64,000 nucleotides of DNA from Archangium sp. GTDB lineage: Bacteria; Myxococcota; Myxococcia; Myxococcales; Myxococcaceae. The stretch spans positions 496,001 to 560,000 of the forward strand of contig JAUXRX010000007.1 in the NCBI GenBank assembly GCA_030681645.1, given 5' to 3'. Position 1 is the stretch's first letter; each line of letters begins with the position of its first letter. Below are positions 1 through 64,000 of this stretch, one piece after another. A program made the translations under genes and the position numbers. The notes under the pieces are model-generated. The model searched no databases. It saw only the letters and a list, made by a program, of their open reading frames with translations, and was not told the origin of the DNA.

Positions 1-2
1 GC

Positions 3-422
3 GTGTCGACCTCCGCCGGAGCCGACCCGACCCTCGAGCAGCAGCCTGCGGGCGCCACCGAAGTGAAGGTGGTCCGGGCGCCGAAGCCGAAGCGGGGCAC
101 GGTGGTCACCGGCAAGGTGACGAGGATCGAGACCTACGGCATCTTCATCGAGTGGGACGGCTTCTCAGGCCTGATCCCCGCGAGCGAGACGGGCACCGAG
201 CGAGGCACTGATCTCCGTCGCATGTTCCCGATGGGCAAGCAGATCAAGGCCGAGGTGGTGGAGATCAACGGCGACAAGCTGAAGCTCTCGATCGTGCAGG
301 CCGAGCGGAGTGAAGAGCGCGCCGACCTGAACGCCTGGAAGGCGGATCAGGCGAAGAAGGTGACGAGTTCGGGAGGCTTCAACTCCCTCGCCGACAAGCT
401 CAAGGGCCTGACCCTCAAGTAA
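3..422 (+). CDS. S1 RNA-binding domain protein, C-terminal part (5' end outside window)
   Basis: The visible 139 codons hold one S1/OB-fold domain at about residues 30-100: the segment starting RGTVVTGKVTRIETYGIFIE is the typical first two strands of an S1 domain, and VVEINGDKLKLSI is the closing strands. S1 domains bind single-stranded RNA, so a cytoplasmic role in translation or RNA metabolism is likely but not specified. The C-terminal tail (SLADKLKGLTLK) is helical and Lys-rich. The reading frame is open from the first bases of the window, so the GTG at position 3 is probably internal and the gene probably begins upstream. The stop codon is followed at once by a GC-rich stem-loop repeat that may end transcription. 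Confidence 0.75.
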   Translation: MSTSAGADPTLEQQPAGATEVKVVRAPKPKRGTVVTGKVTRIETYGIFIEWDGFSGLIPASETGTERGTDLRRMFPMGKQIKAEVVEINGDKLKLSIVQAERSEERADLNAWKADQAKKVTSSGGFNSLADKLKGLTLK

Positions 423-430
423 CCCGTACT

Positions 431-471
431 CCCTCTCCCTGCGAAGCGGGGAGAGGGCCGGGGTGAGGGGC
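431..471. repeat. Dispersed GC-rich stem-loop repeat, copy 1
   Basis: CCCTCTCCC and GGGAGAGGG form a 9-bp perfect stem around TGCGAAGCG, followed by a GGGGTGAGGGGC tail. The same element recurs about ten times in this window in both orientations. It lies between convergent genes here, where it could act as a bidirectional terminator. Confidence 0.8.
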
Positions 472-484
472 CACACTTCAGCGA

Positions 485-1240
485 CTACGCCTTCGGCCAC
501 CACGGGAAAAACCCGCTGGTGGCCTTCTCATATTCAGCGAACCCGGGCCGGCCCTTCATCCCAGCCTCGAGCAAGGCCTTCCCGGAGACCCTGATGAGCA
601 ACACGCTCATCACCACGGGACCAATCAACCCAAACCAGTTCCCGAACGCACCAAACCCCCACCAGACGACGAAATCCCCGAAGTAGTTCGGGTGCCGGGT
701 GTACCGCCACAACCCGCGATTCATGATGCTGCCCTTGTTGGACGGGTCGGCCTTGAAGCGGGAGAGCTGCCAGTCCCCCACGGACTCAAACAAGATCCCG
801 CCGATCACGAGCACGACCCCGAGCAAATCGGTCCACGCCCAGCCGGTGAACTCCGAGACGATCGCCGTCCGAACCGGCAGCGACACGACCCACACCAACA
901 CGCCCTGCAACCCGAACACGATGAACAAGCTCCGCCACCACCAGGCCGCCCCATGCCTGCCGCGCATAGCGACATACCGTTTGTCCTCGCCGTGGCCGAG
1001 GTTCCGCCGGGCCAGGTAGATCCCGAGCCGAAGCCCCCAGGCGGAGACGAGCGACGCGACCAGCACGCCGCGGGGATTGGGGTCGAACTCGACGACGGAC
1101 GACCACGCGACGAGGACGAACGCGGGCCCCCAGAACACATCGACGATGCTCGAGTCGCGGAGGCGCACGGAGACGCCCCAGAGCAGGATCATGCAGCCAG
1201 CCAGCACGAGGGGAGTGATCACGACAGGGTCTCCAGCCAA
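485..1240 (-). CDS. DUF1295 / steroid 5-alpha-reductase-like membrane protein
   Basis: The 251-residue protein is almost entirely hydrophobic, with six or seven predicted membrane segments. The motif GLWRYTRHPNYFGDFVVWWG near residue 180 is the hallmark of the DUF1295/steroid 5-alpha-reductase and isoprenylcysteine methyltransferase-like superfamily, and the ending FFPWWPKA is also typical. Members are integral membrane enzymes thought to reduce or methylate lipid substrates; the substrate cannot be read from sequence. The ATG start at 1240 overlaps the 3' end of the acyltransferase gene by 22 bases, so the two are probably translated from one message. A start at the downstream GTG would shorten it by only a few residues. 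Confidence 0.85.
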   Translation of the reverse strand: MAGDPVVITPLVLAGCMILLWGVSVRLRDSSIVDVFWGPAFVLVAWSSVVEFDPNPRGVLVASLVSAWGLRLGIYLARRNLGHGEDKRYVAMRGRHGAAWWWRSLFIVFGLQGVLVWVVSLPVRTAIVSEFTGWAWTDLLGVVLVIGGILFESVGDWQLSRFKADPSNKGSIMNRGLWRYTRHPNYFGDFVVWWGFGAFGNWFGLIGPVVMSVLLIRVSGKALLEAGMKGRPGFAEYEKATSGFFPWWPKA

Positions 1241-2232
1241 TCATCCATGCGTTGCCACCGGTCATTGACCCACAGCAACCGGGCCGCATTCTCGGGGGGG
1301 ATGCTGTCAGCGGGTTCGCGCCAGAACTGAACGGTGACGGTGCGACCGACGAGGGACCCGCGCCAGATGTCTTCGAGGCGGGTGAGGCCCTCGAGGCCGT
1401 GATGACCGACGAAGAGCACGTCACAGCTCGGGGCGGCGGCGAGCAGGGTCAAGGCGCCGCCGGGGCGAATGGGGAGCAGATGGCGCAGCCGCTCGGCGCG
1501 AGCGAGACCGGCCCCCTCGAGCTTCACGAGGCCCGCCTCCCGCCGTGCCGCGCTGAAGCGGGTGCCCTCGGGGTAGATGATCACGCCCTCGTTCTGGCCG
1601 ATGCCGGCCTTGAGTGCACCCACGGCCGCGAGCTCCTTCTCGGTGTCGAGGCCGCGGCGGTCGACGAAGTGATTGGGGATCCAGTGGCCGGCGACGTCGA
1701 GGCAGGGTTCTGCGAGGAGCTCGCGCTTGAGCACGTAGCGGAGCTCGAGCTTGTGGACGTTGGCGATGAACCCACCGGGGATGAGGACATCGACGAGGCT
1801 GGCGTGGCGGCAGAACACGAGCACGGGGCCTGGGCGCACCAGCTCGGAGCCGTGGATGACGAACTTGAGGGAGAACACGAGGGTGACGGCCCGAAGGTGG
1901 AGCGCCGTGTAGAGCCGCTGGATGGCGAACGTGCGAGCCATGCGCGCGCGTGAGCCCGAGCGGGTACTCACGAAGGTCCAGAACAGCAGCAGCAGCCCCA
2001 GGTTCTCCGTGACGAGGAAGCAGAGGAGGAAGACACAAAGCCGAACCGTGGCTCCCTCTCCCCGCGGGGCGGGGAGAGGGTTGGGGTGAGGGGCGACGAG
2101 CCGAAACAGGTCGATCACCAAAGCGATCAAAACCAGGCCGGGGAAGAGCGCGGTAACGACCCACAGCGCGACCACGACGGCAGGCACACTCACCACCCGC
2201 CGCCTGAAGCGCTGCCAGCCCGCCTCAGCCAC
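1219..2232 (-). CDS. PlsC-like 1-acyl-glycerol-3-phosphate acyltransferase
   Basis: The central part carries the lysophospholipid acyltransferase signatures: a His-x4-Asp catalytic motif (RHASLVD, about residue 140) and the substrate-binding block IIYPEGTRFS (about residue 213). These enzymes move a fatty acyl group onto a lysophospholipid at the inner membrane. The N-terminus has hydrophobic segments for membrane anchoring. An odd feature is the peptide APHPNPLPAPRGEGA near residue 47-61, which is encoded by a copy of the dispersed stem-loop repeat inserted in frame between two membrane segments; the frame stays open through it. It overlaps its neighbours at both ends (8 and 22 bases), consistent with an operon. 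At 337 residues it is longer than minimal PlsC because of the N-terminal membrane part and the insert. Confidence 0.85.
   Translation of the reverse strand: MAEAGWQRFRRRVVSVPAVVVALWVVTALFPGLVLIALVIDLFRLVAPHPNPLPAPRGEGATVRLCVFLLCFLVTENLGLLLLFWTFVSTRSGSRARMARTFAIQRLYTALHLRAVTLVFSLKFVIHGSELVRPGPVLVFCRHASLVDVLIPGGFIANVHKLELRYVLKRELLAEPCLDVAGHWIPNHFVDRRGLDTEKELAAVGALKAGIGQNEGVIIYPEGTRFSAARREAGLVKLEGAGLARAERLRHLLPIRPGGALTLLAAAPSCDVLFVGHHGLEGLTRLEDIWRGSLVGRTVTVQFWREPADSIPPENAARLLWVNDRWQRMDDWLETLS
2054..2094. repeat. Dispersed stem-loop repeat, copy 2, inside a coding sequence
   Basis: This copy of the CCCTCTCCC...GGGAGAGGG element lies inside the acyltransferase gene and is translated on the minus strand as part of the PHPNPLP-type peptide. 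Such translated repeats are familiar from many GC-rich proteobacterial genomes. Its length and frame keep the host gene open. Confidence 0.85.
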
Positions 2233-2833
2233 GATCCCTCCGCATCAGCACGACGGAAGCGCCGGTGACCCACACCAGCCACAGCGGGCCGGCCACGGCG
2301 AGCAGGCGGGCAAAGTCATCAGCGTGAAACTGCAGCGCGACCGGCAGGCTCACCACCCCGGCGACGAGGGCGAGCACCCGCAGCCCCTTCGGCCACTCCG
2401 CGGGCAGGCCGATGGCGAAGCAGATGAGCCCCAGCCCGAGCAGCCCATTGAAAGCGGAGTCGAGCAGCAGGCTCATCCACAGCAGGCCGATCCCGGTGTT
2501 CTGGTCGACATGCAGCGCGGCGAGCGGACCCATGGTGCCAGCGGCATCGAGCAGGGCACCGAAGCCGAACAAGCACGCCCCGACGACCACCCACGGCGAG
2601 CGGACGGCGAAGGCGAGGCCGGCGCAGAACGCGGCGAGGGCGACGAGGCCGACGGTGAAGGCCCAGGCGCTGACGGTGGTGGCGCCGGGGTGAGCGACGG
2701 TCTCCGCGAGCCACGCGGGGACGTCTCCGGGGCGGTAGGTGTGAGGCACCACCTGCAGAGCCCCCACGGCGACCACGTTGAGGAGGACTCCAAGGAGCCC
2801 CGCCAATCCGGCAGGAAGGTGAGGGCGGGGCAT
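2225..2833 (-). CDS. Uncharacterised multi-pass membrane protein
   Basis: The 202-residue product has about six hydrophobic segments (for example GLLGVLLNVVAVGAL at the N-terminus and VVSLPVALQF near the C-terminus) separated by short loops, and no motif that I recognise. It probably sits in the inner membrane. The start at 2833 is an ATG about 90 bases from the initiator tRNA promoter, which reads the other way. The 3' end overlaps the acyltransferase start by 8 bases, so this gene is likely the first of a three-gene minus-strand operon with the acyltransferase and the DUF1295 protein. That context hints at a lipid-related role, but this is only inference. Confidence 0.7.
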   Translation of the reverse strand: MPRPHLPAGLAGLLGVLLNVVAVGALQVVPHTYRPGDVPAWLAETVAHPGATTVSAWAFTVGLVALAAFCAGLAFAVRSPWVVVGACLFGFGALLDAAGTMGPLAALHVDQNTGIGLLWMSLLLDSAFNGLLGLGLICFAIGLPAEWPKGLRVLALVAGVVSLPVALQFHADDFARLLAVAGPLWLVWVTGASVVLMRRDRG

Positions 2834-2883
2834 GGGGCACTCTTCTAAACGGGGGATCCGTGGCTGTCAGGGCGACAAGGGGC

Positions 2884-2912
2884 TTGACGTCGCGAGGGGT
2901 GCGACGTACTAG
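2884..2912 (+). promoter_or_regulatory. Sigma-70-type promoter of the initiator tRNA
   Basis: TTGACG at 2884-2889 and TACTAG at 2907-2912 are separated by exactly 17 bases. Transcription would start about 8 bases before the tRNA, as expected for a tRNA transcription unit. Confidence 0.7.
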
Positions 2913-2926
2913 CGGGTCACATTTAT

Positions 2927-3006
<80 letters not shown>

Positions 3007-3067
3007 CATCGACCCGGTCTTCCGCGAGGATGCCCGGGTCGAGTCGTATTCAGCCCCAGGTGCCAGG

Positions 3068-5083
3068 ATGAGGAACATGCGCTCTCACCTGGGAACCGCC
3101 GCCGCGCTGCTGCTCGGCCTGAGCTGCGCCGAAGCTGGCGGCTGCGCGCCTCCACTCAACCACTTCATCAGCGCCCCGAAGACCGATCGCCCCTGGGTGG
3201 GCGCGGTGATGGTCAGGCCGCAGTCGCCGGTCGGCGCCTGGAAGGTGGACGGCGTCGACATGCCGCTGCCCCCGGGCCTCAACCCCGAGCTGATGCTCGA
3301 CACGCGTTCCTTCCCTGACGGAGAGCACACCCTCTCGCTCGAGTGGACGGTCGAGGGCGCCGAGCGCCGCGCGAGCGGCAAGGTCACCTTCGCCAACGGC
3401 CCCGCCGCCTCGCCGGTGCTGTCCGGTGCGTTCGTCGATCTCGCCCCCGGTATCGCCATCGCGGCGCCCTTCATGCCTTCGGCCCAGGACTTCCGCGGCG
3501 CCATCGCAGGCGACTTCGACGGCGACTCAGATCTCGATCTCTTCACCTGGACACCCTCCGCCGGCGTCGCGCAGTTCTTCCTGCAGACCGCACCCCTCGT
3601 CTTCACCCCGTCCGGTCCCCGGCTGAACCTCGTCGTCAACACCGCGGGGCTCGGCGATCTCGACGGTGATGGCCTGCCCGATCTCGTCACCGGTGGCTTC
3701 GAGCTCCACGTCTTCAAGAACACCGGCGGCGTCTTCACCGACGTGACCCAGGCCGCCGGCGTGGCCGAGCCGAGGGGGCCGCTGCGCGACTACCAGGGCA
3801 TCACCATGGCCGACCTCGACAACGACGGCCTGCTCGACTTCGCCGTGGCGCGCCTGGACTGCTCAGGCGACACCTCCCCCAACCGGGTGCTCAGGAACGA
3901 AGGCGACTTCCACTTCGCCGACATCGGCCCGGCGCTCGGCCTCGACCTCCCGCTCGCCAACACCTTCGCGTTCGCGATCGACCGGATCGGCACCGATGGC
4001 GCCCTGCACGTGTGGCCCTTTCAGGACAGCTGCCAGCGAGGCCCCCTGGGCAAGCACTACCGCTTCGTCGATGGCCCCGATCTGCCCGTGCTGCTCGACG
4101 CGGACGAGCCCGTGGAGAACCTCGGCCCCATGGGCAGCGCCGTGCTCGACGTGGACGGTGACGGGCTGCTCGACGAGTTCATCGCCGGGTGCTTCAGCAG
4201 CCCCGCCTGGACCGCGCCGCGCTTCGCCGAGTCGGCCTCGCCCTTCGTCGGGCTCGACGCCTTCCCCGATCCCTCCGGCGACTTCATCACCGCCTGGTCG
4301 ATGGCCACCCTCGACGCCGACCTCGACGGACTCCCCGACGTCTACGTCACCCACCACCCCTCGAACCCCGGCGGGAACGTGGAGGGCTCGCGAGACGCGC
4401 TCTTCTGGCAGCGGTCGAAGGGTCACTTCAGCGACATCGCCCCCGAGGCAGGCCTCACCGGCTACCAACCCTGCCGAGGCGTGCAGGTGACCGACCTCGA
4501 CCAGGACGGCGACCCTGACCTGCTCGTCGGCTGCCACCGCGCCGTCCGCGTGCTGCGCAACGACCTGGTGGTGCCCGGCGTGGGGCGCACCGTCGTCCTC
4601 CACGGGACCCTCTCGAACGCTGACGGCGTCAACGCGCTGCTCACCTCGCCCGGCGGAGAGCAGCGCCTGGTGCGCGGCGGCGGCAACCCCTACGCGGGGG
4701 GCGTGACCCGGGAGTCCCTGCGCGCGCCCACCGGCATGCTCGAGATCGCCTGGCCCAGCGGCCTCGTGCAGCGGGTCGACGTGGGCACCGCCCCGGTCCT
4801 CGAGGTGACTGAGCCGGCCGTGGTCCGGGTGACTCCGAGGCGGGTGGCCGCAGGCACCTCCGCCCCCGTGCAAGTCGAGGTCACGCCCGCCGCGCTCGGC
4901 GATTCAGCGGCGGCGGTCAGCGTGCTCGTCAGCGCCGGCACCTTCACCACCCCGATGCACCAGGACCCCGACGGTGTCTGGCGCGGCACGCTCGCCACTC
5001 CAGCCGAGATCTCCACCGTGGTGATCGAGGTGACCGTGGGCAGCCAGAAGCTCGCGGTGCGGCCGAGGGTCTTCGTGCGCTGA
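3068..5083 (+). CDS. Exported FG-GAP/VCBS repeat protein with ASPIC-like C-terminus
   Basis: The N-terminus (MRSHLGTAAALLLGLSCAEA) is a signal peptide. The body contains at least six Asp-rich calcium-loop motifs of the FG-GAP/VCBS type, such as DFDGDSDLDL, DLDGDGLPDL, DLDNDGLLDF, DVDGDGLLDE and DLDQDGDPDL, spaced as in an integrin-like beta-propeller. The region near residues 520-580 (VRGGGNPYAG, LEIAWPSGLVQRVDVG) matches the ASPIC/UnbV domain that often follows such propellers. The protein is therefore probably secreted or surface-located, calcium-stabilised, and binds a carbohydrate or protein partner. It is the only gene between the tRNA and the halogenase. A start at the second ATG (3077) is equally possible. 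Confidence 0.85.
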   Translation: MRNMRSHLGTAAALLLGLSCAEAGGCAPPLNHFISAPKTDRPWVGAVMVRPQSPVGAWKVDGVDMPLPPGLNPELMLDTRSFPDGEHTLSLEWTVEGAERRASGKVTFANGPAASPVLSGAFVDLAPGIAIAAPFMPSAQDFRGAIAGDFDGDSDLDLFTWTPSAGVAQFFLQTAPLVFTPSGPRLNLVVNTAGLGDLDGDGLPDLVTGGFELHVFKNTGGVFTDVTQAAGVAEPRGPLRDYQGITMADLDNDGLLDFAVARLDCSGDTSPNRVLRNEGDFHFADIGPALGLDLPLANTFAFAIDRIGTDGALHVWPFQDSCQRGPLGKHYRFVDGPDLPVLLDADEPVENLGPMGSAVLDVDGDGLLDEFIAGCFSSPAWTAPRFAESASPFVGLDAFPDPSGDFITAWSMATLDADLDGLPDVYVTHHPSNPGGNVEGSRDALFWQRSKGHFSDIAPEAGLTGYQPCRGVQVTDLDQDGDPDLLVGCHRAVRVLRNDLVVPGVGRTVVLHGTLSNADGVNALLTSPGGEQRLVRGGGNPYAGGVTRESLRAPTGMLEIAWPSGLVQRVDVGTAPVLEVTEPAVVRVTPRRVAAGTSAPVQVEVTPAALGDSAAAVSVLVSAGTFTTPMHQDPDGVWRGTLATPAEISTVVIEVTVGSQKLAVRPRVFVR

Positions 5084-5109
5084 GCCTTCCCGCATTGCAC
5101 AATGCCCCC

Positions 5110-6705
5110 ATGAACGCCGAGCAGCGGCCCGGGCCCATCGCGTCGATCGGCGTCGTCGGCGGCGGCACCTCGGGCTACTTCGCGGCGCTCTCGCTCAAGC
5201 GCGCCTTCCCCGCGATCCACGTGGCCGTCATCGAGTCGCCCGACATTCCCATCATCGGCGTGGGCGAGGCCACCACCACCCTCATGCCCCCCTTCCTCCA
5301 CGTGGAGCTGGGCCTCGACATCGTCGAGCTGTGGAAGGCGGTCAGGCCCACCTTCAAGCTGGGCATCCGCTTCGAGTGGGGCCTGCCGCCCGACTATTCC
5401 TTCGCGTTTCCCTTCGGCGACGCCGACCCCATCACCGCCGCCGCGCTCGATGGAGACCTCACGAGGCAGTCGCTCATCTCGCTCCTGATGCACGAGCAGC
5501 GTGGCCCCATGGTGCGCGGGCCCGATGATCAAGTGCTCTCGCTCCTGGGCAGCCTCAAGTTCGCCTACCACCTCGACAACGCGCCCTTCGTTCGCTTCCT
5601 CGCGAAGGCCGCGGCCGACCGGGGCATCGAGCACGTGCCGATGACCATCGACGAGGTCCGGCTCTCGCCCGACGGCCAGCGCGTCACTGCGCTCGTCGGT
5701 CGCGAGCGCCAGGTGTCCTGCGACTTCTACGTCGACGCCTCGGGCTTCCGCTCGCGGCTGATGGGCCAGGCGCTCGGTGTTCCGTTTCAGAGCTACGCCT
5801 CGAGCCTGTTCTGCGACCGCGCGATCGTCGCGACCGTGCCCCAGCAGGGCGGCATCGCGCCCTACACCACGGCCGAGACCATGAACGCGGGCTGGTGCTG
5901 GAACATCCCGGTACGGGGCGAGAACCACCGCGGCTACGTGCACTCGTCCGCGGCCATCTCGGAAGACGAGGCGCTCGCCGAGCTGCGCGCGAAGAACCCC
6001 GGGCTGGGCGAGCCGTGGACCGTCCGGTTCCGCTCGGGCCGCCACGCCGACTTCTGGAAGGGCAACGTCGTCGCCGTGGGCAACGCCTACGGCTTCGTCG
6101 AGCCGCTCGAATCGACCGCGCTGCACATGGTGATCATCGAGCTGGCCTACCTGCGCGCCGGCCTCGAGCGCGCGAACGATCCCGGGGCGCTCTCGCGCTC
6201 CATCGCGTACGCCAACCGCAACGTCGGCGGACACTGGGACTACCTGCGCTGGTTCCTCGCGCTCCACTACAAATACAACCGCCGCCTCGACACGCCCTTC
6301 TGGCAGGCCGCGCGAAACGAGGTCGACACCAGCGGCTTCGACGAGCTGGTCAGCCGGGTGCGCGAAGGCGGGCCCTCGCTCACCTTCGAGGGCAGCCGCT
6401 TCACTCACCTCGATCCTGCGTTCGGCCTGTCGGGCATCATGACCATGCTCGTCGGCCAACACTTTCCCCACGGGGGCGGGCCACCCAGCGCCGCGGTCCG
6501 CGAGGCGTTCGAGAAGACACACGCGGGCCACCAGAGGGTGCTGCGCTGGGCGCTGCCGCAAGCGGAGTGTCTCGAGATCCTCGAGCGCGATCCCTCGCAC
6601 CTGAGGGACTTCGCCACTTCTCCGCGCTCCTGGTGCACCGGACCCAAGGAGCGGATGCTCGTCCCCGTCGACGCTGACCAGCCCGCGCGCCTCGAAGACG
6701 GGTGA
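5110..6705 (+). CDS. Tryptophan-halogenase-family FAD-dependent enzyme
   Basis: The 531-residue product starts with a Rossmann FAD-binding motif (GVVGGGTSGYFAA) followed by GVGEATTTLMPPF, the usual second block of tryptophan halogenases. The family motif W-x-W-x-I-P is present as WCWNIP near residue 262, and a conserved Lys sits in FKLGIRFEWG near residue 80, where the catalytic Lys of PrnA-type enzymes lies. ESTALH near residue 335 also matches the family. Such enzymes use FADH2, oxygen and halide to make hypohalous acid and halogenate indoles or other aromatics; a separate flavin reductase is needed and none is nearby. The start chosen is the ATG at 5110; a TTG fifteen bases upstream is an alternative. 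It converges with the first rSAM gene, with 4 bases between stops. Confidence 0.85.
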   Translation: MNAEQRPGPIASIGVVGGGTSGYFAALSLKRAFPAIHVAVIESPDIPIIGVGEATTTLMPPFLHVELGLDIVELWKAVRPTFKLGIRFEWGLPPDYSFAFPFGDADPITAAALDGDLTRQSLISLLMHEQRGPMVRGPDDQVLSLLGSLKFAYHLDNAPFVRFLAKAAADRGIEHVPMTIDEVRLSPDGQRVTALVGRERQVSCDFYVDASGFRSRLMGQALGVPFQSYASSLFCDRAIVATVPQQGGIAPYTTAETMNAGWCWNIPVRGENHRGYVHSSAAISEDEALAELRAKNPGLGEPWTVRFRSGRHADFWKGNVVAVGNAYGFVEPLESTALHMVIIELAYLRAGLERANDPGALSRSIAYANRNVGGHWDYLRWFLALHYKYNRRLDTPFWQAARNEVDTSGFDELVSRVREGGPSLTFEGSRFTHLDPAFGLSGIMTMLVGQHFPHGGGPPSAAVREAFEKTHAGHQRVLRWALPQAECLEILERDPSHLRDFATSPRSWCTGPKERMLVPVDADQPARLEDG

Positions 6706-6709
6706 CCGT

Positions 6710-8839
6710 TTACCCCCCCGCCAGTGCAGTCAGCCCGTTCGCGCCGACGGCCCGCAGCACCGTGTGGAGGACTCCGGGGCACCGGGCCCGCACCGCGCAA
6801 GACCCGCATGACGCCTCCGGCCACTGGTGGGTCAGCGCGGCGTCGGTGCGCTCGGCGCGAACCGCTGCGGTGACTCTCCAGGCCGGCGGCAGCACGCACA
6901 GCGGCGCCGCGTCGACCCGAACACCAGCCGAGGCAGGTTCAGCCGCGAACCGCGCCAGCGCCGACCGCAGCACCTCGAACGGCGGAACCAGCGGATCGAA
7001 CTGCGTGCCCACGGCCGAGTCGGGCGCGTAGGTCAGCAACGTGAGCGGGTGGGGGCTGAGCGTGCGCGCGAGGGTCGCCAGGCCCGCCAGCTCTTCGAGC
7101 ACCGGCACTACGAGCGGGGTGACCAGGTGCAGCGTCAGCCCCGCGGCCTTCGCGGCCGGCGCCGCCTCGTGCAGCGCGGCCCACGCCCCCTCGAGACCGG
7201 AGCGCGCGTCGTGCGTGCGCTGCGCGGTGCCGAGCAGCACCGTGGTCCACGAGCGCAGCCCCGCGGCCACCAGCCCCGGCAGCTGCGCCGCGGTCACCTC
7301 GCCGCGGGGCGGGCCAATGACAGACACGGCGGCGCCTCGCTGTGCTGCTCGCGAGATGAACTCGCCGAGGCGCGGGTTCGAGAGCGCGTCGTCGCCGGTG
7401 AAGAGCACCGCGCCGGGCGCCTGGTCGATCAGCCGCGTCACCCGCGCGTCGTCGCCGCGGGGGCGCCGGAGCGATACGGGCCGCGCCGACAGCTCACAGA
7501 ACACACAGGCCCGCTCACACACCGACGGCACGTCGATGATGGTCTGCGCTGCCAACACTTCCGCGGGGCCCGTGAGGTCTTCCACCGGCAGGTGCGGCTC
7601 GAGCTGGCGAAGTCCCCGAACCACCGCGTCCACCACGCGGCGATCGGGGGCCTGTCCGTCGGCCGGGCGCTCCCAGGACACGGCGAAGCGCTCCGTCACC
7701 GCGTAGCTCGGCTGGCCGTCGCGCAGCCTGATGCGCAGGAAGACCGTGCCGCGCGGCCCCACGCATTCCAGCCGGTGTTCGCCCCCGGTGAGGGGCTCGA
7801 GGGTGCGCACCGCGATCGGCGCAGGCGGGGGCCGGACGAACCAGGCGCGCAGGTGCGCGGTCAGCCCGGTGGGCTTCGTGATGACCGCGCTGCCGGGGAG
7901 CTCGGCCCGCACGCGCAGCGGCACCAGCTCGCCCAGGCCGTGCGCCTCTGCGTAGGGTCGATAGACCCCTCCACAGGTGGAGTCGCAGGCGCAGGTCGCG
8001 CAGGCCGGCCCCTTCACCTGCAGCGAGCGCTTCCAGTCATGCTTGGCGACCTGCTCACCGTCGAGCCTGCGGGTGAGGGTGGTGGGCGCTTCTTCCGACA
8101 CCCACGCTGCGGCGCCGGGCACCAGGCACGGCGCCATCGAGGTGAGCCGCACCACCAGCCCCTCGGCGTGGATCTGGTGAACGGCGGCGGCGAGCGCTGC
8201 GGCGTACGGCCCCAGCGCCGGCGCGAGCGTGGCGTAGTCCGCGCGGCCCGGCGCGAAGGCGGCGCTCGGCTTGACCGTGTCGAAGGCCACCTCCTCCGGG
8301 CGCAGCGCGCAGATCAAGCGCGCGAAGGCCGGGAGCGACTCGAGCAGCTCGCGCGTGAGCACCGCGTTCACCTTCACCCGCTGCCCCCGGGCCAGCAGCG
8401 CCCGCGTTCCCTTGATCGTCTGCGCGAAGGCGCCGGGTGCCCGCACCGACGCGTCGTGGGAGGCAGCGTCGCCCCCCTGGATCGACACCTGGAACCACGT
8501 CACTCCGGCGGCGACCAGCCGCTCGCATCCGGGCGAAAAGGACGCCAGGCGGGCGTTGGTGAACACCGAGACCACAGGGAACCCCGCCGCGCGCGCATCG
8601 GCGACCAGCTCCCCCAGGTCGGGCCTCAGGGTCGGCTCTCCACCCTGGTACAGCACGCGCCGCGCGCCGCCTTCCCAGGCCTCACGCAGGTGGGCGCGGA
8701 TCACCTCGCGGGGCACGTGGCGCAGGGTGTTCTCCCAGCCCGTGGTGCAGAACGCGCAGCGGTTGTTGCACGCCTCGGTGACGTGGATCTCCGCCTTGGG
8801 GATCTTCACGTCGTCCGGCAGGGAGAAGGGAGCGGGCAT
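6710..8839 (-). CDS. Tandem two-domain radical SAM protein (A)
   Basis: The 709-residue protein carries two rSAM barrels. The first has CNNRCAFC at residues 24-31 and GGEPTLRPD near residue 66, followed by an auxiliary-cluster region with MAPCLVPG and CATCACDSTCGGVYRPY. A middle part of about 100 residues (near 330-430) has alternating strands and a terminal helix and looks like a small alpha/beta domain. The second barrel has CERACVFC near residue 440 but GDDALSNPRL in place of the GGEP strand, and ends with CGSCAVRARCPG. The degenerate GGE motif suggests that the second barrel is weaker or specialised. It is transcribed divergently from rSAM B; a 13-bp perfect inverted repeat lies between them. 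Role: inferred peptide or protein modification within the Hxs-type cluster. Confidence 0.85.
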   Translation of the reverse strand: MPAPFSLPDDVKIPKAEIHVTEACNNRCAFCTTGWENTLRHVPREVIRAHLREAWEGGARRVLYQGGEPTLRPDLGELVADARAAGFPVVSVFTNARLASFSPGCERLVAAGVTWFQVSIQGGDAASHDASVRAPGAFAQTIKGTRALLARGQRVKVNAVLTRELLESLPAFARLICALRPEEVAFDTVKPSAAFAPGRADYATLAPALGPYAAALAAAVHQIHAEGLVVRLTSMAPCLVPGAAAWVSEEAPTTLTRRLDGEQVAKHDWKRSLQVKGPACATCACDSTCGGVYRPYAEAHGLGELVPLRVRAELPGSAVITKPTGLTAHLRAWFVRPPPAPIAVRTLEPLTGGEHRLECVGPRGTVFLRIRLRDGQPSYAVTERFAVSWERPADGQAPDRRVVDAVVRGLRQLEPHLPVEDLTGPAEVLAAQTIIDVPSVCERACVFCELSARPVSLRRPRGDDARVTRLIDQAPGAVLFTGDDALSNPRLGEFISRAAQRGAAVSVIGPPRGEVTAAQLPGLVAAGLRSWTTVLLGTAQRTHDARSGLEGAWAALHEAAPAAKAAGLTLHLVTPLVVPVLEELAGLATLARTLSPHPLTLLTYAPDSAVGTQFDPLVPPFEVLRSALARFAAEPASAGVRVDAAPLCVLPPAWRVTAAVRAERTDAALTHQWPEASCGSCAVRARCPGVLHTVLRAVGANGLTALAGG

Positions 8840-8866
8840 CGGGCGGGGGGCCGGAACCCTACTCCC

Positions 8867-8911
8867 AGGCTCAGTTGAATCGATCTCCGTCTCGGCGCTT
8901 CAACTGAGCCT
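8867..8911. promoter_or_regulatory. 13-bp perfect inverted repeat between divergent rSAM genes
   Basis: AGGCTCAGTTGAA at 8867-8879 is exactly complementary in reverse to TTCAACTGAGCCT at 8899-8911, with a 19-base loop. It sits in the 132-base region between the divergent starts at 8839 and 8972. It could be an operator that controls both genes or an RNA hairpin in one leader. No clear -35/-10 pair was found beside it. Confidence 0.6.
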
Positions 8912-8971
8912 CGGGTGCGCCCGCCTGAGGCTGGCTCGCCCCGGCCCGGAGTGCGACATTCCCGGCCCCCG

Positions 8972-10789
8972 ATGCGCACCGAGGCCGTCCACACGCACTA
9001 CCGCTGCAACCAGGCCTGCACCTTCTGCTTCGTGCGTCGCCCGGTCGACGATCCGCGCTTCATCGCCGCGGACGCGGTCGAAGCGCGCATCGACGCAGCG
9101 CTGGCGGGTGGCGCCGAGGAGCTGTGGTTCACCGGCGGCGAGCCCACCATGCGCGGCGATCTCTCGCGGCTGGTGGCCCACGCCGCGCAGCGTGGCGCCA
9201 AAGGAATCGGGTTGGAGACCAACGCCACCCTGCTCGATGCGGCGGCGGTCACCCGCCTCGCGGGGGCGGGGCTGTCGGTGGTGCGCGTTCACCTGTCGGG
9301 GTGGGGCGAGGCGCTCGACGCCGTCACCCGCGATCCAGGCGGCTTCCAGGCGACCCTGCGCGGGCTCGAGGCCGTGATCGCCGCGGGGCTCCCGGTCGAG
9401 ATCTCGGCCGTGCTCACCCGGTCCACCGCGCCCCTGCTCGAAGAGCTGCCGGCTCGCTTGATCGCGCACCTCGGCGGCCGCGCGCCCCGGGCCCTGTACC
9501 TGGGGGTTCCGGTGAGCTCGCCCGTGGCCACCGAGGTGCTCTCGTACGAAGAGGCCGCGCCGTTGATCGTGCGCCTCGAGGCGGCCGCGCGCCGGGCGGG
9601 GCTGCCCCTCAAGTTCGACCCCGCCACCGCGCCGCCGCCCTGCGTCTTCACCTCTTCGGACCGGCCGTCACACCTGTTCGCGCTCACGCCGGGCACGCGC
9701 GCCCGGGCCGAGCACCGCCGCGTCGACGCGTGCGCGACGTGCCAGGTGGCCGATCGGTGCAGCGGCTTCTCCAACGCGTACCTGGCCCGCTTCCCGCAAC
9801 CGCAGGTCAGCCCCATCGCCGATGATCGGGGCCGCCGCCGCCTCTCGCTCATCTCGACCGTCGAAGATCAGATCGCCCGCGAGATGGTCACGCCCAACCT
9901 CTACCGCGCGCCCGACGGCACCGATGTCCTCGAGGACATCATTCGCGTCAACTTCCACTGCAACCAGTCCTGCCGGTTCTGCTTCGTGTCCACCCACCTG
10001 CCCGGCGCGGGTGACGAGGCGGTGCGCAAGGCGATCATCGACGCGGGCGCGCGCGGCGTGAAGATCACCCTGTCGGGTGGCGAGCCCACGCTCAACCCGA
10101 AGTTGGTGGAGTACGTGGCGCTGGCCAGGCAGGTGTCCTCGCGGCCGGTGCAACTGCAGAGCAACGCGATCAAGCTCGCCGACGAGGGGCTCTGCCGCGC
10201 GCTCGCTGACGCCGGGCTCGACGAGCTCTTCGTCTCGCTTCACGGCAGCAGGGCAGAGATCTCCGACGCGGTGACCAGCGCCCCCGGCACCTTCGCGCGC
10301 ACGGTGCTCGGGCTCGACCACGTGGTGAAGACGAAGATCCGCGTCAACCTCAACTTCGTCATCTCCGAGAAGAACCTCGATGACCTGGTGCCGTACGTGC
10401 GCCTGGTCGCCGCGCGCTGGCCGAGCGCGTCGATCACCGTGAGCTTCGTGGCGCCCTCGACCGACGTGGTGCCGCGCGATCGGGAGTTCATCCCCAGCTA
10501 TTCGCGGGTGATGCCGCAGATCGCCGAGGCGATCGACGAGGCCAGGCGCCTGGGCATCGAGCTGGGTGGGTTCGAGTCGATGTGCGGCGTGCCGCTGTGT
10601 CTCGTGCCCTCGTCGCTCGAGCGGTTCTCGAACTTCAGCCAGTTGCTCCCCGGGTTCGACCGCGGCGAGTTCGTCAAGCCCGAGGCCTGCACCGGCTGCG
10701 CGCTGGGGCCGCGTTGCTACGGCGTGCGGAGGGGCTACGTCGAGCTTCACGGCGCTGGCGAGCTGCGCCGCGTGACGGGCCACTCCTGA
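8972..10789 (+). CDS. Tandem two-domain radical SAM protein (B)
   Basis: Two complete rSAM barrels are fused in 605 residues. The first has CNQACTFC at residues 12-19, TGGEPTMRGD near 52, and CATCQVADRCSGFSNAYL near 255. The second has CNQSCRFC near residues 329-336, SGGEPTLNPK near 365, VSLHGS near 410, VPLCLVPSSLERF near 540 and CTGCALGPRCYGVRRGYVEL near 580. The second half is a full match to the single-domain rSAM enzymes of this cluster, so the protein probably arose by fusion of two paralogues. Each barrel should bind one [4Fe-4S] cluster and SAM, plus an auxiliary cluster. The start is the ATG that places the first Cys motif 12 residues in, as in its relatives. A pair of stem-loop repeats separates its 3' end from the convergent gene. 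Confidence 0.87.
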   Translation: MRTEAVHTHYRCNQACTFCFVRRPVDDPRFIAADAVEARIDAALAGGAEELWFTGGEPTMRGDLSRLVAHAAQRGAKGIGLETNATLLDAAAVTRLAGAGLSVVRVHLSGWGEALDAVTRDPGGFQATLRGLEAVIAAGLPVEISAVLTRSTAPLLEELPARLIAHLGGRAPRALYLGVPVSSPVATEVLSYEEAAPLIVRLEAAARRAGLPLKFDPATAPPPCVFTSSDRPSHLFALTPGTRARAEHRRVDACATCQVADRCSGFSNAYLARFPQPQVSPIADDRGRRRLSLISTVEDQIAREMVTPNLYRAPDGTDVLEDIIRVNFHCNQSCRFCFVSTHLPGAGDEAVRKAIIDAGARGVKITLSGGEPTLNPKLVEYVALARQVSSRPVQLQSNAIKLADEGLCRALADAGLDELFVSLHGSRAEISDAVTSAPGTFARTVLGLDHVVKTKIRVNLNFVISEKNLDDLVPYVRLVAARWPSASITVSFVAPSTDVVPRDREFIPSYSRVMPQIAEAIDEARRLGIELGGFESMCGVPLCLVPSSLERFSNFSQLLPGFDRGEFVKPEACTGCALGPRCYGVRRGYVELHGAGELRRVTGHS

Positions 10790-10791
10790 AA

Positions 10792-10904
10792 CCTCTGCCT
10801 GCGAAGCGGGGAGAGGGCGGCCGCAGGCCGGGTGAGGGGCGCTTCAAGCGATGGGCCCCTCACCCCAGCCCTCTCCCCGCTGCGCCCGCTGCGCAGGGAG
10901 AGGG
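10792..10904. repeat. Two facing copies of the dispersed stem-loop repeat (copies 3 and 4)
   Basis: One copy spans 10792-10840 in forward orientation, and an inverted copy spans 10855-10904. Together they could form a long hairpin. They fill the gap between two convergent rSAM genes and probably act as a bidirectional terminator. Confidence 0.8.
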
Positions 10905-10915
10905 AGACGGAAGTC

Positions 10916-13573
10916 TCAGCGGGCGCTCGCGTCGGAGATCACCCGCGCGAGCAGGTTCAACGCGAGGCGACGCTCTTCGGTGAGCGCCGAGAGCGGCCCG
11001 AAATCGAAACGAAACGGACCGGCCGCGGGGCCCTCTTCTCCGGGCACCCGCGCGCTCAGGCGCACGCCGAACTCGTCACCTTCGCGGGACAGCACCAGGC
11101 TCCACGCGTCGGCCTCCCGGTCCACCCGGGCGATGCGGTACTGCTGCACCCGGACCGTGGGGCGGATGACCTTGGGCAGCGCGGGCAGCGCCGCGGCCCC
11201 TCGAGGCGCGAGTTCGCCGCTTTCCCCTCGAGGCGCGAGTTCGCCCATCGCCCGGCGCACCACGGCTGCCAACGGTGCGCCAGGCACCAGGAGCACCGGC
11301 CGTGTGGCCGCGACGAAGTGGCCCGCCCCGCCCGCCAGCTGCACGCGGACCCCATCGGGCGAGAGATACAGCCGGGCGCCGCCGGCGTTCACCCCTCGAG
11401 GCGCGAGCTCGCCGACCGCGGGCATCGAGAGCACGCGCGCCCCCGCCACGTCGAGCTGGTCGATCACGAAGTCGTCACCTTCGAAGCGCCCCTCGAGATC
11501 CACGATGCGCCGGTAGTCGAGGAAGAGCACCGGCTGGCCCTGCGCCTGCTCGACCCGCCGCGCGGCCTCCGGGCTGCGCTCCCGCACCAGCTCGAGCGCG
11601 TGGGCGGCCATCGCCAGCGAAGGCTCGCAGTGGGGACCGCACACGTGATGGGAGACCAGCGGAAAGGGCCCGAAGCGGTTGAGCAGCGGCGAGAGCGCGA
11701 CCTCGGGGAAGCGCAGCAACGTCTGGCGCTCGTTGTCAGCGTTGTCCCCCCGCTCGAGCTGGTCGGCGAAGGCGGCGCTGCAGCAGGCCGGGTAGCCCAT
11801 CAACTTCCCCAGCGCCTCCACGTCGGCGCGGCCGCGAGCCCTGGTGAGCGAGCGCTGCAGGGCCAGCACCTGCCCCAGCGCGTCCGCGGTGGCGGCCACG
11901 GCGACGATGGCGTGCTCGCCCCCCTCCCGATGAACGCCCGCGCGCACGTCACACGTGTGGGTCGAGGTGACGTCGGCATGCAGCCCCATCGCCCGGTACG
12001 CGCGCACCAGGCCCGGCGCCACGGCGGCCGGCACGTTCTCCTTGAGCGAGGCTGCCTTCTGTCCGCGCAGCACGCCCAGGAGCTCGAGATCGAGGCCGAA
12101 GGCGCCCAGCCCCTGCAGCCGCGGCAGGCCGCGCCACTGCGTGGAGAACATCACCGGAAGGTGCGCGTCGTCGGGCACCTCGGCCAACCCCGGGTGTTCG
12201 ATCAGCAGCGTGGCGGCGCAGCGCAACACGTCGGCCTCGGCCTGCGCCCGGGTGGCGCTCAGCGCGGAAGCGACGCGGTAGACCGCCTCGGTGCGCGCAT
12301 CACGAAAGCGCCACGGGGCGCTCGCGTCGTAGCCCTGCTCGGCGGCGCGATCGGGCCGGGCGGCCTCGAAGCGCTCCGTGAGCAGGCCGTCCCGCTCGGC
12401 CAGGTGGTAGAGCGGCGTGCGCGGGTAGAGGCGCAGGCGGGTCTTCAGGGCCTCGGCGCGCAGCTCTGAAAAGTTCACCTTCGCCATCCAGCGCGCGTTC
12501 TCCAGCAGGGCCCCGGGCGTGGTCCAGGGCGTGAAGAGCACGATGCCGTGCGCCCTCAGCCGGCGGAACTCGAAGGACCGCGGAAAGCGGTCGCCCAGCG
12601 AGCGCAGCAGGGTGATGGCCGCTTCCGCCTCTTCCGCCGTCTGGCCCTTGTTGAAGAGGTCGAGGTGGAACTGATCGAAGTTCTCGAAGCCCACCAGGTA
12701 GACGTGCACCACGCTGCCCGACTTCGCCGCGGCCGTCGCGGCGGGCGCGAGGTGTGACTCCCCGAACTGGAGCAGCCAGTCGACCCGGCTCTTGATCAGC
12801 AGCTCGAGCCCGTGCAGCGCGGGCTCGGCCGCCACGGCCTCGAAGAAGGCGGGCAGGAACGGGTGCGGGCGCTCGTCGATCAGCAGCACCTCGCGCGCCT
12901 GGGGCGAGCGCGCGCGAATGGCGCGCACCTGCGAGAGCCACGACGCCAGCGCCTGCGCCTCGGTGGGCGCGGCGTAGGCCCCGCTCTGGTCGAGACAGAA
13001 GGTGCAGCCCTTGAACTGAATGCCCTCGCCCCCGAGGCCCTCGAACACGGGGTTCTTCCGCGCATCGGCCATCCACGGGCAGCCAGACGCGGGGCCGCTG
13101 ATGGTCGCCCGCATCCCGTCACCGGCAGACGTCGCGGGCACCTCGCTCTGCTCTTCGAGCCGGCGGCGCAGGTCGGCGGTGATGGCGGGCCGAAACCGGG
13201 CTGGCTGCGGGTCCTCCCCGCGCAGCACGGCCATGACGCCCGCGACGTCGAGCACCGCGTCGAAGCGCCCGTCGAGCGCCGACGGGGTGCCATCACGCGA
13301 GAGCCGCACCAACCGCGCATCAGGAGCGATCAGCGTTCGCACCCAGTCGATCAGCGCCTCGCTCCACGCCCGGGCCATCACCACCAGCTCAGGAGGAGGG
13401 CCCGAGGCCAGCCCGGCCATGACCGCGGCATCGCCCGGAGAGACTCCGACCGCGCGCAGCACCCTCACCGAGACGCCCGGGCCCTCGAGCTGGGCTGCCA
13501 GGCGGTTCATGCCGTCGTCGGTGAGGAACCCGTCGCGCTGGGCGACCAGGTCGAGCAGGAGCAGCTGCCTCAC
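10916..13573 (-). CDS. Non-canonical radical SAM protein fused to a DUF483-like domain (C)
   Basis: The first half resembles cobalamin-type rSAM proteins in layout: an N-terminal alpha/beta domain, then GCPW near residue 165, and GCTFCLDQ near 189. Only Cys-x2-Cys is present, with the third Cys probably the distant one in GCPW, so the cluster motif departs from Cys-x3-Cys-x2-Cys. The barrel continues through KSRVDWLLQF and VYLVGFENFDQF. The second half contains LGKLMGYPACCSAAF near residue 590 and HHVCGPHCEPSL, matching the GYPxCC pattern of the neighbouring DUF483-like protein. Three copies of the peptide GELAPRG in the C-terminal third come from a 22-bp DNA repeat. The start is the GTG at 13573, whose GTGA overlaps the stop of gene D; this couples translation. 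Confidence 0.7.
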   Translation of the reverse strand: MRQLLLLDLVAQRDGFLTDDGMNRLAAQLEGPGVSVRVLRAVGVSPGDAAVMAGLASGPPPELVVMARAWSEALIDWVRTLIAPDARLVRLSRDGTPSALDGRFDAVLDVAGVMAVLRGEDPQPARFRPAITADLRRRLEEQSEVPATSAGDGMRATISGPASGCPWMADARKNPVFEGLGGEGIQFKGCTFCLDQSGAYAAPTEAQALASWLSQVRAIRARSPQAREVLLIDERPHPFLPAFFEAVAAEPALHGLELLIKSRVDWLLQFGESHLAPAATAAAKSGSVVHVYLVGFENFDQFHLDLFNKGQTAEEAEAAITLLRSLGDRFPRSFEFRRLRAHGIVLFTPWTTPGALLENARWMAKVNFSELRAEALKTRLRLYPRTPLYHLAERDGLLTERFEAARPDRAAEQGYDASAPWRFRDARTEAVYRVASALSATRAQAEADVLRCAATLLIEHPGLAEVPDDAHLPVMFSTQWRGLPRLQGLGAFGLDLELLGVLRGQKAASLKENVPAAVAPGLVRAYRAMGLHADVTSTHTCDVRAGVHREGGEHAIVAVAATADALGQVLALQRSLTRARGRADVEALGKLMGYPACCSAAFADQLERGDNADNERQTLLRFPEVALSPLLNRFGPFPLVSHHVCGPHCEPSLAMAAHALELVRERSPEAARRVEQAQGQPVLFLDYRRIVDLEGRFEGDDFVIDQLDVAGARVLSMPAVGELAPRGVNAGGARLYLSPDGVRVQLAGGAGHFVAATRPVLLVPGAPLAAVVRRAMGELAPRGESGELAPRGAAALPALPKVIRPTVRVQQYRIARVDREADAWSLVLSREGDEFGVRLSARVPGEEGPAAGPFRFDFGPLSALTEERRLALNLLARVISDASAR
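11197..11413. repeat. Three 22-bp direct repeats encoding GELAPRG
   Basis: CCCCTCGAGGCGCGAGTTCG-type units occur at 11197-11218, 11224-11245 and 11392-11413. The first two are identical and the third differs at one base. All are read in the same frame of gene C on the minus strand as Gly-Glu-Leu-Ala-Pro-Arg-Gly. The unit contains the palindrome CCTCGAGG. Confidence 0.8.
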
Positions 13574-15507
13574 GTCTGCCCCACGCGCACCGCGCCACCG
13601 GCCCTGCGGCGCGCCGCCTCTTCTTTCACCGCTGACAGCCCTGCGCGTGCCTCGCCCAGCCACTCGGGCCGGTTCCGCTCACAGAAGGCCACCAACTGCC
13701 CGGCGTGGTGGAGCACGCCTTCGACCCGGTCCGGCTCGACGTAGAAGTCGAGGCCCTCGTGGTTCTCCGGGTTCATCGCCATCAACCGGATGCGCAGGTT
13801 CCGTTCGTGCGCGAGCTGCGCGAACTGCAGCACCGTGTGCGCGGAAGCGGGCTGGAGCACGAAGCTCAGGGTGATGCCGAACCAGCGGTGGTGGGTGCGG
13901 CGAAACTCGATCAGCGCGTCGAGGTTCTCCAGCAGCTGGGCCATGGGCAGGCCGCGCTGCACCTGCTGGTACACCTCGGGCGTGCCGGCGTTGACGCTCA
14001 CCGTGACGTCACCCAGCGTGCACTTCGTCAGGTGCTTGAGCACCTTCGCGGTGAGCAGGCTGCCGTTGGTCACCAGGTCGATGGCGGTGTCGGGGAACTG
14101 CTCCACGTCGAACTCGCGCAGCAGCTGCATCACCCGCGGGTTGGCCAGCGGCTCCCCGCCCAGCAGGGTGAGGTTCTTGAGCGTGGGGAAGAGCCCGGGC
14201 AGCTCGTCGAAGATGCGCTCTGGCAGCTCGCGGCGGGGACTGCGGCCGTGATCGCACATGATGCAGTTGTAGTTGCAGTACGTGCTGGGGCAGATGGCCA
14301 GGTAGAGCGGCTTGCCCCGGGTCTCTTCGCGCCGCTCGGCGATGTCTTCGGCGAGCAGCAGCTGGTTGTCGACGAAGACCTTCGAGCCCGACTGAATGCG
14401 AAGCGCGCTCTCGGAGAAGCGCAGATCGTACAGCCGCGAACAGATGGCGTTGCACAACGACTTCAGCTCGGTGCCCGACATCACCCTGCGGGCCGCGCGG
14501 TAGCCCGCGCCGTTCCACACCTCGGCGAGGCTGTTCACCTTCGCGTTGCCCCGATCGCCCACGGTCCAGGTGGAGCAGCACTGGCGGGTCCGCCCGTCGG
14601 GATCCACCACCTCCATGGTGGTCCACGGGGTGGTGCACACCACCTCGGGCCCGCGCCGCTTCGCGACGATCGCCGGTGGCACCGCCTGGTTCTCGAAGTG
14701 GCGCCGCTCGGCCTCGAGCTCGCCCTTCGCCACCGGGCGCAGGGTCGAGAGCGCCTGCTCGTCGAGCGCGCCCGGATCGTTCCAGTCACACTGGGTGCGC
14801 AGCGAGCAGCCCTCGCACGCAGGCAGGGCGGTGTTGGCCACGCCGCGTTCGCGCAGGGCGTGCCGGAACAGGGCAGGGCGCCGCTCGCGCGCGCGCGGCA
14901 GGGCGCAGGGCGGCAGGTAGCCGCGGCCCTTGAGGCGATAGCTCGAGAGCTGCAGGTTGGGCAGCGCCAGCAGCGCGGTCTCGATCGCCGCCGAGGGTAT
15001 GGGCCGCTCTTCCTGGCCCCAGTCCTGCCGCACCAGCTCGAGCCAGACCGTGCGCGGGGCGAGCCGCTGCGCGAGGGGCGCGACGATGGGGAAGGTCTTC
15101 GGCCGCACGCACAGGCGCGCCTGTGTCTCGAGGCCCAGCGCCTCGGCGGCGGCGATCACCTGCTCTCCGTCGCCCACCTTGAGCGCCTTGCACATCGCCT
15201 CGCCCATCGCCTCGATCTGCACCACCACGCCGTGCAGGCCGCGCGCGTGAAGCCGCTCGAGCATCGGCCCGTCGAGCGAGCGCGCCGGCGCTTCGAGCCA
15301 GAGCTGCCTGGGCGCCTTCGACACGCGGTTGCGCTCGAGCAGCTCGCCCAGGCCGCGATAGCGGGTGGCGTCGCCGCCGCCGAGCACGAGGCTGCTGGCC
15401 TCGTCGGCGAGCAGCGCGTCGACGGTCGGCTCCTGGCCGCTGCGTGAGCACGCGATGCACGAAGGGCAGGGCGTGGCGCAGCCGAACGCGACGGTGATGC
15501 GCCTCAT
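13570..15507 (-). CDS. Tandem two-domain radical SAM/SPASM-type protein (D)
   Basis: The 645-residue product has an N-terminal rSAM-like domain with CATPCPSC at residues 10-17, but GGGDATRYRG where GGEP is expected, and CEGCSLRTQC near 270. A SPASM-like stretch follows (VVCTTPWTTMEVV, TRQCCSTWTVGD, LAEVWNGAGYRAAR), then a canonical rSAM barrel with CPSTYCNYNCIMCDHG near residue 410 and LGGEPLANPRV near 450. The order SPASM then rSAM suggests that the second half derives from a separate enzyme. The ATG start at 15507 overlaps the stop of gene E in an ATGA, and its own stop overlaps the start of gene C in a GTGA, so E, D and C form a coupled operon. The upstream open frame beyond the ATG is an out-of-frame shadow of gene E. 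Confidence 0.82.
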   Translation of the reverse strand: MRRITVAFGCATPCPSCIACSRSGQEPTVDALLADEASSLVLGGGDATRYRGLGELLERNRVSKAPRQLWLEAPARSLDGPMLERLHARGLHGVVVQIEAMGEAMCKALKVGDGEQVIAAAEALGLETQARLCVRPKTFPIVAPLAQRLAPRTVWLELVRQDWGQEERPIPSAAIETALLALPNLQLSSYRLKGRGYLPPCALPRARERRPALFRHALRERGVANTALPACEGCSLRTQCDWNDPGALDEQALSTLRPVAKGELEAERRHFENQAVPPAIVAKRRGPEVVCTTPWTTMEVVDPDGRTRQCCSTWTVGDRGNAKVNSLAEVWNGAGYRAARRVMSGTELKSLCNAICSRLYDLRFSESALRIQSGSKVFVDNQLLLAEDIAERREETRGKPLYLAICPSTYCNYNCIMCDHGRSPRRELPERIFDELPGLFPTLKNLTLLGGEPLANPRVMQLLREFDVEQFPDTAIDLVTNGSLLTAKVLKHLTKCTLGDVTVSVNAGTPEVYQQVQRGLPMAQLLENLDALIEFRRTHHRWFGITLSFVLQPASAHTVLQFAQLAHERNLRIRLMAMNPENHEGLDFYVEPDRVEGVLHHAGQLVAFCERNRPEWLGEARAGLSAVKEEAARRRAGGAVRVGQT

Positions 15508-17369
15508 CGGGCCGCTCGCACCGGCAGCTTGATCGCGGCGAACTCGGACGCGCCGTGCAGCGCCAGGTAGTGCTTCGGCACGCCCATGCACACGCCGGCC
15601 GCGTCGCAGGTGGCGCAGGCGGGCACGCGCGTGAGCCACCCCTCTTCCCAGCGATGAAGGCGCGGCTGGCCCAGCAGCGGGCCCAGGTGCTCGGTGTCGC
15701 CGCCGTGCACGCACAGTGAAGGAATGCCGGTCGGATCTCCCAGGTCGTGCACCCGAAACCCGAAGGCGCGCCCGCGCTCGATGGCCTGCTTCAAGAGCCC
15801 GGCGTAGTCCGAGTAGCGGGGCACGTGCTGCAGCGCTTCCTCGCGGGTGGGGAACTCGTTGCGCGGTGAGTGAAACTGCAGGGTCACCTGCTCACGATGC
15901 GCGCCCCACCGCGCCTCGGCCATCGCCACGAAGTCCACCAGCAGGTGGGCCACGTCCTTGAAGATGAGGTGGTTGAGCAGCACCCGCACGCCCGCGGCGA
16001 GGAGCTTGTCGATGCCGCCGAGCGTGCGCCGATGCGTGCCCGGGGCCGCGGTCAAGGCGTCGGATAGCGCGCTGTCGGGCCCATGCAGCGAGACCTGCGC
16101 GCTGGTGAGGCCGGCCTCGCGCAGGGCGAGCGCCAGCCCGGGCTTGTCGAGCAGCACCGCGTTGGTCTGCAGCTCGATCTGCTCGAAGCCCTGCTGCTTC
16201 GCCGCGGCGACGTACTGGGCCAGGTGCGGCGAGAGCGTGGGCTCGCCCCCGGTGATGATGATGCGCTTCGAGCCGCGGGCCCGGCTCTGGACGATCGCCG
16301 CGTGCACCTTGTCCTTCGTCAGCTCGACGTTCATGTCCGCCAGCTCGCAGAAGGTACACACCTGGTTGCAGCGGTAGATGATGCCCAGGCGGCTGGTGGG
16401 CTCGGACACGTCGACGCCGTACTCGTAGTTCACGTGGAAGAACGTCTCCACGTCGGGCGCGCGCTTGACGTGCAGCCGGCTGCCGGGGCTCTTTCCCGGG
16501 CGCACGAACGGGGTCGCGTCTGGAACGGGGCTGACCTGCACGCCGCCGGTCGCCAGCTCGAGCTGACCGGCTGTGACGGTGCACCGGGTGGCCAGCGCGC
16601 ACGTGGCGCAGGCTGGGCTGGCGTCGTTCTTCTGCGCTTCGTGGTGCCGCAGGCTGTGCTCGAAGAGCCTGCGCACCGCCGGCTCGCTCCCCGGGTGCAC
16701 GCAGGCGATCAGCGGGTGCTCGGAAGAGGTCACCAGCTCAGCGCCATGCTCGCGAGCCGCGCGGGCGGCTTCGTCGAGCTCGGCCCCCAGCTCTGCGGGG
16801 CTCAGCGCGCTGCCTGGCTTGACGGTGCGCTCCCCGGCGCCGATGGGCGCCAGCTCGAAGCGCAGCACCCGGGGCAGGGCGCTGCGCAGGCCCGCCACCC
16901 GGGCGGCCGCCGGCGGGAGCCCGCGGGCGAGCGGCAGGCGCAGGGTGACGTCCCACCCGGCGTCGAGCGCGGCGGTGATGCCACGGAAGACGTGGCGGGG
17001 GCTCGAGCGGGTGCTCACCAGCGCGGCGTGCAGCTCGGGCGAGGTGGTGACCAGGGAGATCCGCGCCGCGGTCAGCCCCGCGGCCTTCAGCGCGCGCGCC
17101 TGCTCGGGGGTGAGCTGGGTCGCGTTGGTCTCGAGCGTGATGGAGGTGAAGCCCGCGGCGGCGCCGTGCCTCACCAGGCTGATCAGGTCGTCTCGCAGCA
17201 GCGGCTCGCCGCCCGTGAGCGTGAGGGCGCGCGCGCCCCCCGCCGCGGCCCGGTCGAGCTGCAACACCAGCTCGGCGAGGGGCGGATCGATCGAGGCCGC
17301 GTTCACCCGCGAGCAGAACGCGCAAGCCTGGCCACAGCGGCGGGTGACCAGCAACGTGGCGGCGTTCAT
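15504..17369 (-). CDS. Tandem two-domain radical SAM protein (E)
   Basis: The first barrel has CGQACAFC at residues 12-19, TGGEPLLRDD near 52 and CATCALATRC near 250. The second has CNQVCTFC near 333-340, TGGEPTLSPH near 370, VSLHGPDSALSDALTAAPGT near 420, IPSLCVHGG near 550 and CATCDAAGVCMGVPKHYLAL near 590. Both GGE motifs are intact, so both sites may be active. The second half is a close paralogue of the second half of B and of the single-domain enzymes. It lies 24 bases downstream of the DUF483-like gene and overlaps gene D by 4 bases. Function is inferred from context as peptide or protein modification. Confidence 0.87.
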   Translation of the reverse strand: MNAATLLVTRRCGQACAFCSRVNAASIDPPLAELVLQLDRAAAGGARALTLTGGEPLLRDDLISLVRHGAAAGFTSITLETNATQLTPEQARALKAAGLTAARISLVTTSPELHAALVSTRSSPRHVFRGITAALDAGWDVTLRLPLARGLPPAAARVAGLRSALPRVLRFELAPIGAGERTVKPGSALSPAELGAELDEAARAAREHGAELVTSSEHPLIACVHPGSEPAVRRLFEHSLRHHEAQKNDASPACATCALATRCTVTAGQLELATGGVQVSPVPDATPFVRPGKSPGSRLHVKRAPDVETFFHVNYEYGVDVSEPTSRLGIIYRCNQVCTFCELADMNVELTKDKVHAAIVQSRARGSKRIIITGGEPTLSPHLAQYVAAAKQQGFEQIELQTNAVLLDKPGLALALREAGLTSAQVSLHGPDSALSDALTAAPGTHRRTLGGIDKLLAAGVRVLLNHLIFKDVAHLLVDFVAMAEARWGAHREQVTLQFHSPRNEFPTREEALQHVPRYSDYAGLLKQAIERGRAFGFRVHDLGDPTGIPSLCVHGGDTEHLGPLLGQPRLHRWEEGWLTRVPACATCDAAGVCMGVPKHYLALHGASEFAAIKLPVRAAR

Positions 17370-17393
17370 CGAGGCGGCACTCTACCGGCGGCG

Positions 17394-18398
17394 TCACCCG
17401 GCACGCGAGGCCTCTTGCGGACGGGCGCCGAAGGGGAAGAGCCGCGCGTCGCGGGCCTGGAAGATCGGCACCCCATCGGCGAAGAGCGCCCCGTCGCGGA
17501 CGAAGACCCCCCTCGCCCGGGCCACCAGGGCCGCCAGCCGCGCGGAGGCCTCCCGGGCCTGCTCGTTCAGAGGGGCCTGGGGGTGGCGGTCGCGCGCGCT
17601 CGGCCACGCCCGCCCGACCTCGAGCACGCCGTCTTCCAGGGGGCCGGTGATCGAGACCTGCACGTCCTCGAACGCGAGCAGGCGGTGCGCCCCGAGGGCC
17701 AGGTCCACCTCGGCGACGAAGCGCTCGTGCCGGCAACCCGGGGGGCAGGGCGGGGGGGACGCTCCGCGGGCCCCTCCCAGGAACTGACCGTGCCGCGCGG
17801 TGAGGTGGTGCGCCACGGCGTCTGCCCAGGCCTTCGAGGTCGCGCAGTCGAACGAGCACGGCAGCCAGCTGATGAAGTGGAAGATGGACAGGTCGAGGCA
17901 GTTGAGCCGCGGCGCGAACTGCCTCGAGGCCGCGAACGCCCGGTGAAACGCGTCGACGTTGTGGCGGGGGGGCGGCAACTCCAGGTACGCCTCGACGCAG
18001 CAGCGGGGGTAGCCCAGCAGCCGGCCCAGCTCGAGATCGTGATCGGCGCTGGCCTCGCAGGCGATCGCCTCGCGCACCCGGCGCTCGTCGCGGCCGACGA
18101 AGAGCACGGTGCCGCCGGTCGAAGGGCCCGACACCCGGTGGCTCGTCTCGCCCAGCGCCAGCCCGAGGCGGCCGAAGCGCGCGCGGGCGGCGGGCAGCTC
18201 AGCCGCCGGGAGCACCTGGCGGAGGAGGGGCTTGAGCCCTGCGAAGAGCGCGACCTCGTCGGCCTCCCCGCTGCCCAGCGCGTACGCGAGCGGACGGGCA
18301 GTGGCCTCGACGCGCGCCTGCGCCAGCCGCGCCGGATCGACGAAGTGCAGCGCGGCGATGAGGTCCTGCGCGGACGCGCAGACGGCGGGGGAAGGCAT
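17394..18398 (-). CDS. DUF483-like protein
   Basis: The 334-residue protein contains LGRLLGYPRCCVEAYLE near residue 130 and WLPCSFDCATSKAWADAV near 180. The GYPxCC motif followed by a second Cys pair is what I associate with the DUF483 family, known mainly from methanogens. The four Cys could bind metal or an iron-sulfur cluster. The same arrangement is fused to the non-canonical rSAM protein C three genes downstream, so this domain probably works with rSAM chemistry. The chosen ATG (18398) avoids overlap with the divergent lipoprotein gene; the frame is open to another ATG at 18446. No biochemical role for the family is known to me. Confidence 0.65.
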   Translation of the reverse strand: MPSPAVCASAQDLIAALHFVDPARLAQARVEATARPLAYALGSGEADEVALFAGLKPLLRQVLPAAELPAARARFGRLGLALGETSHRVSGPSTGGTVLFVGRDERRVREAIACEASADHDLELGRLLGYPRCCVEAYLELPPPRHNVDAFHRAFAASRQFAPRLNCLDLSIFHFISWLPCSFDCATSKAWADAVAHHLTARHGQFLGGARGASPPPCPPGCRHERFVAEVDLALGAHRLLAFEDVQVSITGPLEDGVLEVGRAWPSARDRHPQAPLNEQAREASARLAALVARARGVFVRDGALFADGVPIFQARDARLFPFGARPQEASRAG

Positions 18399-18436
18399 GA
18401 ACGCCACTCGACCGTACCCGATGCTACGGTCGGCGG

Positions 18437-18934
18437 ATGTCGTCACCTTCGACCTCCCGAATCGCCCTCGCCGCGGGCCTGTTGACCCTGGCCGCGCTGA
18501 ACCTCGCCTGCTCCCGGGACGCCGCCCCGCCCAGGCCGCTCACCGCGCCGCGCGACGCCGAGGCCGCCGAGCTGGCCGTGGTCGCGCCGCTGGTGAAGGG
18601 GGGCACGCTGCTCAACTACACCGTCGAAGACATCAAGCGGGTGCCGGGGCAGGGCCTGCTGGTCGTGCTCGTCAAGGCGGGGGCGTTCCTTCCAGACGGG
18701 GGCGAGAGTGACGGAGGGCCCGGCTGCGATCCGTCTCACCCCGACGAGGCCAGGGCCGGCCTCGCGGTGTCGCTCGTCTCGAAGGAGGGCTCGCCGGGCG
18801 CGGTGATCAAGGGGCCGTATGCGATCTGGACCCGGCCGGTGAACGTGCCCCAGGCCGAGGCGGACCGGCTGGCCGCGGCCCTGGCCGCCCTCATCGACGC
18901 CGACCGCCCGGTCCCGGCCTCACTCTCGCACTGA
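18437..18934 (+). CDS. Lipoprotein of unknown function within the rSAM block
   Basis: The N-terminus has a signal peptide with a lipobox (LAALNLAC), so the protein should be lipid-anchored outside the cytoplasm. The mature part of about 140 residues has a beta-rich core (LLNYTVEDIKRVPGQGLLVV, GAVIKGPYAIWTR) and a C-terminal helix followed by RPVPASL. This pattern resembles the Tat-exported protein at 30398-30838, which ends with a similar helix and LPVPKL. It is transcribed away from the E-D-C operon and toward the Hxs operon; a stem-loop repeat pair separates it from rSAM F. It could be a substrate or partner of the rSAM enzymes, but nothing in the sequence proves this. Confidence 0.7.
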   Translation: MSSPSTSRIALAAGLLTLAALNLACSRDAAPPRPLTAPRDAEAAELAVVAPLVKGGTLLNYTVEDIKRVPGQGLLVVLVKAGAFLPDGGESDGGPGCDPSHPDEARAGLAVSLVSKEGSPGAVIKGPYAIWTRPVNVPQAEADRLAAALAALIDADRPVPASLSH

Positions 18935-18942
18935 CTTTCTCT

Positions 18943-19018
18943 CCCTCTCCCCTCGCAGCGGGGAGCTTCGGGCGATCGGCCCCTCACCCAACCCTCTCCC
19001 CGCTGCGCAGGGAGAGGG
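18943..19018. repeat. Stem-loop repeat pair (partial copy 5 and inverted copy 6)
   Basis: A shortened forward copy starts at 18943 and an inverted full copy spans 18979-19018. They occupy the whole gap between the lipoprotein gene and rSAM F, and end 18 bases before the F start, so they lie in the probable leader of the operon. Confidence 0.75.
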
Positions 19019-19036
19019 AGCTAGAGTGCGGCGACC

Positions 19037-20533
19037 ATGGCTCGGCGTGCAGACATCAAGACGGGCTACACCTGCAACAGCAACTGCGTCTTCTGTGTGA
19101 TCGGCGACAAGCTGTTCACCGGAGATCGCCCGACGGCCGACGTGATCGAAGAGATGAAGCTGTCGCGCAAGACCTGCGACGACATCGTCTTCACCGGGGC
19201 CGAGGTCACGCTGAGGCCCGACTTCTTTCACCTGCTCGAGGCCGGTCGGCGCCTCGGGTACCGCAACATCCAGGTGCAGACCAACGGGCGGCTCTTCGCC
19301 TACCCGGACTTCTGCGAGAAGGCGATCAAGGCCGGCGCCAACGAGTTCGCGCCCTCGCTGCACGCGCCGATCGCCAAGGTGCACGACGGCCTCACCCGCT
19401 CGCAGGGCTCGTTCGGGCAGATCATCACCGCGATCAAGAACCTGAAGTCGATGGGCCAGCGCATCGTCACCAACACCGTGGCGGCCAAGCAGAACGTGAA
19501 GCTGCTCCCTGACCTGGCGCGGCTCTTCATCGAGCTGAAGGTGGACCAGTTTCAGATCGCCTTCCCGCACCCCACCGGGCACGCGGCCACCTACTTCAAC
19601 GCCGTCGTCCCGCGCATGAAGGACCTCGCCGGTCCCCTCCAGGAAGCGCTGCGCATCGGCGAAGCGGCCGGCGTGCCCTGCATGGCCGAGGCGATGCCGT
19701 ACTGCATGATGCCCGGCCACGAGCGCTTCGTGAGCGAGCTGTTCATTCCGCCCACCGAGATCGTCTACGACGGCTTCGTCATCCCCGACTACAAGCGCGA
19801 CCGCATGGAGCGGGGGAAGACGCGGTTCCCCCAGTGCGCCACCTGCCGCTTCGAGCCGATGTGCGAAGGCCCCTGGCGCGAGTACCCCGAGATGTTGGGC
19901 TCCGACGAGTTCCAGCCGGTGTCCGGCCCGCGCGTGCTCGACCCCGAGATCGTGATCGACGATCGCTTCACCCTGCTCGGCACCGCCTCACCGCCGTTCG
20001 AGCTCCCCTCGGGCGACGGCCGGGTGATCAAGTCCACCGAGCTCTCCGGCAAGTGGGTCGCCCTGGCCTTCTACCCGGAGGACGGTTCGCCGGGCTGCAC
20101 CGCCGAGGCCTGCAGCCTGCAGGCCGGGCTCACCGGGCTGGCGGCGGCGGGCATCACCCTGGTGGGCGTGAGCCCTGACGGCGTCGAGCGCCATCGCGCC
20201 TTCGCCCAGCAGCACGGCCTCGCCTTCCCGCTCCTGTCCGACACCTCGGGCGCGGTGGCCGAGGCGTTCAAGGCGCGGCGGAACGGCCAGCTCCGCCGCA
20301 GCACGTACCTGCTCGGGCCTGATCGGAAGATCGCCCACGTGCTGGTCGAGCCCGACGTGAAGCACCACGCCGCGCAGATCCTCGACGCGGTGAAGCGCTT
20401 CGAGGCCGGCCCGCGCTCGCTCGAGAAGGGCCCCGAGCTGGTCATTCGCCGCAGCGTGAAGCCCACGTCCGAGGCCGTCGCGGAGCTGGGCATCGCCGAG
20501 GGCGATCACCAGCAGTTCCTCAGCCCTGAATGA
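19037..20533 (+). CDS. Radical SAM protein fused to a C-terminal peroxiredoxin (F)
   Basis: The rSAM barrel has CNSNCVFC at residues 13-20, PSLHAPIAKVHDGLTRSQGS near 110, MPYCMMPG near 220 and CATCRFEPMCEGPWREY near 268. The usual GGEP is replaced by TGAEVTLRPD, which is unusual because the Gly-Gly-Glu helps to hold SAM. From about residue 315 to 470 there is a peroxiredoxin of the BCP type: WVALAFYPEDGSPGCTAEAC places the peroxidatic Cys and a second Cys five residues later, as in bacterioferritin-comigratory proteins. A fused thiol peroxidase could protect the clusters from peroxide or act on the same substrate. The stop overlaps the start of gene G (ATGA). It is the first gene of the plus-strand operon that includes the Hxs genes. 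Confidence 0.85.
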   Translation: MARRADIKTGYTCNSNCVFCVIGDKLFTGDRPTADVIEEMKLSRKTCDDIVFTGAEVTLRPDFFHLLEAGRRLGYRNIQVQTNGRLFAYPDFCEKAIKAGANEFAPSLHAPIAKVHDGLTRSQGSFGQIITAIKNLKSMGQRIVTNTVAAKQNVKLLPDLARLFIELKVDQFQIAFPHPTGHAATYFNAVVPRMKDLAGPLQEALRIGEAAGVPCMAEAMPYCMMPGHERFVSELFIPPTEIVYDGFVIPDYKRDRMERGKTRFPQCATCRFEPMCEGPWREYPEMLGSDEFQPVSGPRVLDPEIVIDDRFTLLGTASPPFELPSGDGRVIKSTELSGKWVALAFYPEDGSPGCTAEACSLQAGLTGLAAAGITLVGVSPDGVERHRAFAQQHGLAFPLLSDTSGAVAEAFKARRNGQLRRSTYLLGPDRKIAHVLVEPDVKHHAAQILDAVKRFEAGPRSLEKGPELVIRRSVKPTSEAVAELGIAEGDHQQFLSPE

Positions 20534-22320
20534 AAGCGCTGGTCAAGGTCGGCTACGGCTGCAACGAGAACTGCACCTTCTGCCACACCCTCGAGTACCG
20601 CGAGGAGAACGGCACCTCGGCCGAGGTGCACCGGAAGATCGATCGCGCGCGCGAGCTCGGCCACACCATGGTCGTGCTCTCGGGGGGCGAGCCCACCATT
20701 CGCCCCGAGCTCTTCGAGTGGGCCGCGCACGTGGCGATGCGGGGCATGGACTTCGGGCTGGTCACCAACGGCCTCATCCTCGCGTACCCCGACGCGCTGG
20801 CGCGGCTGCTCGAGTCGCGGCTCAAGTACGTCTACATGTCGCTGCACGGCGGCACGGCCGAGGTGCACCAGCGCGTGGTGCGCGCCGACACCTTCGGTCC
20901 CGCCATGACGGCGCTGGGCAACCTCACCGGGAAGGGCCTCGATCTCACCGTCAACGCGGTGATCGTGAAGCAGAACCTCGACGGGTTGGTCGCGCTGGTC
21001 GACGCGGTGCTCCCGTACCCCGACGCGGTCATCAAGTTCTCCATGCTGCAGCCCAAGGGCGGCGGCAAGGCGCTCTTCGACACGCTCACCCCGCGCGTGT
21101 CCGACGTGGCCGCCCGCGTGCGCGAGGCGATCGCCCATGGCCTGGCCCGGGGCGCCGCGCGGACGCGCTTCGTGCACGACGGAATTCCGTTCTGTCTCCT
21201 GCCGGGGCTCGAAGATCGCTACGACGATCTGCGCACCCACCGCTTCGCCACCATGGTGGAGACCGACGAGTCCGACTTTCACCCCGTGGATGACGTGGCG
21301 AAGGTGCAGCCCGCCCCCTGCGAGGGCTGCTCGCTGCGGGGCGCGTGTCCCGGGCTCTACCGCGGCTACCACGAGGCCTTCGGCGACGCAGAGCTGAAGC
21401 CCGTGTACGGCGGGGCGCGCTCGAACTCGTTCAACTACACCCTGGAGGCCGTCGCGCCCGCGCCCGGGCAGGGCTGCCTGCTGCTCCGCGACGGGGTGAC
21501 GCCGTGGGATCGCGCGCGGCACCTCTTCGTCGCGCACCAGGGGAAGGTGGCGCGCTACCGCACCGACACCCGCGACTTCGCCGACGTCGAGCTGAGCCGC
21601 ATCAAGCACGAGCGCGGGCAGGTCTACTTCGACGCCTCGCGCAAGGACGCGCCCGATGACTTCGCCCGCGACCTGGTGCCGCTGACCCGCAGCGCGCTGT
21701 GCACGGGGTGCGCAGAGAGGCCCCGCTGCACCGGGCTCTACGAGCCGCGCTTCGACGACGTGTTCTCCCGCGACGACGGCCGGGTGCGCGCGATCCTGGA
21801 AGGGCTCTCGGGGCGCGTGCTCGACGTCGGCTGTGGCGGGGGCCCGTACGACGAGGTGCTCGGCCCGCGGGTGCGGTCAGGGCACGTCGAGTACGTGGGC
21901 GTCGATCCTTCTCCCGGGGCGATCGCTGCGCTGACGGCGCGCCGCGACTGGGGCACGCACCACGTGGGCACCGCGGAGGCGCTGCCCGGCCTCGGCACCT
22001 TCGATCACGCCCTGGTGCTCCGGTCCTGGAATCACCTGGCCGATCCCTCCGCGGCGCTCGACCGGTTGCTCGCCTGCCTGCGGCCCGGAGGCTCGCTCCT
22101 CGTGGTGGACAACGAGGCCTTCGGGCTGGCGCGCTCGCCCGGCCAGGCCCGCCAGGGCGAGCGGTCCGGCGCGGCCTTCGAGCACTACCGCAACGACTCC
22201 GCCGCGGACGCGCTGCGCTACTTCGCGGGCAGAGCTCTTTGGCTGCAGGAGCGCGCTGACTGCGGGCCCACCACCAGCAACCAGTGGCTGCTCCGCTTCA
22301 CCGTGGCCCTCGGTGCTTGA
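20530..22320 (+). CDS. Radical SAM protein fused to a class I methyltransferase (G)
   Basis: The N-terminal barrel has CNENCTFC at residues 11-18, SGGEPTIRPE near 57, MSLHGG near 103, IPFCLLPGLEDRYDD near 220 and CEGCSLRGACPGLYRGYHEA near 265. A linker of about 100 residues with another CTGCAERPRCTGLYEP motif follows. From about residue 425 a Rossmann-type methyltransferase begins with VLDVGCGGGPYDEVLG and VGVDPSPGAI, and continues through the expected LRPGGSLLVVDNE strand. The protein therefore combines a radical enzyme with conventional SAM-dependent methyl transfer. The start is translationally coupled to F by a 4-base overlap, and the 3' end overlaps the next gene by 8 bases. Confidence 0.87.
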   Translation: MKALVKVGYGCNENCTFCHTLEYREENGTSAEVHRKIDRARELGHTMVVLSGGEPTIRPELFEWAAHVAMRGMDFGLVTNGLILAYPDALARLLESRLKYVYMSLHGGTAEVHQRVVRADTFGPAMTALGNLTGKGLDLTVNAVIVKQNLDGLVALVDAVLPYPDAVIKFSMLQPKGGGKALFDTLTPRVSDVAARVREAIAHGLARGAARTRFVHDGIPFCLLPGLEDRYDDLRTHRFATMVETDESDFHPVDDVAKVQPAPCEGCSLRGACPGLYRGYHEAFGDAELKPVYGGARSNSFNYTLEAVAPAPGQGCLLLRDGVTPWDRARHLFVAHQGKVARYRTDTRDFADVELSRIKHERGQVYFDASRKDAPDDFARDLVPLTRSALCTGCAERPRCTGLYEPRFDDVFSRDDGRVRAILEGLSGRVLDVGCGGGPYDEVLGPRVRSGHVEYVGVDPSPGAIAALTARRDWGTHHVGTAEALPGLGTFDHALVLRSWNHLADPSAALDRLLACLRPGGSLLVVDNEAFGLARSPGQARQGERSGAAFEHYRNDSAADALRYFAGRALWLQERADCGPTTSNQWLLRFTVALGA

Positions 22321-23905
22321 GCTCGAAGCCGCGTCGTGGGTGCTGTTGACGGCCCTGCTGGGGCCCTTGTTCTGGAAGGCCGCCCGCCACGCGCGCAACG
22401 AGCACGCCGCCGCCCCACTGCTGGTGCTCCTCGGCCTGACCGTGGTCGCGCGCCTCGCGGTGCCGTTCGCGCCACCCAACTGGTACATGGGAACCACCGA
22501 GGTGGGCGCGTTCTTCACCCGGGCCACCGCGGTGATCCCGCTCCCGAGCCGCCTGGCCCTCTCGGTGGCCCGCGATGAGCTCGGGATCCGCACTCTCAAC
22601 CTGGCGTTCAGCCTCGGCAGCGTGCTGCTGTTCTGGTTCACCGCCGCGCGCGCGGGGCACACCCGGCGCACCGCGCTGGTGTTCGCCGGCTTCTTCGCCC
22701 TCGTGCCGATGTACGTGCGGCTCGCGGCCTCTGATGACGGGGTGGTCACGGCGCTGCTCTTCCTGTTCTCGGTGGCCGCCGCCGCGCGGGTGGAGCTCCA
22801 GGACCCCGGCGGCGCGCCCTGGGCCTGGCCGCTGCTCGCGCTCGCGATCGTTCTGGCGATGCCCCTTCGCCTCGAATCGGGAGTGCTGGTGCCGCTGGTG
22901 GGCTTCTTCGGCTGTCGCGATCGGATCAGTTGGCGAGGCTTCTTCCCCAGCCCAGCGGTCGCGGTCACGGTGCTGCTGGCCACCGCCGTGGGCGCCTGGC
23001 GGATGCTGGAGCTCCACCACCAGTCGATGGGTGTCCACGCCGTGAACGCGCTGGGCCTGGCGAACGCGCTGATCGGCGGGGTGCTCTTCATCGTGAACCC
23101 CGCCGGCCCGCAGTTCTTCAGTCCCCTGCTCGCGGTGCCCATCTGGATCTTCGTGGTGAGGCGTTGGCGGGCGCGCGACTTCGCGGGCCTGGTCGCGCTC
23201 TACGTGCCAGTGCTGCTCGCGCGCGTACCCACGATCTTCAATGACGGCCCCTTCGTCATGTTGCCCGCGGCGCGCTACCACGTGCTCTCGGTGGTGTTCA
23301 TTCTGCTCGCCAGCGCCCGGGCCATCGACGAGCTGCCCGCCTGGTTCGCGCGGCGCCCGGTGCGGGTGGCAGGCGCGCTGCTGCTCGGGCCCGTGGCCTG
23401 GGTCACCCTGGTGGTGCCGGGGCGCTTCACCTACGCCTACCAGGAGGAGTACCTCTTCCTGCGCCAGGCGCTCCCACGAGAGGGGACGGTGGTCACGCTG
23501 TGGGATCCCCTCCCCGGGCGCAACGATCTCGACTGCTGCCTGGCCCTGCCCTCGCAGCGCCTCAACGCCCAGTTTCCGGGCTTGCGGTGGGTGGTGCTCG
23601 GCGCCGGGGTCACGGAGGCCGAGCTGGCGGCGGTGTCTGCCGACTTCTACTACCCGGGCTCGATGAGCTCGCTCGACCCCTCGAGCCTGGACGTCTGGTG
23701 GCGAAAGCTGGTCGCCCCGCCCGAGACGCGCGCGCTTCACCGCGCCCACATCGCCCGGCTGCGAGCCCTCGATCAGCAGCTGCGCGCTCGATTTTCCCCC
23801 GAGCCCGTGGCGGCACGCGGGGTGCCTGCCCACACCTTCTCCGATGTGGGCTTCCGCGACGACTGGCTCCCACTGGAGTTCCTGGCGCGGCGGCAAGCAC
23901 GTTGA
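22313..23905 (+). CDS. Multi-pass membrane protein, possible GT39/ArnT-like glycosyltransferase
   Basis: The 530-residue protein has roughly ten hydrophobic segments in the first 390 residues and a soluble C-terminal part. The layout, with an acidic pair after an early membrane segment (NWYMGTTEVGAF) and loops rich in aromatic residues, resembles polyprenyl-phosphate-dependent membrane glycosyltransferases of the GT39/GT83 type. I did not find a decisive motif, so this is a weak family guess. The GTG start overlaps the end of G by 8 bases, which ties it to the rSAM operon. It might glycosylate or export a product of the pathway. A 93-base gap follows before the HxsD-like gene. Confidence 0.6.
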   Translation: MLELEAASWVLLTALLGPLFWKAARHARNEHAAAPLLVLLGLTVVARLAVPFAPPNWYMGTTEVGAFFTRATAVIPLPSRLALSVARDELGIRTLNLAFSLGSVLLFWFTAARAGHTRRTALVFAGFFALVPMYVRLAASDDGVVTALLFLFSVAAAARVELQDPGGAPWAWPLLALAIVLAMPLRLESGVLVPLVGFFGCRDRISWRGFFPSPAVAVTVLLATAVGAWRMLELHHQSMGVHAVNALGLANALIGGVLFIVNPAGPQFFSPLLAVPIWIFVVRRWRARDFAGLVALYVPVLLARVPTIFNDGPFVMLPAARYHVLSVVFILLASARAIDELPAWFARRPVRVAGALLLGPVAWVTLVVPGRFTYAYQEEYLFLRQALPREGTVVTLWDPLPGRNDLDCCLALPSQRLNAQFPGLRWVVLGAGVTEAELAAVSADFYYPGSMSSLDPSSLDVWWRKLVAPPETRALHRAHIARLRALDQQLRARFSPEPVAARGVPAHTFSDVGFRDDWLPLEFLARRQAR

Positions 23906-23998
23906 AACGGATGGGTTGAGTACGGCCGCATTACCGGTCACACTCGCCCGCTCCCTCGACTTGCCCGCCTTCCCCGGATACCTGCGCGCAGCGCACCC

Positions 23999-24496
23999 AT
24001 GAACCACACGATCACCACGCAGCTCACCGACGGCACCGCGACCTTCGCGGTCGACCCCGCGCTCTACCCGCTCGACGCCCTCTACGGCGCGGCCTACATC
24101 TTCATCGATCGGTGCTTCGTCTTCCTCGACAAGGACGCGAAGGGACACGTGCTGGTCAGCCTGTCTCCCAAGAAGGGCCCAGCCGACGAGGCCACCCTGA
24201 AGAGCTGGGCGGGCGAGTTCGGCAACGAGCTGCTGTCCTGCGCCTGGCGCCACCAGATCGCCGCGGCCAACCGCCAGGTGCTGGAGCAGGTGACCAGCCT
24301 CGCGCTCGCCGGCGCCATGGGCCCCCCGTCGCTGGACGATCTCTCGAACTTCGACTTCTCCAGCCAGCCGCTGGAAGACCCGCTGGGCATCGCCCAGTCG
24401 TGGGAAGAGAAATACAAGAAGAAGGCCCCCGCGGCCGCCGCCGACAAGGCGCCGGAGACCACCAGGCCTGGCCCGAGCGGAGACAAGGCACCATGA
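23999..24496 (+). CDS. HxsD-like small protein of the His-Xaa-Ser system
   Basis: Residues about 15-100 show the HxsD pattern: YPLDALYGAAYIFIDRCFVF (helix then strand), VLVSLSPKKG (strand), and EFGNELLSCAWRHQIAAANR (helix), corresponding to the F-x-N-E-L-L...LR region from which the family was defined. HxsD is an invariant small partner of the rSAM pair HxsB/HxsC and the repeat peptide HxsA; its molecular job is not established, but a peptide-chaperone role is plausible. The C-terminal 60 residues are a Lys/Ala/Pro-rich extension that typical HxsD proteins do not need. The stop overlaps the next start in an ATGA. The 93 bases upstream are the longest gap in the operon, so a separate promoter may exist there, but I see no clear one. 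Confidence 0.75.
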   Translation: MNHTITTQLTDGTATFAVDPALYPLDALYGAAYIFIDRCFVFLDKDAKGHVLVSLSPKKGPADEATLKSWAGEFGNELLSCAWRHQIAAANRQVLEQVTSLALAGAMGPPSLDDLSNFDFSSQPLEDPLGIAQSWEEKYKKKAPAAAADKAPETTRPGPSGDKAP

Positions 24497-24714
24497 CGCG
24501 CCTCGCCTTCCACAAGTCGCTCTACGCCGGCACCGCCGTCGACGAGGCGGTCAAGACCTTCGCGCCCCACGCCACCTTCGAGCTCAGCGAGACCGAGTCG
24601 GCCTGGGTGGTGCAGCTGTCCGCCGCCGAGCCCCGCAAGGAGCTGCGGGTCGCCCGCGAGCTGGGCAACTTCGCGCTCGGCCTCACGGTGCAGAACCGCA
24701 AGGCGGCCGCTTGA
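24493..24714 (+). CDS. Second, short HxsD-like protein
   Basis: The 73-residue product repeats the helix-strand-strand-helix order of its upstream neighbour: SLYAGTAVDEAVKTFAPHAT, then FELSETESAWVVQLSA, then VARELGNFALGLTV, where ELGNFAL aligns with the EFGNELL block of the longer protein. This makes it a probable diverged duplicate of HxsD that keeps only the core. It is tightly embedded, with 4-base overlaps at both ends (ATGA before it, TTGA after it), so its stoichiometry is probably set with HxsB. Standard Hxs loci as I know them have one HxsD gene. It could be the actual partner of one of the two rSAM maturases. Confidence 0.65.
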   Translation: MTRLAFHKSLYAGTAVDEAVKTFAPHATFELSETESAWVVQLSAAEPRKELRVARELGNFALGLTVQNRKAAA

Positions 24715-26204
24715 ACCTCGAGCTCGTCAAACTCGCCCCGCGGCTCGACGTCTCGTCGCAGGCCTTCTTCCGCTTCCGCCAGGTGGGGAAGAAGGTGCTG
24801 ATCACCAACTACGAGGGCTTCTGGGCCCTGCTCTCGCCCGAGGAGTTCGAGCGCTACGCCACCGGCACGGTGGACCCCGCCTCGCCGCTCCACCAGCGCC
24901 TGTCCGACAACAACTTCCTCAAGGCGACCTACGACACCCGCAAGGCCGCCGACCGCCTCTGGCAACGGCGGCAGGCGCTCACCACCGGCCCGAACCTCCA
25001 CCTGCTCATCGTCACCCTGCGCTGCAACGAGACCTGCGTGTACTGCCACGCCTCGCGCGCCGGCATGGACGCGGTGCAGACCGACATGAGCAAGGAGACG
25101 GCCGAGAAGTCGATCGACCTCATCCTCCAGAGCCCGAACCCGAACCTGACCATCGAGTTCCAGGGCGGCGAGCCGCTGGTGAACTTCGAGGTGGTCAAGC
25201 ACGCCATCGCCTACGCCAACGAGAAGAACAAGGTGGCGGGCAAGCAGCTCGAGTTCACCATGGTGTCCAACCTCTCGCTGATGGACGACGAGAAGCTGGA
25301 CTACCTGCTGGCGAACCGGGTGCAGCTGTGCACCAGCGTGGACGGCCCGGAGCACCTGCACGACGGCCAGCGCAAGCTGCCCAGCGGCAGCGCGCACGAG
25401 AAGGCCACGTACTGGATGAAGCGCATCAACCAGGCCTACGCCGACAAGGGCCTCGACCCCACGCTGTACCGGGTGGAAGCGCTGCTCACGACCACGAAGG
25501 ACTCGCTTCCGCTCTGGAAGGAGATCGTCGACACCTACGTCAGCCTGGGCTGCCGCGCGCTCTTCCTGCGCCCGGTGGATCCCTTCGGGTGGGTAGAGAA
25601 GACGGCGCGCCGGGTGGAATACCCCCGCGAAGACTTCATGGAGTACTACCGCAACGCGGTCGACTACATGATCGAGCTGAACCTGAAGGGCGTGCAGGTG
25701 CTCGAGCGCTACGCCGCGATCTTCCTCTCGAAGTTCTTCGGCAACGACCCCAACTTCCTCGACCTGCGATCGCCGGCGGGGGCTGGCATCGGGTGCCTCG
25801 CCTTCAACTATGATGGCAAGGTGTTCACCTGCGACGAGGGCCGCATGCTGCACGAGATGGGCGACCCCAGCTTCCTCATCGGCGACGTGACGGGCTCGAA
25901 GTACAAGGAGCTCGTCAGCCACCCCACGGTGCGCTCGATGGTGCTGGCCAGCAACCTGGACGGCCAGCCCGACTGCGTCAACTGCACCTACAACCCGTAT
26001 TGCGGCACCCAGTCGACGCACAACCACAAGAAGTTCGGTTCCGTCTTCGGCCGCGCCCGCGAGAGCACCATCTGCGCGGTGCACAAGGGCATCCAGGACT
26101 TCCTCTTCGAGCGCCTGTCTGCCGACGATCCGAAGGTGCTCGACGTCTTCCAGAAGTGGACGACGAACCGGCCCCGAACGCACTTCCTCCAACCGAGCGC
26201 CTGA
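24711..26204 (+). CDS. hxsB: His-Xaa-Ser system radical SAM maturase HxsB
   Basis: The 497-residue protein fits HxsB along its length: an N-terminal domain with FFRFRQVGKKVLITNYEG, the rSAM motif CNETCVYCHAS at residues 105-115, DMSKETAEKSID, IEFQGGEPLVNFE near 145, FTMVSNLSLMDD near 185, and TSVDGPEHLHDG near 205. The SPASM part includes GCLAFNYDGKVFTCDEGRML near 365 and CVNCTYNPYCGTQS near 423. HxsB is an rSAM/SPASM enzyme that is invariably encoded next to the repeat peptide HxsA and presumably modifies it, using the radical cluster plus auxiliary clusters; the product structure is not established as far as I know. The TTG start overlaps the previous stop (TTGA). The precursor gene follows 4 bases after its stop. 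Confidence 0.88.
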   Translation: MNLELVKLAPRLDVSSQAFFRFRQVGKKVLITNYEGFWALLSPEEFERYATGTVDPASPLHQRLSDNNFLKATYDTRKAADRLWQRRQALTTGPNLHLLIVTLRCNETCVYCHASRAGMDAVQTDMSKETAEKSIDLILQSPNPNLTIEFQGGEPLVNFEVVKHAIAYANEKNKVAGKQLEFTMVSNLSLMDDEKLDYLLANRVQLCTSVDGPEHLHDGQRKLPSGSAHEKATYWMKRINQAYADKGLDPTLYRVEALLTTTKDSLPLWKEIVDTYVSLGCRALFLRPVDPFGWVEKTARRVEYPREDFMEYYRNAVDYMIELNLKGVQVLERYAAIFLSKFFGNDPNFLDLRSPAGAGIGCLAFNYDGKVFTCDEGRMLHEMGDPSFLIGDVTGSKYKELVSHPTVRSMVLASNLDGQPDCVNCTYNPYCGTQSTHNHKKFGSVFGRARESTICAVHKGIQDFLFERLSADDPKVLDVFQKWTTNRPRTHFLQPSA

Positions 26205-26208
26205 GCCC

Positions 26209-26499
26209 ATGCCGACCTTCAAAGACGACGAATTCGCCGAGCTGCCCAGCTTTGCCAAGAAGCCCTCGGGGGCGCTCGACACCGTGCAGCAACAGATCAC
26301 CGACAACTCGCTCGACGCCGCGCGGGAAGGCCGGGTGGTGATGCCGCAGGGTGACGGCCAGGTGTTCCTGGCGCAGCACTGCAGCCACGGCTCGCACGGC
26401 AGCCACGGCAGCCACGGGTCGCACGGCAGCCACGGCTCGCACGGCAGTCACGGCAGCCACGGCAGTCACGGCAGCCACGGTTCGCACGGCAGCTGGTGA
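26209..26499 (+). CDS. hxsA: HxsA-like His-Xaa-Ser repeat precursor peptide
   Basis: The 96-residue product has a leader-like N-terminal part (residues 1-56, starting MPTFKDDEFAELPSFAKKPS) and a repeat core (57-95) made of one His-Cys-Ser and twelve His-Gly-Ser triplets, then a final Trp. The His-x-Ser array next to HxsB and HxsD is the defining feature of HxsA. No signal peptide is visible, so modification probably occurs in the cytoplasm before any export. The core has a single Cys, at its start. Its gene begins 4 bases after hxsB and its stop overlaps the next rSAM start (GTGA). The Ser codons mix TCG, AGC and AGT, which argues that the peptide sequence is selected rather than produced by recent slippage. 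Confidence 0.87.
   Translation: MPTFKDDEFAELPSFAKKPSGALDTVQQQITDNSLDAAREGRVVMPQGDGQVFLAQHCSHGSHGSHGSHGSHGSHGSHGSHGSHGSHGSHGSHGSW
26377..26493 (+). repeat. 9-bp tandem repeat array encoding (His-Xaa-Ser)13
   Basis: Thirteen in-frame 9-bp units of the type CAC-GGC-AGC lie back to back. All His codons are CAC; Ser codons are seven AGC, four TCG and two AGT; Gly codons are mostly GGC, with one GGG and one GGT, and the first unit has TGC. It is coding, not a CRISPR array. Confidence 0.95.
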
Positions 26500-27548
26500 C
26501 GAGCCTGAACGCCCGGCCCACCCCCATCGAGCCAGGCGTCGAAGAGCGCATCGCCGCGCGGCAGGAGCGCGTGCACATTCTCACGGGCCCCACCTGCAAC
26601 AACAACTGCACCTTCTGCATGGAAGAGGACCGCGACGGCCGGATCGTCACCAACAGCGCCACCACCGACGCGGTGGTCCAGAAGATCCTCGCGGACAACC
26701 GGGGCTGCGAAGAGGTGTGCTTCACCTCGGGTGAGCCGACGGTCAACCCGCGCCTGGCGCAGTGGGTGAAGTGGGCGAAGGAAGCGCAGGTGCGCCGCAT
26801 CAGCATGATGACCAACGGGCGCACCCTCTCGTACGAGAAGTACGCCCGCATCTTGATGGGCGCGGGGATGAACCGGTTCTACGTCAGCATTCACGGGCAC
26901 ACCGCGAAGCTGCACGAGTCGCTCACCCGCACCCCCGGCAGCTACGAGCAGACGGTGGGCGGGCTGGAGATGGTGACGAAGTACAAGCGCTACGGGCTCG
27001 AGCTCCACACCAGCACGGTGGTGACGCGGCAGAACCTGCCGTACCTGGGCGAGATCTACCGGTTCCTGCGCAGCAAGGGCGTCGACCAGGTGGTCTTCAA
27101 CGTGATGCAGGCCAACGGGCGGGCCAACACGCACTTCGACGTGCTCTTTCCCCGCTACACGGACATCGCGGCGGCGGCGAAGGCGTTCATCGACGAGGAG
27201 TCGAAGAGCGGCCAGCCGGGCGGCGTGCAGGCCTTCTTCGTCGACATTCCGCTGTGCACCACCACCGCGCTGCCCGATCTCAACCGCGGCTACGTCGAGA
27301 GCTACGTGCACTACGAGCCGCTGGCCAGCGGGGCGAGGCTGATCGGCCAGGACGAAGTGGCGGCGCGGTCGGAGGGCGGGGAGATCGTCGGCATCAAGCG
27401 CAGCGACCTCGACGACGCGCAGCGCACCAAGCGCGCCGAGTGCGCGACCTGCCGGTACACCGCCACCTGCGAAGGGGTGTGGAAGAACTACCTCAAGCGC
27501 TACGGCTGGGACGAGTTCGTGCCCGTCTCGCCGCTCCCGCGGGGCTGA
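26496..27548 (+). CDS. Radical SAM protein in the HxsC position (I)
   Basis: The 350-residue enzyme has CNNNCTFC at residues 34-41, TSGEPTVNPR near 77 (Ser in place of the first Gly of GGEP), VSIHGHTAKLHESLTRTPGS near 130, IPLCTTTALPDLNRGYVE near 250 and CATCRYTATCEGVWKNYLKR near 320. By position, directly after HxsA and coupled to it by a GTGA overlap, it takes the place of the second maturase HxsC. HxsC proteins share the SxHG...HD...PG type of block, but I cannot confirm subfamily membership by eye, since the same block occurs in most rSAM proteins of this cluster. The auxiliary Cys set predicts one extra [4Fe-4S] cluster. Confidence 0.8.
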   Translation: MTSLNARPTPIEPGVEERIAARQERVHILTGPTCNNNCTFCMEEDRDGRIVTNSATTDAVVQKILADNRGCEEVCFTSGEPTVNPRLAQWVKWAKEAQVRRISMMTNGRTLSYEKYARILMGAGMNRFYVSIHGHTAKLHESLTRTPGSYEQTVGGLEMVTKYKRYGLELHTSTVVTRQNLPYLGEIYRFLRSKGVDQVVFNVMQANGRANTHFDVLFPRYTDIAAAAKAFIDEESKSGQPGGVQAFFVDIPLCTTTALPDLNRGYVESYVHYEPLASGARLIGQDEVAARSEGGEIVGIKRSDLDDAQRTKRAECATCRYTATCEGVWKNYLKRYGWDEFVPVSPLPRG

Positions 27549-27555
27549 AGGCCCG

Positions 27556-28491
27556 ATGGCGAACATCGGCTACATGCAGGTGGTGCGGCACTGCAACCAG
27601 TACTGCCGCTTCTGCAGCAACCCTTCCAGCGGCTACATCCTCGATCTCGCCACGGCGAAGAAGGAGATCGACGACTTCGCGCAGCGGAAGTACTTCGGGG
27701 TGATCCTCACCGGGGGCGAGCCTTCGCTCTCGCCGATCATCCCCGACATCACCCGCTACGCGGTCGAGCGCGGGCTGCACGTGCGCATGATCACCAACGG
27801 CTCGCAGCTGGCGAAGCCGGGGCTGGCGCAGCAGTACTTCGACGCGGGCCTGCGCCACTTTCACGTGAGCATTCACAGCGTGCGCGAGGGCGTCGAAGAC
27901 TTCCTCACCGGGGTGAAGGGCAGCTACGTGCAGGCGATGGACGCGCTCGAGCACCTCGCGGCGGTGGGCGCGACCATCAACATCAACACGGTGATCAACC
28001 GCTTCAACGCGGATCACCTCGACGAGAACGTGCGCGAGCTCTACTCGCGCTTTCCGGCGATCAGCCACCAGGTGTGGAACAACCTGGACCCGTCGATGGG
28101 CCGCGCCGAGACGAACCGCGACACCGCGCACCGCCTGGCCGACTTCGAGCTCTCGCTGACGCGGGCGATGCGCTGGCTGCACAAGGCGGGCAAAACCTTC
28201 AGGGTCGAGCGGGTGCCGCTCTGCTACATGACCGAGTTCGCGCACTGCTCGACCGAGACCCGGAAGATCGTGAAGAAGGAAGAGCGCATCGTGCACTTCC
28301 TCGACGAGAAGGGGACCATTCGGCAGACCGACTGGATGCACGCGAAGTCGAAGGCGTGCCAGCAGTGTTCGCTCAACGACATCTGCGGCGGGCTGTTCGA
28401 GCTGGGGGATCATTACGACCTGGGTGAGCTGCACCCGGTGTTCATTCCCCCGCAGCCCATCGTCGATCGGGTTCTGGCTGATCGCGACTGA
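27556..28491 (+). CDS. Radical SAM protein (J)
   Basis: This 311-residue enzyme has CNQYCRFC at residues 13-20, TGGEPSLSP near 52, VSIHSVREGVEDFL near 103, VPLCYMTEFAHC near 222 and CQQCSLNDICGGLFELGDHY near 275. It is the most compact barrel of the group. The His/Ser block reads SIHS rather than SIHG. It starts 7 bases after gene I and is the last gene of the plus-strand operon. A 206-base gap follows, with no gene that I can support, before the convergent regulator. It is a second candidate for the HxsC role or for a later step on the peptide. Confidence 0.83.
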   Translation: MANIGYMQVVRHCNQYCRFCSNPSSGYILDLATAKKEIDDFAQRKYFGVILTGGEPSLSPIIPDITRYAVERGLHVRMITNGSQLAKPGLAQQYFDAGLRHFHVSIHSVREGVEDFLTGVKGSYVQAMDALEHLAAVGATININTVINRFNADHLDENVRELYSRFPAISHQVWNNLDPSMGRAETNRDTAHRLADFELSLTRAMRWLHKAGKTFRVERVPLCYMTEFAHCSTETRKIVKKEERIVHFLDEKGTIRQTDWMHAKSKACQQCSLNDICGGLFELGDHYDLGELHPVFIPPQPIVDRVLADRD

Positions 28492-28697
28492 GTCAGGAGC
28501 CGGGGGCGTGCGCGGTCGTGAAGGGTCTCAGGCTTGAGCCGTGCGCGACCAGGCCCCTCGACCTCGCGCTTTCGTTCCACAGATTGAACGTGGCTTCGTT
28601 CAGGTGAGCGCGGTTGTCTCCTTTGTTGACTGTGAGGCGGGGGGGGCGAGGGGTCTCAAAAGCCTGTCCTCTTTGATGACAAATAACCGGCGCGGCT

Positions 28698-29294
28698 TCA
28701 GGAGAAGCGCGCGCGCCAACTGGCGCTGACAGCCTGGAGATCCTGCAGCTCGGCGTCTTCGGCGAGCTTGCGTGCCGTGGCCTTGCGGAGCGCCGTCGGA
28801 GAAGGCTGCTCCCTCGCATGGGCGAGGGACGTGCGCAGCGACTCCGCCTCACGCACGAACTCGAGGTTCGGATCCCGGCGGAGTTCGTCGGGGTGGTAGA
28901 GGCCGGCGAGGTACCCCTCCATCGTGCGGTTGACGAGCGCGCGCAGCGTCGAGCGGAGTTCGACGAGGAGCGTGTTGACGTCCACGCGGCCGACGAGGTG
29001 CTCCTCCCAGATGTGCATGCGCCGCTCGAGACACTCGAGTCGCGCGATCCCCGACTTGTTGAGCCGCCAGGCTGCGACCCTTCCGCGCCGGGTGTAGGTG
29101 GCCGCTTCGACCAGCCCTGCGTCTTCGAGCCGGACCAGGCTGCGATGGACCTGCTGGCGTTTGCGGCCGGTCAGGTGCCCGAGCGTCGTCGGCGTCTGCT
29201 CGGTCCGCGCGATCAGGAGCAGCAGAAGCACGTCCGTCGGCTCGAGCGCGAGCTGGCGCGCCCAGAATCGCCCCACCGCTTCGATCGCCTTCAC
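28698..29294 (-). CDS. Winged-helix (MarR-like) transcriptional regulator
   Basis: The 198-residue protein has a DNA-binding winged helix at about residues 15-85: LALEPTDVLLLLLIARTEQT, LGHLTGRKRQQVHRSLVRLE, DAGLVEAATYTRRGRVAAWR, NKSGIARL. This is the order of the MarR/PadR type. The C-terminal half is helical and Glu/Arg-rich, and could form the dimer interface. The GTG start at 29294 is chosen because the longer frame upstream runs into the rSAM gene K and has no other good start. It lies 56 bases downstream of K on the same strand and converges with the Hxs operon, so it is the best candidate for a dedicated regulator of the cluster. Confidence 0.7.
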   Translation of the reverse strand: MKAIEAVGRFWARQLALEPTDVLLLLLIARTEQTPTTLGHLTGRKRQQVHRSLVRLEDAGLVEAATYTRRGRVAAWRLNKSGIARLECLERRMHIWEEHLVGRVDVNTLLVELRSTLRALVNRTMEGYLAGLYHPDELRRDPNLEFVREAESLRTSLAHAREQPSPTALRKATARKLAEDAELQDLQAVSASWRARFS

Positions 29295-29350
29295 GGCGCA
29301 GATCCCTCGATACCTCGCCTCATCAAGGCCGTGTTCGCCTCCCGGAGAAG

Positions 29351-30391
29351 CTAACCGTCCTTCGCCTTGAACAGCTCGGGGAAGATGCCCTTCAACGCCT
29401 CGCCCGACTTCCTGTCCTTCGAGGAGACCTCCGCCGTCGCGGGCACGCCCTTGCCCATCTCCCCCAGCTGCGCGCGCGCCGTCGCCGGGGGCGCAGGCAC
29501 CACGATGTTCTCCGGCACGAACGTCTCTCCGGGGCCCGTGAACATCCGCGCGATGCCGTCGAGCGGGGCCGGGGCAGCGAGCGCGTTGGCGACCGGCGTG
29601 AGCTCGTCGTCTCCAAAGCGGGCGAGGTAGGTGGCGTCGACGCCCGAACACCGCTCCCTCGCCGGGCAGCCCGCACATTGCGGCGCGAACGCGCGGGGGG
29701 CGCCAGGCAGCGCGCGGGTGATGAAGGGCCCCAGCAGGCAGCTCGGAATTCCAGAGACGAAGGTGCGCAGGCCCAGCCTCTGCGCGGCGTCGAGGGCGTG
29801 GAGCGCGTACGGCACCGCCAGCGCGAGGCGGGGGATCACGCGATCCATGGCGGCCACCGCGCGCCCGGCCACCAGCGGAGCCGTCACCTGCCACGCGCTC
29901 ACGCCGCGGGACTGCAGCAGGGGGCCGATGGCGTTGAGCACCCGGTAGTTCGAGCGCGTCATCACCGTGGTCGCCACCACCTGCAGGCCGTGCGAGCGCG
30001 CCACGCCCAGGCCCGCCACCAGCGCGCGGAAGCTGCCCTCGACCGCCGTGTGGTAGTCGTGCACGGCGGGTTCTCCACCGAGCACCGTGACGTGCACGTC
30101 GGTCAGGCCCGCCGCCGCGAGCGCCGGGGCCAGCGAAGCGAGGAGACGGCCGTTCGTCTGCAGACCCACCCGCTCGAAGCCCTGCGCGCGGGCCAGCCGG
30201 ATCACCTCTGCGAGGGCTGGCTGCAGCGTCGGTTCGCCCCCCACCAGGGTGAGCTCGGTGGCGCCGGTGCCCCGCAGTCGCGCCAACTCGGTCGCGAGGT
30301 CAAGGGGAGATGAAGGCGGCAGCGCGTCCTGCGAGCAGAAGACACAGGCGTTGTTGCACGCGCGGCCGAGCGACAGCGTGACGCGCGTCAT
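29351..30391 (-). CDS. Radical SAM protein (K)
   Basis: The 346-residue protein has CNNACVFC at residues 12-19, VGGEPTLQPA near 50, VTVLGGEPAVHDYHTAVEGS near 100, IPSCLLGPF near 220 and CAGCPARERCSGVDATYLAR near 247. The SxHG block has become VTVLGG, which is unusual. After the auxiliary-cluster motif there is an extra tail of about 80 residues that ends KAKDG, has no Cys, and is not shared with the other members. Its ATG is 6 bases downstream of the stop of the Tat-signal protein gene, so the two are probably co-transcribed, with the regulator following. This pairing makes the Tat protein a candidate substrate. Confidence 0.83.
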   Translation of the reverse strand: MTRVTLSLGRACNNACVFCSQDALPPSSPLDLATELARLRGTGATELTLVGGEPTLQPALAEVIRLARAQGFERVGLQTNGRLLASLAPALAAAGLTDVHVTVLGGEPAVHDYHTAVEGSFRALVAGLGVARSHGLQVVATTVMTRSNYRVLNAIGPLLQSRGVSAWQVTAPLVAGRAVAAMDRVIPRLALAVPYALHALDAAQRLGLRTFVSGIPSCLLGPFITRALPGAPRAFAPQCAGCPARERCSGVDATYLARFGDDELTPVANALAAPAPLDGIARMFTGPGETFVPENIVVPAPPATARAQLGEMGKGVPATAEVSSKDRKSGEALKGIFPELFKAKDG

Positions 30392-30397
30392 CGGGGG

Positions 30398-30838
30398 TTA
30401 CAGCTGCGCGATCGCGTGCTGGCGCAGCGTCACCAGCTTCGGCACCGGCAGACCGGTGGCCTCGTAGTGCTCGAGCCACTCGCCCAGCGCGCGGGCGGCC
30501 TGGCCTTCACGCTCTTCTGTCGGCCCGCCGTGGTTGCACACGTAGATCGACAACGAGCGGGACTGGCCGACACCCGGAATGCCCGAGTCATCGCGCTTGA
30601 GCACGTTGAGGCGGAAGTGGTCTGCGCCGTCGCGCAGGTGCACGGCGACTGCACCCTGAATGAGGTGCACCGCCTCGACTTCCCACACGCCGAAGAGGGT
30701 GAGGCCCGGCTCGAGGCTGCGGAAGGGCAGCGGCTCGCCCGGCGCCTGCGTCGTGGCAGGAGGGGGAGCGGCCAGCGCCGGGGCTGCGATCGCTCCGACT
30801 CCAAGCCAGGTCACGACATCTCGGCGGCGCAGTGTCAT
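30398..30838 (-). CDS. Tat-signal exported protein of unknown function
   Basis: The N-terminus (MTLRRRDVVTWLGVGAIAAP) has an Arg-Arg-x-Asp pattern before a hydrophobic stretch and an ALAA cleavage site, as expected for a twin-arginine signal peptide; export of a folded, possibly cofactor-bearing or modified protein is implied. The mature part of about 120 residues has strands (FGVWEVEAVHLIQGAVAVHL, SRSLSIYVCNHGG) and a C-terminal helix ending LPVPKL. It resembles the lipoprotein at 18437-18934 in order of elements. It contains one Cys followed by Asn-His-Gly-Gly. The gene leads a small operon with rSAM K and is divergent from rSAM L. Confidence 0.7.
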   Translation of the reverse strand: MTLRRRDVVTWLGVGAIAAPALAAPPPATTQAPGEPLPFRSLEPGLTLFGVWEVEAVHLIQGAVAVHLRDGADHFRLNVLKRDDSGIPGVGQSRSLSIYVCNHGGPTEEREGQAARALGEWLEHYEATGLPVPKLVTLRQHAIAQL

Positions 30839-30849
30839 CGGAGTCGCGA

Positions 30850-30878
30850 GGTTAGGGGCTGCGCGTGAGCGAGGTCAA
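30850..30878 (-). promoter_or_regulatory. Possible promoter of the Tat-protein/rSAM K operon
   Basis: On the minus strand TTGACC (30878-30873) is followed after 17 bases by CTAACC (30855-30850), about 12 bases before the ATG. The -35 is good but the -10 is weak, and the leader would be very short. Confidence 0.3.
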
Positions 30879-30896
30879 GTCATACACTCGCGCGCC

Positions 30897-31802
30897 TTGG
30901 CGCTCCTCGACGTCATCCTCGGGTACGACTGCAACCTCGCCTGTGACTACTGCACCATCAGCACCCCCATGCGGGCGCGCGCCCTGTCGACGCCCGCGGT
31001 GGTCCAGGCGCTGCGCGAGGGACGGGCGCTCGGCTTCGACACCGTCTCCTTCACCGGCGGCGAGCCGACCATTCGGGGCGACCTGCTGGGCCTGGTGAGC
31101 GCGGCGCGGGCGCTCGGGTTTCGCGACGTGAAGGTGCAGACCAACGGGCTGATGCTGGCGCACGAGGGCAACCTCGATCGCCTCATCGCCGCCGGCCTGA
31201 CCCGCCTGCACCTCTCGATTCATACCCACGAGCGCGAGGCCTACGAGCGGCTGGTGCAGCGGGAAGGCACCTGGGACCTGATGCGGCGCGCCCTCGCGCT
31301 GGCCGTGGCCCGGCCCATCACCTTCGTCGCGGACGCCATCATCAAGCACGACACCTGGGCGCGGCTGCCAGACGCGATCGACTGGTTGGCCGACGCGGGC
31401 GTGCGCGAGGTGCACCTCTGGTACGTCTCGCTCACCGACGGCAACCGGGACAACGTCACCTCGCTGCCGCGCATGACCGGGGTGATGCCCGCGGTGCACG
31501 AGGCGCTGCGCCGGGGAAAGACCCGCGGCGTCGAGGTGCGTTCCCTCCATGTGCCCCGCTGCCTGCTCGGCCCGCTGGCGTCCCACGCGTGGGATCCCGG
31601 CGCCGACCGGGTGCGCGTTGTCAGTCCAGATGCCACCTTCGACCTCAAGGACAGCCGCCTGGCCGGCCATGTCCACGTGGCGGGGTGTGAGGGCTGCACC
31701 TTCCGGGCGGTCTGCCCTGGCGTCCGCCCCGATTACCTCGCGCAGTTCGGTGAAGGTGAGTTCCACGCCGTTCCCTGCGTGGACCGGCCCCAAAGTGCGT
31801 GA
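30897..31802 (+). CDS. Radical SAM protein (L)
   Basis: The 301-residue enzyme has CNLACDYC at residues 12-19, TGGEPTIRGD near 50, LSIHTHEREAYERL near 103, VPRCLLGPLASHAW near 218 and CEGCTFRAVCPGVRPDYLAQ near 262. The TTG at 30897 is chosen as start because it places the first Cys at residue 12 as in B, E and K; the frame is open for another 80 codons upstream but that part overlaps the divergent Tat-protein gene and has low coding quality. The MopE-like protein gene begins 47 bases downstream on the same strand, so the two may be co-transcribed. Confidence 0.8.
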   Translation: MALLDVILGYDCNLACDYCTISTPMRARALSTPAVVQALREGRALGFDTVSFTGGEPTIRGDLLGLVSAARALGFRDVKVQTNGLMLAHEGNLDRLIAAGLTRLHLSIHTHEREAYERLVQREGTWDLMRRALALAVARPITFVADAIIKHDTWARLPDAIDWLADAGVREVHLWYVSLTDGNRDNVTSLPRMTGVMPAVHEALRRGKTRGVEVRSLHVPRCLLGPLASHAWDPGADRVRVVSPDATFDLKDSRLAGHVHVAGCEGCTFRAVCPGVRPDYLAQFGEGEFHAVPCVDRPQSA

Positions 31803-31849
31803 CCTGCATCAACCCGAAAGGGTAGGCTGACGACTTCCCCGGGGCTCAC

Positions 31850-34800
31850 ATGACCAGCAACACGACGCGTCGTTTGGTCCAGGCGACCTTCCTCTTCGTT
31901 CTCATTGCCAGCTTTCCGGGGTGCGATTGCGGCCGCCCCAACACCGGCGAAGACGGCGGCATGCTCGATGGAGGCGACGGTGGCGGCACCGGCACGGGCG
32001 GCGGCACCGGCATGGGCGGCGGCGGTGGTGGCGAGTGCGTCGATCAGGACGGCGACGGGTTCGGCATGGGCGCGGGTTGTCAGGGCGACGACTGCAACGA
32101 CGCCGACCCCGCGGTGCACCCCGGCGCGACTGAGCTGTGCAACGGCGCCGACGACAACTGCAACGCGATGATCGACGAGGGGCTCGCCGACCTGACCTGC
32201 GGCGTCGGCGCGTGTGCCCGCACCGCCCCGGCGTGCGTCGGCGGCGTGGCGGGGCAGTGCGTGCCCGGCACGAGCTCGGCCGAGCAGTGCAACGGCCTCG
32301 ACGACGACTGCAACGGCGTGGTGGACGACGGGCCCGCGGGCCAGTCCCAGGCGTGCGTCACCGGGCAGGACGGCGTGTGCTCGCCCGGGTTGACCCAGTG
32401 CCGCGGCGACGGCGGCGTGGTCTGCGTGGCCGAGCGGGTCGCCGGCCCTGAGGCGTGCAACGCCCTGGACGACAACTGCAACGGCGGCATCGACGAGAAC
32501 GACCCCGATGGCGGCGTGAGCTGCAACAGCGGCCAGCTGGGCGCCTGCAGCTCGGGCGTCACCCTCTGCGCCGACGGCGGCATCACCTGCGTGGCGCTCG
32601 CGCAGCCGCGGGTCGAGTGGTGCAACGGCATCGACGACAACTGCGACGGCCTGATCGACGACGGCAACCCCGACGCGGGCGTCGCCTGCAGCACCGGCCT
32701 CGTGGGCGTGTGCGACATCGGCGCGACCACCTGCGCCGATGGCGGCCTGTTGTGCGTGCAGCAGTTCGCGCCGATCGCCGAGGTCTGCAACGGCCTCGAC
32801 GACGACTGCAACGGCAACTCCGACGAGAACAACCCGGGCGGCAACGTGTCGTGCGACACCGGGCTGCTGGGCGTCTGCCGGCCGGGCGCGACGCTCTGCG
32901 CCGACGGCGGGGTGACCTGCGTCGGAAACACCGGGCCGTCGGCCGAGGCCTGCAACGGCCTCGACGACAACTGCGACGGCGTGGCCGACGACGGCTCGCC
33001 CGGCGCGGGCCTGACGTGCACCACCGGCCTGCTGGGCCAGTGCGCCGCCGGCAGCACCATCTGCGAGGACGGCGGCGTGGCGTGCGTGCAGACGAACCAG
33101 CCGATCATCGAGCGCTGCAACGGCCTCGACGACAACTGCGACGGCACGGGCGACGAAGGCGACCCGGACGGGGGCCTGGCCTGCTCCACCGGCCTGCTGG
33201 GCATCTGCGCCGCGGGCACCACGTCGTGCACCTCGGGCGCGATCGCCTGCAACCAGAACGTCTCTCCGGCGAACGAGGTCTGCGACGGCTTCGACAACGA
33301 CTGTGACGGCACGAACGACGACGGCAACCCGGGCGGCGGCGCGACCTGCTCGACCGGTGAGCTCGGCGTCTGCTCCGCGGGCACCACCAACTGCACCGCC
33401 GGCGCGATCGCCTGCGATCGCAACGTCGCCCCCAGCAGCGAGACCTGCGACGGCCTGGACAACAACTGTGACGGCGCGGTGGACGACGGGAACCCCGGCG
33501 GCAACGCCACCTGCAACACCGGCAACCTGGGCGTCTGCGCCGCCGGCACCACCGCGTGCACGGGTGGCGCGGTGCAGTGCAACCAGAACGTCGGCTCCTC
33601 CGTCGAGGTCTGCGACGGGCAGGACAACAACTGCAACGGCAGCGCGGACGAAGGCAACCCCGGCGGCGGAGTGGCCTGCAACACGGGCCTGCTGGGCGTG
33701 TGCAGCGCGGGCACCACGTCGTGCACCAACGGCGCCATCGTCTGCAACCAGAACGTGACGCCCTCCGCGGACACGTGCGACGGCCTGGACAACAACTGCG
33801 ACGGCGCGGTGGACGAAGGCAACCCCGGCGGCGGCGTGGCCTGCAGCACCGGGAACCTCGGCGTCTGCGCGGCGGGCACCACCGCCTGCACCAGCGGGGC
33901 GATCGCCTGCAACCAGGACGTGGCCTCGTCAGCGGAGGTCTGCGACACTCTGGACAACGACTGCGACGGGGTGGTCAACAACGGCGACCCGGGCGGCGGC
34001 GCCAACTGCAGCACCGGTGAGCTGGGGGTCTGCGCGGCGGGCACCACGGCCTGCACCGCCAACGTGATCGTGTGCAACCGCAACGTCGCCCCGGGCGCCG
34101 ACACCTGCGACGGGCTGGACAACAACTGCGACGGCACCACGGACGAGGGCAACCCCGGTGGCGGGCTGGCCTGCACCACCGGCTTGCCCGGCATCTGCTC
34201 CTCGGGCACCACCGCCTGCACCAGCGGGGCGATCGCCTGCAACCAGAACCTGATGCCCAGCGCCGACACCTGCGACGGGCTGGACAACAACTGCAACGGC
34301 GCCGTGGACGAAGGCAACCCCGGCGGCGGCCTGGCCTGCAACACCGGCAACCTCGGCGTCTGCGCCGCGGGCACCACCGCCTGCACCAGCGGGGCGATCG
34401 CCTGCAACCAGAACGTGGCCTCCTCAGCGGAGGTCTGCGACGGCGTGGACAACAACTGCGACGGCGCGGTGGATGACGGCAACCCCGGCGGCGGCGCAGT
34501 CTGCAACACCGGCGCGGCCGGCGTCTGCGCAGCAGGCACCACCGCCTGCACCAGCGGGGCGATCGCCTGCAACCAGAACGTGGCCCCCTCAGCCGAGGTC
34601 TGCGACGGCCAGGACAACGACTGCAACGGGGCGAGCGATGAAGGCAACCCCGGGGGCGGCGCGAGCTGCCTCACCGGACTGCAGGGAGTCTGCTCCGCAG
34701 GCACCACCGCCTGCACCAGCGGGGCGATCGCCTGCAATCAGAACACGGCCGCCAGCACGGAGATCTGCGACGGGCTGGACAACAACTGCGACGGCCAGGT

Positions 34801-35233
34801 GGACATCAACCCCACCAGCCCGGACGGCATCCCCAACAGCTGTGGCGCGTCGACGGGCCTCACCGTGAACATCGCCCCGGGCGGCTCGCAGGACGTGACG
34901 GGCTTCGTCGACGTCAGCGGCGACGACTTCTTCGTCGTCAACTTCGCCGGGGTGCCGGGGGTCGGCCAGTACTACCACCCGAAGATCGAGCTCGTCGGCA
35001 ACCCCGGAGGCCAGTTCGTCCTGAGCGTGGAGAACACCTGCGGCAGCGGCGTCTGGTGCGGAGCCGACGTCACCACGCTCGAGATGGCCTTCCCTGCCAA
35101 CCCGAACAACTGCCTGACCTTCGGCAACTGCAGCGACGCCACCCCCCGCTACACGACGTGGGTGGTCCGGGTGAGGCGGGTGGCCGGCGCGTCGAACTGC
35201 GCGACCTACACGGTGCGGCTCAACAACCTGTAG
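31850..35233 (+). CDS. MopE-like Cys-rich repeat lipoprotein, 17 repeat units
   Basis: A signal peptide with a lipobox (LIASFPGC) is followed by a Gly/Asp-rich linker and then seventeen units, each containing a core such as CNGLDDNCDGVADDG or CDGLDNNCDGAVDEG about every 60 residues, with further spaced Cys in each unit. This is the putative metal-binding motif of the MopE/Cu-binding family. The acidic DxDxxCxG pattern could bind calcium or another metal, and the Cys probably form disulfides outside the cell. The last 120 residues form a separate beta-rich domain. The DNA is strongly repetitive, with later units nearly identical. It overlaps the convergent gene M by 14 bases. Surface display is likely; a link to the rSAM enzymes is only positional. 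Confidence 0.85.
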   Translation: MTSNTTRRLVQATFLFVLIASFPGCDCGRPNTGEDGGMLDGGDGGGTGTGGGTGMGGGGGGECVDQDGDGFGMGAGCQGDDCNDADPAVHPGATELCNGADDNCNAMIDEGLADLTCGVGACARTAPACVGGVAGQCVPGTSSAEQCNGLDDDCNGVVDDGPAGQSQACVTGQDGVCSPGLTQCRGDGGVVCVAERVAGPEACNALDDNCNGGIDENDPDGGVSCNSGQLGACSSGVTLCADGGITCVALAQPRVEWCNGIDDNCDGLIDDGNPDAGVACSTGLVGVCDIGATTCADGGLLCVQQFAPIAEVCNGLDDDCNGNSDENNPGGNVSCDTGLLGVCRPGATLCADGGVTCVGNTGPSAEACNGLDDNCDGVADDGSPGAGLTCTTGLLGQCAAGSTICEDGGVACVQTNQPIIERCNGLDDNCDGTGDEGDPDGGLACSTGLLGICAAGTTSCTSGAIACNQNVSPANEVCDGFDNDCDGTNDDGNPGGGATCSTGELGVCSAGTTNCTAGAIACDRNVAPSSETCDGLDNNCDGAVDDGNPGGNATCNTGNLGVCAAGTTACTGGAVQCNQNVGSSVEVCDGQDNNCNGSADEGNPGGGVACNTGLLGVCSAGTTSCTNGAIVCNQNVTPSADTCDGLDNNCDGAVDEGNPGGGVACSTGNLGVCAAGTTACTSGAIACNQDVASSAEVCDTLDNDCDGVVNNGDPGGGANCSTGELGVCAAGTTACTANVIVCNRNVAPGADTCDGLDNNCDGTTDEGNPGGGLACTTGLPGICSSGTTACTSGAIACNQNLMPSADTCDGLDNNCNGAVDEGNPGGGLACNTGNLGVCAAGTTACTSGAIACNQNVASSAEVCDGVDNNCDGAVDDGNPGGGAVCNTGAAGVCAAGTTACTSGAIACNQNVAPSAEVCDGQDNDCNGASDEGNPGGGASCLTGLQGVCSAGTTACTSGAIACNQNTAASTEICDGLDNNCDGQVDINPTSPDGIPNSCGASTGLTVNIAPGGSQDVTGFVDVSGDDFFVVNFAGVPGVGQYYHPKIELVGNPGGQFVLSVENTCGSGVWCGADVTTLEMAFPANPNNCLTFGNCSDATPRYTTWVVRVRRVAGASNCATYTVRLNNL

Positions 35234-37532
35234 GCGCGCGGTGCGTCTCAGAGGCGCTGCCGTCTCCGGCAGCGTCGGCCTCGTCGAAGATCCAGGGTGG
35301 CTCGGGCGCTGACTCGAGCTCGTAGAAGCCGCCGCAGAACACCGCGTGAGCGCAGGTCGCGCACTGCGGCTTCTTCACCCGGCGCTCGGCGAGGTACTTC
35401 GAGAGGTTCACCTCTTCGTTGTTCACGAAGATCATGTGCCGCTCGAGCTTGGCCAGGTCGCCCATGACGTACTGCTCGTAGCCACGCATGAAGCAGAAGG
35501 GCAGGTTGATCACCTGGAACTTCATGCGGTCCTTCCAGGCGTCGATGACTCCGCGGGTGACGGCGGCCGCGCGCTCGGTGTCGGGGGCGTGGCCCGCGGT
35601 GGCCCGGCCGAAGGGCGTGAGGAACTGAATGTTCATCCACTTGAGGCCGAGGTCCCACGCGAGCTGCGCCACCGCGGGCAGCTTCTCGGTGTTGCTGCGG
35701 GTCAGGGTGATGTTGAGGCCCAGGTCGACGTTCTTCGGCTTGTGCTTGAGCGCGTTCTTGATGCCCTCGGTGGTCTGCTCGAAGGCCTCGGCCACGCCGA
35801 CCTGCTGCGCGTGACTCTGGGCGTCGGGGCCGTGCACCGAGAAGAGCAGGGTGGTGAGCCCGCTGCGCACCAGCCGGCTGGCGAAGTCGTCGTAGGCCAG
35901 CAGGCGGCCGTTGGTGGTGACGTTCACCTTCCGGTAGCCGAGGTGGCGGGCGTAGCGCACCAGGGTGATCAGCTCGGGGTGCAGCGTCGGCTCGCCCCCG
36001 TCGATGTCGAGCATGGTGACGCCCTGGGCGCGGTGCCGCTCGAGGTGCTCGCGCTGCCGCTCCGGGTGGCCGTGGAGCTGGGTGCGGGTGCCCACCGCGC
36101 AGAAGGTGCAGTGGTTGTTGCAGACGTAGGTGAGGTTGAGGATCACCTTCTTGGGGCCCGTGGAGTTCTGCAGGCGCTGGTCGAAGGTCCACTTGAAGCG
36201 GAGCAGCTCCTCGGGGGGCACCAGCGCGCCCGGCTGGCTGGGGGCGCGCTGGAAGGCGGGGCCCCAGTCGGCCACCTGCGGCAGCGTGCGGCCCCGCGCG
36301 AGCTGGGTGCCGGGCAGCGGGGTGGCGAACTGCACCGCGGGCCAGGCGCCGTATTCGTCGTAGAGCTCCATGGCCCAGGCGAGGGTGGCGTTGATGTCTT
36401 CGGCGGTCTCCCCCGGCATGCCGATGATGAAGTGAATGAGCAGGGGCACGCCGGCGGCCTTCGCTGCTGCCGCGGCGGCGGTGATGCGCTTCAGGTCGAG
36501 CTTCTTCTTCACCACCTCGTCGATCACCCGCTGCACGCCGCTCTCGGCGGACACGCTCACGGTGGTGACGAAGGGCTTCATGGCCCCGAAGTGCCGCTCT
36601 TCCAGCCCGTCGGCGCGCAGGCCATTGGGCACGTCGAAGCGCACCTTGAGCTCAGCCACCAGGGCCAGGAAGCCGTCGAAGTGTCTCTCGTCGACGTTGA
36701 GCAGCTCGTCGAGCACCTCGAGGCGGGTGGCGCCGTGGGTTCGCACCAGGGTCTCGAGGTACGCGCGCAGCTTCGGGGCCGAGAGCCTGCGCTGGATCTT
36801 GGGCGTGCCGGGTAAGCGATCGGGGTTCGAGCTGCAGTGCACGCAGGAGTACGGGCAGCCCCGGCTGGTGACGAGGGGCAGGGTGCGGCCATCGATGGGG
36901 AAGGCCCAGCCGCCGCGGCCGAGGTGCTGCACCACGCGCGCGCGGAAGGCGTCGGCGAAGTGGAGATCGATCAGATCCCACGCGGGGATCGGGAGCGCCT
37001 CGAGGTCGGCGGTCTCTCCGCGGTACAGGCCGTCGATGAGCTCTTTGCGCGCGAGCTTCTCGATGAGCTTCGGCACGGTGGTCTCGGCCTCGTACTTCAC
37101 CCAGGCCTTCACCTCGGGGTACGCGCCGAGCACGTCTTTCCCCTCGGCGTCGACGTAGTGCTGGCCCGATTGATAGGCGTCGACCAGCAGCAGCGGGGCC
37201 TTGCCGGCGAGGGCGGCGAGCACCTCCCCCAGCAGCGGATCGCGCGCCGGGGGGCGATGAAAGGGAGAGAAGGTGACGATGACCGCGTCGACCTCGCCTG
37301 CGGCGTGGGCCTTCGCCAACACGTCGGCCACCGGGGCGCCGAGCAGGGCGCGATCGTCGACCCAGGTGAGGGAGGAGTGCTCGAGGGCGAAGGCGTCGAC
37401 GAGGGTGACCTGGTGGCCGTGCTGACGGAGCACCGCGGCCAACTGCACCGCGCCGAGATCGGAGAAGTACGGGTAGTCGATGAAGTCCCTGGCCACCGAG
37501 ACCGGCGGGTGGACGAGGAGGATGCGGCTCAT
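35220..37532 (-). CDS. B12-type radical SAM protein fused to a second radical SAM domain (M)
   Basis: Residues 1-150 form a cobalamin-binding-like Rossmann domain (MSRILLVHPPVS, GAVQLAAVLRQHGHQVTLVD). The first rSAM motif is SRGCPYSCVHCSSNP near 225, followed by HFIIGMPGETAEDINATLAW near 365, both typical of B12-dependent rSAM enzymes. A second complete barrel has CNNHCTFC near residues 470-477, DGGEPTLHPE near 518, FSVHGPDAQSH near 565, LPFCFMRGYEQY near 690 and CATCAHAVFCGGFYEL near 742. This second half belongs to the shared family of the cluster. The combination suggests methylation or another B12-type reaction coupled with a second radical step. The ATG start at 37532 overlaps the stop of gene N (ATGA). 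The lack of the DxHxxG cobalamin motif means that B12 binding is not certain. Confidence 0.83.
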   Translation of the reverse strand: MSRILLVHPPVSVARDFIDYPYFSDLGAVQLAAVLRQHGHQVTLVDAFALEHSSLTWVDDRALLGAPVADVLAKAHAAGEVDAVIVTFSPFHRPPARDPLLGEVLAALAGKAPLLLVDAYQSGQHYVDAEGKDVLGAYPEVKAWVKYEAETTVPKLIEKLARKELIDGLYRGETADLEALPIPAWDLIDLHFADAFRARVVQHLGRGGWAFPIDGRTLPLVTSRGCPYSCVHCSSNPDRLPGTPKIQRRLSAPKLRAYLETLVRTHGATRLEVLDELLNVDERHFDGFLALVAELKVRFDVPNGLRADGLEERHFGAMKPFVTTVSVSAESGVQRVIDEVVKKKLDLKRITAAAAAAKAAGVPLLIHFIIGMPGETAEDINATLAWAMELYDEYGAWPAVQFATPLPGTQLARGRTLPQVADWGPAFQRAPSQPGALVPPEELLRFKWTFDQRLQNSTGPKKVILNLTYVCNNHCTFCAVGTRTQLHGHPERQREHLERHRAQGVTMLDIDGGEPTLHPELITLVRYARHLGYRKVNVTTNGRLLAYDDFASRLVRSGLTTLLFSVHGPDAQSHAQQVGVAEAFEQTTEGIKNALKHKPKNVDLGLNITLTRSNTEKLPAVAQLAWDLGLKWMNIQFLTPFGRATAGHAPDTERAAAVTRGVIDAWKDRMKFQVINLPFCFMRGYEQYVMGDLAKLERHMIFVNNEEVNLSKYLAERRVKKPQCATCAHAVFCGGFYELESAPEPPWIFDEADAAGDGSASETHRAPTGC

Positions 37533-39319
37533 CCGGCCTTCTCGGCGAGGGCAGGGATGGGCTTCATGACCGCGTAGCCATGCGCGCGCACGTAGTTGAC
37601 GTGCAGGCCGCGGCAGGAGTCGACGTGCACGCACTCGGCGCAGCGCAGGCTCTTGGTGAAGTAGTGGTCGAGGATGTAGCGCTTGGTGAAGCGGAAGGCC
37701 TCGAGGCGGCCCTCGGCGGTCATCATCGCGGTGTCGAGGGTGGAGGGATCGGTGCGGGTGTGCGGGGTGATGCACGCCGGCACGCCCTCGGCGGGGATCG
37801 GGGCGCGCAGGCCTGAGAAGAACGCGCCCAGCTCGACGTCGTGGGTCTGCGAGTCGGTGAGCTTGTCCCAGGTGGGCTGGCGGACGATCAGCCGCGCGGG
37901 CGCGACGCTGAGCGAGGACAGCCAGGGCGCGGTCTCGCGGTTGAGATCGACCACCACCTCGAAGGTGCCTGGGCTGGCCAGCAGGGCCTGGGCCTGGGCG
38001 GTGGAGTGGGCGAGCACGCGGGCGATCTTCCTCCCGTCGAGCTGTTCACCGAGGGGCAGCACCTCGGAGGGATCGTCGAGCTCGAGCTCCAGCTCGAGGG
38101 GCAGGGTCCACGAGCGGAGGAGCTCGCGGGCGCGGGCGAGGGTGGGGGCCTTGAGCCACAGGCGCTTCACCCCGGAGCGGCGGGCGAGCTCCATGGGGGA
38201 GTTGACGGGGACGAAGGCGTCTTCGGGGGAGTTGATGACCTTCCCCTCGGCCTTGAGCTTCGCGAAGAGCTGGGTGCGGCGATCTTCGGCGCGGGCGCGG
38301 CTGGCGGGATCGCCTCCGAAGACGGGGGCCTGCTGCGCTTCCCATTCGGTGTCCACGCGCACGCGGTCGAACTTCTCGGCGGCGACGGCGTCGCGGAGCT
38401 CGTAGAGGGTGTCGCAGAGGGGCTCGAGGTAGCAGTAGCCGCAGCGCTCGGGTTCGCGGCAGTCGATGTCGACGCCGGTCTCGAGGAGGCCTGCGAACTC
38501 TTCCTTGCGGCCGCGGACCTCGTCGTTGAGCTTGTAGGGATCCTGGATCAGCTGCTCGTAGCCCTCGAGGTGCTGGGGCGGGAAGCGGTTGAACCACATG
38601 TGCATGTCGGGGCGGCGGCTGATCTCGAGGGCCTTGAGGAGGTAGGGGCGCATCTCCTTGAGGTCGTAGAAGAGCGTGGTGCGGCCCTCGGTGAAGGCGC
38701 GGCCGAAGGGCACGACCTGGAGCAGGTCGAACTCGCGCACGCCCCACGAGATGAAGAGCTCGAGCATGTCGGGCAGCACCTTGATGTTGCCCTTGTTGAT
38801 GACGATGTCGATGTTCACCACGGGCCGGCCGTCGGCGAGCGCGTCCTTGAGGGCCTTGGTCTCCTGCTCGAAGGCGCCGGGGACGCCCACCAGCGCGTCG
38901 TGGATCTTCGCGTTGGGGCCGTGGAGCGAGAAGGTGATCTCGTTGAGGCCGGCGGCGAGCGACTTCTGGAGAAACTGGGGGTAGGCGAAGAGGCGGCCGT
39001 TGGTGACGGTCTGCACCTTGCGGTAGCCGGCGAGCGTGCCGAGGCGCACGAAGTCGATGAAGTTGGGGTGAATGGTGGGCTCACCGCCGGACAGGATGAG
39101 GCGGGTCATGCCCTTGCTGCGCCCGTCGAGGATCTGCTTCTTGATCTCCTCCACGCCGCGGTTGGTGCCGTCGTGGGTGTTGGAGTCGAGACAGAAGGTG
39201 CAGCCGTTGTTGCAGTCGAAGGTCAACCGCACCCAGTTGCGCTTCTCGTGAGCAGCGTCTTCGTGGGAGGCGAGCCGCGTGTCGGCCACGCTCTGGGCGT
39301 GCGTTTCTTCGGAGAGCAT
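37529..39319 (-). CDS. Radical SAM protein with a degenerate second half (N)
   Basis: The first half has CNNGCTFC at residues 36-43, SGGEPTIHPN near 77, FSLHGPNAKIHDALVGVPGA near 130 and CREPERCGYCYLEPLC near 290. The second half, from about residue 380, has barrel-like alternation (GVKRLWLKAPTLARARELLR, FEVVVDLNRE, PARLIVRQP) but no Cys-x3-Cys-x2-Cys, and ends with CAECVHVDSCRGLHVNYVRA, the family auxiliary motif. It therefore looks like a tandem protein whose second barrel lost its radical cluster but kept the auxiliary site. The ATG at 39319 or the GTG at 39328 can start it. It is the first gene of the N-M operon and the right-hand edge of the rSAM block. Confidence 0.82.
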   Translation of the reverse strand: MLSEETHAQSVADTRLASHEDAAHEKRNWVRLTFDCNNGCTFCLDSNTHDGTNRGVEEIKKQILDGRSKGMTRLILSGGEPTIHPNFIDFVRLGTLAGYRKVQTVTNGRLFAYPQFLQKSLAAGLNEITFSLHGPNAKIHDALVGVPGAFEQETKALKDALADGRPVVNIDIVINKGNIKVLPDMLELFISWGVREFDLLQVVPFGRAFTEGRTTLFYDLKEMRPYLLKALEISRRPDMHMWFNRFPPQHLEGYEQLIQDPYKLNDEVRGRKEEFAGLLETGVDIDCREPERCGYCYLEPLCDTLYELRDAVAAEKFDRVRVDTEWEAQQAPVFGGDPASRARAEDRRTQLFAKLKAEGKVINSPEDAFVPVNSPMELARRSGVKRLWLKAPTLARARELLRSWTLPLELELELDDPSEVLPLGEQLDGRKIARVLAHSTAQAQALLASPGTFEVVVDLNRETAPWLSSLSVAPARLIVRQPTWDKLTDSQTHDVELGAFFSGLRAPIPAEGVPACITPHTRTDPSTLDTAMMTAEGRLEAFRFTKRYILDHYFTKSLRCAECVHVDSCRGLHVNYVRAHGYAVMKPIPALAEKAG

Positions 39320-39354
39320 GGGGCCCACGAACGTAGCCCAACGGGGCAGCGGCG

Positions 39355-40425
39355 TCAGAACGCTGGGGTCTCCCTCTCACTGCGAAGCGGGGAGAGGGCA
39401 GGGGTGAGGGGCGACCGCGCCTGATGCTCCGCTTGACGAGCCGTGGGCAACACCCGCTCAATCATCGCCGCGTTGAACCTGGCCGGCTCGTCAGCGAACG
39501 GCTCGTGGCCAGAGTGCTCGAACCAGAGCAGCTCCTTCGACGGGGCCATCAGCATCTCGAAGTACGCGACGCTGGTCTCCGGGGGGACCCAGTGATCCTT
39601 GCGCCCCAGGAAGAAGAACACGGGCACCTTCAGCACCGGAGCCGCCTCGAGCAGGTTGAGCCGCGAGGTCTCCGCCCACATGGCCTCGATGGACCACTTG
39701 AGGGCGCGGAAGCTGCCAGGCACCTCGAGCAGCGAGGACTCGGGCACGCCGAGCACCATGCGGAGCATGCGCAGCATCGCCCGCGGGCTCATGCCGCCCT
39801 CGAGCCGCGCGAGGCAGTTGCGCTCGATCCAGAGCTTCTCGGCCGAATACGGAGGCGCGCCGATCGCGCGCAGCGCCTCGAGGGCCTTCCGCTTCCCCTG
39901 GCGCTCCGCCTCGGCGAGCGCGAACGCATAGGACGCGGCCTCGCCCTTCGTGGCGTCTCCGATCTGCCCGGTGCCGACGTACACGCTCACCTTCTGCGGG
40001 AAGCGGGCGGCGTAGAGCACGCCGAGCGCCGAGCCCCAAGAGTGCCCGAGCAGCACGACCTTGTCCTGCCCCACGCGACGGCGCACGTGGTCGACGAGCC
40101 CGTCGAGGTCGGCGAGGAACTGCTCGATGGTCATCGACGCCTTCGGGATCGTCTCGTCGAAGGACTTCCCGGCGCCGCGTTGGTCCCAGTGGACGCAGGT
40201 GAAGTGCTGCTCGAGGGGCGCGTTGTAGAAGCGGAAGAAGCCGGCCTCGGACATGCCGGGGCCGCCGTGGAGGAAGATGAGCGGCGGGTTCGCGGTGTCT
40301 TGCCCGCGGATGAGCACCCACTGCTTCACGCCGCCGAGCTCGAGGAACGACGCCTCGGCGATGCTGGTCGGTAAGACGTGTCCGCCCGGGCCGCGCAGGG
40401 GCGGGGTGTGAAGGGCTCGATTCAT
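39355..40425 (-). CDS. Alpha/beta hydrolase, proline-iminopeptidase-like
   Basis: Clear family motifs are present: the oxyanion loop HGGPG near residue 54, WDQRGAGKS near 80, the nucleophile elbow GHSWGS near 125, the acid in GRKDHW near 275 and the base in HSGHEPF near 308. Such enzymes cleave N-terminal proline or other small amides and esters in the cytoplasm. The last 19 or so residues (SPLTPALSPLRSERETPAF) are encoded by a copy of the dispersed stem-loop repeat, so the native C-terminus was probably replaced when the repeat arrived. It lies 26 bases beyond the end of the rSAM block on the same strand but upstream of N, so it could be co-transcribed with N and M. A peptidase role for the cluster is possible but unproven. 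Confidence 0.85.
   Translation of the reverse strand: MNRALHTPPLRGPGGHVLPTSIAEASFLELGGVKQWVLIRGQDTANPPLIFLHGGPGMSEAGFFRFYNAPLEQHFTCVHWDQRGAGKSFDETIPKASMTIEQFLADLDGLVDHVRRRVGQDKVVLLGHSWGSALGVLYAARFPQKVSVYVGTGQIGDATKGEAASYAFALAEAERQGKRKALEALRAIGAPPYSAEKLWIERNCLARLEGGMSPRAMLRMLRMVLGVPESSLLEVPGSFRALKWSIEAMWAETSRLNLLEAAPVLKVPVFFFLGRKDHWVPPETSVAYFEMLMAPSKELLWFEHSGHEPFADEPARFNAAMIERVLPTARQAEHQARSPLTPALSPLRSERETPAF
39372..39412. repeat. Dispersed stem-loop repeat, copy 7, in the 3' end of the hydrolase gene
   Basis: This copy has the sequence CCCTCTCACTGCGAAGCGGG at its start, with one change in the first stem arm. It encodes part of the hydrolase C-terminal tail and lies just upstream of rSAM N. 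Confidence 0.8.
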
Positions 40426-40731
40426 GGGGTGGCCTCCGTTCGGGGTTCAAGGGGCAGTTCGAGTGCCATGAAGGCATCGCCCGTGCCTGCAGCGCTGCAG
40501 TGAGGAGGCGTGGTTCGAGTGGGAGACGGAGCCGCGACGCAGGAAGTGCGCGACAGCCGGACTCTTCTGGTGCCGAAATGCGTCTTTGGCTCACGGACCT
40601 CAAGTTGTTGGAGGCCTTTGAGGTGAAAAGAAGTGCGTCGGGGCATGTTGAAATCAGCGCAAAATAAACAAATCGATCATTGTTGCTGAAAGAGCGTACC
40701 GTGAAGATCTCACATTGAATCGGGGGACACC
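40426..40731. other. 306-base intergenic region with AT-rich 3' half
   Basis: No gene is supported here. It contains a perfect 14-bp palindrome, CTGCAGCGCTGCAG, at 40487-40500. The last 90 bases are clearly AT-richer than the surroundings, with TTGAAA at 40648-40653 and TTGTTG at 40680-40685 as possible -35 elements for the downstream lipoprotein gene; neither has a convincing -10. The divergent hydrolase promoter must also lie here. Confidence 0.5.
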
Positions 40732-41394
40732 TTGGAGCGTGCGGCGTTGGCGGCGGTGCTGGTGATGCTGGTCGGGTGCGGCGGTGGAAATGAAGGTGGG
40801 ACTGGCGGAGGAACGGGTGGGGGAGCCGGAGGATCTGGCGGAGGAGCTGCTGGTTGCAGCGCGTCGACCTGCACCGGCTGCTGTCTGAACGGAACGTGCA
40901 ACGCCGGAAGCACGAACGCGGGCTGCGGCAAGAGTGGCGCTGCTTGCGTCGCCTGCGGGACGGGAATGGTCTGCAAGGCAGATCAGACTTGCGGTGTCGA
41001 TCCCAACAGCATGTGGAGGGTCCAGCCGATCAGCGCCACGGTTCGGAGCACTGACAGCGGCGGCGTGGCCTGGGACGCGCTTGGTGGTGCGCCTGACCCC
41101 TTCTGCAATCTCTATTGCCCGGGCAACGCGACGACGGTCACGAGCTCGACCTCAGCTCCACAAGACACGTTCACACCCACGTGGAGCAGCGGCGGGTGCG
41201 TGCTTAAAGCAAGTGAGTTGATGACTCTCGGGTTCGGGATCGCCGTCTACGACGAGGATGTCTCGTCCAACGACACCATCTCCGGGGCGGGAGTGATCAG
41301 GGCGACAGAAGCCGATTTGCTTGCAGGACGGATCGACGGGATCACCAACAACTCGACGCTCACCACGTTGTCGGTCTCGCTCACGAAGCAGTAG
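40732..41394 (+). CDS. Lipoprotein with Cys-rich segment and C2-like domain
   Basis: A TTG start gives a short signal peptide with the lipobox LVGC, followed by a Gly/Thr linker typical of myxobacterial lipoproteins. Residues 40-90 have eight Cys (CSASTCTGCC, CNAGSTNAGC, CVACGTGMVC), likely disulfide-bonded. The C-terminal 125 residues contain SGGVAWDALGGAPDPFCNLY and FGIAVYDEDVSSNDTISGAG, reminiscent of C2-type beta-sandwich domains in which Asp residues bind calcium. Its base composition is lower in GC than its neighbours. The function is unknown; extracellular location is likely. Confidence 0.7.
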   Translation: MERAALAAVLVMLVGCGGGNEGGTGGGTGGGAGGSGGGAAGCSASTCTGCCLNGTCNAGSTNAGCGKSGAACVACGTGMVCKADQTCGVDPNSMWRVQPISATVRSTDSGGVAWDALGGAPDPFCNLYCPGNATTVTSSTSAPQDTFTPTWSSGGCVLKASELMTLGFGIAVYDEDVSSNDTISGAGVIRATEADLLAGRIDGITNNSTLTTLSVSLTKQ

Positions 41395-41551
41395 TCGGTT
41401 GGCCCTCGAGAATGCGGCAGTCTCGGTTTTCCGACCCCGAGTACTTCGCCGTCTTCACGAGCATCTCCGCGTGTTAGTAGCTTGGTGCTGCGCGCACGTA
41501 TCTGCGTGACCTCGAACACCTCCCACTCCTCGCGTTCGTCGAGGGCGCCGA

Positions 41552-44500
41552 TCATCCTTCGAGTGTCTTCGCGAACTCCGTCGGACCGAGTGGGCACTTC
41601 TCGATCGTGATTCGAATCCGCTTTGTGCTGTTGCCCGTGCCCTTCGCTCCCCGCGCGCGGCCGATCCTCGCCTGCGCGGCGCTCAGCCCGCGGCGGACCT
41701 TCTCAACGTCGTCGATGACGATGGGGTAGGGGCGGCCCTCCACCTGCAGCCGACGCTCATCGATTGGCAACGTGAGGGTGTCCCTCGAGTCAACCACCGC
41801 ATCGGTGATCTTCAGGCCCTGCGCGCGGAGCCGCTCGAGGATCAGCTCGAGGCCCGTTGCGTAGTCGGTGTTCCGCTCGCCTTTGGAGCCGCTGGCCCCG
41901 CCACGAGCCTCGACGATGACGCTGAGACTTTCGCCCACCGGCTCGACACTGAAAGACGCGTCGATGGCCTTTCCCTTCGGTCCCCGAAGCTTGCGGATCG
42001 GCGTGGCTCCGCCGGCTGCGTCCCGGACCAGTCCCTTTCCGAGGCGCCAAGCCGCGAGGGCCCAGCCCGTGTCGATGTAGCGGGTGGATGCCTTCGGCGT
42101 TCCCTCGAGGTACCGCGTGCGGTTGACGAGCGCCTCGTCGAGCAGCGCGCCACTCGCTTTGGCGGCGTCGCCGGCCGCGACCACCCAGGCCAGATCGTTC
42201 AAGGAAACAGTTCGCTCGTCAAATCCGCCCTCACCGCCGTCGACCCTGAAACCACCGCGAGCCGCCGCGCCGAGGATCCGCGCGCGTCGGCCGTTGGGCT
42301 GCTCCAGCACACGCGACTCCGCAGGCAGGTCCAGCAGCGCGTCCGCGATCAACTGGGCGCGACCGAGCGCTCCGTCGGGCAACTGACGTGACGTCTCCCG
42401 GCCTTCACCCCAGGTCCGCCACGTCGTGAAGTCGACGTCGGGTATCTGCCAGACCGATTCACTCTCCAGCCAGCGCCCAACTCCGAGGTATCGGAAGGCG
42501 CCGTTGGCTTTCTGGCAAAGCACGAAAGAGGTCTCGCCCGGCCGCTGTGGCTGCACGAAGTAGCGGACGCGGTCGGGAGCCACGAGGACTCCCTTCTTGT
42601 CGATGAAGATGAACAGGTGGCCGCTCTGACGACTGCTCTCTGGAGTCAGCTCGGGCAGACCGAATGCCGTCGGCAGCTCGCCTTCCGACATGGTCGTCCC
42701 GATCGCGGGACCCAGGTCCTCCGGCCGGATCACTTCATCCAACCGCGCGATCGCCACCGTCTCATCGCTCGCGTCGAATGACGGCCCTGACGGGTTGTCT
42801 GACGTCAGTCGCCAATGGCCGTCGACTTTTCGCAGTCGTTTGATCAGGTACTGACTGCCCAGTGAGGCCGGCAGTTGAGCAAGCACCACGCGTTCTTCCA
42901 TCGCGGAGGGTGGGGCGCTGCGTGCCAGGCGCATGACCGCCCAGTCGCCGTCCCGCATCGGTGCCTTGCCTCCGTCCATTGACGTGCCCGACACCCGCAC
43001 GGCGAACACGTCGGCAGCGTCCTGCTTGACCGGCAACATCACGTGCGTTCGCTGCGTGGCGTCCGCTCCCTCGGTTGCGTGACCCGCTGCGGCGCGGAGA
43101 TCGGGGTAGGCCACGACGCCCCGCCGCGACGCCAGCTCGATGACGTTCCGGTTGACCGGCTCAGCCCAGAGGCCATCTGGAGTGCGTTCGAAGCGAACGT
43201 CGAACGCGGTTCCGGGTTTGCCCGCGCTCGGCCCGAACCACGTCCGCAGCAGATCCGGAAGCTGGTTGCGCACATGGCCCGCCCGACGGGCGACATTGCA
43301 GTACTCCTTCTGTAGCCGGAATTGCCAGACCACTCCGTCGACCCGAACGTCGGTCTCCCCCTGTGGCAGCTGCACCTGCGACCGAGCTGGCAGCTTGAGA
43401 ATGGGGTCGCGCTGGTTCCAGGTCACCCGGCACACGAAGCTGTCCGTTGACGCCTCAGCGTGTTGTTGGCGCGAGCGGTACTGGGCGAGCCGATAGTCGA
43501 CGAGCTCGCCGGTCATCGCGGCCAGGGCTGCTTCGTCACCTGCCGCGATGCCGAACGTAGGAGCGAAGCGGTCGCCATCGACGCGGAACCAGGTCCGGCC
43601 GACCTTCTTCGTGGCCGTCCAGGCCTCAATCGGGTTCTTCTTCCAGTACGCCGCCCACTTCTTGTCCGCGGCCGGGCCCCGCACCTCATCAGCGACCTCC
43701 GCGAACAGCTCCGGTGAGCGCTGCAGGATCGCATGCGAGCGCACTGCCAGGTCGCGCAGCGGGATCCCCTCACGAAGCGCGTTGGCCTCAAGCAATGCCT
43801 CGAGCGTCACCATCTTGAAGCACTTCGTCATCTCGGTCGTTTCGAGGTCTCGCAGGAACGCGTCGTGGACGCCGAAGGCACGCTTCTCTGCCGGATTGAG
43901 ATCGCTCTCGGCGTTCACGAAGTCGAACCAGCTCGTGTATCGCTGTTCCTTCCGCAGCCGGCTGGGCGGATACCCCATCCGCTCCAGTTCGCCAGCTGCG
44001 GGGCGCTCGCCCCGTTCCTGCCTCAGCTCACGGTAGACGGTCACCACCTCATCGGCGCCACTGCGCTTGTTCAGGAACTCCTTCAGGACGTCCTTCGCTT
44101 CGAGCGCGAGCTCGACCGAGCAGCCCGACGGCAGCTCGATCAGCTCCTCGCTGTCCAGAAGCGGGCGAAGATCAGGCTCATCGCGCCCGCCGAGTGAGAG
44201 CAGCGCCCGGAGCCGTTCAAGGAAGATGCGGTGGTTGCCGACGAAGTCGATGACGGTGACCGCGGTCTTGCCCGGGGCCGCGCGCAGGCCGCGCCCGAGC
44301 TGCTGCAAGAAAATGACGCTCGATTCTGTCGGCCGCAGCATCACCACCCGATCCACAGACGGCACGTCGACGCCTTCATTGAACACATCGACCGAACAAA
44401 GCGCGTCGATCGTTCCGGCTTCCAGCTCCTGCATCGCGGTGTCGCGATCGTCAGACCCTTCGCCAGAATAGACAGCCCTCGCTCTGACCTCCTTGCCGGT

Positions 44501-46297
44501 CAGCCACGCCCGGACGAAGTTCGCGTGCGCGATGCTGCAGCAGAAGATGAGCGTTCGACTGCCTGGATGCTTACCCCACGCGCGCCACATCGTGGTCATG
44601 CGCGCTTCGGTCTGCGCAAAGGCAGCCAGTTTCTCCGGATCGAAGCGCCGGTTGCGCCAGGGGATGTTGGCGTAGTCGATGTCGTCCTTCACCCCGAAGT
44701 AGTTGAACGGCACCAGTCGGCCGACCTGGACGCCGCGATCGACTCCGGCGTTGTAGGCAATGTGGTCGTCGAACAGGCCAAGAATGTCAGCGGAGTCAGC
44801 CCGGTCAGGCGTCGCCGTGAGGCCCAGAATGAAGCGTGGGCTGGACCTGGGATCTGCCTCGAGCGCTACGAGGATCGTGCGGTAGGACTTCGCGGCCGCG
44901 TGATGCACCTCGTCGACCACCACGTAGTCGAAGCGCTGACCGGCCAGCTTCGCGACATGCTCCGGGCGCGCGAGCTTCGCGACAGAGGCGAACACCAGGT
45001 CCGCGGACAGATCGCACTCGTCGCCCAGGCACCAGCCCAGCCGAGCCTTCTGCCCGTTCGAGCGAAGGGCACGCCGATAGGTCTGCGCCGCCTGGGTCAG
45101 GAGCTCCTTGCGGTGCGCCAGAAACAGCAGACGCGGCGCTGCTCCCATCTCCTCACGGAGCTGTTGATGGTCGAAGGCAGCCAGCCACGTCTTGCCCAAC
45201 CCAGTCGCAAGCACGACGAGTGCCCGCCTCCAGCCGAGCTTCCGAACCTCGCGCAGCCTGGCGAGCGCCTCGGTCTGGACGAGGTGTTCTTCCGGTGCCG
45301 GCGCGAGGGCTTCGGCCTCGGCCTCGCCCGGAGGGAGACTGTGCGGATTGAGCAGTGCTCTCGCTGCGTACGCCGCGATCCAATCAGCGTCGAGCTTCCG
45401 GCCTTCGCTCCACAGCGACTCAAAGGCGTCGCGGACTCGCACGTACGCCTCGGAGTCGCGATCACGATCGACCCGAAGATTCCATTCGATGCCCGTCTCG
45501 AGCGCCGACCGCGAGAGGTTGCTGCTGCCGACGAAGGCGACTCCGTAGTTCGGGCCCTCGAAGCGCCAGGCCTTCGGGTGAAACGCGCGCGTCAAACCCG
45601 GCAGATGCTCCACTTCGATGATCCGTGCCTCGAGCGTCCCGGGCGCCGTCGTGACTTCTTCATCGTCATCGCGCGCGGCGCTCGTGCGTTCCCAGGTGAG
45701 AAGCAGCTCAAGGGCGCTCGCTTGCGTGATGTCGAGGTAGTTGCCGGTCAGGATTCGTACGTTCGCTCCCCGCGCGACGGCGTTGCGAACACGCGACTCG
45801 ATCAGGTCGAGGCCGGTCTCTTGAACGAAGGCCGCGACGATCGCGATCTCGTTCGCAGAGTCGAACAACGGGAAGATGTGGCGCGTGAAGGGGTCCTTCA
45901 TGCCGCCGCTGGAGAGCGGCTTGATCTTCCGCCGGTAGTTTCCCTTCGTGGGAATCACGTGGCGAACGCCGCCGCTCGGGTCGTCCATGTCGCCCTTGCG
46001 GCGCGGGATCACATGGACGTGCAGGTGCATCACGGTCTGGCCGGCTGCGGCCCCGACGTTGAATCCGACGTTGTAGCCGTCGGGTTGCTGGCCAGCGTCG
46101 AGAAGCCGCTTCACCTCGTCGACGAGCTGCATCAGGGCGGCGCGCTCAACCGGCGTTGCGCTGAACCAATCCGGTACAACCCTGCGCGTGATGACGAGCG
46201 CGTGGCCTGGCGTGACGGGGTACTGGTCCCAAATTGCGAAGGCGTGGTCGTTCGATGCGAGCCATTCCGACGGGGGGATGCTCAGGAAGACCGACAC
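41552..46297 (-). CDS. Very large HIT / PLD-nuclease / SF2 helicase / S24-like fusion, probable defence protein
   Basis: Domains in order: HIT domain (residues 1-125, histidine triad HLHVHVIPR at 91); phospholipase-D-type nuclease (about 135-305, HPKAWRF and GSSNLSRSAL near 240-265); superfamily 2 helicase with ATGLGKTWLA near 364, VDEVHHAA near 461, GLTATPDRAD near 492 and LQQLGRGLRA near 668; a long region like those of DUF3427-type helicases; a LexA/S24-like module with VSGTSMDGGKAPMRDGDW near 1105; and a C-terminal part with IVEARGGASGSKGERNTDY near 1495. A nucleotide-binding HIT, a nuclease, a motor and a self-cleaving sensor in one chain fit a phage-defence or DNA-damage role. It is divergent from another nuclease/helicase gene. 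The base composition is slightly less GC-biased than in the rSAM block. Confidence 0.82.
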   Translation of the reverse strand: MSVFLSIPPSEWLASNDHAFAIWDQYPVTPGHALVITRRVVPDWFSATPVERAALMQLVDEVKRLLDAGQQPDGYNVGFNVGAAAGQTVMHLHVHVIPRRKGDMDDPSGGVRHVIPTKGNYRRKIKPLSSGGMKDPFTRHIFPLFDSANEIAIVAAFVQETGLDLIESRVRNAVARGANVRILTGNYLDITQASALELLLTWERTSAARDDDEEVTTAPGTLEARIIEVEHLPGLTRAFHPKAWRFEGPNYGVAFVGSSNLSRSALETGIEWNLRVDRDRDSEAYVRVRDAFESLWSEGRKLDADWIAAYAARALLNPHSLPPGEAEAEALAPAPEEHLVQTEALARLREVRKLGWRRALVVLATGLGKTWLAAFDHQQLREEMGAAPRLLFLAHRKELLTQAAQTYRRALRSNGQKARLGWCLGDECDLSADLVFASVAKLARPEHVAKLAGQRFDYVVVDEVHHAAAKSYRTILVALEADPRSSPRFILGLTATPDRADSADILGLFDDHIAYNAGVDRGVQVGRLVPFNYFGVKDDIDYANIPWRNRRFDPEKLAAFAQTEARMTTMWRAWGKHPGSRTLIFCCSIAHANFVRAWLTGKEVRARAVYSGEGSDDRDTAMQELEAGTIDALCSVDVFNEGVDVPSVDRVVMLRPTESSVIFLQQLGRGLRAAPGKTAVTVIDFVGNHRIFLERLRALLSLGGRDEPDLRPLLDSEELIELPSGCSVELALEAKDVLKEFLNKRSGADEVVTVYRELRQERGERPAAGELERMGYPPSRLRKEQRYTSWFDFVNAESDLNPAEKRAFGVHDAFLRDLETTEMTKCFKMVTLEALLEANALREGIPLRDLAVRSHAILQRSPELFAEVADEVRGPAADKKWAAYWKKNPIEAWTATKKVGRTWFRVDGDRFAPTFGIAAGDEAALAAMTGELVDYRLAQYRSRQQHAEASTDSFVCRVTWNQRDPILKLPARSQVQLPQGETDVRVDGVVWQFRLQKEYCNVARRAGHVRNQLPDLLRTWFGPSAGKPGTAFDVRFERTPDGLWAEPVNRNVIELASRRGVVAYPDLRAAAGHATEGADATQRTHVMLPVKQDAADVFAVRVSGTSMDGGKAPMRDGDWAVMRLARSAPPSAMEERVVLAQLPASLGSQYLIKRLRKVDGHWRLTSDNPSGPSFDASDETVAIARLDEVIRPEDLGPAIGTTMSEGELPTAFGLPELTPESSRQSGHLFIFIDKKGVLVAPDRVRYFVQPQRPGETSFVLCQKANGAFRYLGVGRWLESESVWQIPDVDFTTWRTWGEGRETSRQLPDGALGRAQLIADALLDLPAESRVLEQPNGRRARILGAAARGGFRVDGGEGGFDERTVSLNDLAWVVAAGDAAKASGALLDEALVNRTRYLEGTPKASTRYIDTGWALAAWRLGKGLVRDAAGGATPIRKLRGPKGKAIDASFSVEPVGESLSVIVEARGGASGSKGERNTDYATGLELILERLRAQGLKITDAVVDSRDTLTLPIDERRLQVEGRPYPIVIDDVEKVRRGLSAAQARIGRARGAKGTGNSTKRIRITIEKCPLGPTEFAKTLEG

Positions 46298-46462
46298 GTC
46301 AGAAGTATGCTCGAGAGCGACCGTGCCAAGTGCGGATTCGTGGCGCCTCCTGGTTGCGTGACCTCATCTGTCACATCTCTGGTCATCAGTCCGGCATCGA
46401 GCCGGTTGCACGCCGCTGATCAGGAAACGACAGACGCGCTTTGGTCCGCGTAACCTGGACCC

Positions 46463-48391
46463 ATGTCATTCGACCCAAGCGCGTGGTCCGGGCGCTTCGC
46501 GGAACTCGTTACACTTCCGCGGGCCCAGCTCCAGGCACGCCTTGAGTCCTTCGTGCCCGATGCGACGCGAGAGCAGAAGGACGCCTGGGCGACACAACTG
46601 GATGTGCTCGAGCGGGAAGGGGCGCAGGTCCTTCAGCTCCACCCACCAGCCGCTGCTGATTCGGCCATTCTCGAGTATCCGCTGCCCCGCGAGGCTGGCC
46701 GAAGACCCGACGTTCTGGTTCTCCAGAACGGGCGCGTCGTCGTCGTCGAGTTCAAGGGTTCGGGACGCCTGCGCCACGCCGACATCGACCAGGTGGCCGC
46801 CTACGCGCGCGACCTTTTCCAGTATCACGATGCCTGCGAAGGACTGTCTGTGGTCGCCGTTCTCGTTCTCTGCGGCGAAGGGGCCCAGCGGCGTGATGTC
46901 GACGGCGTCCGGGTCGTGCCAGCGTCTGAGCTCGCTGCCGTTCTTGTCGAGCTCGGCCGCTCGGCTTCCGGTCGGCCCGTGCCCATGGCCTCGTTCCTCG
47001 CTGGCGAATATGCGCCCCTCCCGTCTCTCGTCGCAGCCGCTCGGCTGCTCTTCGAGAATCTCCGACTTCCTTACGTTCGACGCGCCGCGAGCGCGGGCGT
47101 GCACCGCGCCGTCGAGCGCATTCTCGAGCTCGCACGGGAGGCGCGTGAGAAGCGCGAGCGAGTACTCGTCCTGTTGACGGGTGTGCCTGGTGCGGGAAAG
47201 ACGCTCGTCGGTCTTCAGGTGGCGCATTCAGCGGCGCTGGAGGAGGGCTTTCGCGCCGGCCCGCGCATGCCCCGCGGCGCCCCCGCGACGTTCCTCTCAG
47301 GGAACGGCCCTCTGGTGCAGGTGCTTCAGCATGCGTTGCACAGTGGTGCGTTTGTGCAGGACATGCACCGGTACATCCGCGAATACGGACTCGAGCGCCC
47401 ATCGGTCGTTCCTCCCGAGCACGTTGTCGTCTTCGATGAGGCGCAGCGGGCGTGGGATCGCGCGAAGATCGCGGACTTCTACTCGAAGAAATTGCCGAAG
47501 ATCTCAGCCGAGCGACACCGCTCTGAACCCGATCTGCTCATCGAGATTGCCAACCGATTGGAGGGTTGGAGCCTTGTGCTCGCGCTCGTCGGCGAGGGGC
47601 AGGAGATTCACACTGGCGAGGAGGCCGGGATCGCTCAGTGGTCGGCCGCAGTGCAGCACGCCCCGTCGCGATGGCGGGTCATCGGCCCCTCGCGGCTGGC
47701 GAGTTTGTTTCAGGGCTCGGCGTTCGAGCCCGATCGCGCCCTCGACCTCGACGTCTCCCTTCGGGCCCAGGCGGCCGGAGATCTCCATCGCTGGGTCTCC
47801 ACGCTTCTCGATGGGCCCGATCCCGCCGCTTGCGCGGCCCTCGGGCGACGCCTTCGGCATGACGGATTTCCGATCTATGTCACGCGCGACCTGGACGCTG
47901 CCAAGGCCTACGCACGCGATCGCTTCGGAGGTGAGCTCGAGCGCCGCTTCGGTCTACTGGCGTCTTCCAAGGCGAAGAACCTCCTCCAGCACGGCATTGA
48001 CCCGGGCTTTCAGGCCACCAAGCTCATTCGAATTGGCAACTGGTTCAACGACGGTCCCGAGAGCGAGCGGAGTTGCTGTCGCCTCGACGACGTCGTGACG
48101 GAGTTTCAATGTCAGGGGCTCGAGCTCGACCTGCCCATTGTCTGTTGGGGCGATGACTTCGTACGAAGTGGAGGTGGTTGGGAAATGCGTGCTGTGCGCC
48201 CTCAGCCGATGGTCCGCGACGCGATGCGACTCCGCAGGAACGCGTATCGAGTGCTGCTCACTCGTGGTCGAGAGGGGCTCGTGGTGTTCGTGCCCTCCGA
48301 GCCCGCTGTGTCGATGCAGGCGACGTTTGCCGCGCTTGTGGCGGCAGGCGCGATCCCGGTGGAAGGGTTGCGAAACGCGCAGGCTGCTTGA
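46463..48391 (+). CDS. DUF2075-type (Schlafen-like) P-loop protein with nuclease-like N-terminus
   Basis: Residues 60-150 look like a PD-(D/E)xK nuclease core: RPDVLVLQNGRVVVVEFKGS supplies the Asp...Glu-x-Lys, and DIDQVAAYARDL the following helix. From about residue 230 there is a P-loop ATPase with LLTGVPGAGKTLVG (Walker A) and VVVFDEAQRAWD near 318 (Walker B), and near 600 a VLLTRGREGLVVFVP block, together characteristic of the DUF2075/Schlafen group 3-like helicase family. It starts 165 bases from the divergent HIT/PLD/helicase gene; the two large proteins probably form one defence locus. Neither partner matches a named defence system that I can identify with confidence. Confidence 0.78.
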   Translation: MSFDPSAWSGRFAELVTLPRAQLQARLESFVPDATREQKDAWATQLDVLEREGAQVLQLHPPAAADSAILEYPLPREAGRRPDVLVLQNGRVVVVEFKGSGRLRHADIDQVAAYARDLFQYHDACEGLSVVAVLVLCGEGAQRRDVDGVRVVPASELAAVLVELGRSASGRPVPMASFLAGEYAPLPSLVAAARLLFENLRLPYVRRAASAGVHRAVERILELAREAREKRERVLVLLTGVPGAGKTLVGLQVAHSAALEEGFRAGPRMPRGAPATFLSGNGPLVQVLQHALHSGAFVQDMHRYIREYGLERPSVVPPEHVVVFDEAQRAWDRAKIADFYSKKLPKISAERHRSEPDLLIEIANRLEGWSLVLALVGEGQEIHTGEEAGIAQWSAAVQHAPSRWRVIGPSRLASLFQGSAFEPDRALDLDVSLRAQAAGDLHRWVSTLLDGPDPAACAALGRRLRHDGFPIYVTRDLDAAKAYARDRFGGELERRFGLLASSKAKNLLQHGIDPGFQATKLIRIGNWFNDGPESERSCCRLDDVVTEFQCQGLELDLPIVCWGDDFVRSGGGWEMRAVRPQPMVRDAMRLRRNAYRVLLTRGREGLVVFVPSEPAVSMQATFAALVAAGAIPVEGLRNAQAA

Positions 48392-48515
48392 TGGGACGCG
48401 GAACGTTAGTGGATTCATAGACTTGGCGCTCCTTGTCCCCAGGTGTCAGTGGCGGGTGAGATGCAGCGAGCGGGCCTGACCTGAGCCGTCACACTGACCT
48501 CATACCTTGCCTCGC

Positions 48516-49262
48516 ATGGTCCTCAGCGTGCTGGTGGCGGGTGTGTTGGCGCAGGCGTCGGGCGGGTGCGTGAAGGACACCGACTGCAAGGGCGATCGGA
48601 TCTGCGAGGCCGGCGTCTGCGTGTCGCCTGGGCCGCCACCCGCGCCGCCGCCCGAGAGCTTCCCCCGCGTCGTCCACCTCGAAGGCCAGGTCTGCGTTCA
48701 GTCCCTCGACGCCCAGGGGCAGGTGCAGCAGTCGTGTCGGGCGGAAGACGCCCCTGCGAGGCGACCGCTCCCGTCTGCTGCGGACGCGGCCTGGGAGGCG
48801 CCCCCGCCAGCGCCCCCGCCCGAGAAGGCACGCTCCCGGTTCAGCGCTGACGTCGCGGCGCACGGTGGGGCGATGGTGCTCGTCGCGGGCTCAGCCTCCT
48901 TCGCGTTGCCGCAGGTCACCGCGTACGTCGCGTTCGGCAGTCGCAGGCCCTCAGGCGCGGGCTTCGTCGCCGTCACCAACGCCACGCTCGGTTTCAATTC
49001 CTTCGGGGCGATCTTCACGCTCAACGTTGCCCCGGGGCTCCGGCTCGGTGCCGCGTCGCACGTGGTGCTGTCGCTGGGGCCATCGCTCCTCACCGGTGGC
49101 TTCGGCGGCGAGACCTTCACCGGCCTCGCCGGCGCCGCGATCGTGCAGGGCGTCATCAGCCTGGCCGGCGGCCTCGTCCTCACCACGCAGGCCGGCCTCC
49201 ACTTCGACCTGAGCGGCGCCATGTTCACCGCGGGGATCGGTCTTGGATTTTCCACCCTCTGA
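48516..49262 (+). CDS. Secreted protein of unknown function, Pro-rich linker and beta-rich C-terminus
   Basis: The ATG at 48516 gives a signal peptide (MVLSVLVAGVLAQASGG), followed by a short Cys-rich segment (CVKDTDCKGDRICEAGVC) and a Pro-rich region. The last 130 residues alternate Gly, hydrophobic and aromatic residues (TAYVAFGSRRPSGAGFVAVT, GAIFTLNVAPGLRLG) as in a small outer-membrane beta-barrel, ending in Phe-Ser-Thr-Leu. Location in the outer membrane is therefore likely. A TTG nine bases upstream is an alternative start. The end lies 34 bases before the WYL regulator start on the same strand. Confidence 0.65.
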   Translation: MVLSVLVAGVLAQASGGCVKDTDCKGDRICEAGVCVSPGPPPAPPPESFPRVVHLEGQVCVQSLDAQGQVQQSCRAEDAPARRPLPSAADAAWEAPPPAPPPEKARSRFSADVAAHGGAMVLVAGSASFALPQVTAYVAFGSRRPSGAGFVAVTNATLGFNSFGAIFTLNVAPGLRLGAASHVVLSLGPSLLTGGFGGETFTGLAGAAIVQGVISLAGGLVLTTQAGLHFDLSGAMFTAGIGLGFSTL

Positions 49263-49296
49263 TCCCCGACGTAGGCTCGGCGCCCTGGAGGTCGGC

Positions 49297-50328
49297 GTGG
49301 CGGTGAAGAAGAAGACGACGAAGGCGGCGGCCGGGCGGAACGACCAGGTCGTGCGCATCCTCCACCTCCTGCGCGATCTCGAGCGGCTCGGCGGCTGCGA
49401 TCTCTACGAGCTCGCCACCCACTACGGCACCACCACCCGCACCATCCGCCGCGACCTCGAGGCGCTCGAAGAGGCCGGCATTCCCCTCAAGAAGGAGCCG
49501 GGCGAGGGCAGCAAGGTGCGCTGGGCCCTCGACACCGCCGCCACCAGCCGCATCACCAACCTCATCGAGACCACCCACTTCCTCGCCCTGCGCCTCGCCA
49601 TGAACGAGGGCCTCGCTCTCAAGCGGCAGAGCCTGCTCTTCGCGTCGCTCGAGGATCTGTCAGATCGCATCGAGCTCGCCATCGGCAAGCAGGGCCGCGC
49701 CCAGCTCCAGGCGATCGACAACTGCTTCTTCAGCTGGGACAAGTTCGCCTGGCGCAACGCTCCGCTCGATGTCGTGCTGCCCCTGGTCGATGCCATCACC
49801 GAGCGGAAGAAGTGCGAGGTCACGTACCGCGCGCCGTCCAGCGGCAACAAGGCGAACTCGTTCTCCGTGCTCCCCCTGCGCCTCTTCGTGCACCATGGCG
49901 CGCTCTACCTGCACGCGTGGCAGCCGAAGCACCAGACCGTGCTGCCGCTCAACCTGCACCGGCTCATCGCGCTCAAGGTGTCCGACGAGGTGCTCCCCAT
50001 GCCCCCCGGCTACGACGCCGCTCAGCTCGAGGCGACCGCGTTCGGGATCTTCATCGGGCCGAAGCCCGAGACCTTTGAGCTCCGCTTCGATGCGTTCTCC
50101 CGGCCGTACATCGAGGAGCGGCAGTGGCACCCATCGCAGAAGCTGGTGCCCCAGGAAGAGGGTGGCGTGGTGCTCAGCTTCGAGTGCGCGCCCAGCTACG
50201 AGGTCACCAACTGGGTCGCGTCGTGGAGGGATCACGTGCAGGTGCTCAAGCCCGAGAAGCTGCGGGCCGAGCTGCTCACCTACGGCGCGTGGCTGCTCAC
50301 CGAGTACGCCGGCTCGCTGCCGCTCTGA
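49297..50328 (+). CDS. WYL-domain transcriptional regulator
   Basis: An N-terminal DeoR-type helix-turn-helix (VRILHLLRDLERLGGCDLYE, YGTTTRTIRRDLEALEEAGI) covers about residues 15-70, followed by the WYL domain (ITERKKCEVTYRAPSSGNK, LPLRLFVHHGALYLHAW) and the WCX C-terminal part. WYL regulators sense nucleic acids or other ligands and often control defence or DNA-damage genes, which fits the large defence-like pair about 1 kb upstream, but the link is only positional. The GTG at 49297 is chosen as start because a GGAG Shine-Dalgarno lies seven bases before it; the frame is open 18 codons further upstream, into the previous gene. Confidence 0.85.
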   Translation: MAVKKKTTKAAAGRNDQVVRILHLLRDLERLGGCDLYELATHYGTTTRTIRRDLEALEEAGIPLKKEPGEGSKVRWALDTAATSRITNLIETTHFLALRLAMNEGLALKRQSLLFASLEDLSDRIELAIGKQGRAQLQAIDNCFFSWDKFAWRNAPLDVVLPLVDAITERKKCEVTYRAPSSGNKANSFSVLPLRLFVHHGALYLHAWQPKHQTVLPLNLHRLIALKVSDEVLPMPPGYDAAQLEATAFGIFIGPKPETFELRFDAFSRPYIEERQWHPSQKLVPQEEGGVVLSFECAPSYEVTNWVASWRDHVQVLKPEKLRAELLTYGAWLLTEYAGSLPL

Positions 50329-50340
50329 CTCCGGTCTCCA

Positions 50341-51147
50341 TCAGAAGAGGTATGTGTAGCCGGCGGTAGCCCCGTAGCGTGCGGTCTGGAGCTCCCGGTC
50401 GAGGTAGTTGGCGAATCCGACCGTCGCCGTGAGCGCGAGTTGGTGTTGCCCCCGATCACCAAGCTTGATGACGACCGGCTGCAGGACCGGCCCGACGAAG
50501 AACACGTTCATATCTCCGATGATCGCGCCCACCTGGGCTCCGACGCCGAGCGTGTAGAAGTCGGAGAGGTTGATGTGGAGCAGACCGTCTATCGAGCCGA
50601 GAAAGCCCGCTCCGTAGCCGACCGCCAGCGCAAGGTTCAGCCCGAGCCTGAAGCCCGTCTTTCCGAAGTTGAAGTCGAAGACTCCATGGCCGCCCGCATC
50701 GAAGCCGAGGCGACCACCACCGGCGCTGACGCCAAGGCCGAAGTGAAATCCCCGCGCAGAGGTGCTGTCTGGAGCACTCGCACTGGCTTCGCCAACCGGC
50801 GCAGCTGCGGGTGGAGGGGGAGGCGGCGGCACTGCCTCACTCGCAGCGGGTGCAGTTGCGACGGTCGCCGGCGCGGCGGAAGCGATGGCGACGGGAGCGG
50901 CCTCGGCGTTTCTGGGCTCCAACTCAGGCGGCTCCGCATTGGCCGACCTCATGTCGATGATGGTCTCGAACGGAATGACCGAAGTGCCCTTTGCGGTGGT
51001 GAAGAGGTACCCGCTCTTCGTTTCCGAGAGCACTCGCCCCTGACGGGACTTTCCATCGCGGGTGCGAATGACCAGCTCTCCAACAGGCTGCGCGAATGCG
51101 GTGGCGGCAACGACGAAAGAAGCGATGAGGCATTTGAACGAGTGCAT
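50341..51147 (-). CDS. Exported outer-membrane-type protein with SH3-like N-terminal domain
   Basis: A signal peptide (MHSFKCLIASFVVAATAFAQ) precedes a short strand-rich domain (GELVIRTRDGKSRQGRVLSE) that looks like a small SH3-like barrel. An Ala/Pro-rich linker with seven consecutive Pro follows. The last 135 residues are Gly/aromatic-rich alternating strands (FHFGLGVSAGGGRLGFDAGG) ending in Tyr-Leu-Phe, the usual C-terminus of an outer-membrane beta-barrel. The function is unknown. It converges with the WYL gene, 12 bases between stops. Confidence 0.72.
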   Translation of the reverse strand: MHSFKCLIASFVVAATAFAQPVGELVIRTRDGKSRQGRVLSETKSGYLFTTAKGTSVIPFETIIDMRSANAEPPELEPRNAEAAPVAIASAAPATVATAPAASEAVPPPPPPPAAAPVGEASASAPDSTSARGFHFGLGVSAGGGRLGFDAGGHGVFDFNFGKTGFRLGLNLALAVGYGAGFLGSIDGLLHINLSDFYTLGVGAQVGAIIGDMNVFFVGPVLQPVVIKLGDRGQHQLALTATVGFANYLDRELQTARYGATAGYTYLF

Positions 51148-51310
51148 GTGTGGCTCCGGGGTGCGACGGGGTCGGCGCCCTCAGTGCAACCGCGCTACCA
51201 ACCCAACCTCCTGATTTCCCGAGCCGAAGGCCGCTCGGCCGTCCATCCCGCGAGACGACTCGACCGCGAGCCGTGACCTTGAGTGTCAGTGCCTCGTGAG
51301 ACGGTGAGGC

Positions 51311-52210
51311 ATGATCGAGGCAACCCGTTGCGCGCGTGTTCAGCGGTCGGTGGCTCCTCTTCGCCAGGACGGCGTCACCCGCGTCGGCTCGATCCGCACG
51401 TTGCTCCGTACGAGCCCCAGGCAGGCGTTCTGCGACAAGCAGCGGATGATGGCGTCGGCCGTCATCGAGGAGCGTCGGCCCGGGCTCTTCGTCTTCGCCG
51501 CGCACCTCCAGTACGGGCACGTCGCCCGGCTCTGGCTCGAGGCCAGCGCTCAGCCTCGCGCCGGCACCATCGGGCGGCACCAGGCTGTCGACCTCGCGCT
51601 CCCCCTCGATGACGCGCTGTCGCTGCGGCACCTGCTCTTCGTCGTGCGCAAGGCAGGGCAGGGCGTGCAGTTCCAGGCGATCGATCTCGAGACGTGCAAC
51701 GGCATGCAGCTCGAGTCGGGCCAGGCGGTGCGGTTGGTCGAGGCGTCGGGCCCGCTCATCCTCTGCGCGTCTGATTTCCTGTTCTTCTGCTTCCCCACGG
51801 GCCAGCCCTTGCCGTGGGATCGCGATTGCCTCGATCCGTGGGGCTCGCTGCGGCCTCGCCTGGTGACCCGCCAGGTCGGCTCGGACTTCGAGTGCACTGA
51901 GCCCATGGCGGGGTGGGTGACCACCCAGACGAAGCGCGGCGAAGGCGTCGTCTCGTTCGGCAACTCCGCGCTCAGGGCCGGCGTGCTCATCGGCCGCGCC
52001 GAGCGGTGTGATGTCGTCGTTCCCGTGAACAGCGTGTCTCGGGTGCACGCGGTGCTCATCTTGCTCGATGATGGACTTTGGGTACTCGACGCCGGGAGCA
52101 CCAATGGCACGTGGCGGCTCGACGAGGAGCTCAAGATCGCCCGGGTGGGCGAGGGCGATCGGTTGGGACTCGGCTCCGAGGTGTTCCTCGGGTGGCGGGG
52201 TGCTCATTGA
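51311..52210 (+). CDS. Protein with two FHA domains
   Basis: Two forkhead-associated folds can be seen. The first (about residues 85-155) has TIGRHQAVDLALPLDDALSL, and the second (about 225-299) has LIGRAERCDVVVPVNSVSRV and DAGSTNGTWRLDEELK, the full Gly-Arg...Ser-x-x-His...Asn-Gly signature. FHA domains bind phosphothreonine peptides, so this is a cytoplasmic adaptor for Ser/Thr kinase signalling, common in myxobacteria. No kinase is encoded nearby. The first domain lacks the usual Asn-Gly pair and may not bind phosphate. Confidence 0.82.
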   Translation: MIEATRCARVQRSVAPLRQDGVTRVGSIRTLLRTSPRQAFCDKQRMMASAVIEERRPGLFVFAAHLQYGHVARLWLEASAQPRAGTIGRHQAVDLALPLDDALSLRHLLFVVRKAGQGVQFQAIDLETCNGMQLESGQAVRLVEASGPLILCASDFLFFCFPTGQPLPWDRDCLDPWGSLRPRLVTRQVGSDFECTEPMAGWVTTQTKRGEGVVSFGNSALRAGVLIGRAERCDVVVPVNSVSRVHAVLILLDDGLWVLDAGSTNGTWRLDEELKIARVGEGDRLGLGSEVFLGWRGAH

Positions 52211-52216
52211 GGGTGA

Positions 52217-52257
52217 GCCCCTCACCCCAGCCCTCTCCCCGCTTCGCAGGGAGAGGG
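52217..52257. repeat. Dispersed stem-loop repeat, copy 8
   Basis: An inverted copy (GCCCCTCACCCCAGCCCTCT at its left end) fills the gap between the convergent FHA and AhpD-like genes and ends 3 bases before the latter's stop. It is a likely terminator for both. Confidence 0.8.
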
Positions 52258-52259
52258 AG

Positions 52260-52925
52260 CTAGGCCGGGGCGTGCTGCTGCGCAGCCTTCTGCTTCTCGC
52301 TCTCGGCCCGCAGCGGCGATCGCAGCGCCTCATAGCGGGCGATCAGGTCCTTCTTCCTCGCGATGCGGTCCATCGGCGGCGCCGGCGCGTTCACCACGAT
52401 GCTGCACTCGTTGACCCACTCGAACAGCGTGATCGATCGAACCAGCGCCCGGTCTTCTTCGCTCACCGGCCCGCTCTCGAGCGTGCGCAGCTCGTGCTGC
52501 CGCAGCAGCAGCCGCAGGTGCTCCGGGTAGTCCGCCTTCAGCCGCCGCTCGAGCTCCTGCAGCACCGCCGTGTCGCCCCTGCGCATCAGCTCGAGCACCT
52601 CGACCTCGTCGATGGGGTACAGCTTCCCCGTGCGCTCGAGGTGCAGCAGGTTGAGCGCGAAGAGGTGACCCCAGCTGCAGTAGTCGCAGCCGTTGAAGAA
52701 CGACGCGAAGGCCGCCACCAGGTGCGCCTCTTCGTTGCCGAGCGTCTTGGCGATCACCTCGAAGCTGGCCTGCGCTGCCCGCCCCCACTTGATGAGGCCC
52801 GAGATGCCGTGCTGCCGCAACAGCTCCTCGTCGAAGTCGACGTAGTACCCGACGTTCATGCCCGCGAACGCGCGCGCCGTCTTCAGGAACACCTTCTCGT
52901 ACCAGCTCAGCTCTCTGCGGCTCAT
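52260..52925 (-). CDS. AhpD-like (carboxymuconolactone decarboxylase fold) protein
   Basis: The key motif is AFASFFNGCDYCSWGHLFAL near residue 80: Cys-x2-Cys with a His four residues later, the redox centre of AhpD-like proteins. The surrounding helices (GLIKWGRAAQASFEVIAKTL) fit the all-helical fold. Such proteins act as small thiol reductases or peroxidase partners in the cytoplasm. At 221 residues it is longer than AhpD, with a helical C-terminal extension rich in charged residues. The ATG at 52925 overlaps the stop of the upstream gene (ATGA), so the two are translationally coupled. Confidence 0.72.
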   Translation of the reverse strand: MSRRELSWYEKVFLKTARAFAGMNVGYYVDFDEELLRQHGISGLIKWGRAAQASFEVIAKTLGNEEAHLVAAFASFFNGCDYCSWGHLFALNLLHLERTGKLYPIDEVEVLELMRRGDTAVLQELERRLKADYPEHLRLLLRQHELRTLESGPVSEEDRALVRSITLFEWVNECSIVVNAPAPPMDRIARKKDLIARYEALRSPLRAESEKQKAAQQHAPA

Positions 52926-53314
52926 GCGCCCACCGCCTTCCGCTGCCCCGCCTCGCGGGCCTCGCTCGAAGTCACCCAACGCCGGGCGAGCTCCAGGCTC
53001 GCGACCGCCTTGGAGTTCTGATCATCCGCCAGGTGCATCACCCAGAGCGCCAGCCCGCGGAAGCGCGCCCGCTCGTCCACCCACGCTGAGCGGCGCCCGC
53101 GCTGGCCCAGCTCGCGCTGCAGGGTCACCAGGTCCTTGCGCACCGCCTCGGGGCAGTCCGTCACCCCGTTGGTGATGACCACCACCGTCTTCGGGTTCGC
53201 CGCCAGCTCCTGCTTCACCTTCGGCATCGCTTCGGCGACGGTGGCCGGGTCGAGCACTCCGAACCACGCGATGCGCAGCTGCCCGTCGACGACACTCACT
53301 TCACTGCTGGCCAT
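52922..53314 (-). CDS. Small STAS-like protein
   Basis: The 130-residue product begins MASSEVSVVDGQLRIAWFGV and continues with alternating strand and helix (PKTVVVITNGVTDCPEAVRK, LVTLQRELGQRGRRSAWVDE, GLALWVMHLADDQNSKAVAS). This arrangement resembles a STAS-type domain, but no diagnostic Ser motif is present, so the family call is tentative. A cytoplasmic regulatory role is possible. The start is the first ATG that leaves out the long shadow frame upstream. The gene overlaps the AhpD-like gene by 4 bases. Confidence 0.6.
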   Translation of the reverse strand: MASSEVSVVDGQLRIAWFGVLDPATVAEAMPKVKQELAANPKTVVVITNGVTDCPEAVRKDLVTLQRELGQRGRRSAWVDERARFRGLALWVMHLADDQNSKAVASLELARRWVTSSEAREAGQRKAVGA

Positions 53315-53581
53315 GCACGCCTCCCAAAGACCGGGGACGAATATCAGCCGATTCAGGGGTGGGCCAGACCCATGAGCAAGTGCGCGAACTTCTTGCGCGC
53401 GGCATGTGGGCGTTGCGGAGCCATGCAAGCCGGTGATTTCGTTCGTTTTGACCGAGAAGAGACTTTGGTCACGCTCGGGCGAGGTGGCTCGCCTGGATTG
53501 GGGAGGGGTGGGTCGCTCCGGGTGGAGCGGGACCCCTCGGGCCATGCGGTGCAGCAGACACGTTGGCTCGAGGGGACACAC

Positions 53582-54568
53582 ATGACGCGTTGGCGAATGC
53601 AGGTGCTGTGGGCGGTGACGCTCACGGCGGGGACCGGTTGGGCGCAGACGGCGCCGATCGTTCCGAGACCGAAGGCGACGGGCTATTCCACCATCGAGCA
53701 GCGCTACAGCTACGCGCCGCCCGATAAGGGGGAGATCGTCATTCCGCTGGGCATCGGTGGCGGCGCCCCGACCGAGACCATCCTCGAAGAGCCGATCATG
53801 TGCTCTCCGCAGGCCCGGGCGAAGGTCACCATCAAGTACGACAAGTCGAAGAACGAGGTGAAGTTCGTCGCCGACTTCCACAAGGCGCTGCCGTACCGCA
53901 TGAGCCACACCCGGCCCGACGTCTCGACGCCCTACAACCAGTTCCCCACCTCGGTGCAGGACGGGAAGTGGCAGATGTGGTTCGTCACCCGGCTCCTCAG
54001 CTTCGAGACGAACTTCTATTACGACGCGGCCACGCTCCAGCTCATCGGCAACGAAGCGGAGTTCCCCGGCGGGCCTCCGCCGAACTCGTTCCCCATCTCG
54101 GTGCCCACGCTGCACATGGTCTGCTCGCCCATCTTCGAGGGTGAGCCCGACGGCGACGCCCACCTCGAGGTGACGTACCGCTACGATCAGATCCTCGACG
54201 ATCGCGGCGCGGGCGGCACCTACGCGGCCTTCCTCCCCTACAACCTCTGCAAGCCCGATCAGTACGGCGTCTATTACGTGAACGGTGGGTTGCCGGTGTC
54301 GAAGGCGCCGAACTTCGACCAGGTGCTGCAGAGCATCTGGGAAGGCTACGGCATGGCCATCTCGTCCAGCCTCGAGCCCGACCCCAAGCCCGCGTACCTC
54401 AACAGTCGCGACAACACGATGATCGGCTGGGGCGGCGCCTACCCCATCGGCGTGCCCGACGGCATCGTGTCCGACCCCATCAGCGGCCTGCTGCGCAACC
54501 GCACCACCTGCGGCACGCACGAAGCTCCGGCCTTTCCGCCTGCGTACTTCAACGTCTGTGGTCCGTGA
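53582..54568 (+). CDS. Exported protein of unknown function
   Basis: A signal peptide (MTRWRMQVLWAVTLTAGTGW, then AQTAP) is followed by about 305 residues with many aromatic and charged residues and few Cys (CSPQA, VCSPIF, NLCKPD, TTCGTH, NVCGP), spaced so that disulfides are possible. I recognise no family. A purine-rich GAGGGG sits eight bases before the ATG; the frame is open 70 codons further upstream, but that part has low coding quality. Its stop lies 11 bases before the start of the di-haem oxidoreductase gene, so it is probably an exported partner of that protein. Confidence 0.65.
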   Translation: MTRWRMQVLWAVTLTAGTGWAQTAPIVPRPKATGYSTIEQRYSYAPPDKGEIVIPLGIGGGAPTETILEEPIMCSPQARAKVTIKYDKSKNEVKFVADFHKALPYRMSHTRPDVSTPYNQFPTSVQDGKWQMWFVTRLLSFETNFYYDAATLQLIGNEAEFPGGPPPNSFPISVPTLHMVCSPIFEGEPDGDAHLEVTYRYDQILDDRGAGGTYAAFLPYNLCKPDQYGVYYVNGGLPVSKAPNFDQVLQSIWEGYGMAISSSLEPDPKPAYLNSRDNTMIGWGGAYPIGVPDGIVSDPISGLLRNRTTCGTHEAPAFPPAYFNVCGP

Positions 54569-54579
54569 GGGAGGCCATC

Positions 54580-55899
54580 ATGAAAAACACCATCATCGCG
54601 TTCTCCGTCCTCGCGTCGTTCACCGCCGCAGCGCAGCAGTGCAATCACGGCGGTCACAATCACAGCCACAGCCACGGCAACGGCCAGGCGTCCGTCATCG
54701 GCGCGCCGGTGCCGGGGCTCACCGCGCAACAGCAGGCGCTCTTCGCCGCGGGGAAGGCCGCCTACGAGAAGGACTTCACCGTGGCCGAGGGCCTGGGGCC
54801 GCTTTTCAACCGCACCTCGTGCGCGGCCTGCCACGGCACGCCCGTCACCGGAGGCCAGGACCCGGAGATCACCGCCAACAACGTCACGCACTTCATGATC
54901 GAGAACCAGGGCAACTGGTTCCTCGCGCTGGAGTTCGGCGGGCCGGTGCAGCAGCTGCGCTCCATCGCGACCGAGCCGGGCGGCGCGTCCTGCACCATGC
55001 AACCCGACGTGGTGGCCCCGCTGCCCGGGCTGCGCACCAGCAGCCGGCACACTCCGCCGGTCTTCGGCTTCGGGTTGCTCGACGCGGTGCCTGACGCAGA
55101 GATCCTCGAGTACCAGGGCAGGAAGCCGTGGAAGGACCCCTCGGTCATCGGCTTCGCCAACGCGGGCATCGAGCTCGAGGCCCTGGTCAGGCTCCAGGCC
55201 TTCAGCTTCGACATCACGCGCAAGCAGCCGGCGGGCATCGGCCGGGTGGGGCGCTTTGGGTGGAAGGCCCAGACGGCCACGCTCTGGCAATTCACCACCG
55301 AGCCCTTCAACATCGAGCTGGGCGTGTCCACGCCGTTCTTCCCCCGGGAGAACACCCCCAACGGAGGCCCGGTGCCGGCGGGCTGTGGGCTGGCGAGCGC
55401 GCAACCCAACGACACGGGCAGCGCGAATTCGCTCAAGCTCTTCCACTTCCAGGCGCTGCTGGGCGCTCCTCCGAGCAAGCCGCTCACGCCCAGGGCCCGC
55501 TACGGGGCGGTGATCTTCCAGGCCGTGGGCTGCGCCGACTGCCACCGCGCGAAGCTGAAGACCGGCGACTACCACATGGCCAACCCCGACGGCTCGGTGC
55601 AGCGGGTCGACGCGCTCTCGGACAAGGAGATCTTCCCGTACAGCGATCTCCTGGTGCACGACATGGGCCCGGGCCTCGAGGACGGCCGCGTGATGGGCCG
55701 CGCGTCCGGCCGCTTCTGGCGCACCACGCCGCTGTGGGGCAATCGCTTCAAGAACCGCTACCTCCACGACGGCCGCGCCACCACCATCGACCAGGCGATC
55801 GACCTGCACGGCGGGGAGTCGGCGCGGTCCACCCAGCTCTACGAGCAGCTCAGCCCCCAGCAGGAAGCCGCGCTGCTCGAGTTCATCGAAGGGTTGTGA
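54580..55899 (+). CDS. Exported di-haem oxidoreductase-like cytochrome with His-rich N-terminus
   Basis: Two c-type haem sites are visible: CAACHGT near residue 87 and CADCHRA near 318. The overall layout (LGPLFNRTSCAACHGTPVTG, GFGLLDAVPDAEILEYQGRK, PLWGNRFKNRYLHDGRATTI) matches the di-haem oxidoreductase family (DUF1111/DHOR), periplasmic electron-transfer proteins related to MauG and cytochrome c peroxidase. A signal peptide is followed directly by CNHGGHNHSHSHGNG, a His-rich stretch that could bind metal. The start is the ATG preceded by a GGAGG Shine-Dalgarno. It follows the exported protein gene by 11 bases and converges with the Sel1-like lipoprotein gene. Confidence 0.83.
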   Translation: MKNTIIAFSVLASFTAAAQQCNHGGHNHSHSHGNGQASVIGAPVPGLTAQQQALFAAGKAAYEKDFTVAEGLGPLFNRTSCAACHGTPVTGGQDPEITANNVTHFMIENQGNWFLALEFGGPVQQLRSIATEPGGASCTMQPDVVAPLPGLRTSSRHTPPVFGFGLLDAVPDAEILEYQGRKPWKDPSVIGFANAGIELEALVRLQAFSFDITRKQPAGIGRVGRFGWKAQTATLWQFTTEPFNIELGVSTPFFPRENTPNGGPVPAGCGLASAQPNDTGSANSLKLFHFQALLGAPPSKPLTPRARYGAVIFQAVGCADCHRAKLKTGDYHMANPDGSVQRVDALSDKEIFPYSDLLVHDMGPGLEDGRVMGRASGRFWRTTPLWGNRFKNRYLHDGRATTIDQAIDLHGGESARSTQLYEQLSPQQEAALLEFIEGL

Positions 55900-55908
55900 C
55901 GGGCCCGC

Positions 55909-56649
55909 TCACGGCGCGCTCAGCTCGCGCGCCGCTGAGCGAAGCCTGACTGCACGGGCCGGGTCGGGGGCGAGCCCCGGCCGGCCCTTCACCAGCGCGA
56001 GGCCCAGCTCGAGGCACGCGCCGGCCACGCCGCCCTCGCAGGCCTTGTCCAGCAGGCGGGCGCCTTCTCCCGGCTCCTCGGTGCCCAGCCGGCCGGAGAG
56101 CAGGGCAGAGCCGAGGCGCGCGCAGGAGAACGAGTCACCGCCCTCGCAGGCCCGCGTCGCGAGCGTGCGGGCGCGCGAGGCCGCGGTGGCGGCTTCCACG
56201 CCGGCGTCGAGCTCGCGCAGCCTCGCGAACAGCAGCTCGCAGGCTTCGAGCTCACCCGCATCGCACTGCTGGGGCAGGAGCCTCCCCGCGGCTCGGGAGA
56301 ACTCGGCGAGCTGACCCGCGTCGGCCGTCGGGAGCGCCCCCGCGCGCACGCAGCCCCGCCCGTCGCCCTTCTCGCAGGCCACCCCGGCCAGCCGCTGCGC
56401 GCCGGTGAGATCGCGCCCGCCGTCGGCAGGATCCACCCAGAGGCGGCTCGCCTCGTAACACTCCCGCGGCTCGCCCCGCTCGCACGCCTGGAGGCAGGCC
56501 GCCAGGTTCGCGCACGGCCCGGGCGGCGGGGCCGCTCGCACGCGCTTCGCCGGACCTGCGTCTGGCCTCGCTGGGCTGGGCTCGTTCGCGCATTTGCAGC
56601 CAGCGAAGAAGGCGAGCAGGCAGAGGCTCAGGCGCAGGAGCTGAATCAT
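55909..56649 (-). CDS. Sel1/Hcp-like Cys-rich repeat lipoprotein
   Basis: The ATG at 56649 gives a signal peptide with lipobox FFAGC. The mature protein has repeated helix pairs with paired Cys: CANLAACLQACERGEPRECY, GVACEKGDGRGCVRAGAL, ATRACEGGDSFSCARLGSAL, KACEGGVAGACLELGLAL. This is the Sel1-like pattern with disulfides found in Hcp-type proteins. Such proteins are secreted or surface scaffolds for protein interaction. It converges with the di-haem cytochrome gene. Confidence 0.78.
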   Translation of the reverse strand: MIQLLRLSLCLLAFFAGCKCANEPSPARPDAGPAKRVRAAPPPGPCANLAACLQACERGEPRECYEASRLWVDPADGGRDLTGAQRLAGVACEKGDGRGCVRAGALPTADAGQLAEFSRAAGRLLPQQCDAGELEACELLFARLRELDAGVEAATAASRARTLATRACEGGDSFSCARLGSALLSGRLGTEEPGEGARLLDKACEGGVAGACLELGLALVKGRPGLAPDPARAVRLRSAARELSAP

Positions 56650-56759
56650 GAGCCGCGCCTCATACACCGGGTGCGTAGCTCGCGTGGAGCTCTGCGTTTG
56701 CCATCGCCCTCATGCGTCAGGCCCGGCCGATGCAGTGAACGAAACCAAGGAGGCCACCC

Positions 56760-57116
56760 ATGGCCCATCCACTCGTTCACTGGGAGTTGATCGTCTCGAG
56801 CACCGAGAAGGCGCGGAACTTCTACGGCAAGGTCTTCGACTGGACCTTCGATGACAAGACGTACCCCGGGTACACGCTCATCCGCACCGGGCGCGACGCG
56901 GGCGCGGGCTTGATGGCGAAGCGCTCGGCCGCCCCGGCGATGGGCGCGAACACGTACTTCGAAGTGAGCGACGTGCAGCTCACCCTGCAGAACGTGATCG
57001 AGTCGGGCGGCACCGTGATCGTCCCGAAGACCGAGATCTCCAACCTCGGCACCTTCGCCATGTTCCAGGACCCCGAGGGCATCGCGGTCGGGGTGCTGCA
57101 GCCGCTCCGTCACTGA
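56760..57116 (+). CDS. VOC-family (glyoxalase/bleomycin-resistance fold) protein, copy 1
   Basis: The 118-residue protein has the vicinal-oxygen-chelate pattern: VHWELIVSSTEKARNFYGKV at the start, TYFEVSDVQLTLQNVIESGG in the middle and FAMFQDPEGIAVGVLQP at the end. Metal-binding His (HWEL) and Glu (FEV, DPEG) positions are kept. Members include dioxygenases, isomerases and resistance proteins, and the substrate cannot be predicted. It lies 51 bases before a close paralogue, an evident tandem duplication. Confidence 0.85.
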   Translation: MAHPLVHWELIVSSTEKARNFYGKVFDWTFDDKTYPGYTLIRTGRDAGAGLMAKRSAAPAMGANTYFEVSDVQLTLQNVIESGGTVIVPKTEISNLGTFAMFQDPEGIAVGVLQPLRH

Positions 57117-57167
57117 GGCCTGCCCGTTGCATCAGGATCGGGCTCCCCAAAGAAGAGGAGCTGCACC

Positions 57168-57524
57168 ATGGGTAACCCGATCATCCACTGGGAGTTCGTC
57201 GTCCCCGACGCTGAGAAGGCCCGCACCTTCTACCGGAAGATCTTCGGCTGGCGCTTCGACGACAAGGCCTTCCCCGGCTACACCATCATCGACACCGGAT
57301 CTCCCCCGGGTGGCGGCATGATGGAGCAGCGGGGTGGCGCTCCCATGGCCGGGCTCAACACCTACTTCGAGGTGAGCGACCTGCAGCACACGCTCCACGA
57401 CGTGCTGGAGCTGGGTGGCAAGGTGCTCGTGAAGCCCACGGAGATCCCCACTGTTGGGGCCTACGCGATGTTCGCGGATCCTTCAGGAATCGCCGTCGGC
57501 GTGCTCCAGCCCGTCAAGCGGTGA
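57168..57524 (+). CDS. VOC-family protein, copy 2
   Basis: The protein has the same length and layout as its upstream neighbour: IHWEFVVPDAEKARTFYRKI, TYFEVSDLQHTLHDVLELGG, YAMFADPSGIAVGVLQPVKR. Roughly half of the positions are identical. One difference is DPSG in place of DPEG, which removes one acidic residue at a likely metal site, so the two copies may differ in metal use or activity. A GAGGAG Shine-Dalgarno lies eight bases before the ATG. The PCMT-like gene follows 46 bases downstream on the same strand. Confidence 0.85.
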   Translation: MGNPIIHWEFVVPDAEKARTFYRKIFGWRFDDKAFPGYTIIDTGSPPGGGMMEQRGGAPMAGLNTYFEVSDLQHTLHDVLELGGKVLVKPTEIPTVGAYAMFADPSGIAVGVLQPVKR

Positions 57525-57570
57525 TCCTGGTTGCGCGCAGCCCTGCATTTCCTGCGCACGGAGGCATGCG

Positions 57571-58263
57571 ATGACCAGGACCGGTTTCGTGTCGATCGTG
57601 CTCGTCGCCAGCCAGGTCGTGGCGCAGCAGCCAGAGAGCTGGCGCCGTGAGCTCACGTCTGCCGGTGTCCGCGACGCGCGCATTCTCGAGGTCATGGAGC
57701 AGGTGAAGCGCAGCGACTTCCTCCCGAAGTCTCAGCTGCCGTTCGTCATGGAGGATCGCCCGCTGCCCATCGGTCATGAGCAGACCACCAGCCAGCCCTC
57801 GCTCATCGCGCTCATGATGCAGGACCTGAGGCTGAAGCCCGGGTGCACCGTGCTCGAGGTCGGCACCGGGTCCGGTTACCAGACCGCGCTGCTCGCGCGC
57901 CTGTGTACCCACGTGTACAGCATCGACATCGTCGAGCCCCTCGCCCTCGAGGCGAAGCGGCGGCTCGCGGCGCTCGGGTACGCCAACGTGCAGGTGAAGG
58001 CCGGTGATGGGTATCTCGGGTGGCCCGAGCACGCGCCGTTCGATGGGATCATCGTGTGCGCGGCGGCGTCGAAGGTGCCCCAGCCGCTGCTCGCGCAGTT
58101 GAAGAAGGGCGGGCGCATGGTGATCCCCGTCGGGGAGTCGTCGGACTCGCAGTTGGTCGTGTTCGAGAAGGACGCTGCGGGGAAGGTGAGCCAGGTGAAG
58201 GGCATTCCGGTTCGCTTCGTGCCGTTGATCGGGGACAACGCCGAGCGCGACAGGCGGAACTGA
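57571..58263 (+). CDS. Exported protein-L-isoaspartate O-methyltransferase-like protein
   Basis: The PCMT fold is clear: ILEVMEQVKRSDFLPKSQLP, TSQPSLIALMMQDLRLKPGC, VLEVGTGSGYQTALLARLC (SAM-binding loop) and LKKGGRMVIPVG. PCMT methylates damaged isoaspartyl residues in proteins. The N-terminus MTRTGFVSIVLVASQVVAQQ looks like a signal peptide, which is unusual because SAM is cytoplasmic; alternatively the segment may only anchor the protein. The ATG at 57571 has a GGAGG Shine-Dalgarno at the proper distance. Facing stem-loop repeats follow the stop. Confidence 0.8.
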   Translation: MTRTGFVSIVLVASQVVAQQPESWRRELTSAGVRDARILEVMEQVKRSDFLPKSQLPFVMEDRPLPIGHEQTTSQPSLIALMMQDLRLKPGCTVLEVGTGSGYQTALLARLCTHVYSIDIVEPLALEAKRRLAALGYANVQVKAGDGYLGWPEHAPFDGIIVCAAASKVPQPLLAQLKKGGRMVIPVGESSDSQLVVFEKDAAGKVSQVKGIPVRFVPLIGDNAERDRRN

Positions 58264-58271
58264 GTCTTTCT

Positions 58272-58379
58272 CCCTCTCCCTGCGAAGCGGGGAGAGGGCC
58301 GGGGTGAGGGGCGAATTGCACCTCACGTGAGCCCCTCACCCGGCCTGCGGCCGACCTCTCCCCGCTTCGCAGGGAGAGC
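58272..58379. repeat. Two facing copies of the dispersed stem-loop repeat (copies 9 and 10)
   Basis: A forward copy spans 58272-58312 and an inverted copy 58331-58379. They fill the gap between the PCMT-like gene and the convergent cytochrome fragment and can pair with each other. Confidence 0.8.
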
Positions 58380-58384
58380 TTTCT

Positions 58385-58762
58385 TCAGCGCGGGAAGCGG
58401 AAGCGCACGTGGCACGAGGTGCAGCCGTCGAGCACCGCACCCAGTTGGCGCGTCGTCGCCGTCACGACGTTCTTCTTCGACGCCTGCAGCAGCTTCACCA
58501 GCTCACCGTGGAACGCCTCGTCGGTTTTCACGAAGTCGGCGACGGTCGCGTCCGTGCGCGGCGGCTTCCAGGCGCCGGAGGTGATCGCCTTCTCCGTCTC
58601 ACCCTTCGCCTCGTGCACCTGGTGGATCGCCGCGGGGATCGACGTGGTGGTGCCTCTCTCGATCGCCACCAGCGAGGTGACCACCAGCGCGTGCAGCGCC
58701 TGCATCTCCTTCTGCACGGCGTTGAGGGGTGGGGTGCCTGCGTCGATGATCGCCGGCTTCAC
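58385..58762 (-). pseudogene. Cytochrome c'-like fragment lacking its N-terminus
   Basis: The C-terminal part is intact: helices with the haem site GCTSCHVRFRFPR at the end, as in cytochrome c'-like four-helix proteins. The in-frame sequence upstream of the GTG at 58762 reads CSFVAFAQDPKPK, which looks like the last part of a signal peptide, but further upstream there is no start codon and the DNA becomes a different gene in another frame (DUF1905 remnant). The signal peptide is therefore truncated, and the protein probably cannot be exported or receive haem. Use of the GTG would give a cytoplasmic protein of 125 residues. Confidence 0.6.
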
Positions 58763-58802
58763 CTTCGGCTTCGGATCCTGGGCGAAGGCGACGAACGAAC
58801 AC

Positions 58803-58931
58803 GGTGACCGGCGTGCGGCCCCAGCCCCCGGTCGCCGGCGGCGCGTACTTCTTCGGCACGGGCGCGAAGGCCCACCCCCCGGGGCCGGGATAGCGGAACA
58901 GCTTTGATCTGAAGCGCAGCCTCACTTCCAT
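58803..58931 (-). pseudogene. 5' remnant of a DUF1905-like gene
   Basis: The ATG at 58931 begins MEVRLRFRSKLFRYPGPGGW, followed by AFAPVPKKYAPPATGGWGRT and PVTV, which matches the first half of DUF1905 proteins (aromatic-Pro-Gly-Pro-Gly-Gly-Trp...VP...GxGxxPV). After about 44 codons the homology stops and the DNA continues as the cytochrome c' fragment in another frame. It overlaps the end of the AbiEii-like gene by 10 bases. A deletion joining the two genes is the simplest explanation. Confidence 0.55.
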
Positions 58932-59818
58932 GGACCACCTCGCTTCCACCGCGCCGTGTGTTGAGGCTGAAGGGCGGGGAGGACGAACGAACGGATGATC
59001 CTCGTCGTCTCCGCGAACCGCAGTGGTGCATCGGTGAGATCCGACTTCCTGAGGAACGCCGTCCACCGCTGCTGCGCTACTTCGCCTTCTGCGAAACCCG
59101 GGGTCAGCGCGATGGGCTCCAGGTCGACGAGGGTCGTGCGTGTTCCGAAGGTCGCCTTGATCGCCTCAGCGAGCGTCGCGCCGTCGAACTCGAAGTTCTG
59201 GGCGAGCAGCCAGATGTCGTAGAAGTCCTTCATCCGGCCGTTGATCGTGCCGAGCTCCACCATCGCGTGGAACTTCTCGGCGATCGTCGTCTCTCGCTGG
59301 TAGCCACGCATCCTGGGCGCTGGGAAGTCGAGGAGCGGAGGAATCTCGACCTCGACCGGACCTGGTACGACCGCGTCGCCAAACCCCACGTCGAGCTGCA
59401 TCGTCACGCGCGCCACTCCGAGCAGTGCGGTGAACTTCACGCGAACTCCGTTGTATTCGGCGTCTTCGTTGATCAATGAACCTACGGCAGTCGATGGGTC
59501 GAACTGCATTCCGTCAGCTTCCACTTCGTGACGGCACACGTCCTGAACGATCAGCACCAGGTTCCGCGTGGTGTTCTTCGTCCGGCCCAACAGGTCGACG
59601 TCCTTGGTGGGGCGCGTGACCGGGGCCTTCCACACGCGCAGCATCAGGCCTCCCTTGAGCACGAACTCCTTCGAGTGCTTCGACTGCGCGAGGCGGTAGA
59701 GGAAGCGCTCCATGGCGTAGAGCTGGAGCACCTGAATGAAGGGCCGATTGGTCTTCTTCGCGATGTTGAGCAGGCGCGTGTGGACTGACTTCTCGAGGTT
59801 CTTGAGGGGGCGGGTCAC
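58922..59818 (-). CDS. AbiEii-type nucleotidyltransferase toxin
   Basis: The 298-residue protein has the AbiEii/AbiGii signature: FVLKGGLMLRVW near residue 50, followed by RPTKDVDLLGRT with the acidic pair of a minimal nucleotidyltransferase, then IAEKFHAMVELG near 190 and MKDFYDIWLLAQ near 210. AbiEii toxins modify tRNA or bind GTP and stop growth, forming a type IV toxin-antitoxin pair that aborts phage infection. The GTG start overlaps the antitoxin stop in a GTGA, the standard coupling. The 3' end overlaps the DUF1905 remnant. Confidence 0.85.
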   Translation of the reverse strand: MTRPLKNLEKSVHTRLLNIAKKTNRPFIQVLQLYAMERFLYRLAQSKHSKEFVLKGGLMLRVWKAPVTRPTKDVDLLGRTKNTTRNLVLIVQDVCRHEVEADGMQFDPSTAVGSLINEDAEYNGVRVKFTALLGVARVTMQLDVGFGDAVVPGPVEVEIPPLLDFPAPRMRGYQRETTIAEKFHAMVELGTINGRMKDFYDIWLLAQNFEFDGATLAEAIKATFGTRTTLVDLEPIALTPGFAEGEVAQQRWTAFLRKSDLTDAPLRFAETTRIIRSFVLPALQPQHTARWKRGGPWK

Positions 59819-60429
59819 AGCAGCGCCTCGAGGTAGGGGCGGATGACTTTCTCGGCTCTCACGGCACGCGCCGCCGTGAGCAGCTTCTCTGGCCGAGCGC
59901 CCCGCCTGGCCTTCCACGCTCGCAGCGCCTCGACGGCGAGGTCAACGCCGAGGCGATTCCGATAGCGGAAGGCGTCGGCCACGCTGCGCTCGGGGTTCGT
60001 GACCAGCACCTCGACTCCACCGAATGAGCGCTTCTCGATCCCCTCGGTCAGCGCTGCGGTCGACCACCAGTAGACCCGGATCGGAGGATGCTCGATGCGG
60101 GGCCGCCGGCGGCCCTGCTTCAGCGCGATGTCGACTGCGTGCGGGATCTGGGTCGTCAGTTCGTGCAGCGCGAGCGCGGAGACCAGGCAGATGACCGCCC
60201 CCGGGACCCGCATGCTCACCGTGACCAGGTCCGGCTGAGCCAGCGGCTCACCGTCTGCCAGCCGATAGAGCCCCCGCGAGACCTGCTCTACCAGGCCCTG
60301 ATCGCGCATTGCCCAGAGTGTGTCGCGGTGCACGCCACGACGCAGGAGCTCCGACAGCCGTAGGATCGGTCCCTGCTTCCGCAGCAGCGTGACGGTCTTG
60401 TTGATGAGTCCGGGGGAAGTCGCGGTCAT
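59815..60429 (-). CDS. AbiEi-type antitoxin / autorepressor
   Basis: The N-terminal winged helix (LINKTVTLLRKQGPILRLSE, LLRRGVHRDTLWAMRDQGLV, EQVSRGLYRL) and the body (TVSMRVPGAVICLVSALALH, VLVTNPERSVADAFRYRN) match the AbiEi family. AbiEi counteracts AbiEii and represses its own promoter by binding inverted repeats. The ATG at 60429 lies directly inside a 10-bp inverted repeat, which fits autoregulation. The length of 204 residues is normal for the family. Confidence 0.85.
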   Translation of the reverse strand: MTATSPGLINKTVTLLRKQGPILRLSELLRRGVHRDTLWAMRDQGLVEQVSRGLYRLADGEPLAQPDLVTVSMRVPGAVICLVSALALHELTTQIPHAVDIALKQGRRRPRIEHPPIRVYWWSTAALTEGIEKRSFGGVEVLVTNPERSVADAFRYRNRLGVDLAVEALRAWKARRGARPEKLLTAARAVRAEKVIRPYLEALL

Positions 60430-60480
60430 GAGTCCAAAATGCATCAGATTGTGAGTAAGTAACGCCATAATGGACTCATG
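60427..60480. promoter_or_regulatory. Inverted repeat at the AbiEi start, probable operator
   Basis: CATGAGTCCA at 60427-60436 is exactly complementary in reverse to TGGACTCATG at 60471-60480, 34 bases apart, in a locally AT-rich stretch. It overlaps the antitoxin start codon. AbiEi proteins are known to bind inverted repeats in their own promoter. Confidence 0.6.
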
Positions 60481-60535
60481 CAGGCCGCCCTGTCGAGAGC
60501 GGCCGGCATCGGGCTTGCTGAAGGGCGAGCGCACT

Positions 60536-61615
60536 GTGAGAGAAGCGCTACGAAACTGGCAGTGGCTGATGGTGGTGTCCCTCCTTGGCTGTGCTCCCCC
60601 GGTGGTGACTCCGCCTGAAGACGCGGGGATGACGGTGATCGACGCGGGCGTGCCTGACTCCGGCGTCGTGAGCCTCGTACCGGTGTGGACCGCCGGCGCT
60701 GACATGCCCGTGGCGACCGGCCTCTGGGGCACCGTGCTCTCGTTCGATCCCACCGGGCGCCGCTTCATCATGCACGGCGGCAACACGTACCCCGCCGGCA
60801 GCGTCATCTCGGACACGTGGAGCTTCTCCATCGCCACGAAGCAGTGGACGAAGCTCACCACCACCGGCGCCGCGCCTCCCGTGCGGTACTGCCACTGCGC
60901 CGCCTACCTGCCGAACCAGGGGCAGGTGTTGATCGCCGGTGGCCGCGACGCCACGGGCCTGGTCGACAGCGCGTACACGCTCGACCTCACCACGCTCACC
61001 TGGTCGCAGGTCACCGGCACCGTGCCCACCGGCGCCATCGGCTGCAACGCGCACTGGATGCCCAACCAGTCGCGCGCGATCGTCTTCGGTGGCGACGGCC
61101 GCACCGGCGTCAACGACAAGACCTGGGCGTACGATCCCGTCGCGCGCACCTTCACCGAGCTGATGCCCGCCGTGCGCCCGTACGCGCGCCGCGATGGCAT
61201 GAGCATCTACGAGCCCGTGCAGGGCCGCATGTTCATCTTCGGCGGCGCGGTGGCGATCACGCAGCAGTACCTCGAGGACGTCGCCGTGTTCGATGGCACG
61301 ACCTGGCTCGACGCGGCGGCCCCGACTCCGCACCCCTCGCGGCGGCGCTACGGCGCGACCGGGTACGACCCCATTCACGCGCGGTGGCTGCTGTTCTCCG
61401 GCACCAACGACGTCGACGACTTCGACGATCTCTGGGTGATCGATCCCGTCACCTTCGACTTCGTCGAGGTGCAGGCGAGGGGGCCGGTCAAGCGCGGCTT
61501 CTCCGCGTCGGGGATCGACGAGGTGACCGGCACGCTCTATGTATTCGGTGGGCTCACCACTCCCGGTTTCGCGGCTTTGGCCGATGGGTGGACGCTGAGC
61601 CTGACTGAGAACTGA
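60536..61615 (+). CDS. Kelch-repeat lipoprotein
   Basis: The GTG start yields a signal peptide with lipobox VSLLGC, then an Asp-Ala-Gly-rich linker typical of myxobacterial lipoproteins. The rest has kelch-type units: GRRFIMHGGNTYPAG with DTWSFSIATKQWTKL, GQVLIAGGRDATG with YTLDLTTLTWSQV, RAIVFGGDGRTG with TWAYDPVARTFTEL, GRMFIFGGAVAIT, and GTLYVFGGL. Five or six units predict one beta-propeller outside the cytoplasm, likely for protein or sugar binding. The next gene, another propeller lipoprotein, starts 6 bases after its stop, so they are probably one operon. Confidence 0.82.
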   Translation: MREALRNWQWLMVVSLLGCAPPVVTPPEDAGMTVIDAGVPDSGVVSLVPVWTAGADMPVATGLWGTVLSFDPTGRRFIMHGGNTYPAGSVISDTWSFSIATKQWTKLTTTGAAPPVRYCHCAAYLPNQGQVLIAGGRDATGLVDSAYTLDLTTLTWSQVTGTVPTGAIGCNAHWMPNQSRAIVFGGDGRTGVNDKTWAYDPVARTFTELMPAVRPYARRDGMSIYEPVQGRMFIFGGAVAITQQYLEDVAVFDGTTWLDAAAPTPHPSRRRYGATGYDPIHARWLLFSGTNDVDDFDDLWVIDPVTFDFVEVQARGPVKRGFSASGIDEVTGTLYVFGGLTTPGFAALADGWTLSLTEN

Positions 61616-61621
61616 GAGTCC

Positions 61622-64000
61622 ATGACACGTTTGCCGTTGTTCGCCGTGCTGCTGCTGCTGGCTGCCTGCCCGTCACCCACGCCTCCCCCGACGTGGAGCA
61701 CCGTCGCCACCGGGCTCGACGAAGCGGCGCTGGGCGTGGCAGCCGGGCCTTCCTCGGTGTGGATCGTCGGCTCGGATCGCGGCAGGGGCCCGCTGGTGCT
61801 GCGCTCCCAGGGCGCAGACCTGACCCGCCTCTCCACCGGCGTCGAAGGTGACCTCTGGTGGGTGCAGGCGTTCGCCGATGGCCAGGCCCTCATGGGCGGC
61901 ACCGCCGGGCTCCTGCTGCGCTTTGACGGCTCGACCTTCACCCGCCTCACCACCCCTTCGCTGGGCAAGCAGACCGTGTTCGGCCTCTGGGGCACTTCCG
62001 CGAGCGACGCGTGGATCGTCGGAGGCGCCGCCGGCCGTGACGGCTTCATCTGGAGACTCCAGGGCGACCTCGTCACCACCATCGACGTGCCCAACGACGT
62101 GCCGCTGCGCACCGACGGTGAGCGGCCCGCACTGCTCAAGGTCTGGGGCGACGCGGAAGGCACCGTGTGGATCGTCGGAGATCGCGGCGCGCTGCTGCGC
62201 AAGGGCGCGAGCGAGACCGGCTTCACCGTCATCCCCACCTCCACCACCGAGCGGCTGTTCACCGTGCACGGCGCGGCCGGGTCTCTCACGCTCGTGGGCG
62301 GCAACGCGCAGGCGGTGGTGCTCGACGGCCCGGGCCTCCAGCTCACCGACGCCTCGCCGCCGGGCGCCTCCCTCGTCCAGGGGGTGTTCCGCACCTCGCC
62401 GGCGAACGGCTGGGCCGTCGGGGCGGGCGGGGCGGTGTTCGAGCGCGACGCTTCCGGCTGGAAGCGCTCGGAAGGCACGCCCGCGATCGCCGCCGAGACG
62501 CTGCACGCCGTCGCCGCCGATTCCCAGGGCCGGGTGTGGGCGGTGGGGGGCAACGCGCTGTCGTCGAGCCTCGATCAGGGCGTGGTGCTGGTGCGCTCGG
62601 TCACCGAGGTGAACACCTACGTGCAGCCCGAGAAGGTCATCCCGCCCGTGGTCTGCCCCGCGGGGGAGATCGATCCCGCGCCCACCGCTTCGATCGCCCG
62701 CCGGTGGAACGAGCAGCTCCTCAACGCCATCCGCCGCGACACGCCTCGCCCCGGAGTGCACGCGCGCAACCTCTTCCACGTGTCCGCCGCGATGTACGAC
62801 GCGTGGGCCGCCTTCGACGCCACCGCTGACGGCGTGTTCGTGAGGGAGAAGCTCAGCCCCGGCGCTGACCTCGCGCAGCAGCGCGACACCGCCATCAGCT
62901 TCGCCGCCTTTCGCCTGCTCCAGCACCGCTACGCCACCGCCACCGGAGGCGGCGTCTCGTCGGCCTGCTTCGCTGCCTTCATGCAGAAGCTCGGTCACGA
63001 TCCACAGGACGGCAACGTCACTGGCAGCTCGGGCCTCGCGCTCGGCAACCGCGTGGGCGCGGCGATCATCGAGGCCCACCGCAACGACGGCGCCAACGAA
63101 GGCGCGAACTACGCCGACCCGACGTGGACGGCGGTCAACCCGGCGCTCGTGGTCGATCTCCCCGGCGCGGTGCTCACCAACCCGTCGAAGTGGCAGCGGC
63201 TCAACCTCGCCCAGGCCGTCACGCAGAACGGCATCGTCGTGCCCGGCGGGGTGCAGGGCTACATCGGCGCGAACTGGGGCCAGGTGACGCCGTTCGCGCT
63301 CGGGCCGCTGCCTGCCGACGGTGGGGTGCTCTACCTCGACCCCGGTCCGCCGCCGCAGTTCGACGAGGCGGTGAAGCCGGCGGTGGTCGAGGTGATCCAG
63401 GACTCCGCCTGGCTCGACCCCGCTGATCCGGCCGAGCTCGATCTGAGCCCGGGCGCGCTCGGCAACAACCCGCTCGGCACCAACGCCGGCACCGGGCATC
63501 CGCTCAACCCGGTGACCGGACAGCCGTACGTCTCCCATCGCGTGCTCCGCTCGGACTTCGGCCGCGTGCTCGCCGAGTTCTGGGCCGATGGTCCGAAGTC
63601 AGAGACGCCCCCGGGCCACTGGAACGTGCTCGCGAACGCCGTGGCTGATTCACCGGGCTTCGCGCGGCAGCTCCGCGGGGCGGGGCCGTCGCTCCCTCCG
63701 CTGGAGTGGGACGTGAAGACGTACCTCGCGGTGAACGGCGCCGTGCACGACGCGGCCATCGTCGCGTGGGGCATCAAGCGCGTGTTCGAGTGCGCGCGGC
63801 CGATCTCCCTGGTGCGGTACATGGCCGGCCTCGGGCAGTCGTCGGAGCCCGGCGGCGTGCGCTACCACCCCATGGGCCTGCCGCTCGTGCCCGGGTTGAT
63901 CGAGCTCGTCACCGCCCAGAGCGCCGCGCCCGGGCAGCGTCACGCGCACCTGCACGCCTTCATCGGCACCATCGCGGTGAGATCGTGGCGCGGTGAGCCC
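61622..64000 (+). CDS. Lipoprotein with beta-propeller and vanadium-haloperoxidase/PAP2-like domain (3' end outside window)
   Basis: An open frame of 793 codons runs from the ATG at 61622 to the last base with no stop. The N-terminus MTRLPLFAVLLLLAAC is a signal peptide with lipobox. Residues 25-330 contain propeller-type repeats (SSVWIVGSDRG, DAWIVGGAAGRDG, TVWIVGDRGALLRKG, GWAVGAGGAVFERD). From about residue 350 there is a helical domain: ARNLFHVSAAMYDAWAAFDA, then EFWADGPKSETPPGHWN near 655, a motif typical of vanadium-dependent haloperoxidase/PAP2-like proteins. The catalytic His region should come after the window edge, so activity cannot be judged. It follows the kelch lipoprotein by 6 bases. 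Confidence 0.8.
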   Translation, partial: MTRLPLFAVLLLLAACPSPTPPPTWSTVATGLDEAALGVAAGPSSVWIVGSDRGRGPLVLRSQGADLTRLSTGVEGDLWWVQAFADGQALMGGTAGLLLRFDGSTFTRLTTPSLGKQTVFGLWGTSASDAWIVGGAAGRDGFIWRLQGDLVTTIDVPNDVPLRTDGERPALLKVWGDAEGTVWIVGDRGALLRKGASETGFTVIPTSTTERLFTVHGAAGSLTLVGGNAQAVVLDGPGLQLTDASPPGASLVQGVFRTSPANGWAVGAGGAVFERDASGWKRSEGTPAIAAETLHAVAADSQGRVWAVGGNALSSSLDQGVVLVRSVTEVNTYVQPEKVIPPVVCPAGEIDPAPTASIARRWNEQLLNAIRRDTPRPGVHARNLFHVSAAMYDAWAAFDATADGVFVREKLSPGADLAQQRDTAISFAAFRLLQHRYATATGGGVSSACFAAFMQKLGHDPQDGNVTGSSGLALGNRVGAAIIEAHRNDGANEGANYADPTWTAVNPALVVDLPGAVLTNPSKWQRLNLAQAVTQNGIVVPGGVQGYIGANWGQVTPFALGPLPADGGVLYLDPGPPPQFDEAVKPAVVEVIQDSAWLDPADPAELDLSPGALGNNPLGTNAGTGHPLNPVTGQPYVSHRVLRSDFGRVLAEFWADGPKSETPPGHWNVLANAVADSPGFARQLRGAGPSLPPLEWDVKTYLAVNGAVHDAAIVAWGIKRVFECARPISLVRYMAGLGQSSEPGGVRYHPMGLPLVPGLIELVTAQSAAPGQRHAHLHAFIGTIAVRSWRGEP

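Follow-up and report, generated by a model that had tools for sequence, protein, structure and literature searches.

An HxsA4-type His-Xaa-Ser system of Archangium with many co-inherited radical SAM partners

The His-Xaa-Ser (Hxs) system described here belongs to the HxsA4 subtype. In it, a single precursor built strictly of Ser-His-Gly units is probably acted on by HxsB together with no fewer than four other radical SAM enzymes, denoted A, B, J and r16. The system lies in a 64,000-nucleotide stretch of an Archangium genome, which we refer to as the window. From the sequences, the most likely reading is that a single repetitive, exported peptide is the work of five or more radical SAM enzymes. 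A preliminary description had proposed a larger variant of the Hxs type, with a peptide that receives several radical modifications. We retain the view that the system is expanded, since A, B and J are inherited together with the precursor; several radical modifications are a fair inference from that co-inheritance.

An Hxs cluster within a larger radical SAM island

All of the genes listed in the preliminary description proved to be open frames where it had placed them. When coding frames were picked by codon composition, every listed cluster gene was among them except the 73-residue HxsD_rel; this small protein is supported by its family match (Table 1). From HxsD to J (23999-28491) the genes are as tightly packed as had been described, with spacings of -4, -4, +4, -4 and +7 bases, but the run consists of six genes and not seven. 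Upstream, A and B overlap by 4 bases, B and the membrane protein gene overlap by 8 bases, and a gap of 93 bases separates the membrane protein gene from HxsD. The operon had also been said to contain two more radical SAM genes; one of these, J, is unnamed, but the other is the already named HxsC4. The extent first assigned to the system (19037-28491) is too small, since r12/u30, r15 and r16 belong to it as well.

Two of the enzymes are fusions. A keeps GCTAEAC, which is the two-Cys motif of PrxQ, and B has the SAM-binding motif VLDVGCGGG. The N-terminal half of r15 resembles B12-binding radical SAM methylases, with scores far under the cut-offs.

Table 1. Features of the Hxs system and of its surroundings in the window, in order of position
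Feature	Coordinates	Strand	Evidence or remark
r2, two radical SAM domains	8915..10789	+	lineage-specific
r5, two radical SAM domains	15504..17369	-	partial copy in L031, 81% identical
A, radical SAM fused to PrxQ-type peroxiredoxin	19037..20533	+	Pfam/NCBIfam radical SAM and AhpC/TSA; motif GCTAEAC
B, radical SAM fused to class I methyltransferase	20530..22320	+	Pfam/NCBIfam; motif VLDVGCGGG
Membrane protein, about 10 hydrophobic segments	22313..23905	+	weak PMT-like match under cut-off; not a conserved part
HxsD	23999..24496	+	TIGR03976, 57.2 bits vs cut-off 50; alignment of 23
HxsD-like protein (HxsD_rel)	24493..24714	+	NF038315, 68.2 bits vs cut-off 41
HxsB, radical SAM maturase	24711..26204	+	TIGR03978, 537 bits vs cut-off 370
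HxsA4 precursor, 96 aa	26209..26499	+	NF038313, 102.5 bits vs cut-off 55
HxsC4, radical SAM	26496..27548	+	NF038332, 575.6 bits vs cut-off 500
J, radical SAM, unnamed subfamily	27556..28491	+	best curated model HxsC, 89.9 bits, under cut-off 267.9
r12, radical SAM	29351..30391	-	6 bases from u30; near u30 in L031, L033, L036, L045 and L046
u30, small protein, twin-arginine motif and hydrophobic stretch	30398..30838	-	recurrent partner
r13, radical SAM (start assumed)	30867..31802	+	lineage-level partner
r15, two radical SAM domains	35220..37775	-	start uncertain; conservation from about residue 76
r16, radical SAM with second C-terminal Cys cluster	37529..39328	-	co-inherited partner; Cys conserved

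The region from 6710 to 39328 contains 13 radical SAM genes with 18 CxxxCxxC motifs among them, and all 13 also carry a CxxCx5C motif. In the Archangium genome itself (10.24 Mb) the HxsC4 model matched at 21 places, of which 16 are within this region and 5 elsewhere. By Pfam, two radical SAM domains are present in each of the products of 6710-8839, 8915-10789, 15504-17369 and 35220-37775, and one in the product of 13570-15714; the first motif of the latter (CATPCPSC) is doubtful because the Pfam match there corresponds to the second domain only. HxsC4 or HxsC was the best curated model for 9 of the 13 radical SAM proteins of the window. We also considered whether the C-terminal half of r16 is a second radical SAM barrel, and found no support for this: the hhalign match is limited to the last 55 columns, where the Cys motif resembles that of HxsC4.

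The repeat precursor

The HxsA4 of the window consists of a leader, HCS, (HGS)12 and a C-terminal Trp, in that order. There are exactly the twelve HGS units that had been described, and Tandem Repeats Finder reports the repeat too. Among leaders of such precursors there is a short recurring motif, approximately LPxFxxxxxxxL as judged by eye. A leader-core precursor stands beside maturases, as is expected of a RiPP.

With a minimum of six consecutive SHG or SHA units set for an array to be counted, the fetched loci yielded 45 complete distinct arrays, each of 8 to 58 SHx units and together comprising 708. The variable residue is Gly in 690 units and Ala in 18, and Pro is absent from the units. 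All 45 arrays end in Trp (HGSW in 36, HGQW in 9). The final Trp is not universal, in that a related protein, P0249, ends in HGNY; the array of an Omnitrophota protein that NCBI names HxsA4 includes SHS units and ends in HGQW. In the array of one locus (L090) a single Gln replaces His. Across the 45 arrays Ser is encoded by all six of its codons while the residue itself is constant, which argues that the array is kept as a protein and is not an artefact of DNA slippage. In 25 of the 27 HxsC4 loci that bear an array, the array lies directly upstream of HxsC4 on the same strand.

Loci in relatives

The best named matches of the window HxsC4 are from two Archangium MAGs, L031 (87%) and L032 (81%). 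In L031 (81-94% identity to the window across the operon proteins) B is followed directly by HxsD with no gene between. The membrane protein, which the preliminary description had counted among the parts of the system, is therefore missing from this position. When the gene (22313-23905) was used as query, L001-L099 gave nothing by tblastn, and the called proteins of those fetched loci that were searched gave nothing by blastp. We do not count it as a conserved part.

Loss of the array from relatives had been named beforehand as an observation that would speak against the system, and on this point the loci are divided. The close relatives L031 and L032 both retain the array, but at 28 of the 55 HxsC4 loci no array was found within the fetched DNA. 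At one of these 28 (L083) an array lies further along what we presume to be the same contig (G053:C9). Another locus, L084, has HxsD, HxsB and HxsC4, with the array absent nearby. A more distant group, L087-L099, has HxsC4 identities of 27-32% and carries the array in 11 of 13 loci. In the complete loci of this group as many as four radical SAM genes come after those for HxsB and HxsA, and further on there are r16-like genes (35-48% identity, seven loci) and J-like genes (50-52%, six loci).

The fusion of A to PrxQ is kept within the genus of the window and in L048-L050 and L052. In the 14 genomes with A outside the genus, the match covers the radical SAM part, and only in G005 does it reach residue 372, across two stops. 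The PrxQ fusion is therefore not general.

Co-inheritance of radical SAM partners with the array

We surveyed 195 genomes of the phylum (Myxococcota), using E-value limits of our own choice. The HxsA4 model scored over its cut-off in 15 of them; a further genome, G165, reached 43.3 bits and has the same array ending in Trp. We denote these 16 genomes, which belong to seven families, as the SHG genomes.

The radical SAM part of A was present in 17 genomes, including all 16 SHG genomes and one other (Fisher p=2e-22), r16 in 18, including all 16 and two others (p=1e-21), J in 16, including 15 of the 16 and one other (p=3e-20), B in 15, including 14 of the 16 and one other (p=2e-18), and r15 in 14, including 12 of the 16 and two others (p=4e-14). 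These Fisher values assume independent genomes, an assumption that does not hold for relatives. HxsB scored over its cut-off in 31 genomes, namely 15 SHG genomes, G007 and 15 others. At the chosen E-value limits A, J and r16 had no match in those 15 others, which were picked by their HxsB score. Two genomes, G001 (70% complete) and G007, have the partners with the array undetected.

HxsC4 was found above 50% identity in 6 of the 195 genomes, r13 above 50% identity in 5, and r2 in 4; all of these are SHG genomes. HxsC4 was also tried as a universal partner and rejected, as its weaker matches in G051, G004 and G005 turned out to be gene A. A, J and r16 are more constant partners than HxsC4.

The partners are dispersed over four contigs in G056, three in G163 and two in G009, and likewise in others, although in these draft assemblies some of the separate contigs may adjoin. 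In G053, B, A, r16, J, HxsC4, HxsB, r15 and the array lie within about 20 kb of one contig, and A adjoins J in G002-G007 and G009. Because the partners are often apart, linkage alone does not account for their co-inheritance. No plasmid copies of J were found, and a query of viral contigs with P0003 (a relative, 89% identical) gave no match.

Export signals and accessory proteins

Precursors of seven loci (L006, L008-L012 and L017) contain a TRRDFL-type motif, T-R-R-x-(F/L/V)-(L/V), followed by a hydrophobic stretch, and those of L013, L014 and L019 have a hydrophobic stretch without the two arginines. The NCBI Tat model scored over its cut-off in one of the seven Tat-type precursors (L009, 20.2 vs 16.7). 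The window precursor has no Tat-like or hydrophobic signal.

The u30 family is represented in the window and in 24 fetched loci, not all of which are independent. Among 14 aligned members R5 and R6 are nearly invariant; u30 also has a hydrophobic stretch, and in L087, L090 and L095 the u30 gene and the beginning of HxsD share four bases. A Foldseek search with the u30 fold gave a best E of 0.19. At the level of the locus, u30 stands beside no signal-bearing precursor. A rule that each system has either a precursor with a Tat signal or else u30 nevertheless fails, since L083, on the presumed G053 contig, has u30 together with a Tat-type array. Taken together, the signal-bearing precursors and the arginine pair and hydrophobic stretch of u30 suggest that the product is likely located outside the cytoplasm.

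A PqqD-like leader-recognition element is common in RiPP pathways, though not universal. The structure model of HxsD is confident over residues 11-110; compared with the PDB it gave no significant match, and no title naming PqqD or leader recognition was among the best 50 of either list of structure matches. RNA polymerase subunits and chaperones of type III secretion are among the weak matches of HxsD.

A family of putative beta-hydroxylases clustered from 14 fetched loci has an HExxH-type motif in 12 of its proteins, the members from L033 and L087 being without it. All three members scanned passed TIGR04267 (aKG-HExxH peptide beta-hydroxylase), with 80.6-91.4 bits vs 40. As a core part the family was rejected: among 18 partner-bearing genomes it is over the cut-off only in G056 (the window genome reaches 22.1 bits), and it is therefore accessory at most.

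Proposed pathway and alternatives

In the pathway that we propose, HxsD and HxsD_rel would help to bind the leader. Radical C-H modifications would then be made by HxsB, A, J and r16 on the side chains of His and Ser, one repeat unit after another, and HxsC4, r12, r13 and r15 may have the same role as options of this lineage. B could add methyl groups, and the PrxQ domain of A might remove peroxide near the oxygen-sensitive clusters. The resulting product would be rigid, with His residues at even intervals. Its export would depend in some lineages on the precursor's own Tat-like or hydrophobic signal, and in others, including this genome, on help from the Tat-motif partner u30. As to function, our best guess is that the modified rod sits at the cell surface and either binds metal or is redox-active. 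From the co-inheritance we predict a joint requirement for HxsB, A, B, J and r16, a role for HxsC4 that is optional and depends on the lineage, and a final product that ends up outside the cytoplasm.

A more far-reaching version, which we put forward only tentatively, is that this is a widespread unpublished pathway in which at least five radical SAM enzymes that are inherited together, two of them fused here, one to a methyltransferase and one to PrxQ, and joined in other lineages by an aKG-HExxH beta-hydroxylase, decorate every unit of (Ser-His-Gly)n, from 8 to 58 of them, and in which the resulting rod is exported via Tat and displays at the surface an array of modified imidazoles for metal or electrons.

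Alternatively, only HxsB, HxsD and HxsC4 could act on the repeat, and the remaining radical SAM enzymes encoded in the island could be HxsC-like paralogues that were amassed by duplication and transfer and have other substrates. HxsC4 or HxsC being the best curated model in 9 of 13 cases is what paralogues would show, and the array-less HxsC4 loci, 28 of 55, point the same way, as do L053 and L055, where r1, r2, r4, r5 and DUF483 relatives lie near HxsC4 without an array; so does the limitation of r2 to 4 of the 195 genomes. We nonetheless consider this rather unlikely, because A, J and r16 follow the array in 15 or 16 of 16 genomes, even on other contigs, and gave no match in the 15 array-less genomes with HxsB.

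It would also be conceivable that the repeat is no substrate at all. HxsA4 could be a His-rich metal chaperone or store for the co-encoded iron-sulfur radical enzymes, which would explain both the repeated His and the co-inheritance of the precursor with many such enzymes. However, the strict Ser-His-Gly unit, the near-invariant final Trp and the recurring leader motif exceed what metal binding needs, and the export-type signals of several lineages would separate HxsA4 from the cytoplasmic enzymes, so that we regard this as very unlikely. We give the least credence to an array that is a structural protein of the collagen-like or polyglycine-II type, with little or no modification and a rod formed by virtue of Gly at every third position. 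The Pfam Collagen model does score just over its cut-off (27.8 bits vs 27.2), and array length varies as widely as from 8 to 58 units, but Ala replaces Gly in 18 of 708 units, contrary to the exceptionless Gly of such structures, the units are without Pro, and the coupling of the array to HxsB and other radical SAM enzymes would have no place in this scheme.

If HxsB and its partners do modify the array, a single repeated unit acted on by five radical enzymes would be an unusually clean substrate on which to assign which enzyme does what. What had been a vaguely expanded operon now has a defined parts list.

Comparison with known systems

The assignment to the Hxs class made in the preliminary description is borne out by the HxsB and HxsD profiles, both of which match (Table 1). 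Its suggestion of an undescribed system has to be divided: the core subtype has already been named by NCBIfam, while the size of the system is new. Because NCBIfam already defines HxsA4, HxsC4 and HxsD_rel, the core is of a known kind, and HxsA4, HxsB, HxsC4, HxsD and HxsD_rel are all found here above their curated cut-offs. The partners A, B, J, r16, r15 and r12/u30 go beyond that subtype. HxsB and HxsD are shared with the classical Hxs systems, which are defined by HxsA (TIGR03979) and HxsC (TIGR03977); in contrast, the window precursor falls far short of the classical HxsA cut-off (17.0 vs 121.65), and no scanned radical SAM protein of the window reaches that of HxsC (best 113.7 vs 267.9).

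The window HxsB is far under the cut-offs for GrrM and YhhB, the maturases of three-residue cyclophanes (44.4 vs 310 and 47.9 vs 445). By analogy, the three-residue aromatic-X-X spacing of those cyclophanes could fit His-Gly-Ser. Among the titles and abstract openings of the literature searched, subscription papers aside, we found no characterised Hxs product or reaction, and neither the co-inherited A, J, r16, B and r15 nor signal-bearing precursors were described there.

One paper (PMC9062424) credits the proposal of HxsB/HxsC to Haft and Basu, and describes the TvgA/TvgB system, in which a repeated TVGG motif gives rise to cyclopropylglycine. As presented there, TvgA/TvgB resembles the system described here in having a tandem-repeat precursor with repeats modified by a radical SAM enzyme, the modification being a prediction in our case. 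It differs in that one radical SAM enzyme acts, and on other residues, and in that the precursor and its neighbours differ from those of the window. The new element here is the size of the system, with its many co-inherited radical SAM partners.

Tryptophan halogenase and other side observations on the His-Xaa-Ser region

We found copies of the tryptophan halogenase among the fetched loci: one (57%) adjoins the double radical SAM gene r15 in L031, another (56%) is flanked by r15 and the radical SAM gene r16 in L074, and a third (53%) adjoins HxsC4 in L054. Because a C-terminal Trp is present in all 45 complete HxsA4 arrays counted in the fetched loci (at least six consecutive SHG/SHA units), halogenation of this final Trp is a candidate reaction. 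Two loci carry precursor arrays in tandem, of 12 and 17 units in L060 and of 34 and 58 units in L101.

Features and their positions (window coordinates unless a fetched locus is named)
Feature	Position	Strand	Description
Tryptophan halogenase	5095-6705	+	PF04820, 355 bits
DUF483 protein	17394-18446	-	adjoins double radical SAM gene r5
MopE-motif protein	31850-35233	+	PF11617; 1127 aa; 17 putative metal-binding motifs
Di-haem oxidoreductase	54565-55899	+	PF06537; His-rich N-terminus, HGGHNHSHSHG
Beta-hydroxylase-like	L088:15746-16885		clustered family
Beta-hydroxylase-like	L045:1557-2753		clustered family

The fetched loci also encode an aKG-HExxH peptide beta-hydroxylase-like family, in which 14 proteins clustered and 12 have the motif; all three members scanned passed TIGR04267. 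In the surveyed genomes G121 and G136, TIGR04267 matches adjoin an HxsB-like gene that scores below the HxsB cut-off.

DUF483 copies lie close to HxsC4 in three loci (L031, L053 and L055). The MopE-motif gene sits inside the radical SAM island; L031 holds part of this protein, and L104 encodes a different protein with MopE motifs. The radical SAM part of A, the PrxQ fusion, is 51-52% identical to two database proteins labelled Nanoarchaeota archaeon (P0227 and P0230), a label that would reflect either transfer or wrong binning.
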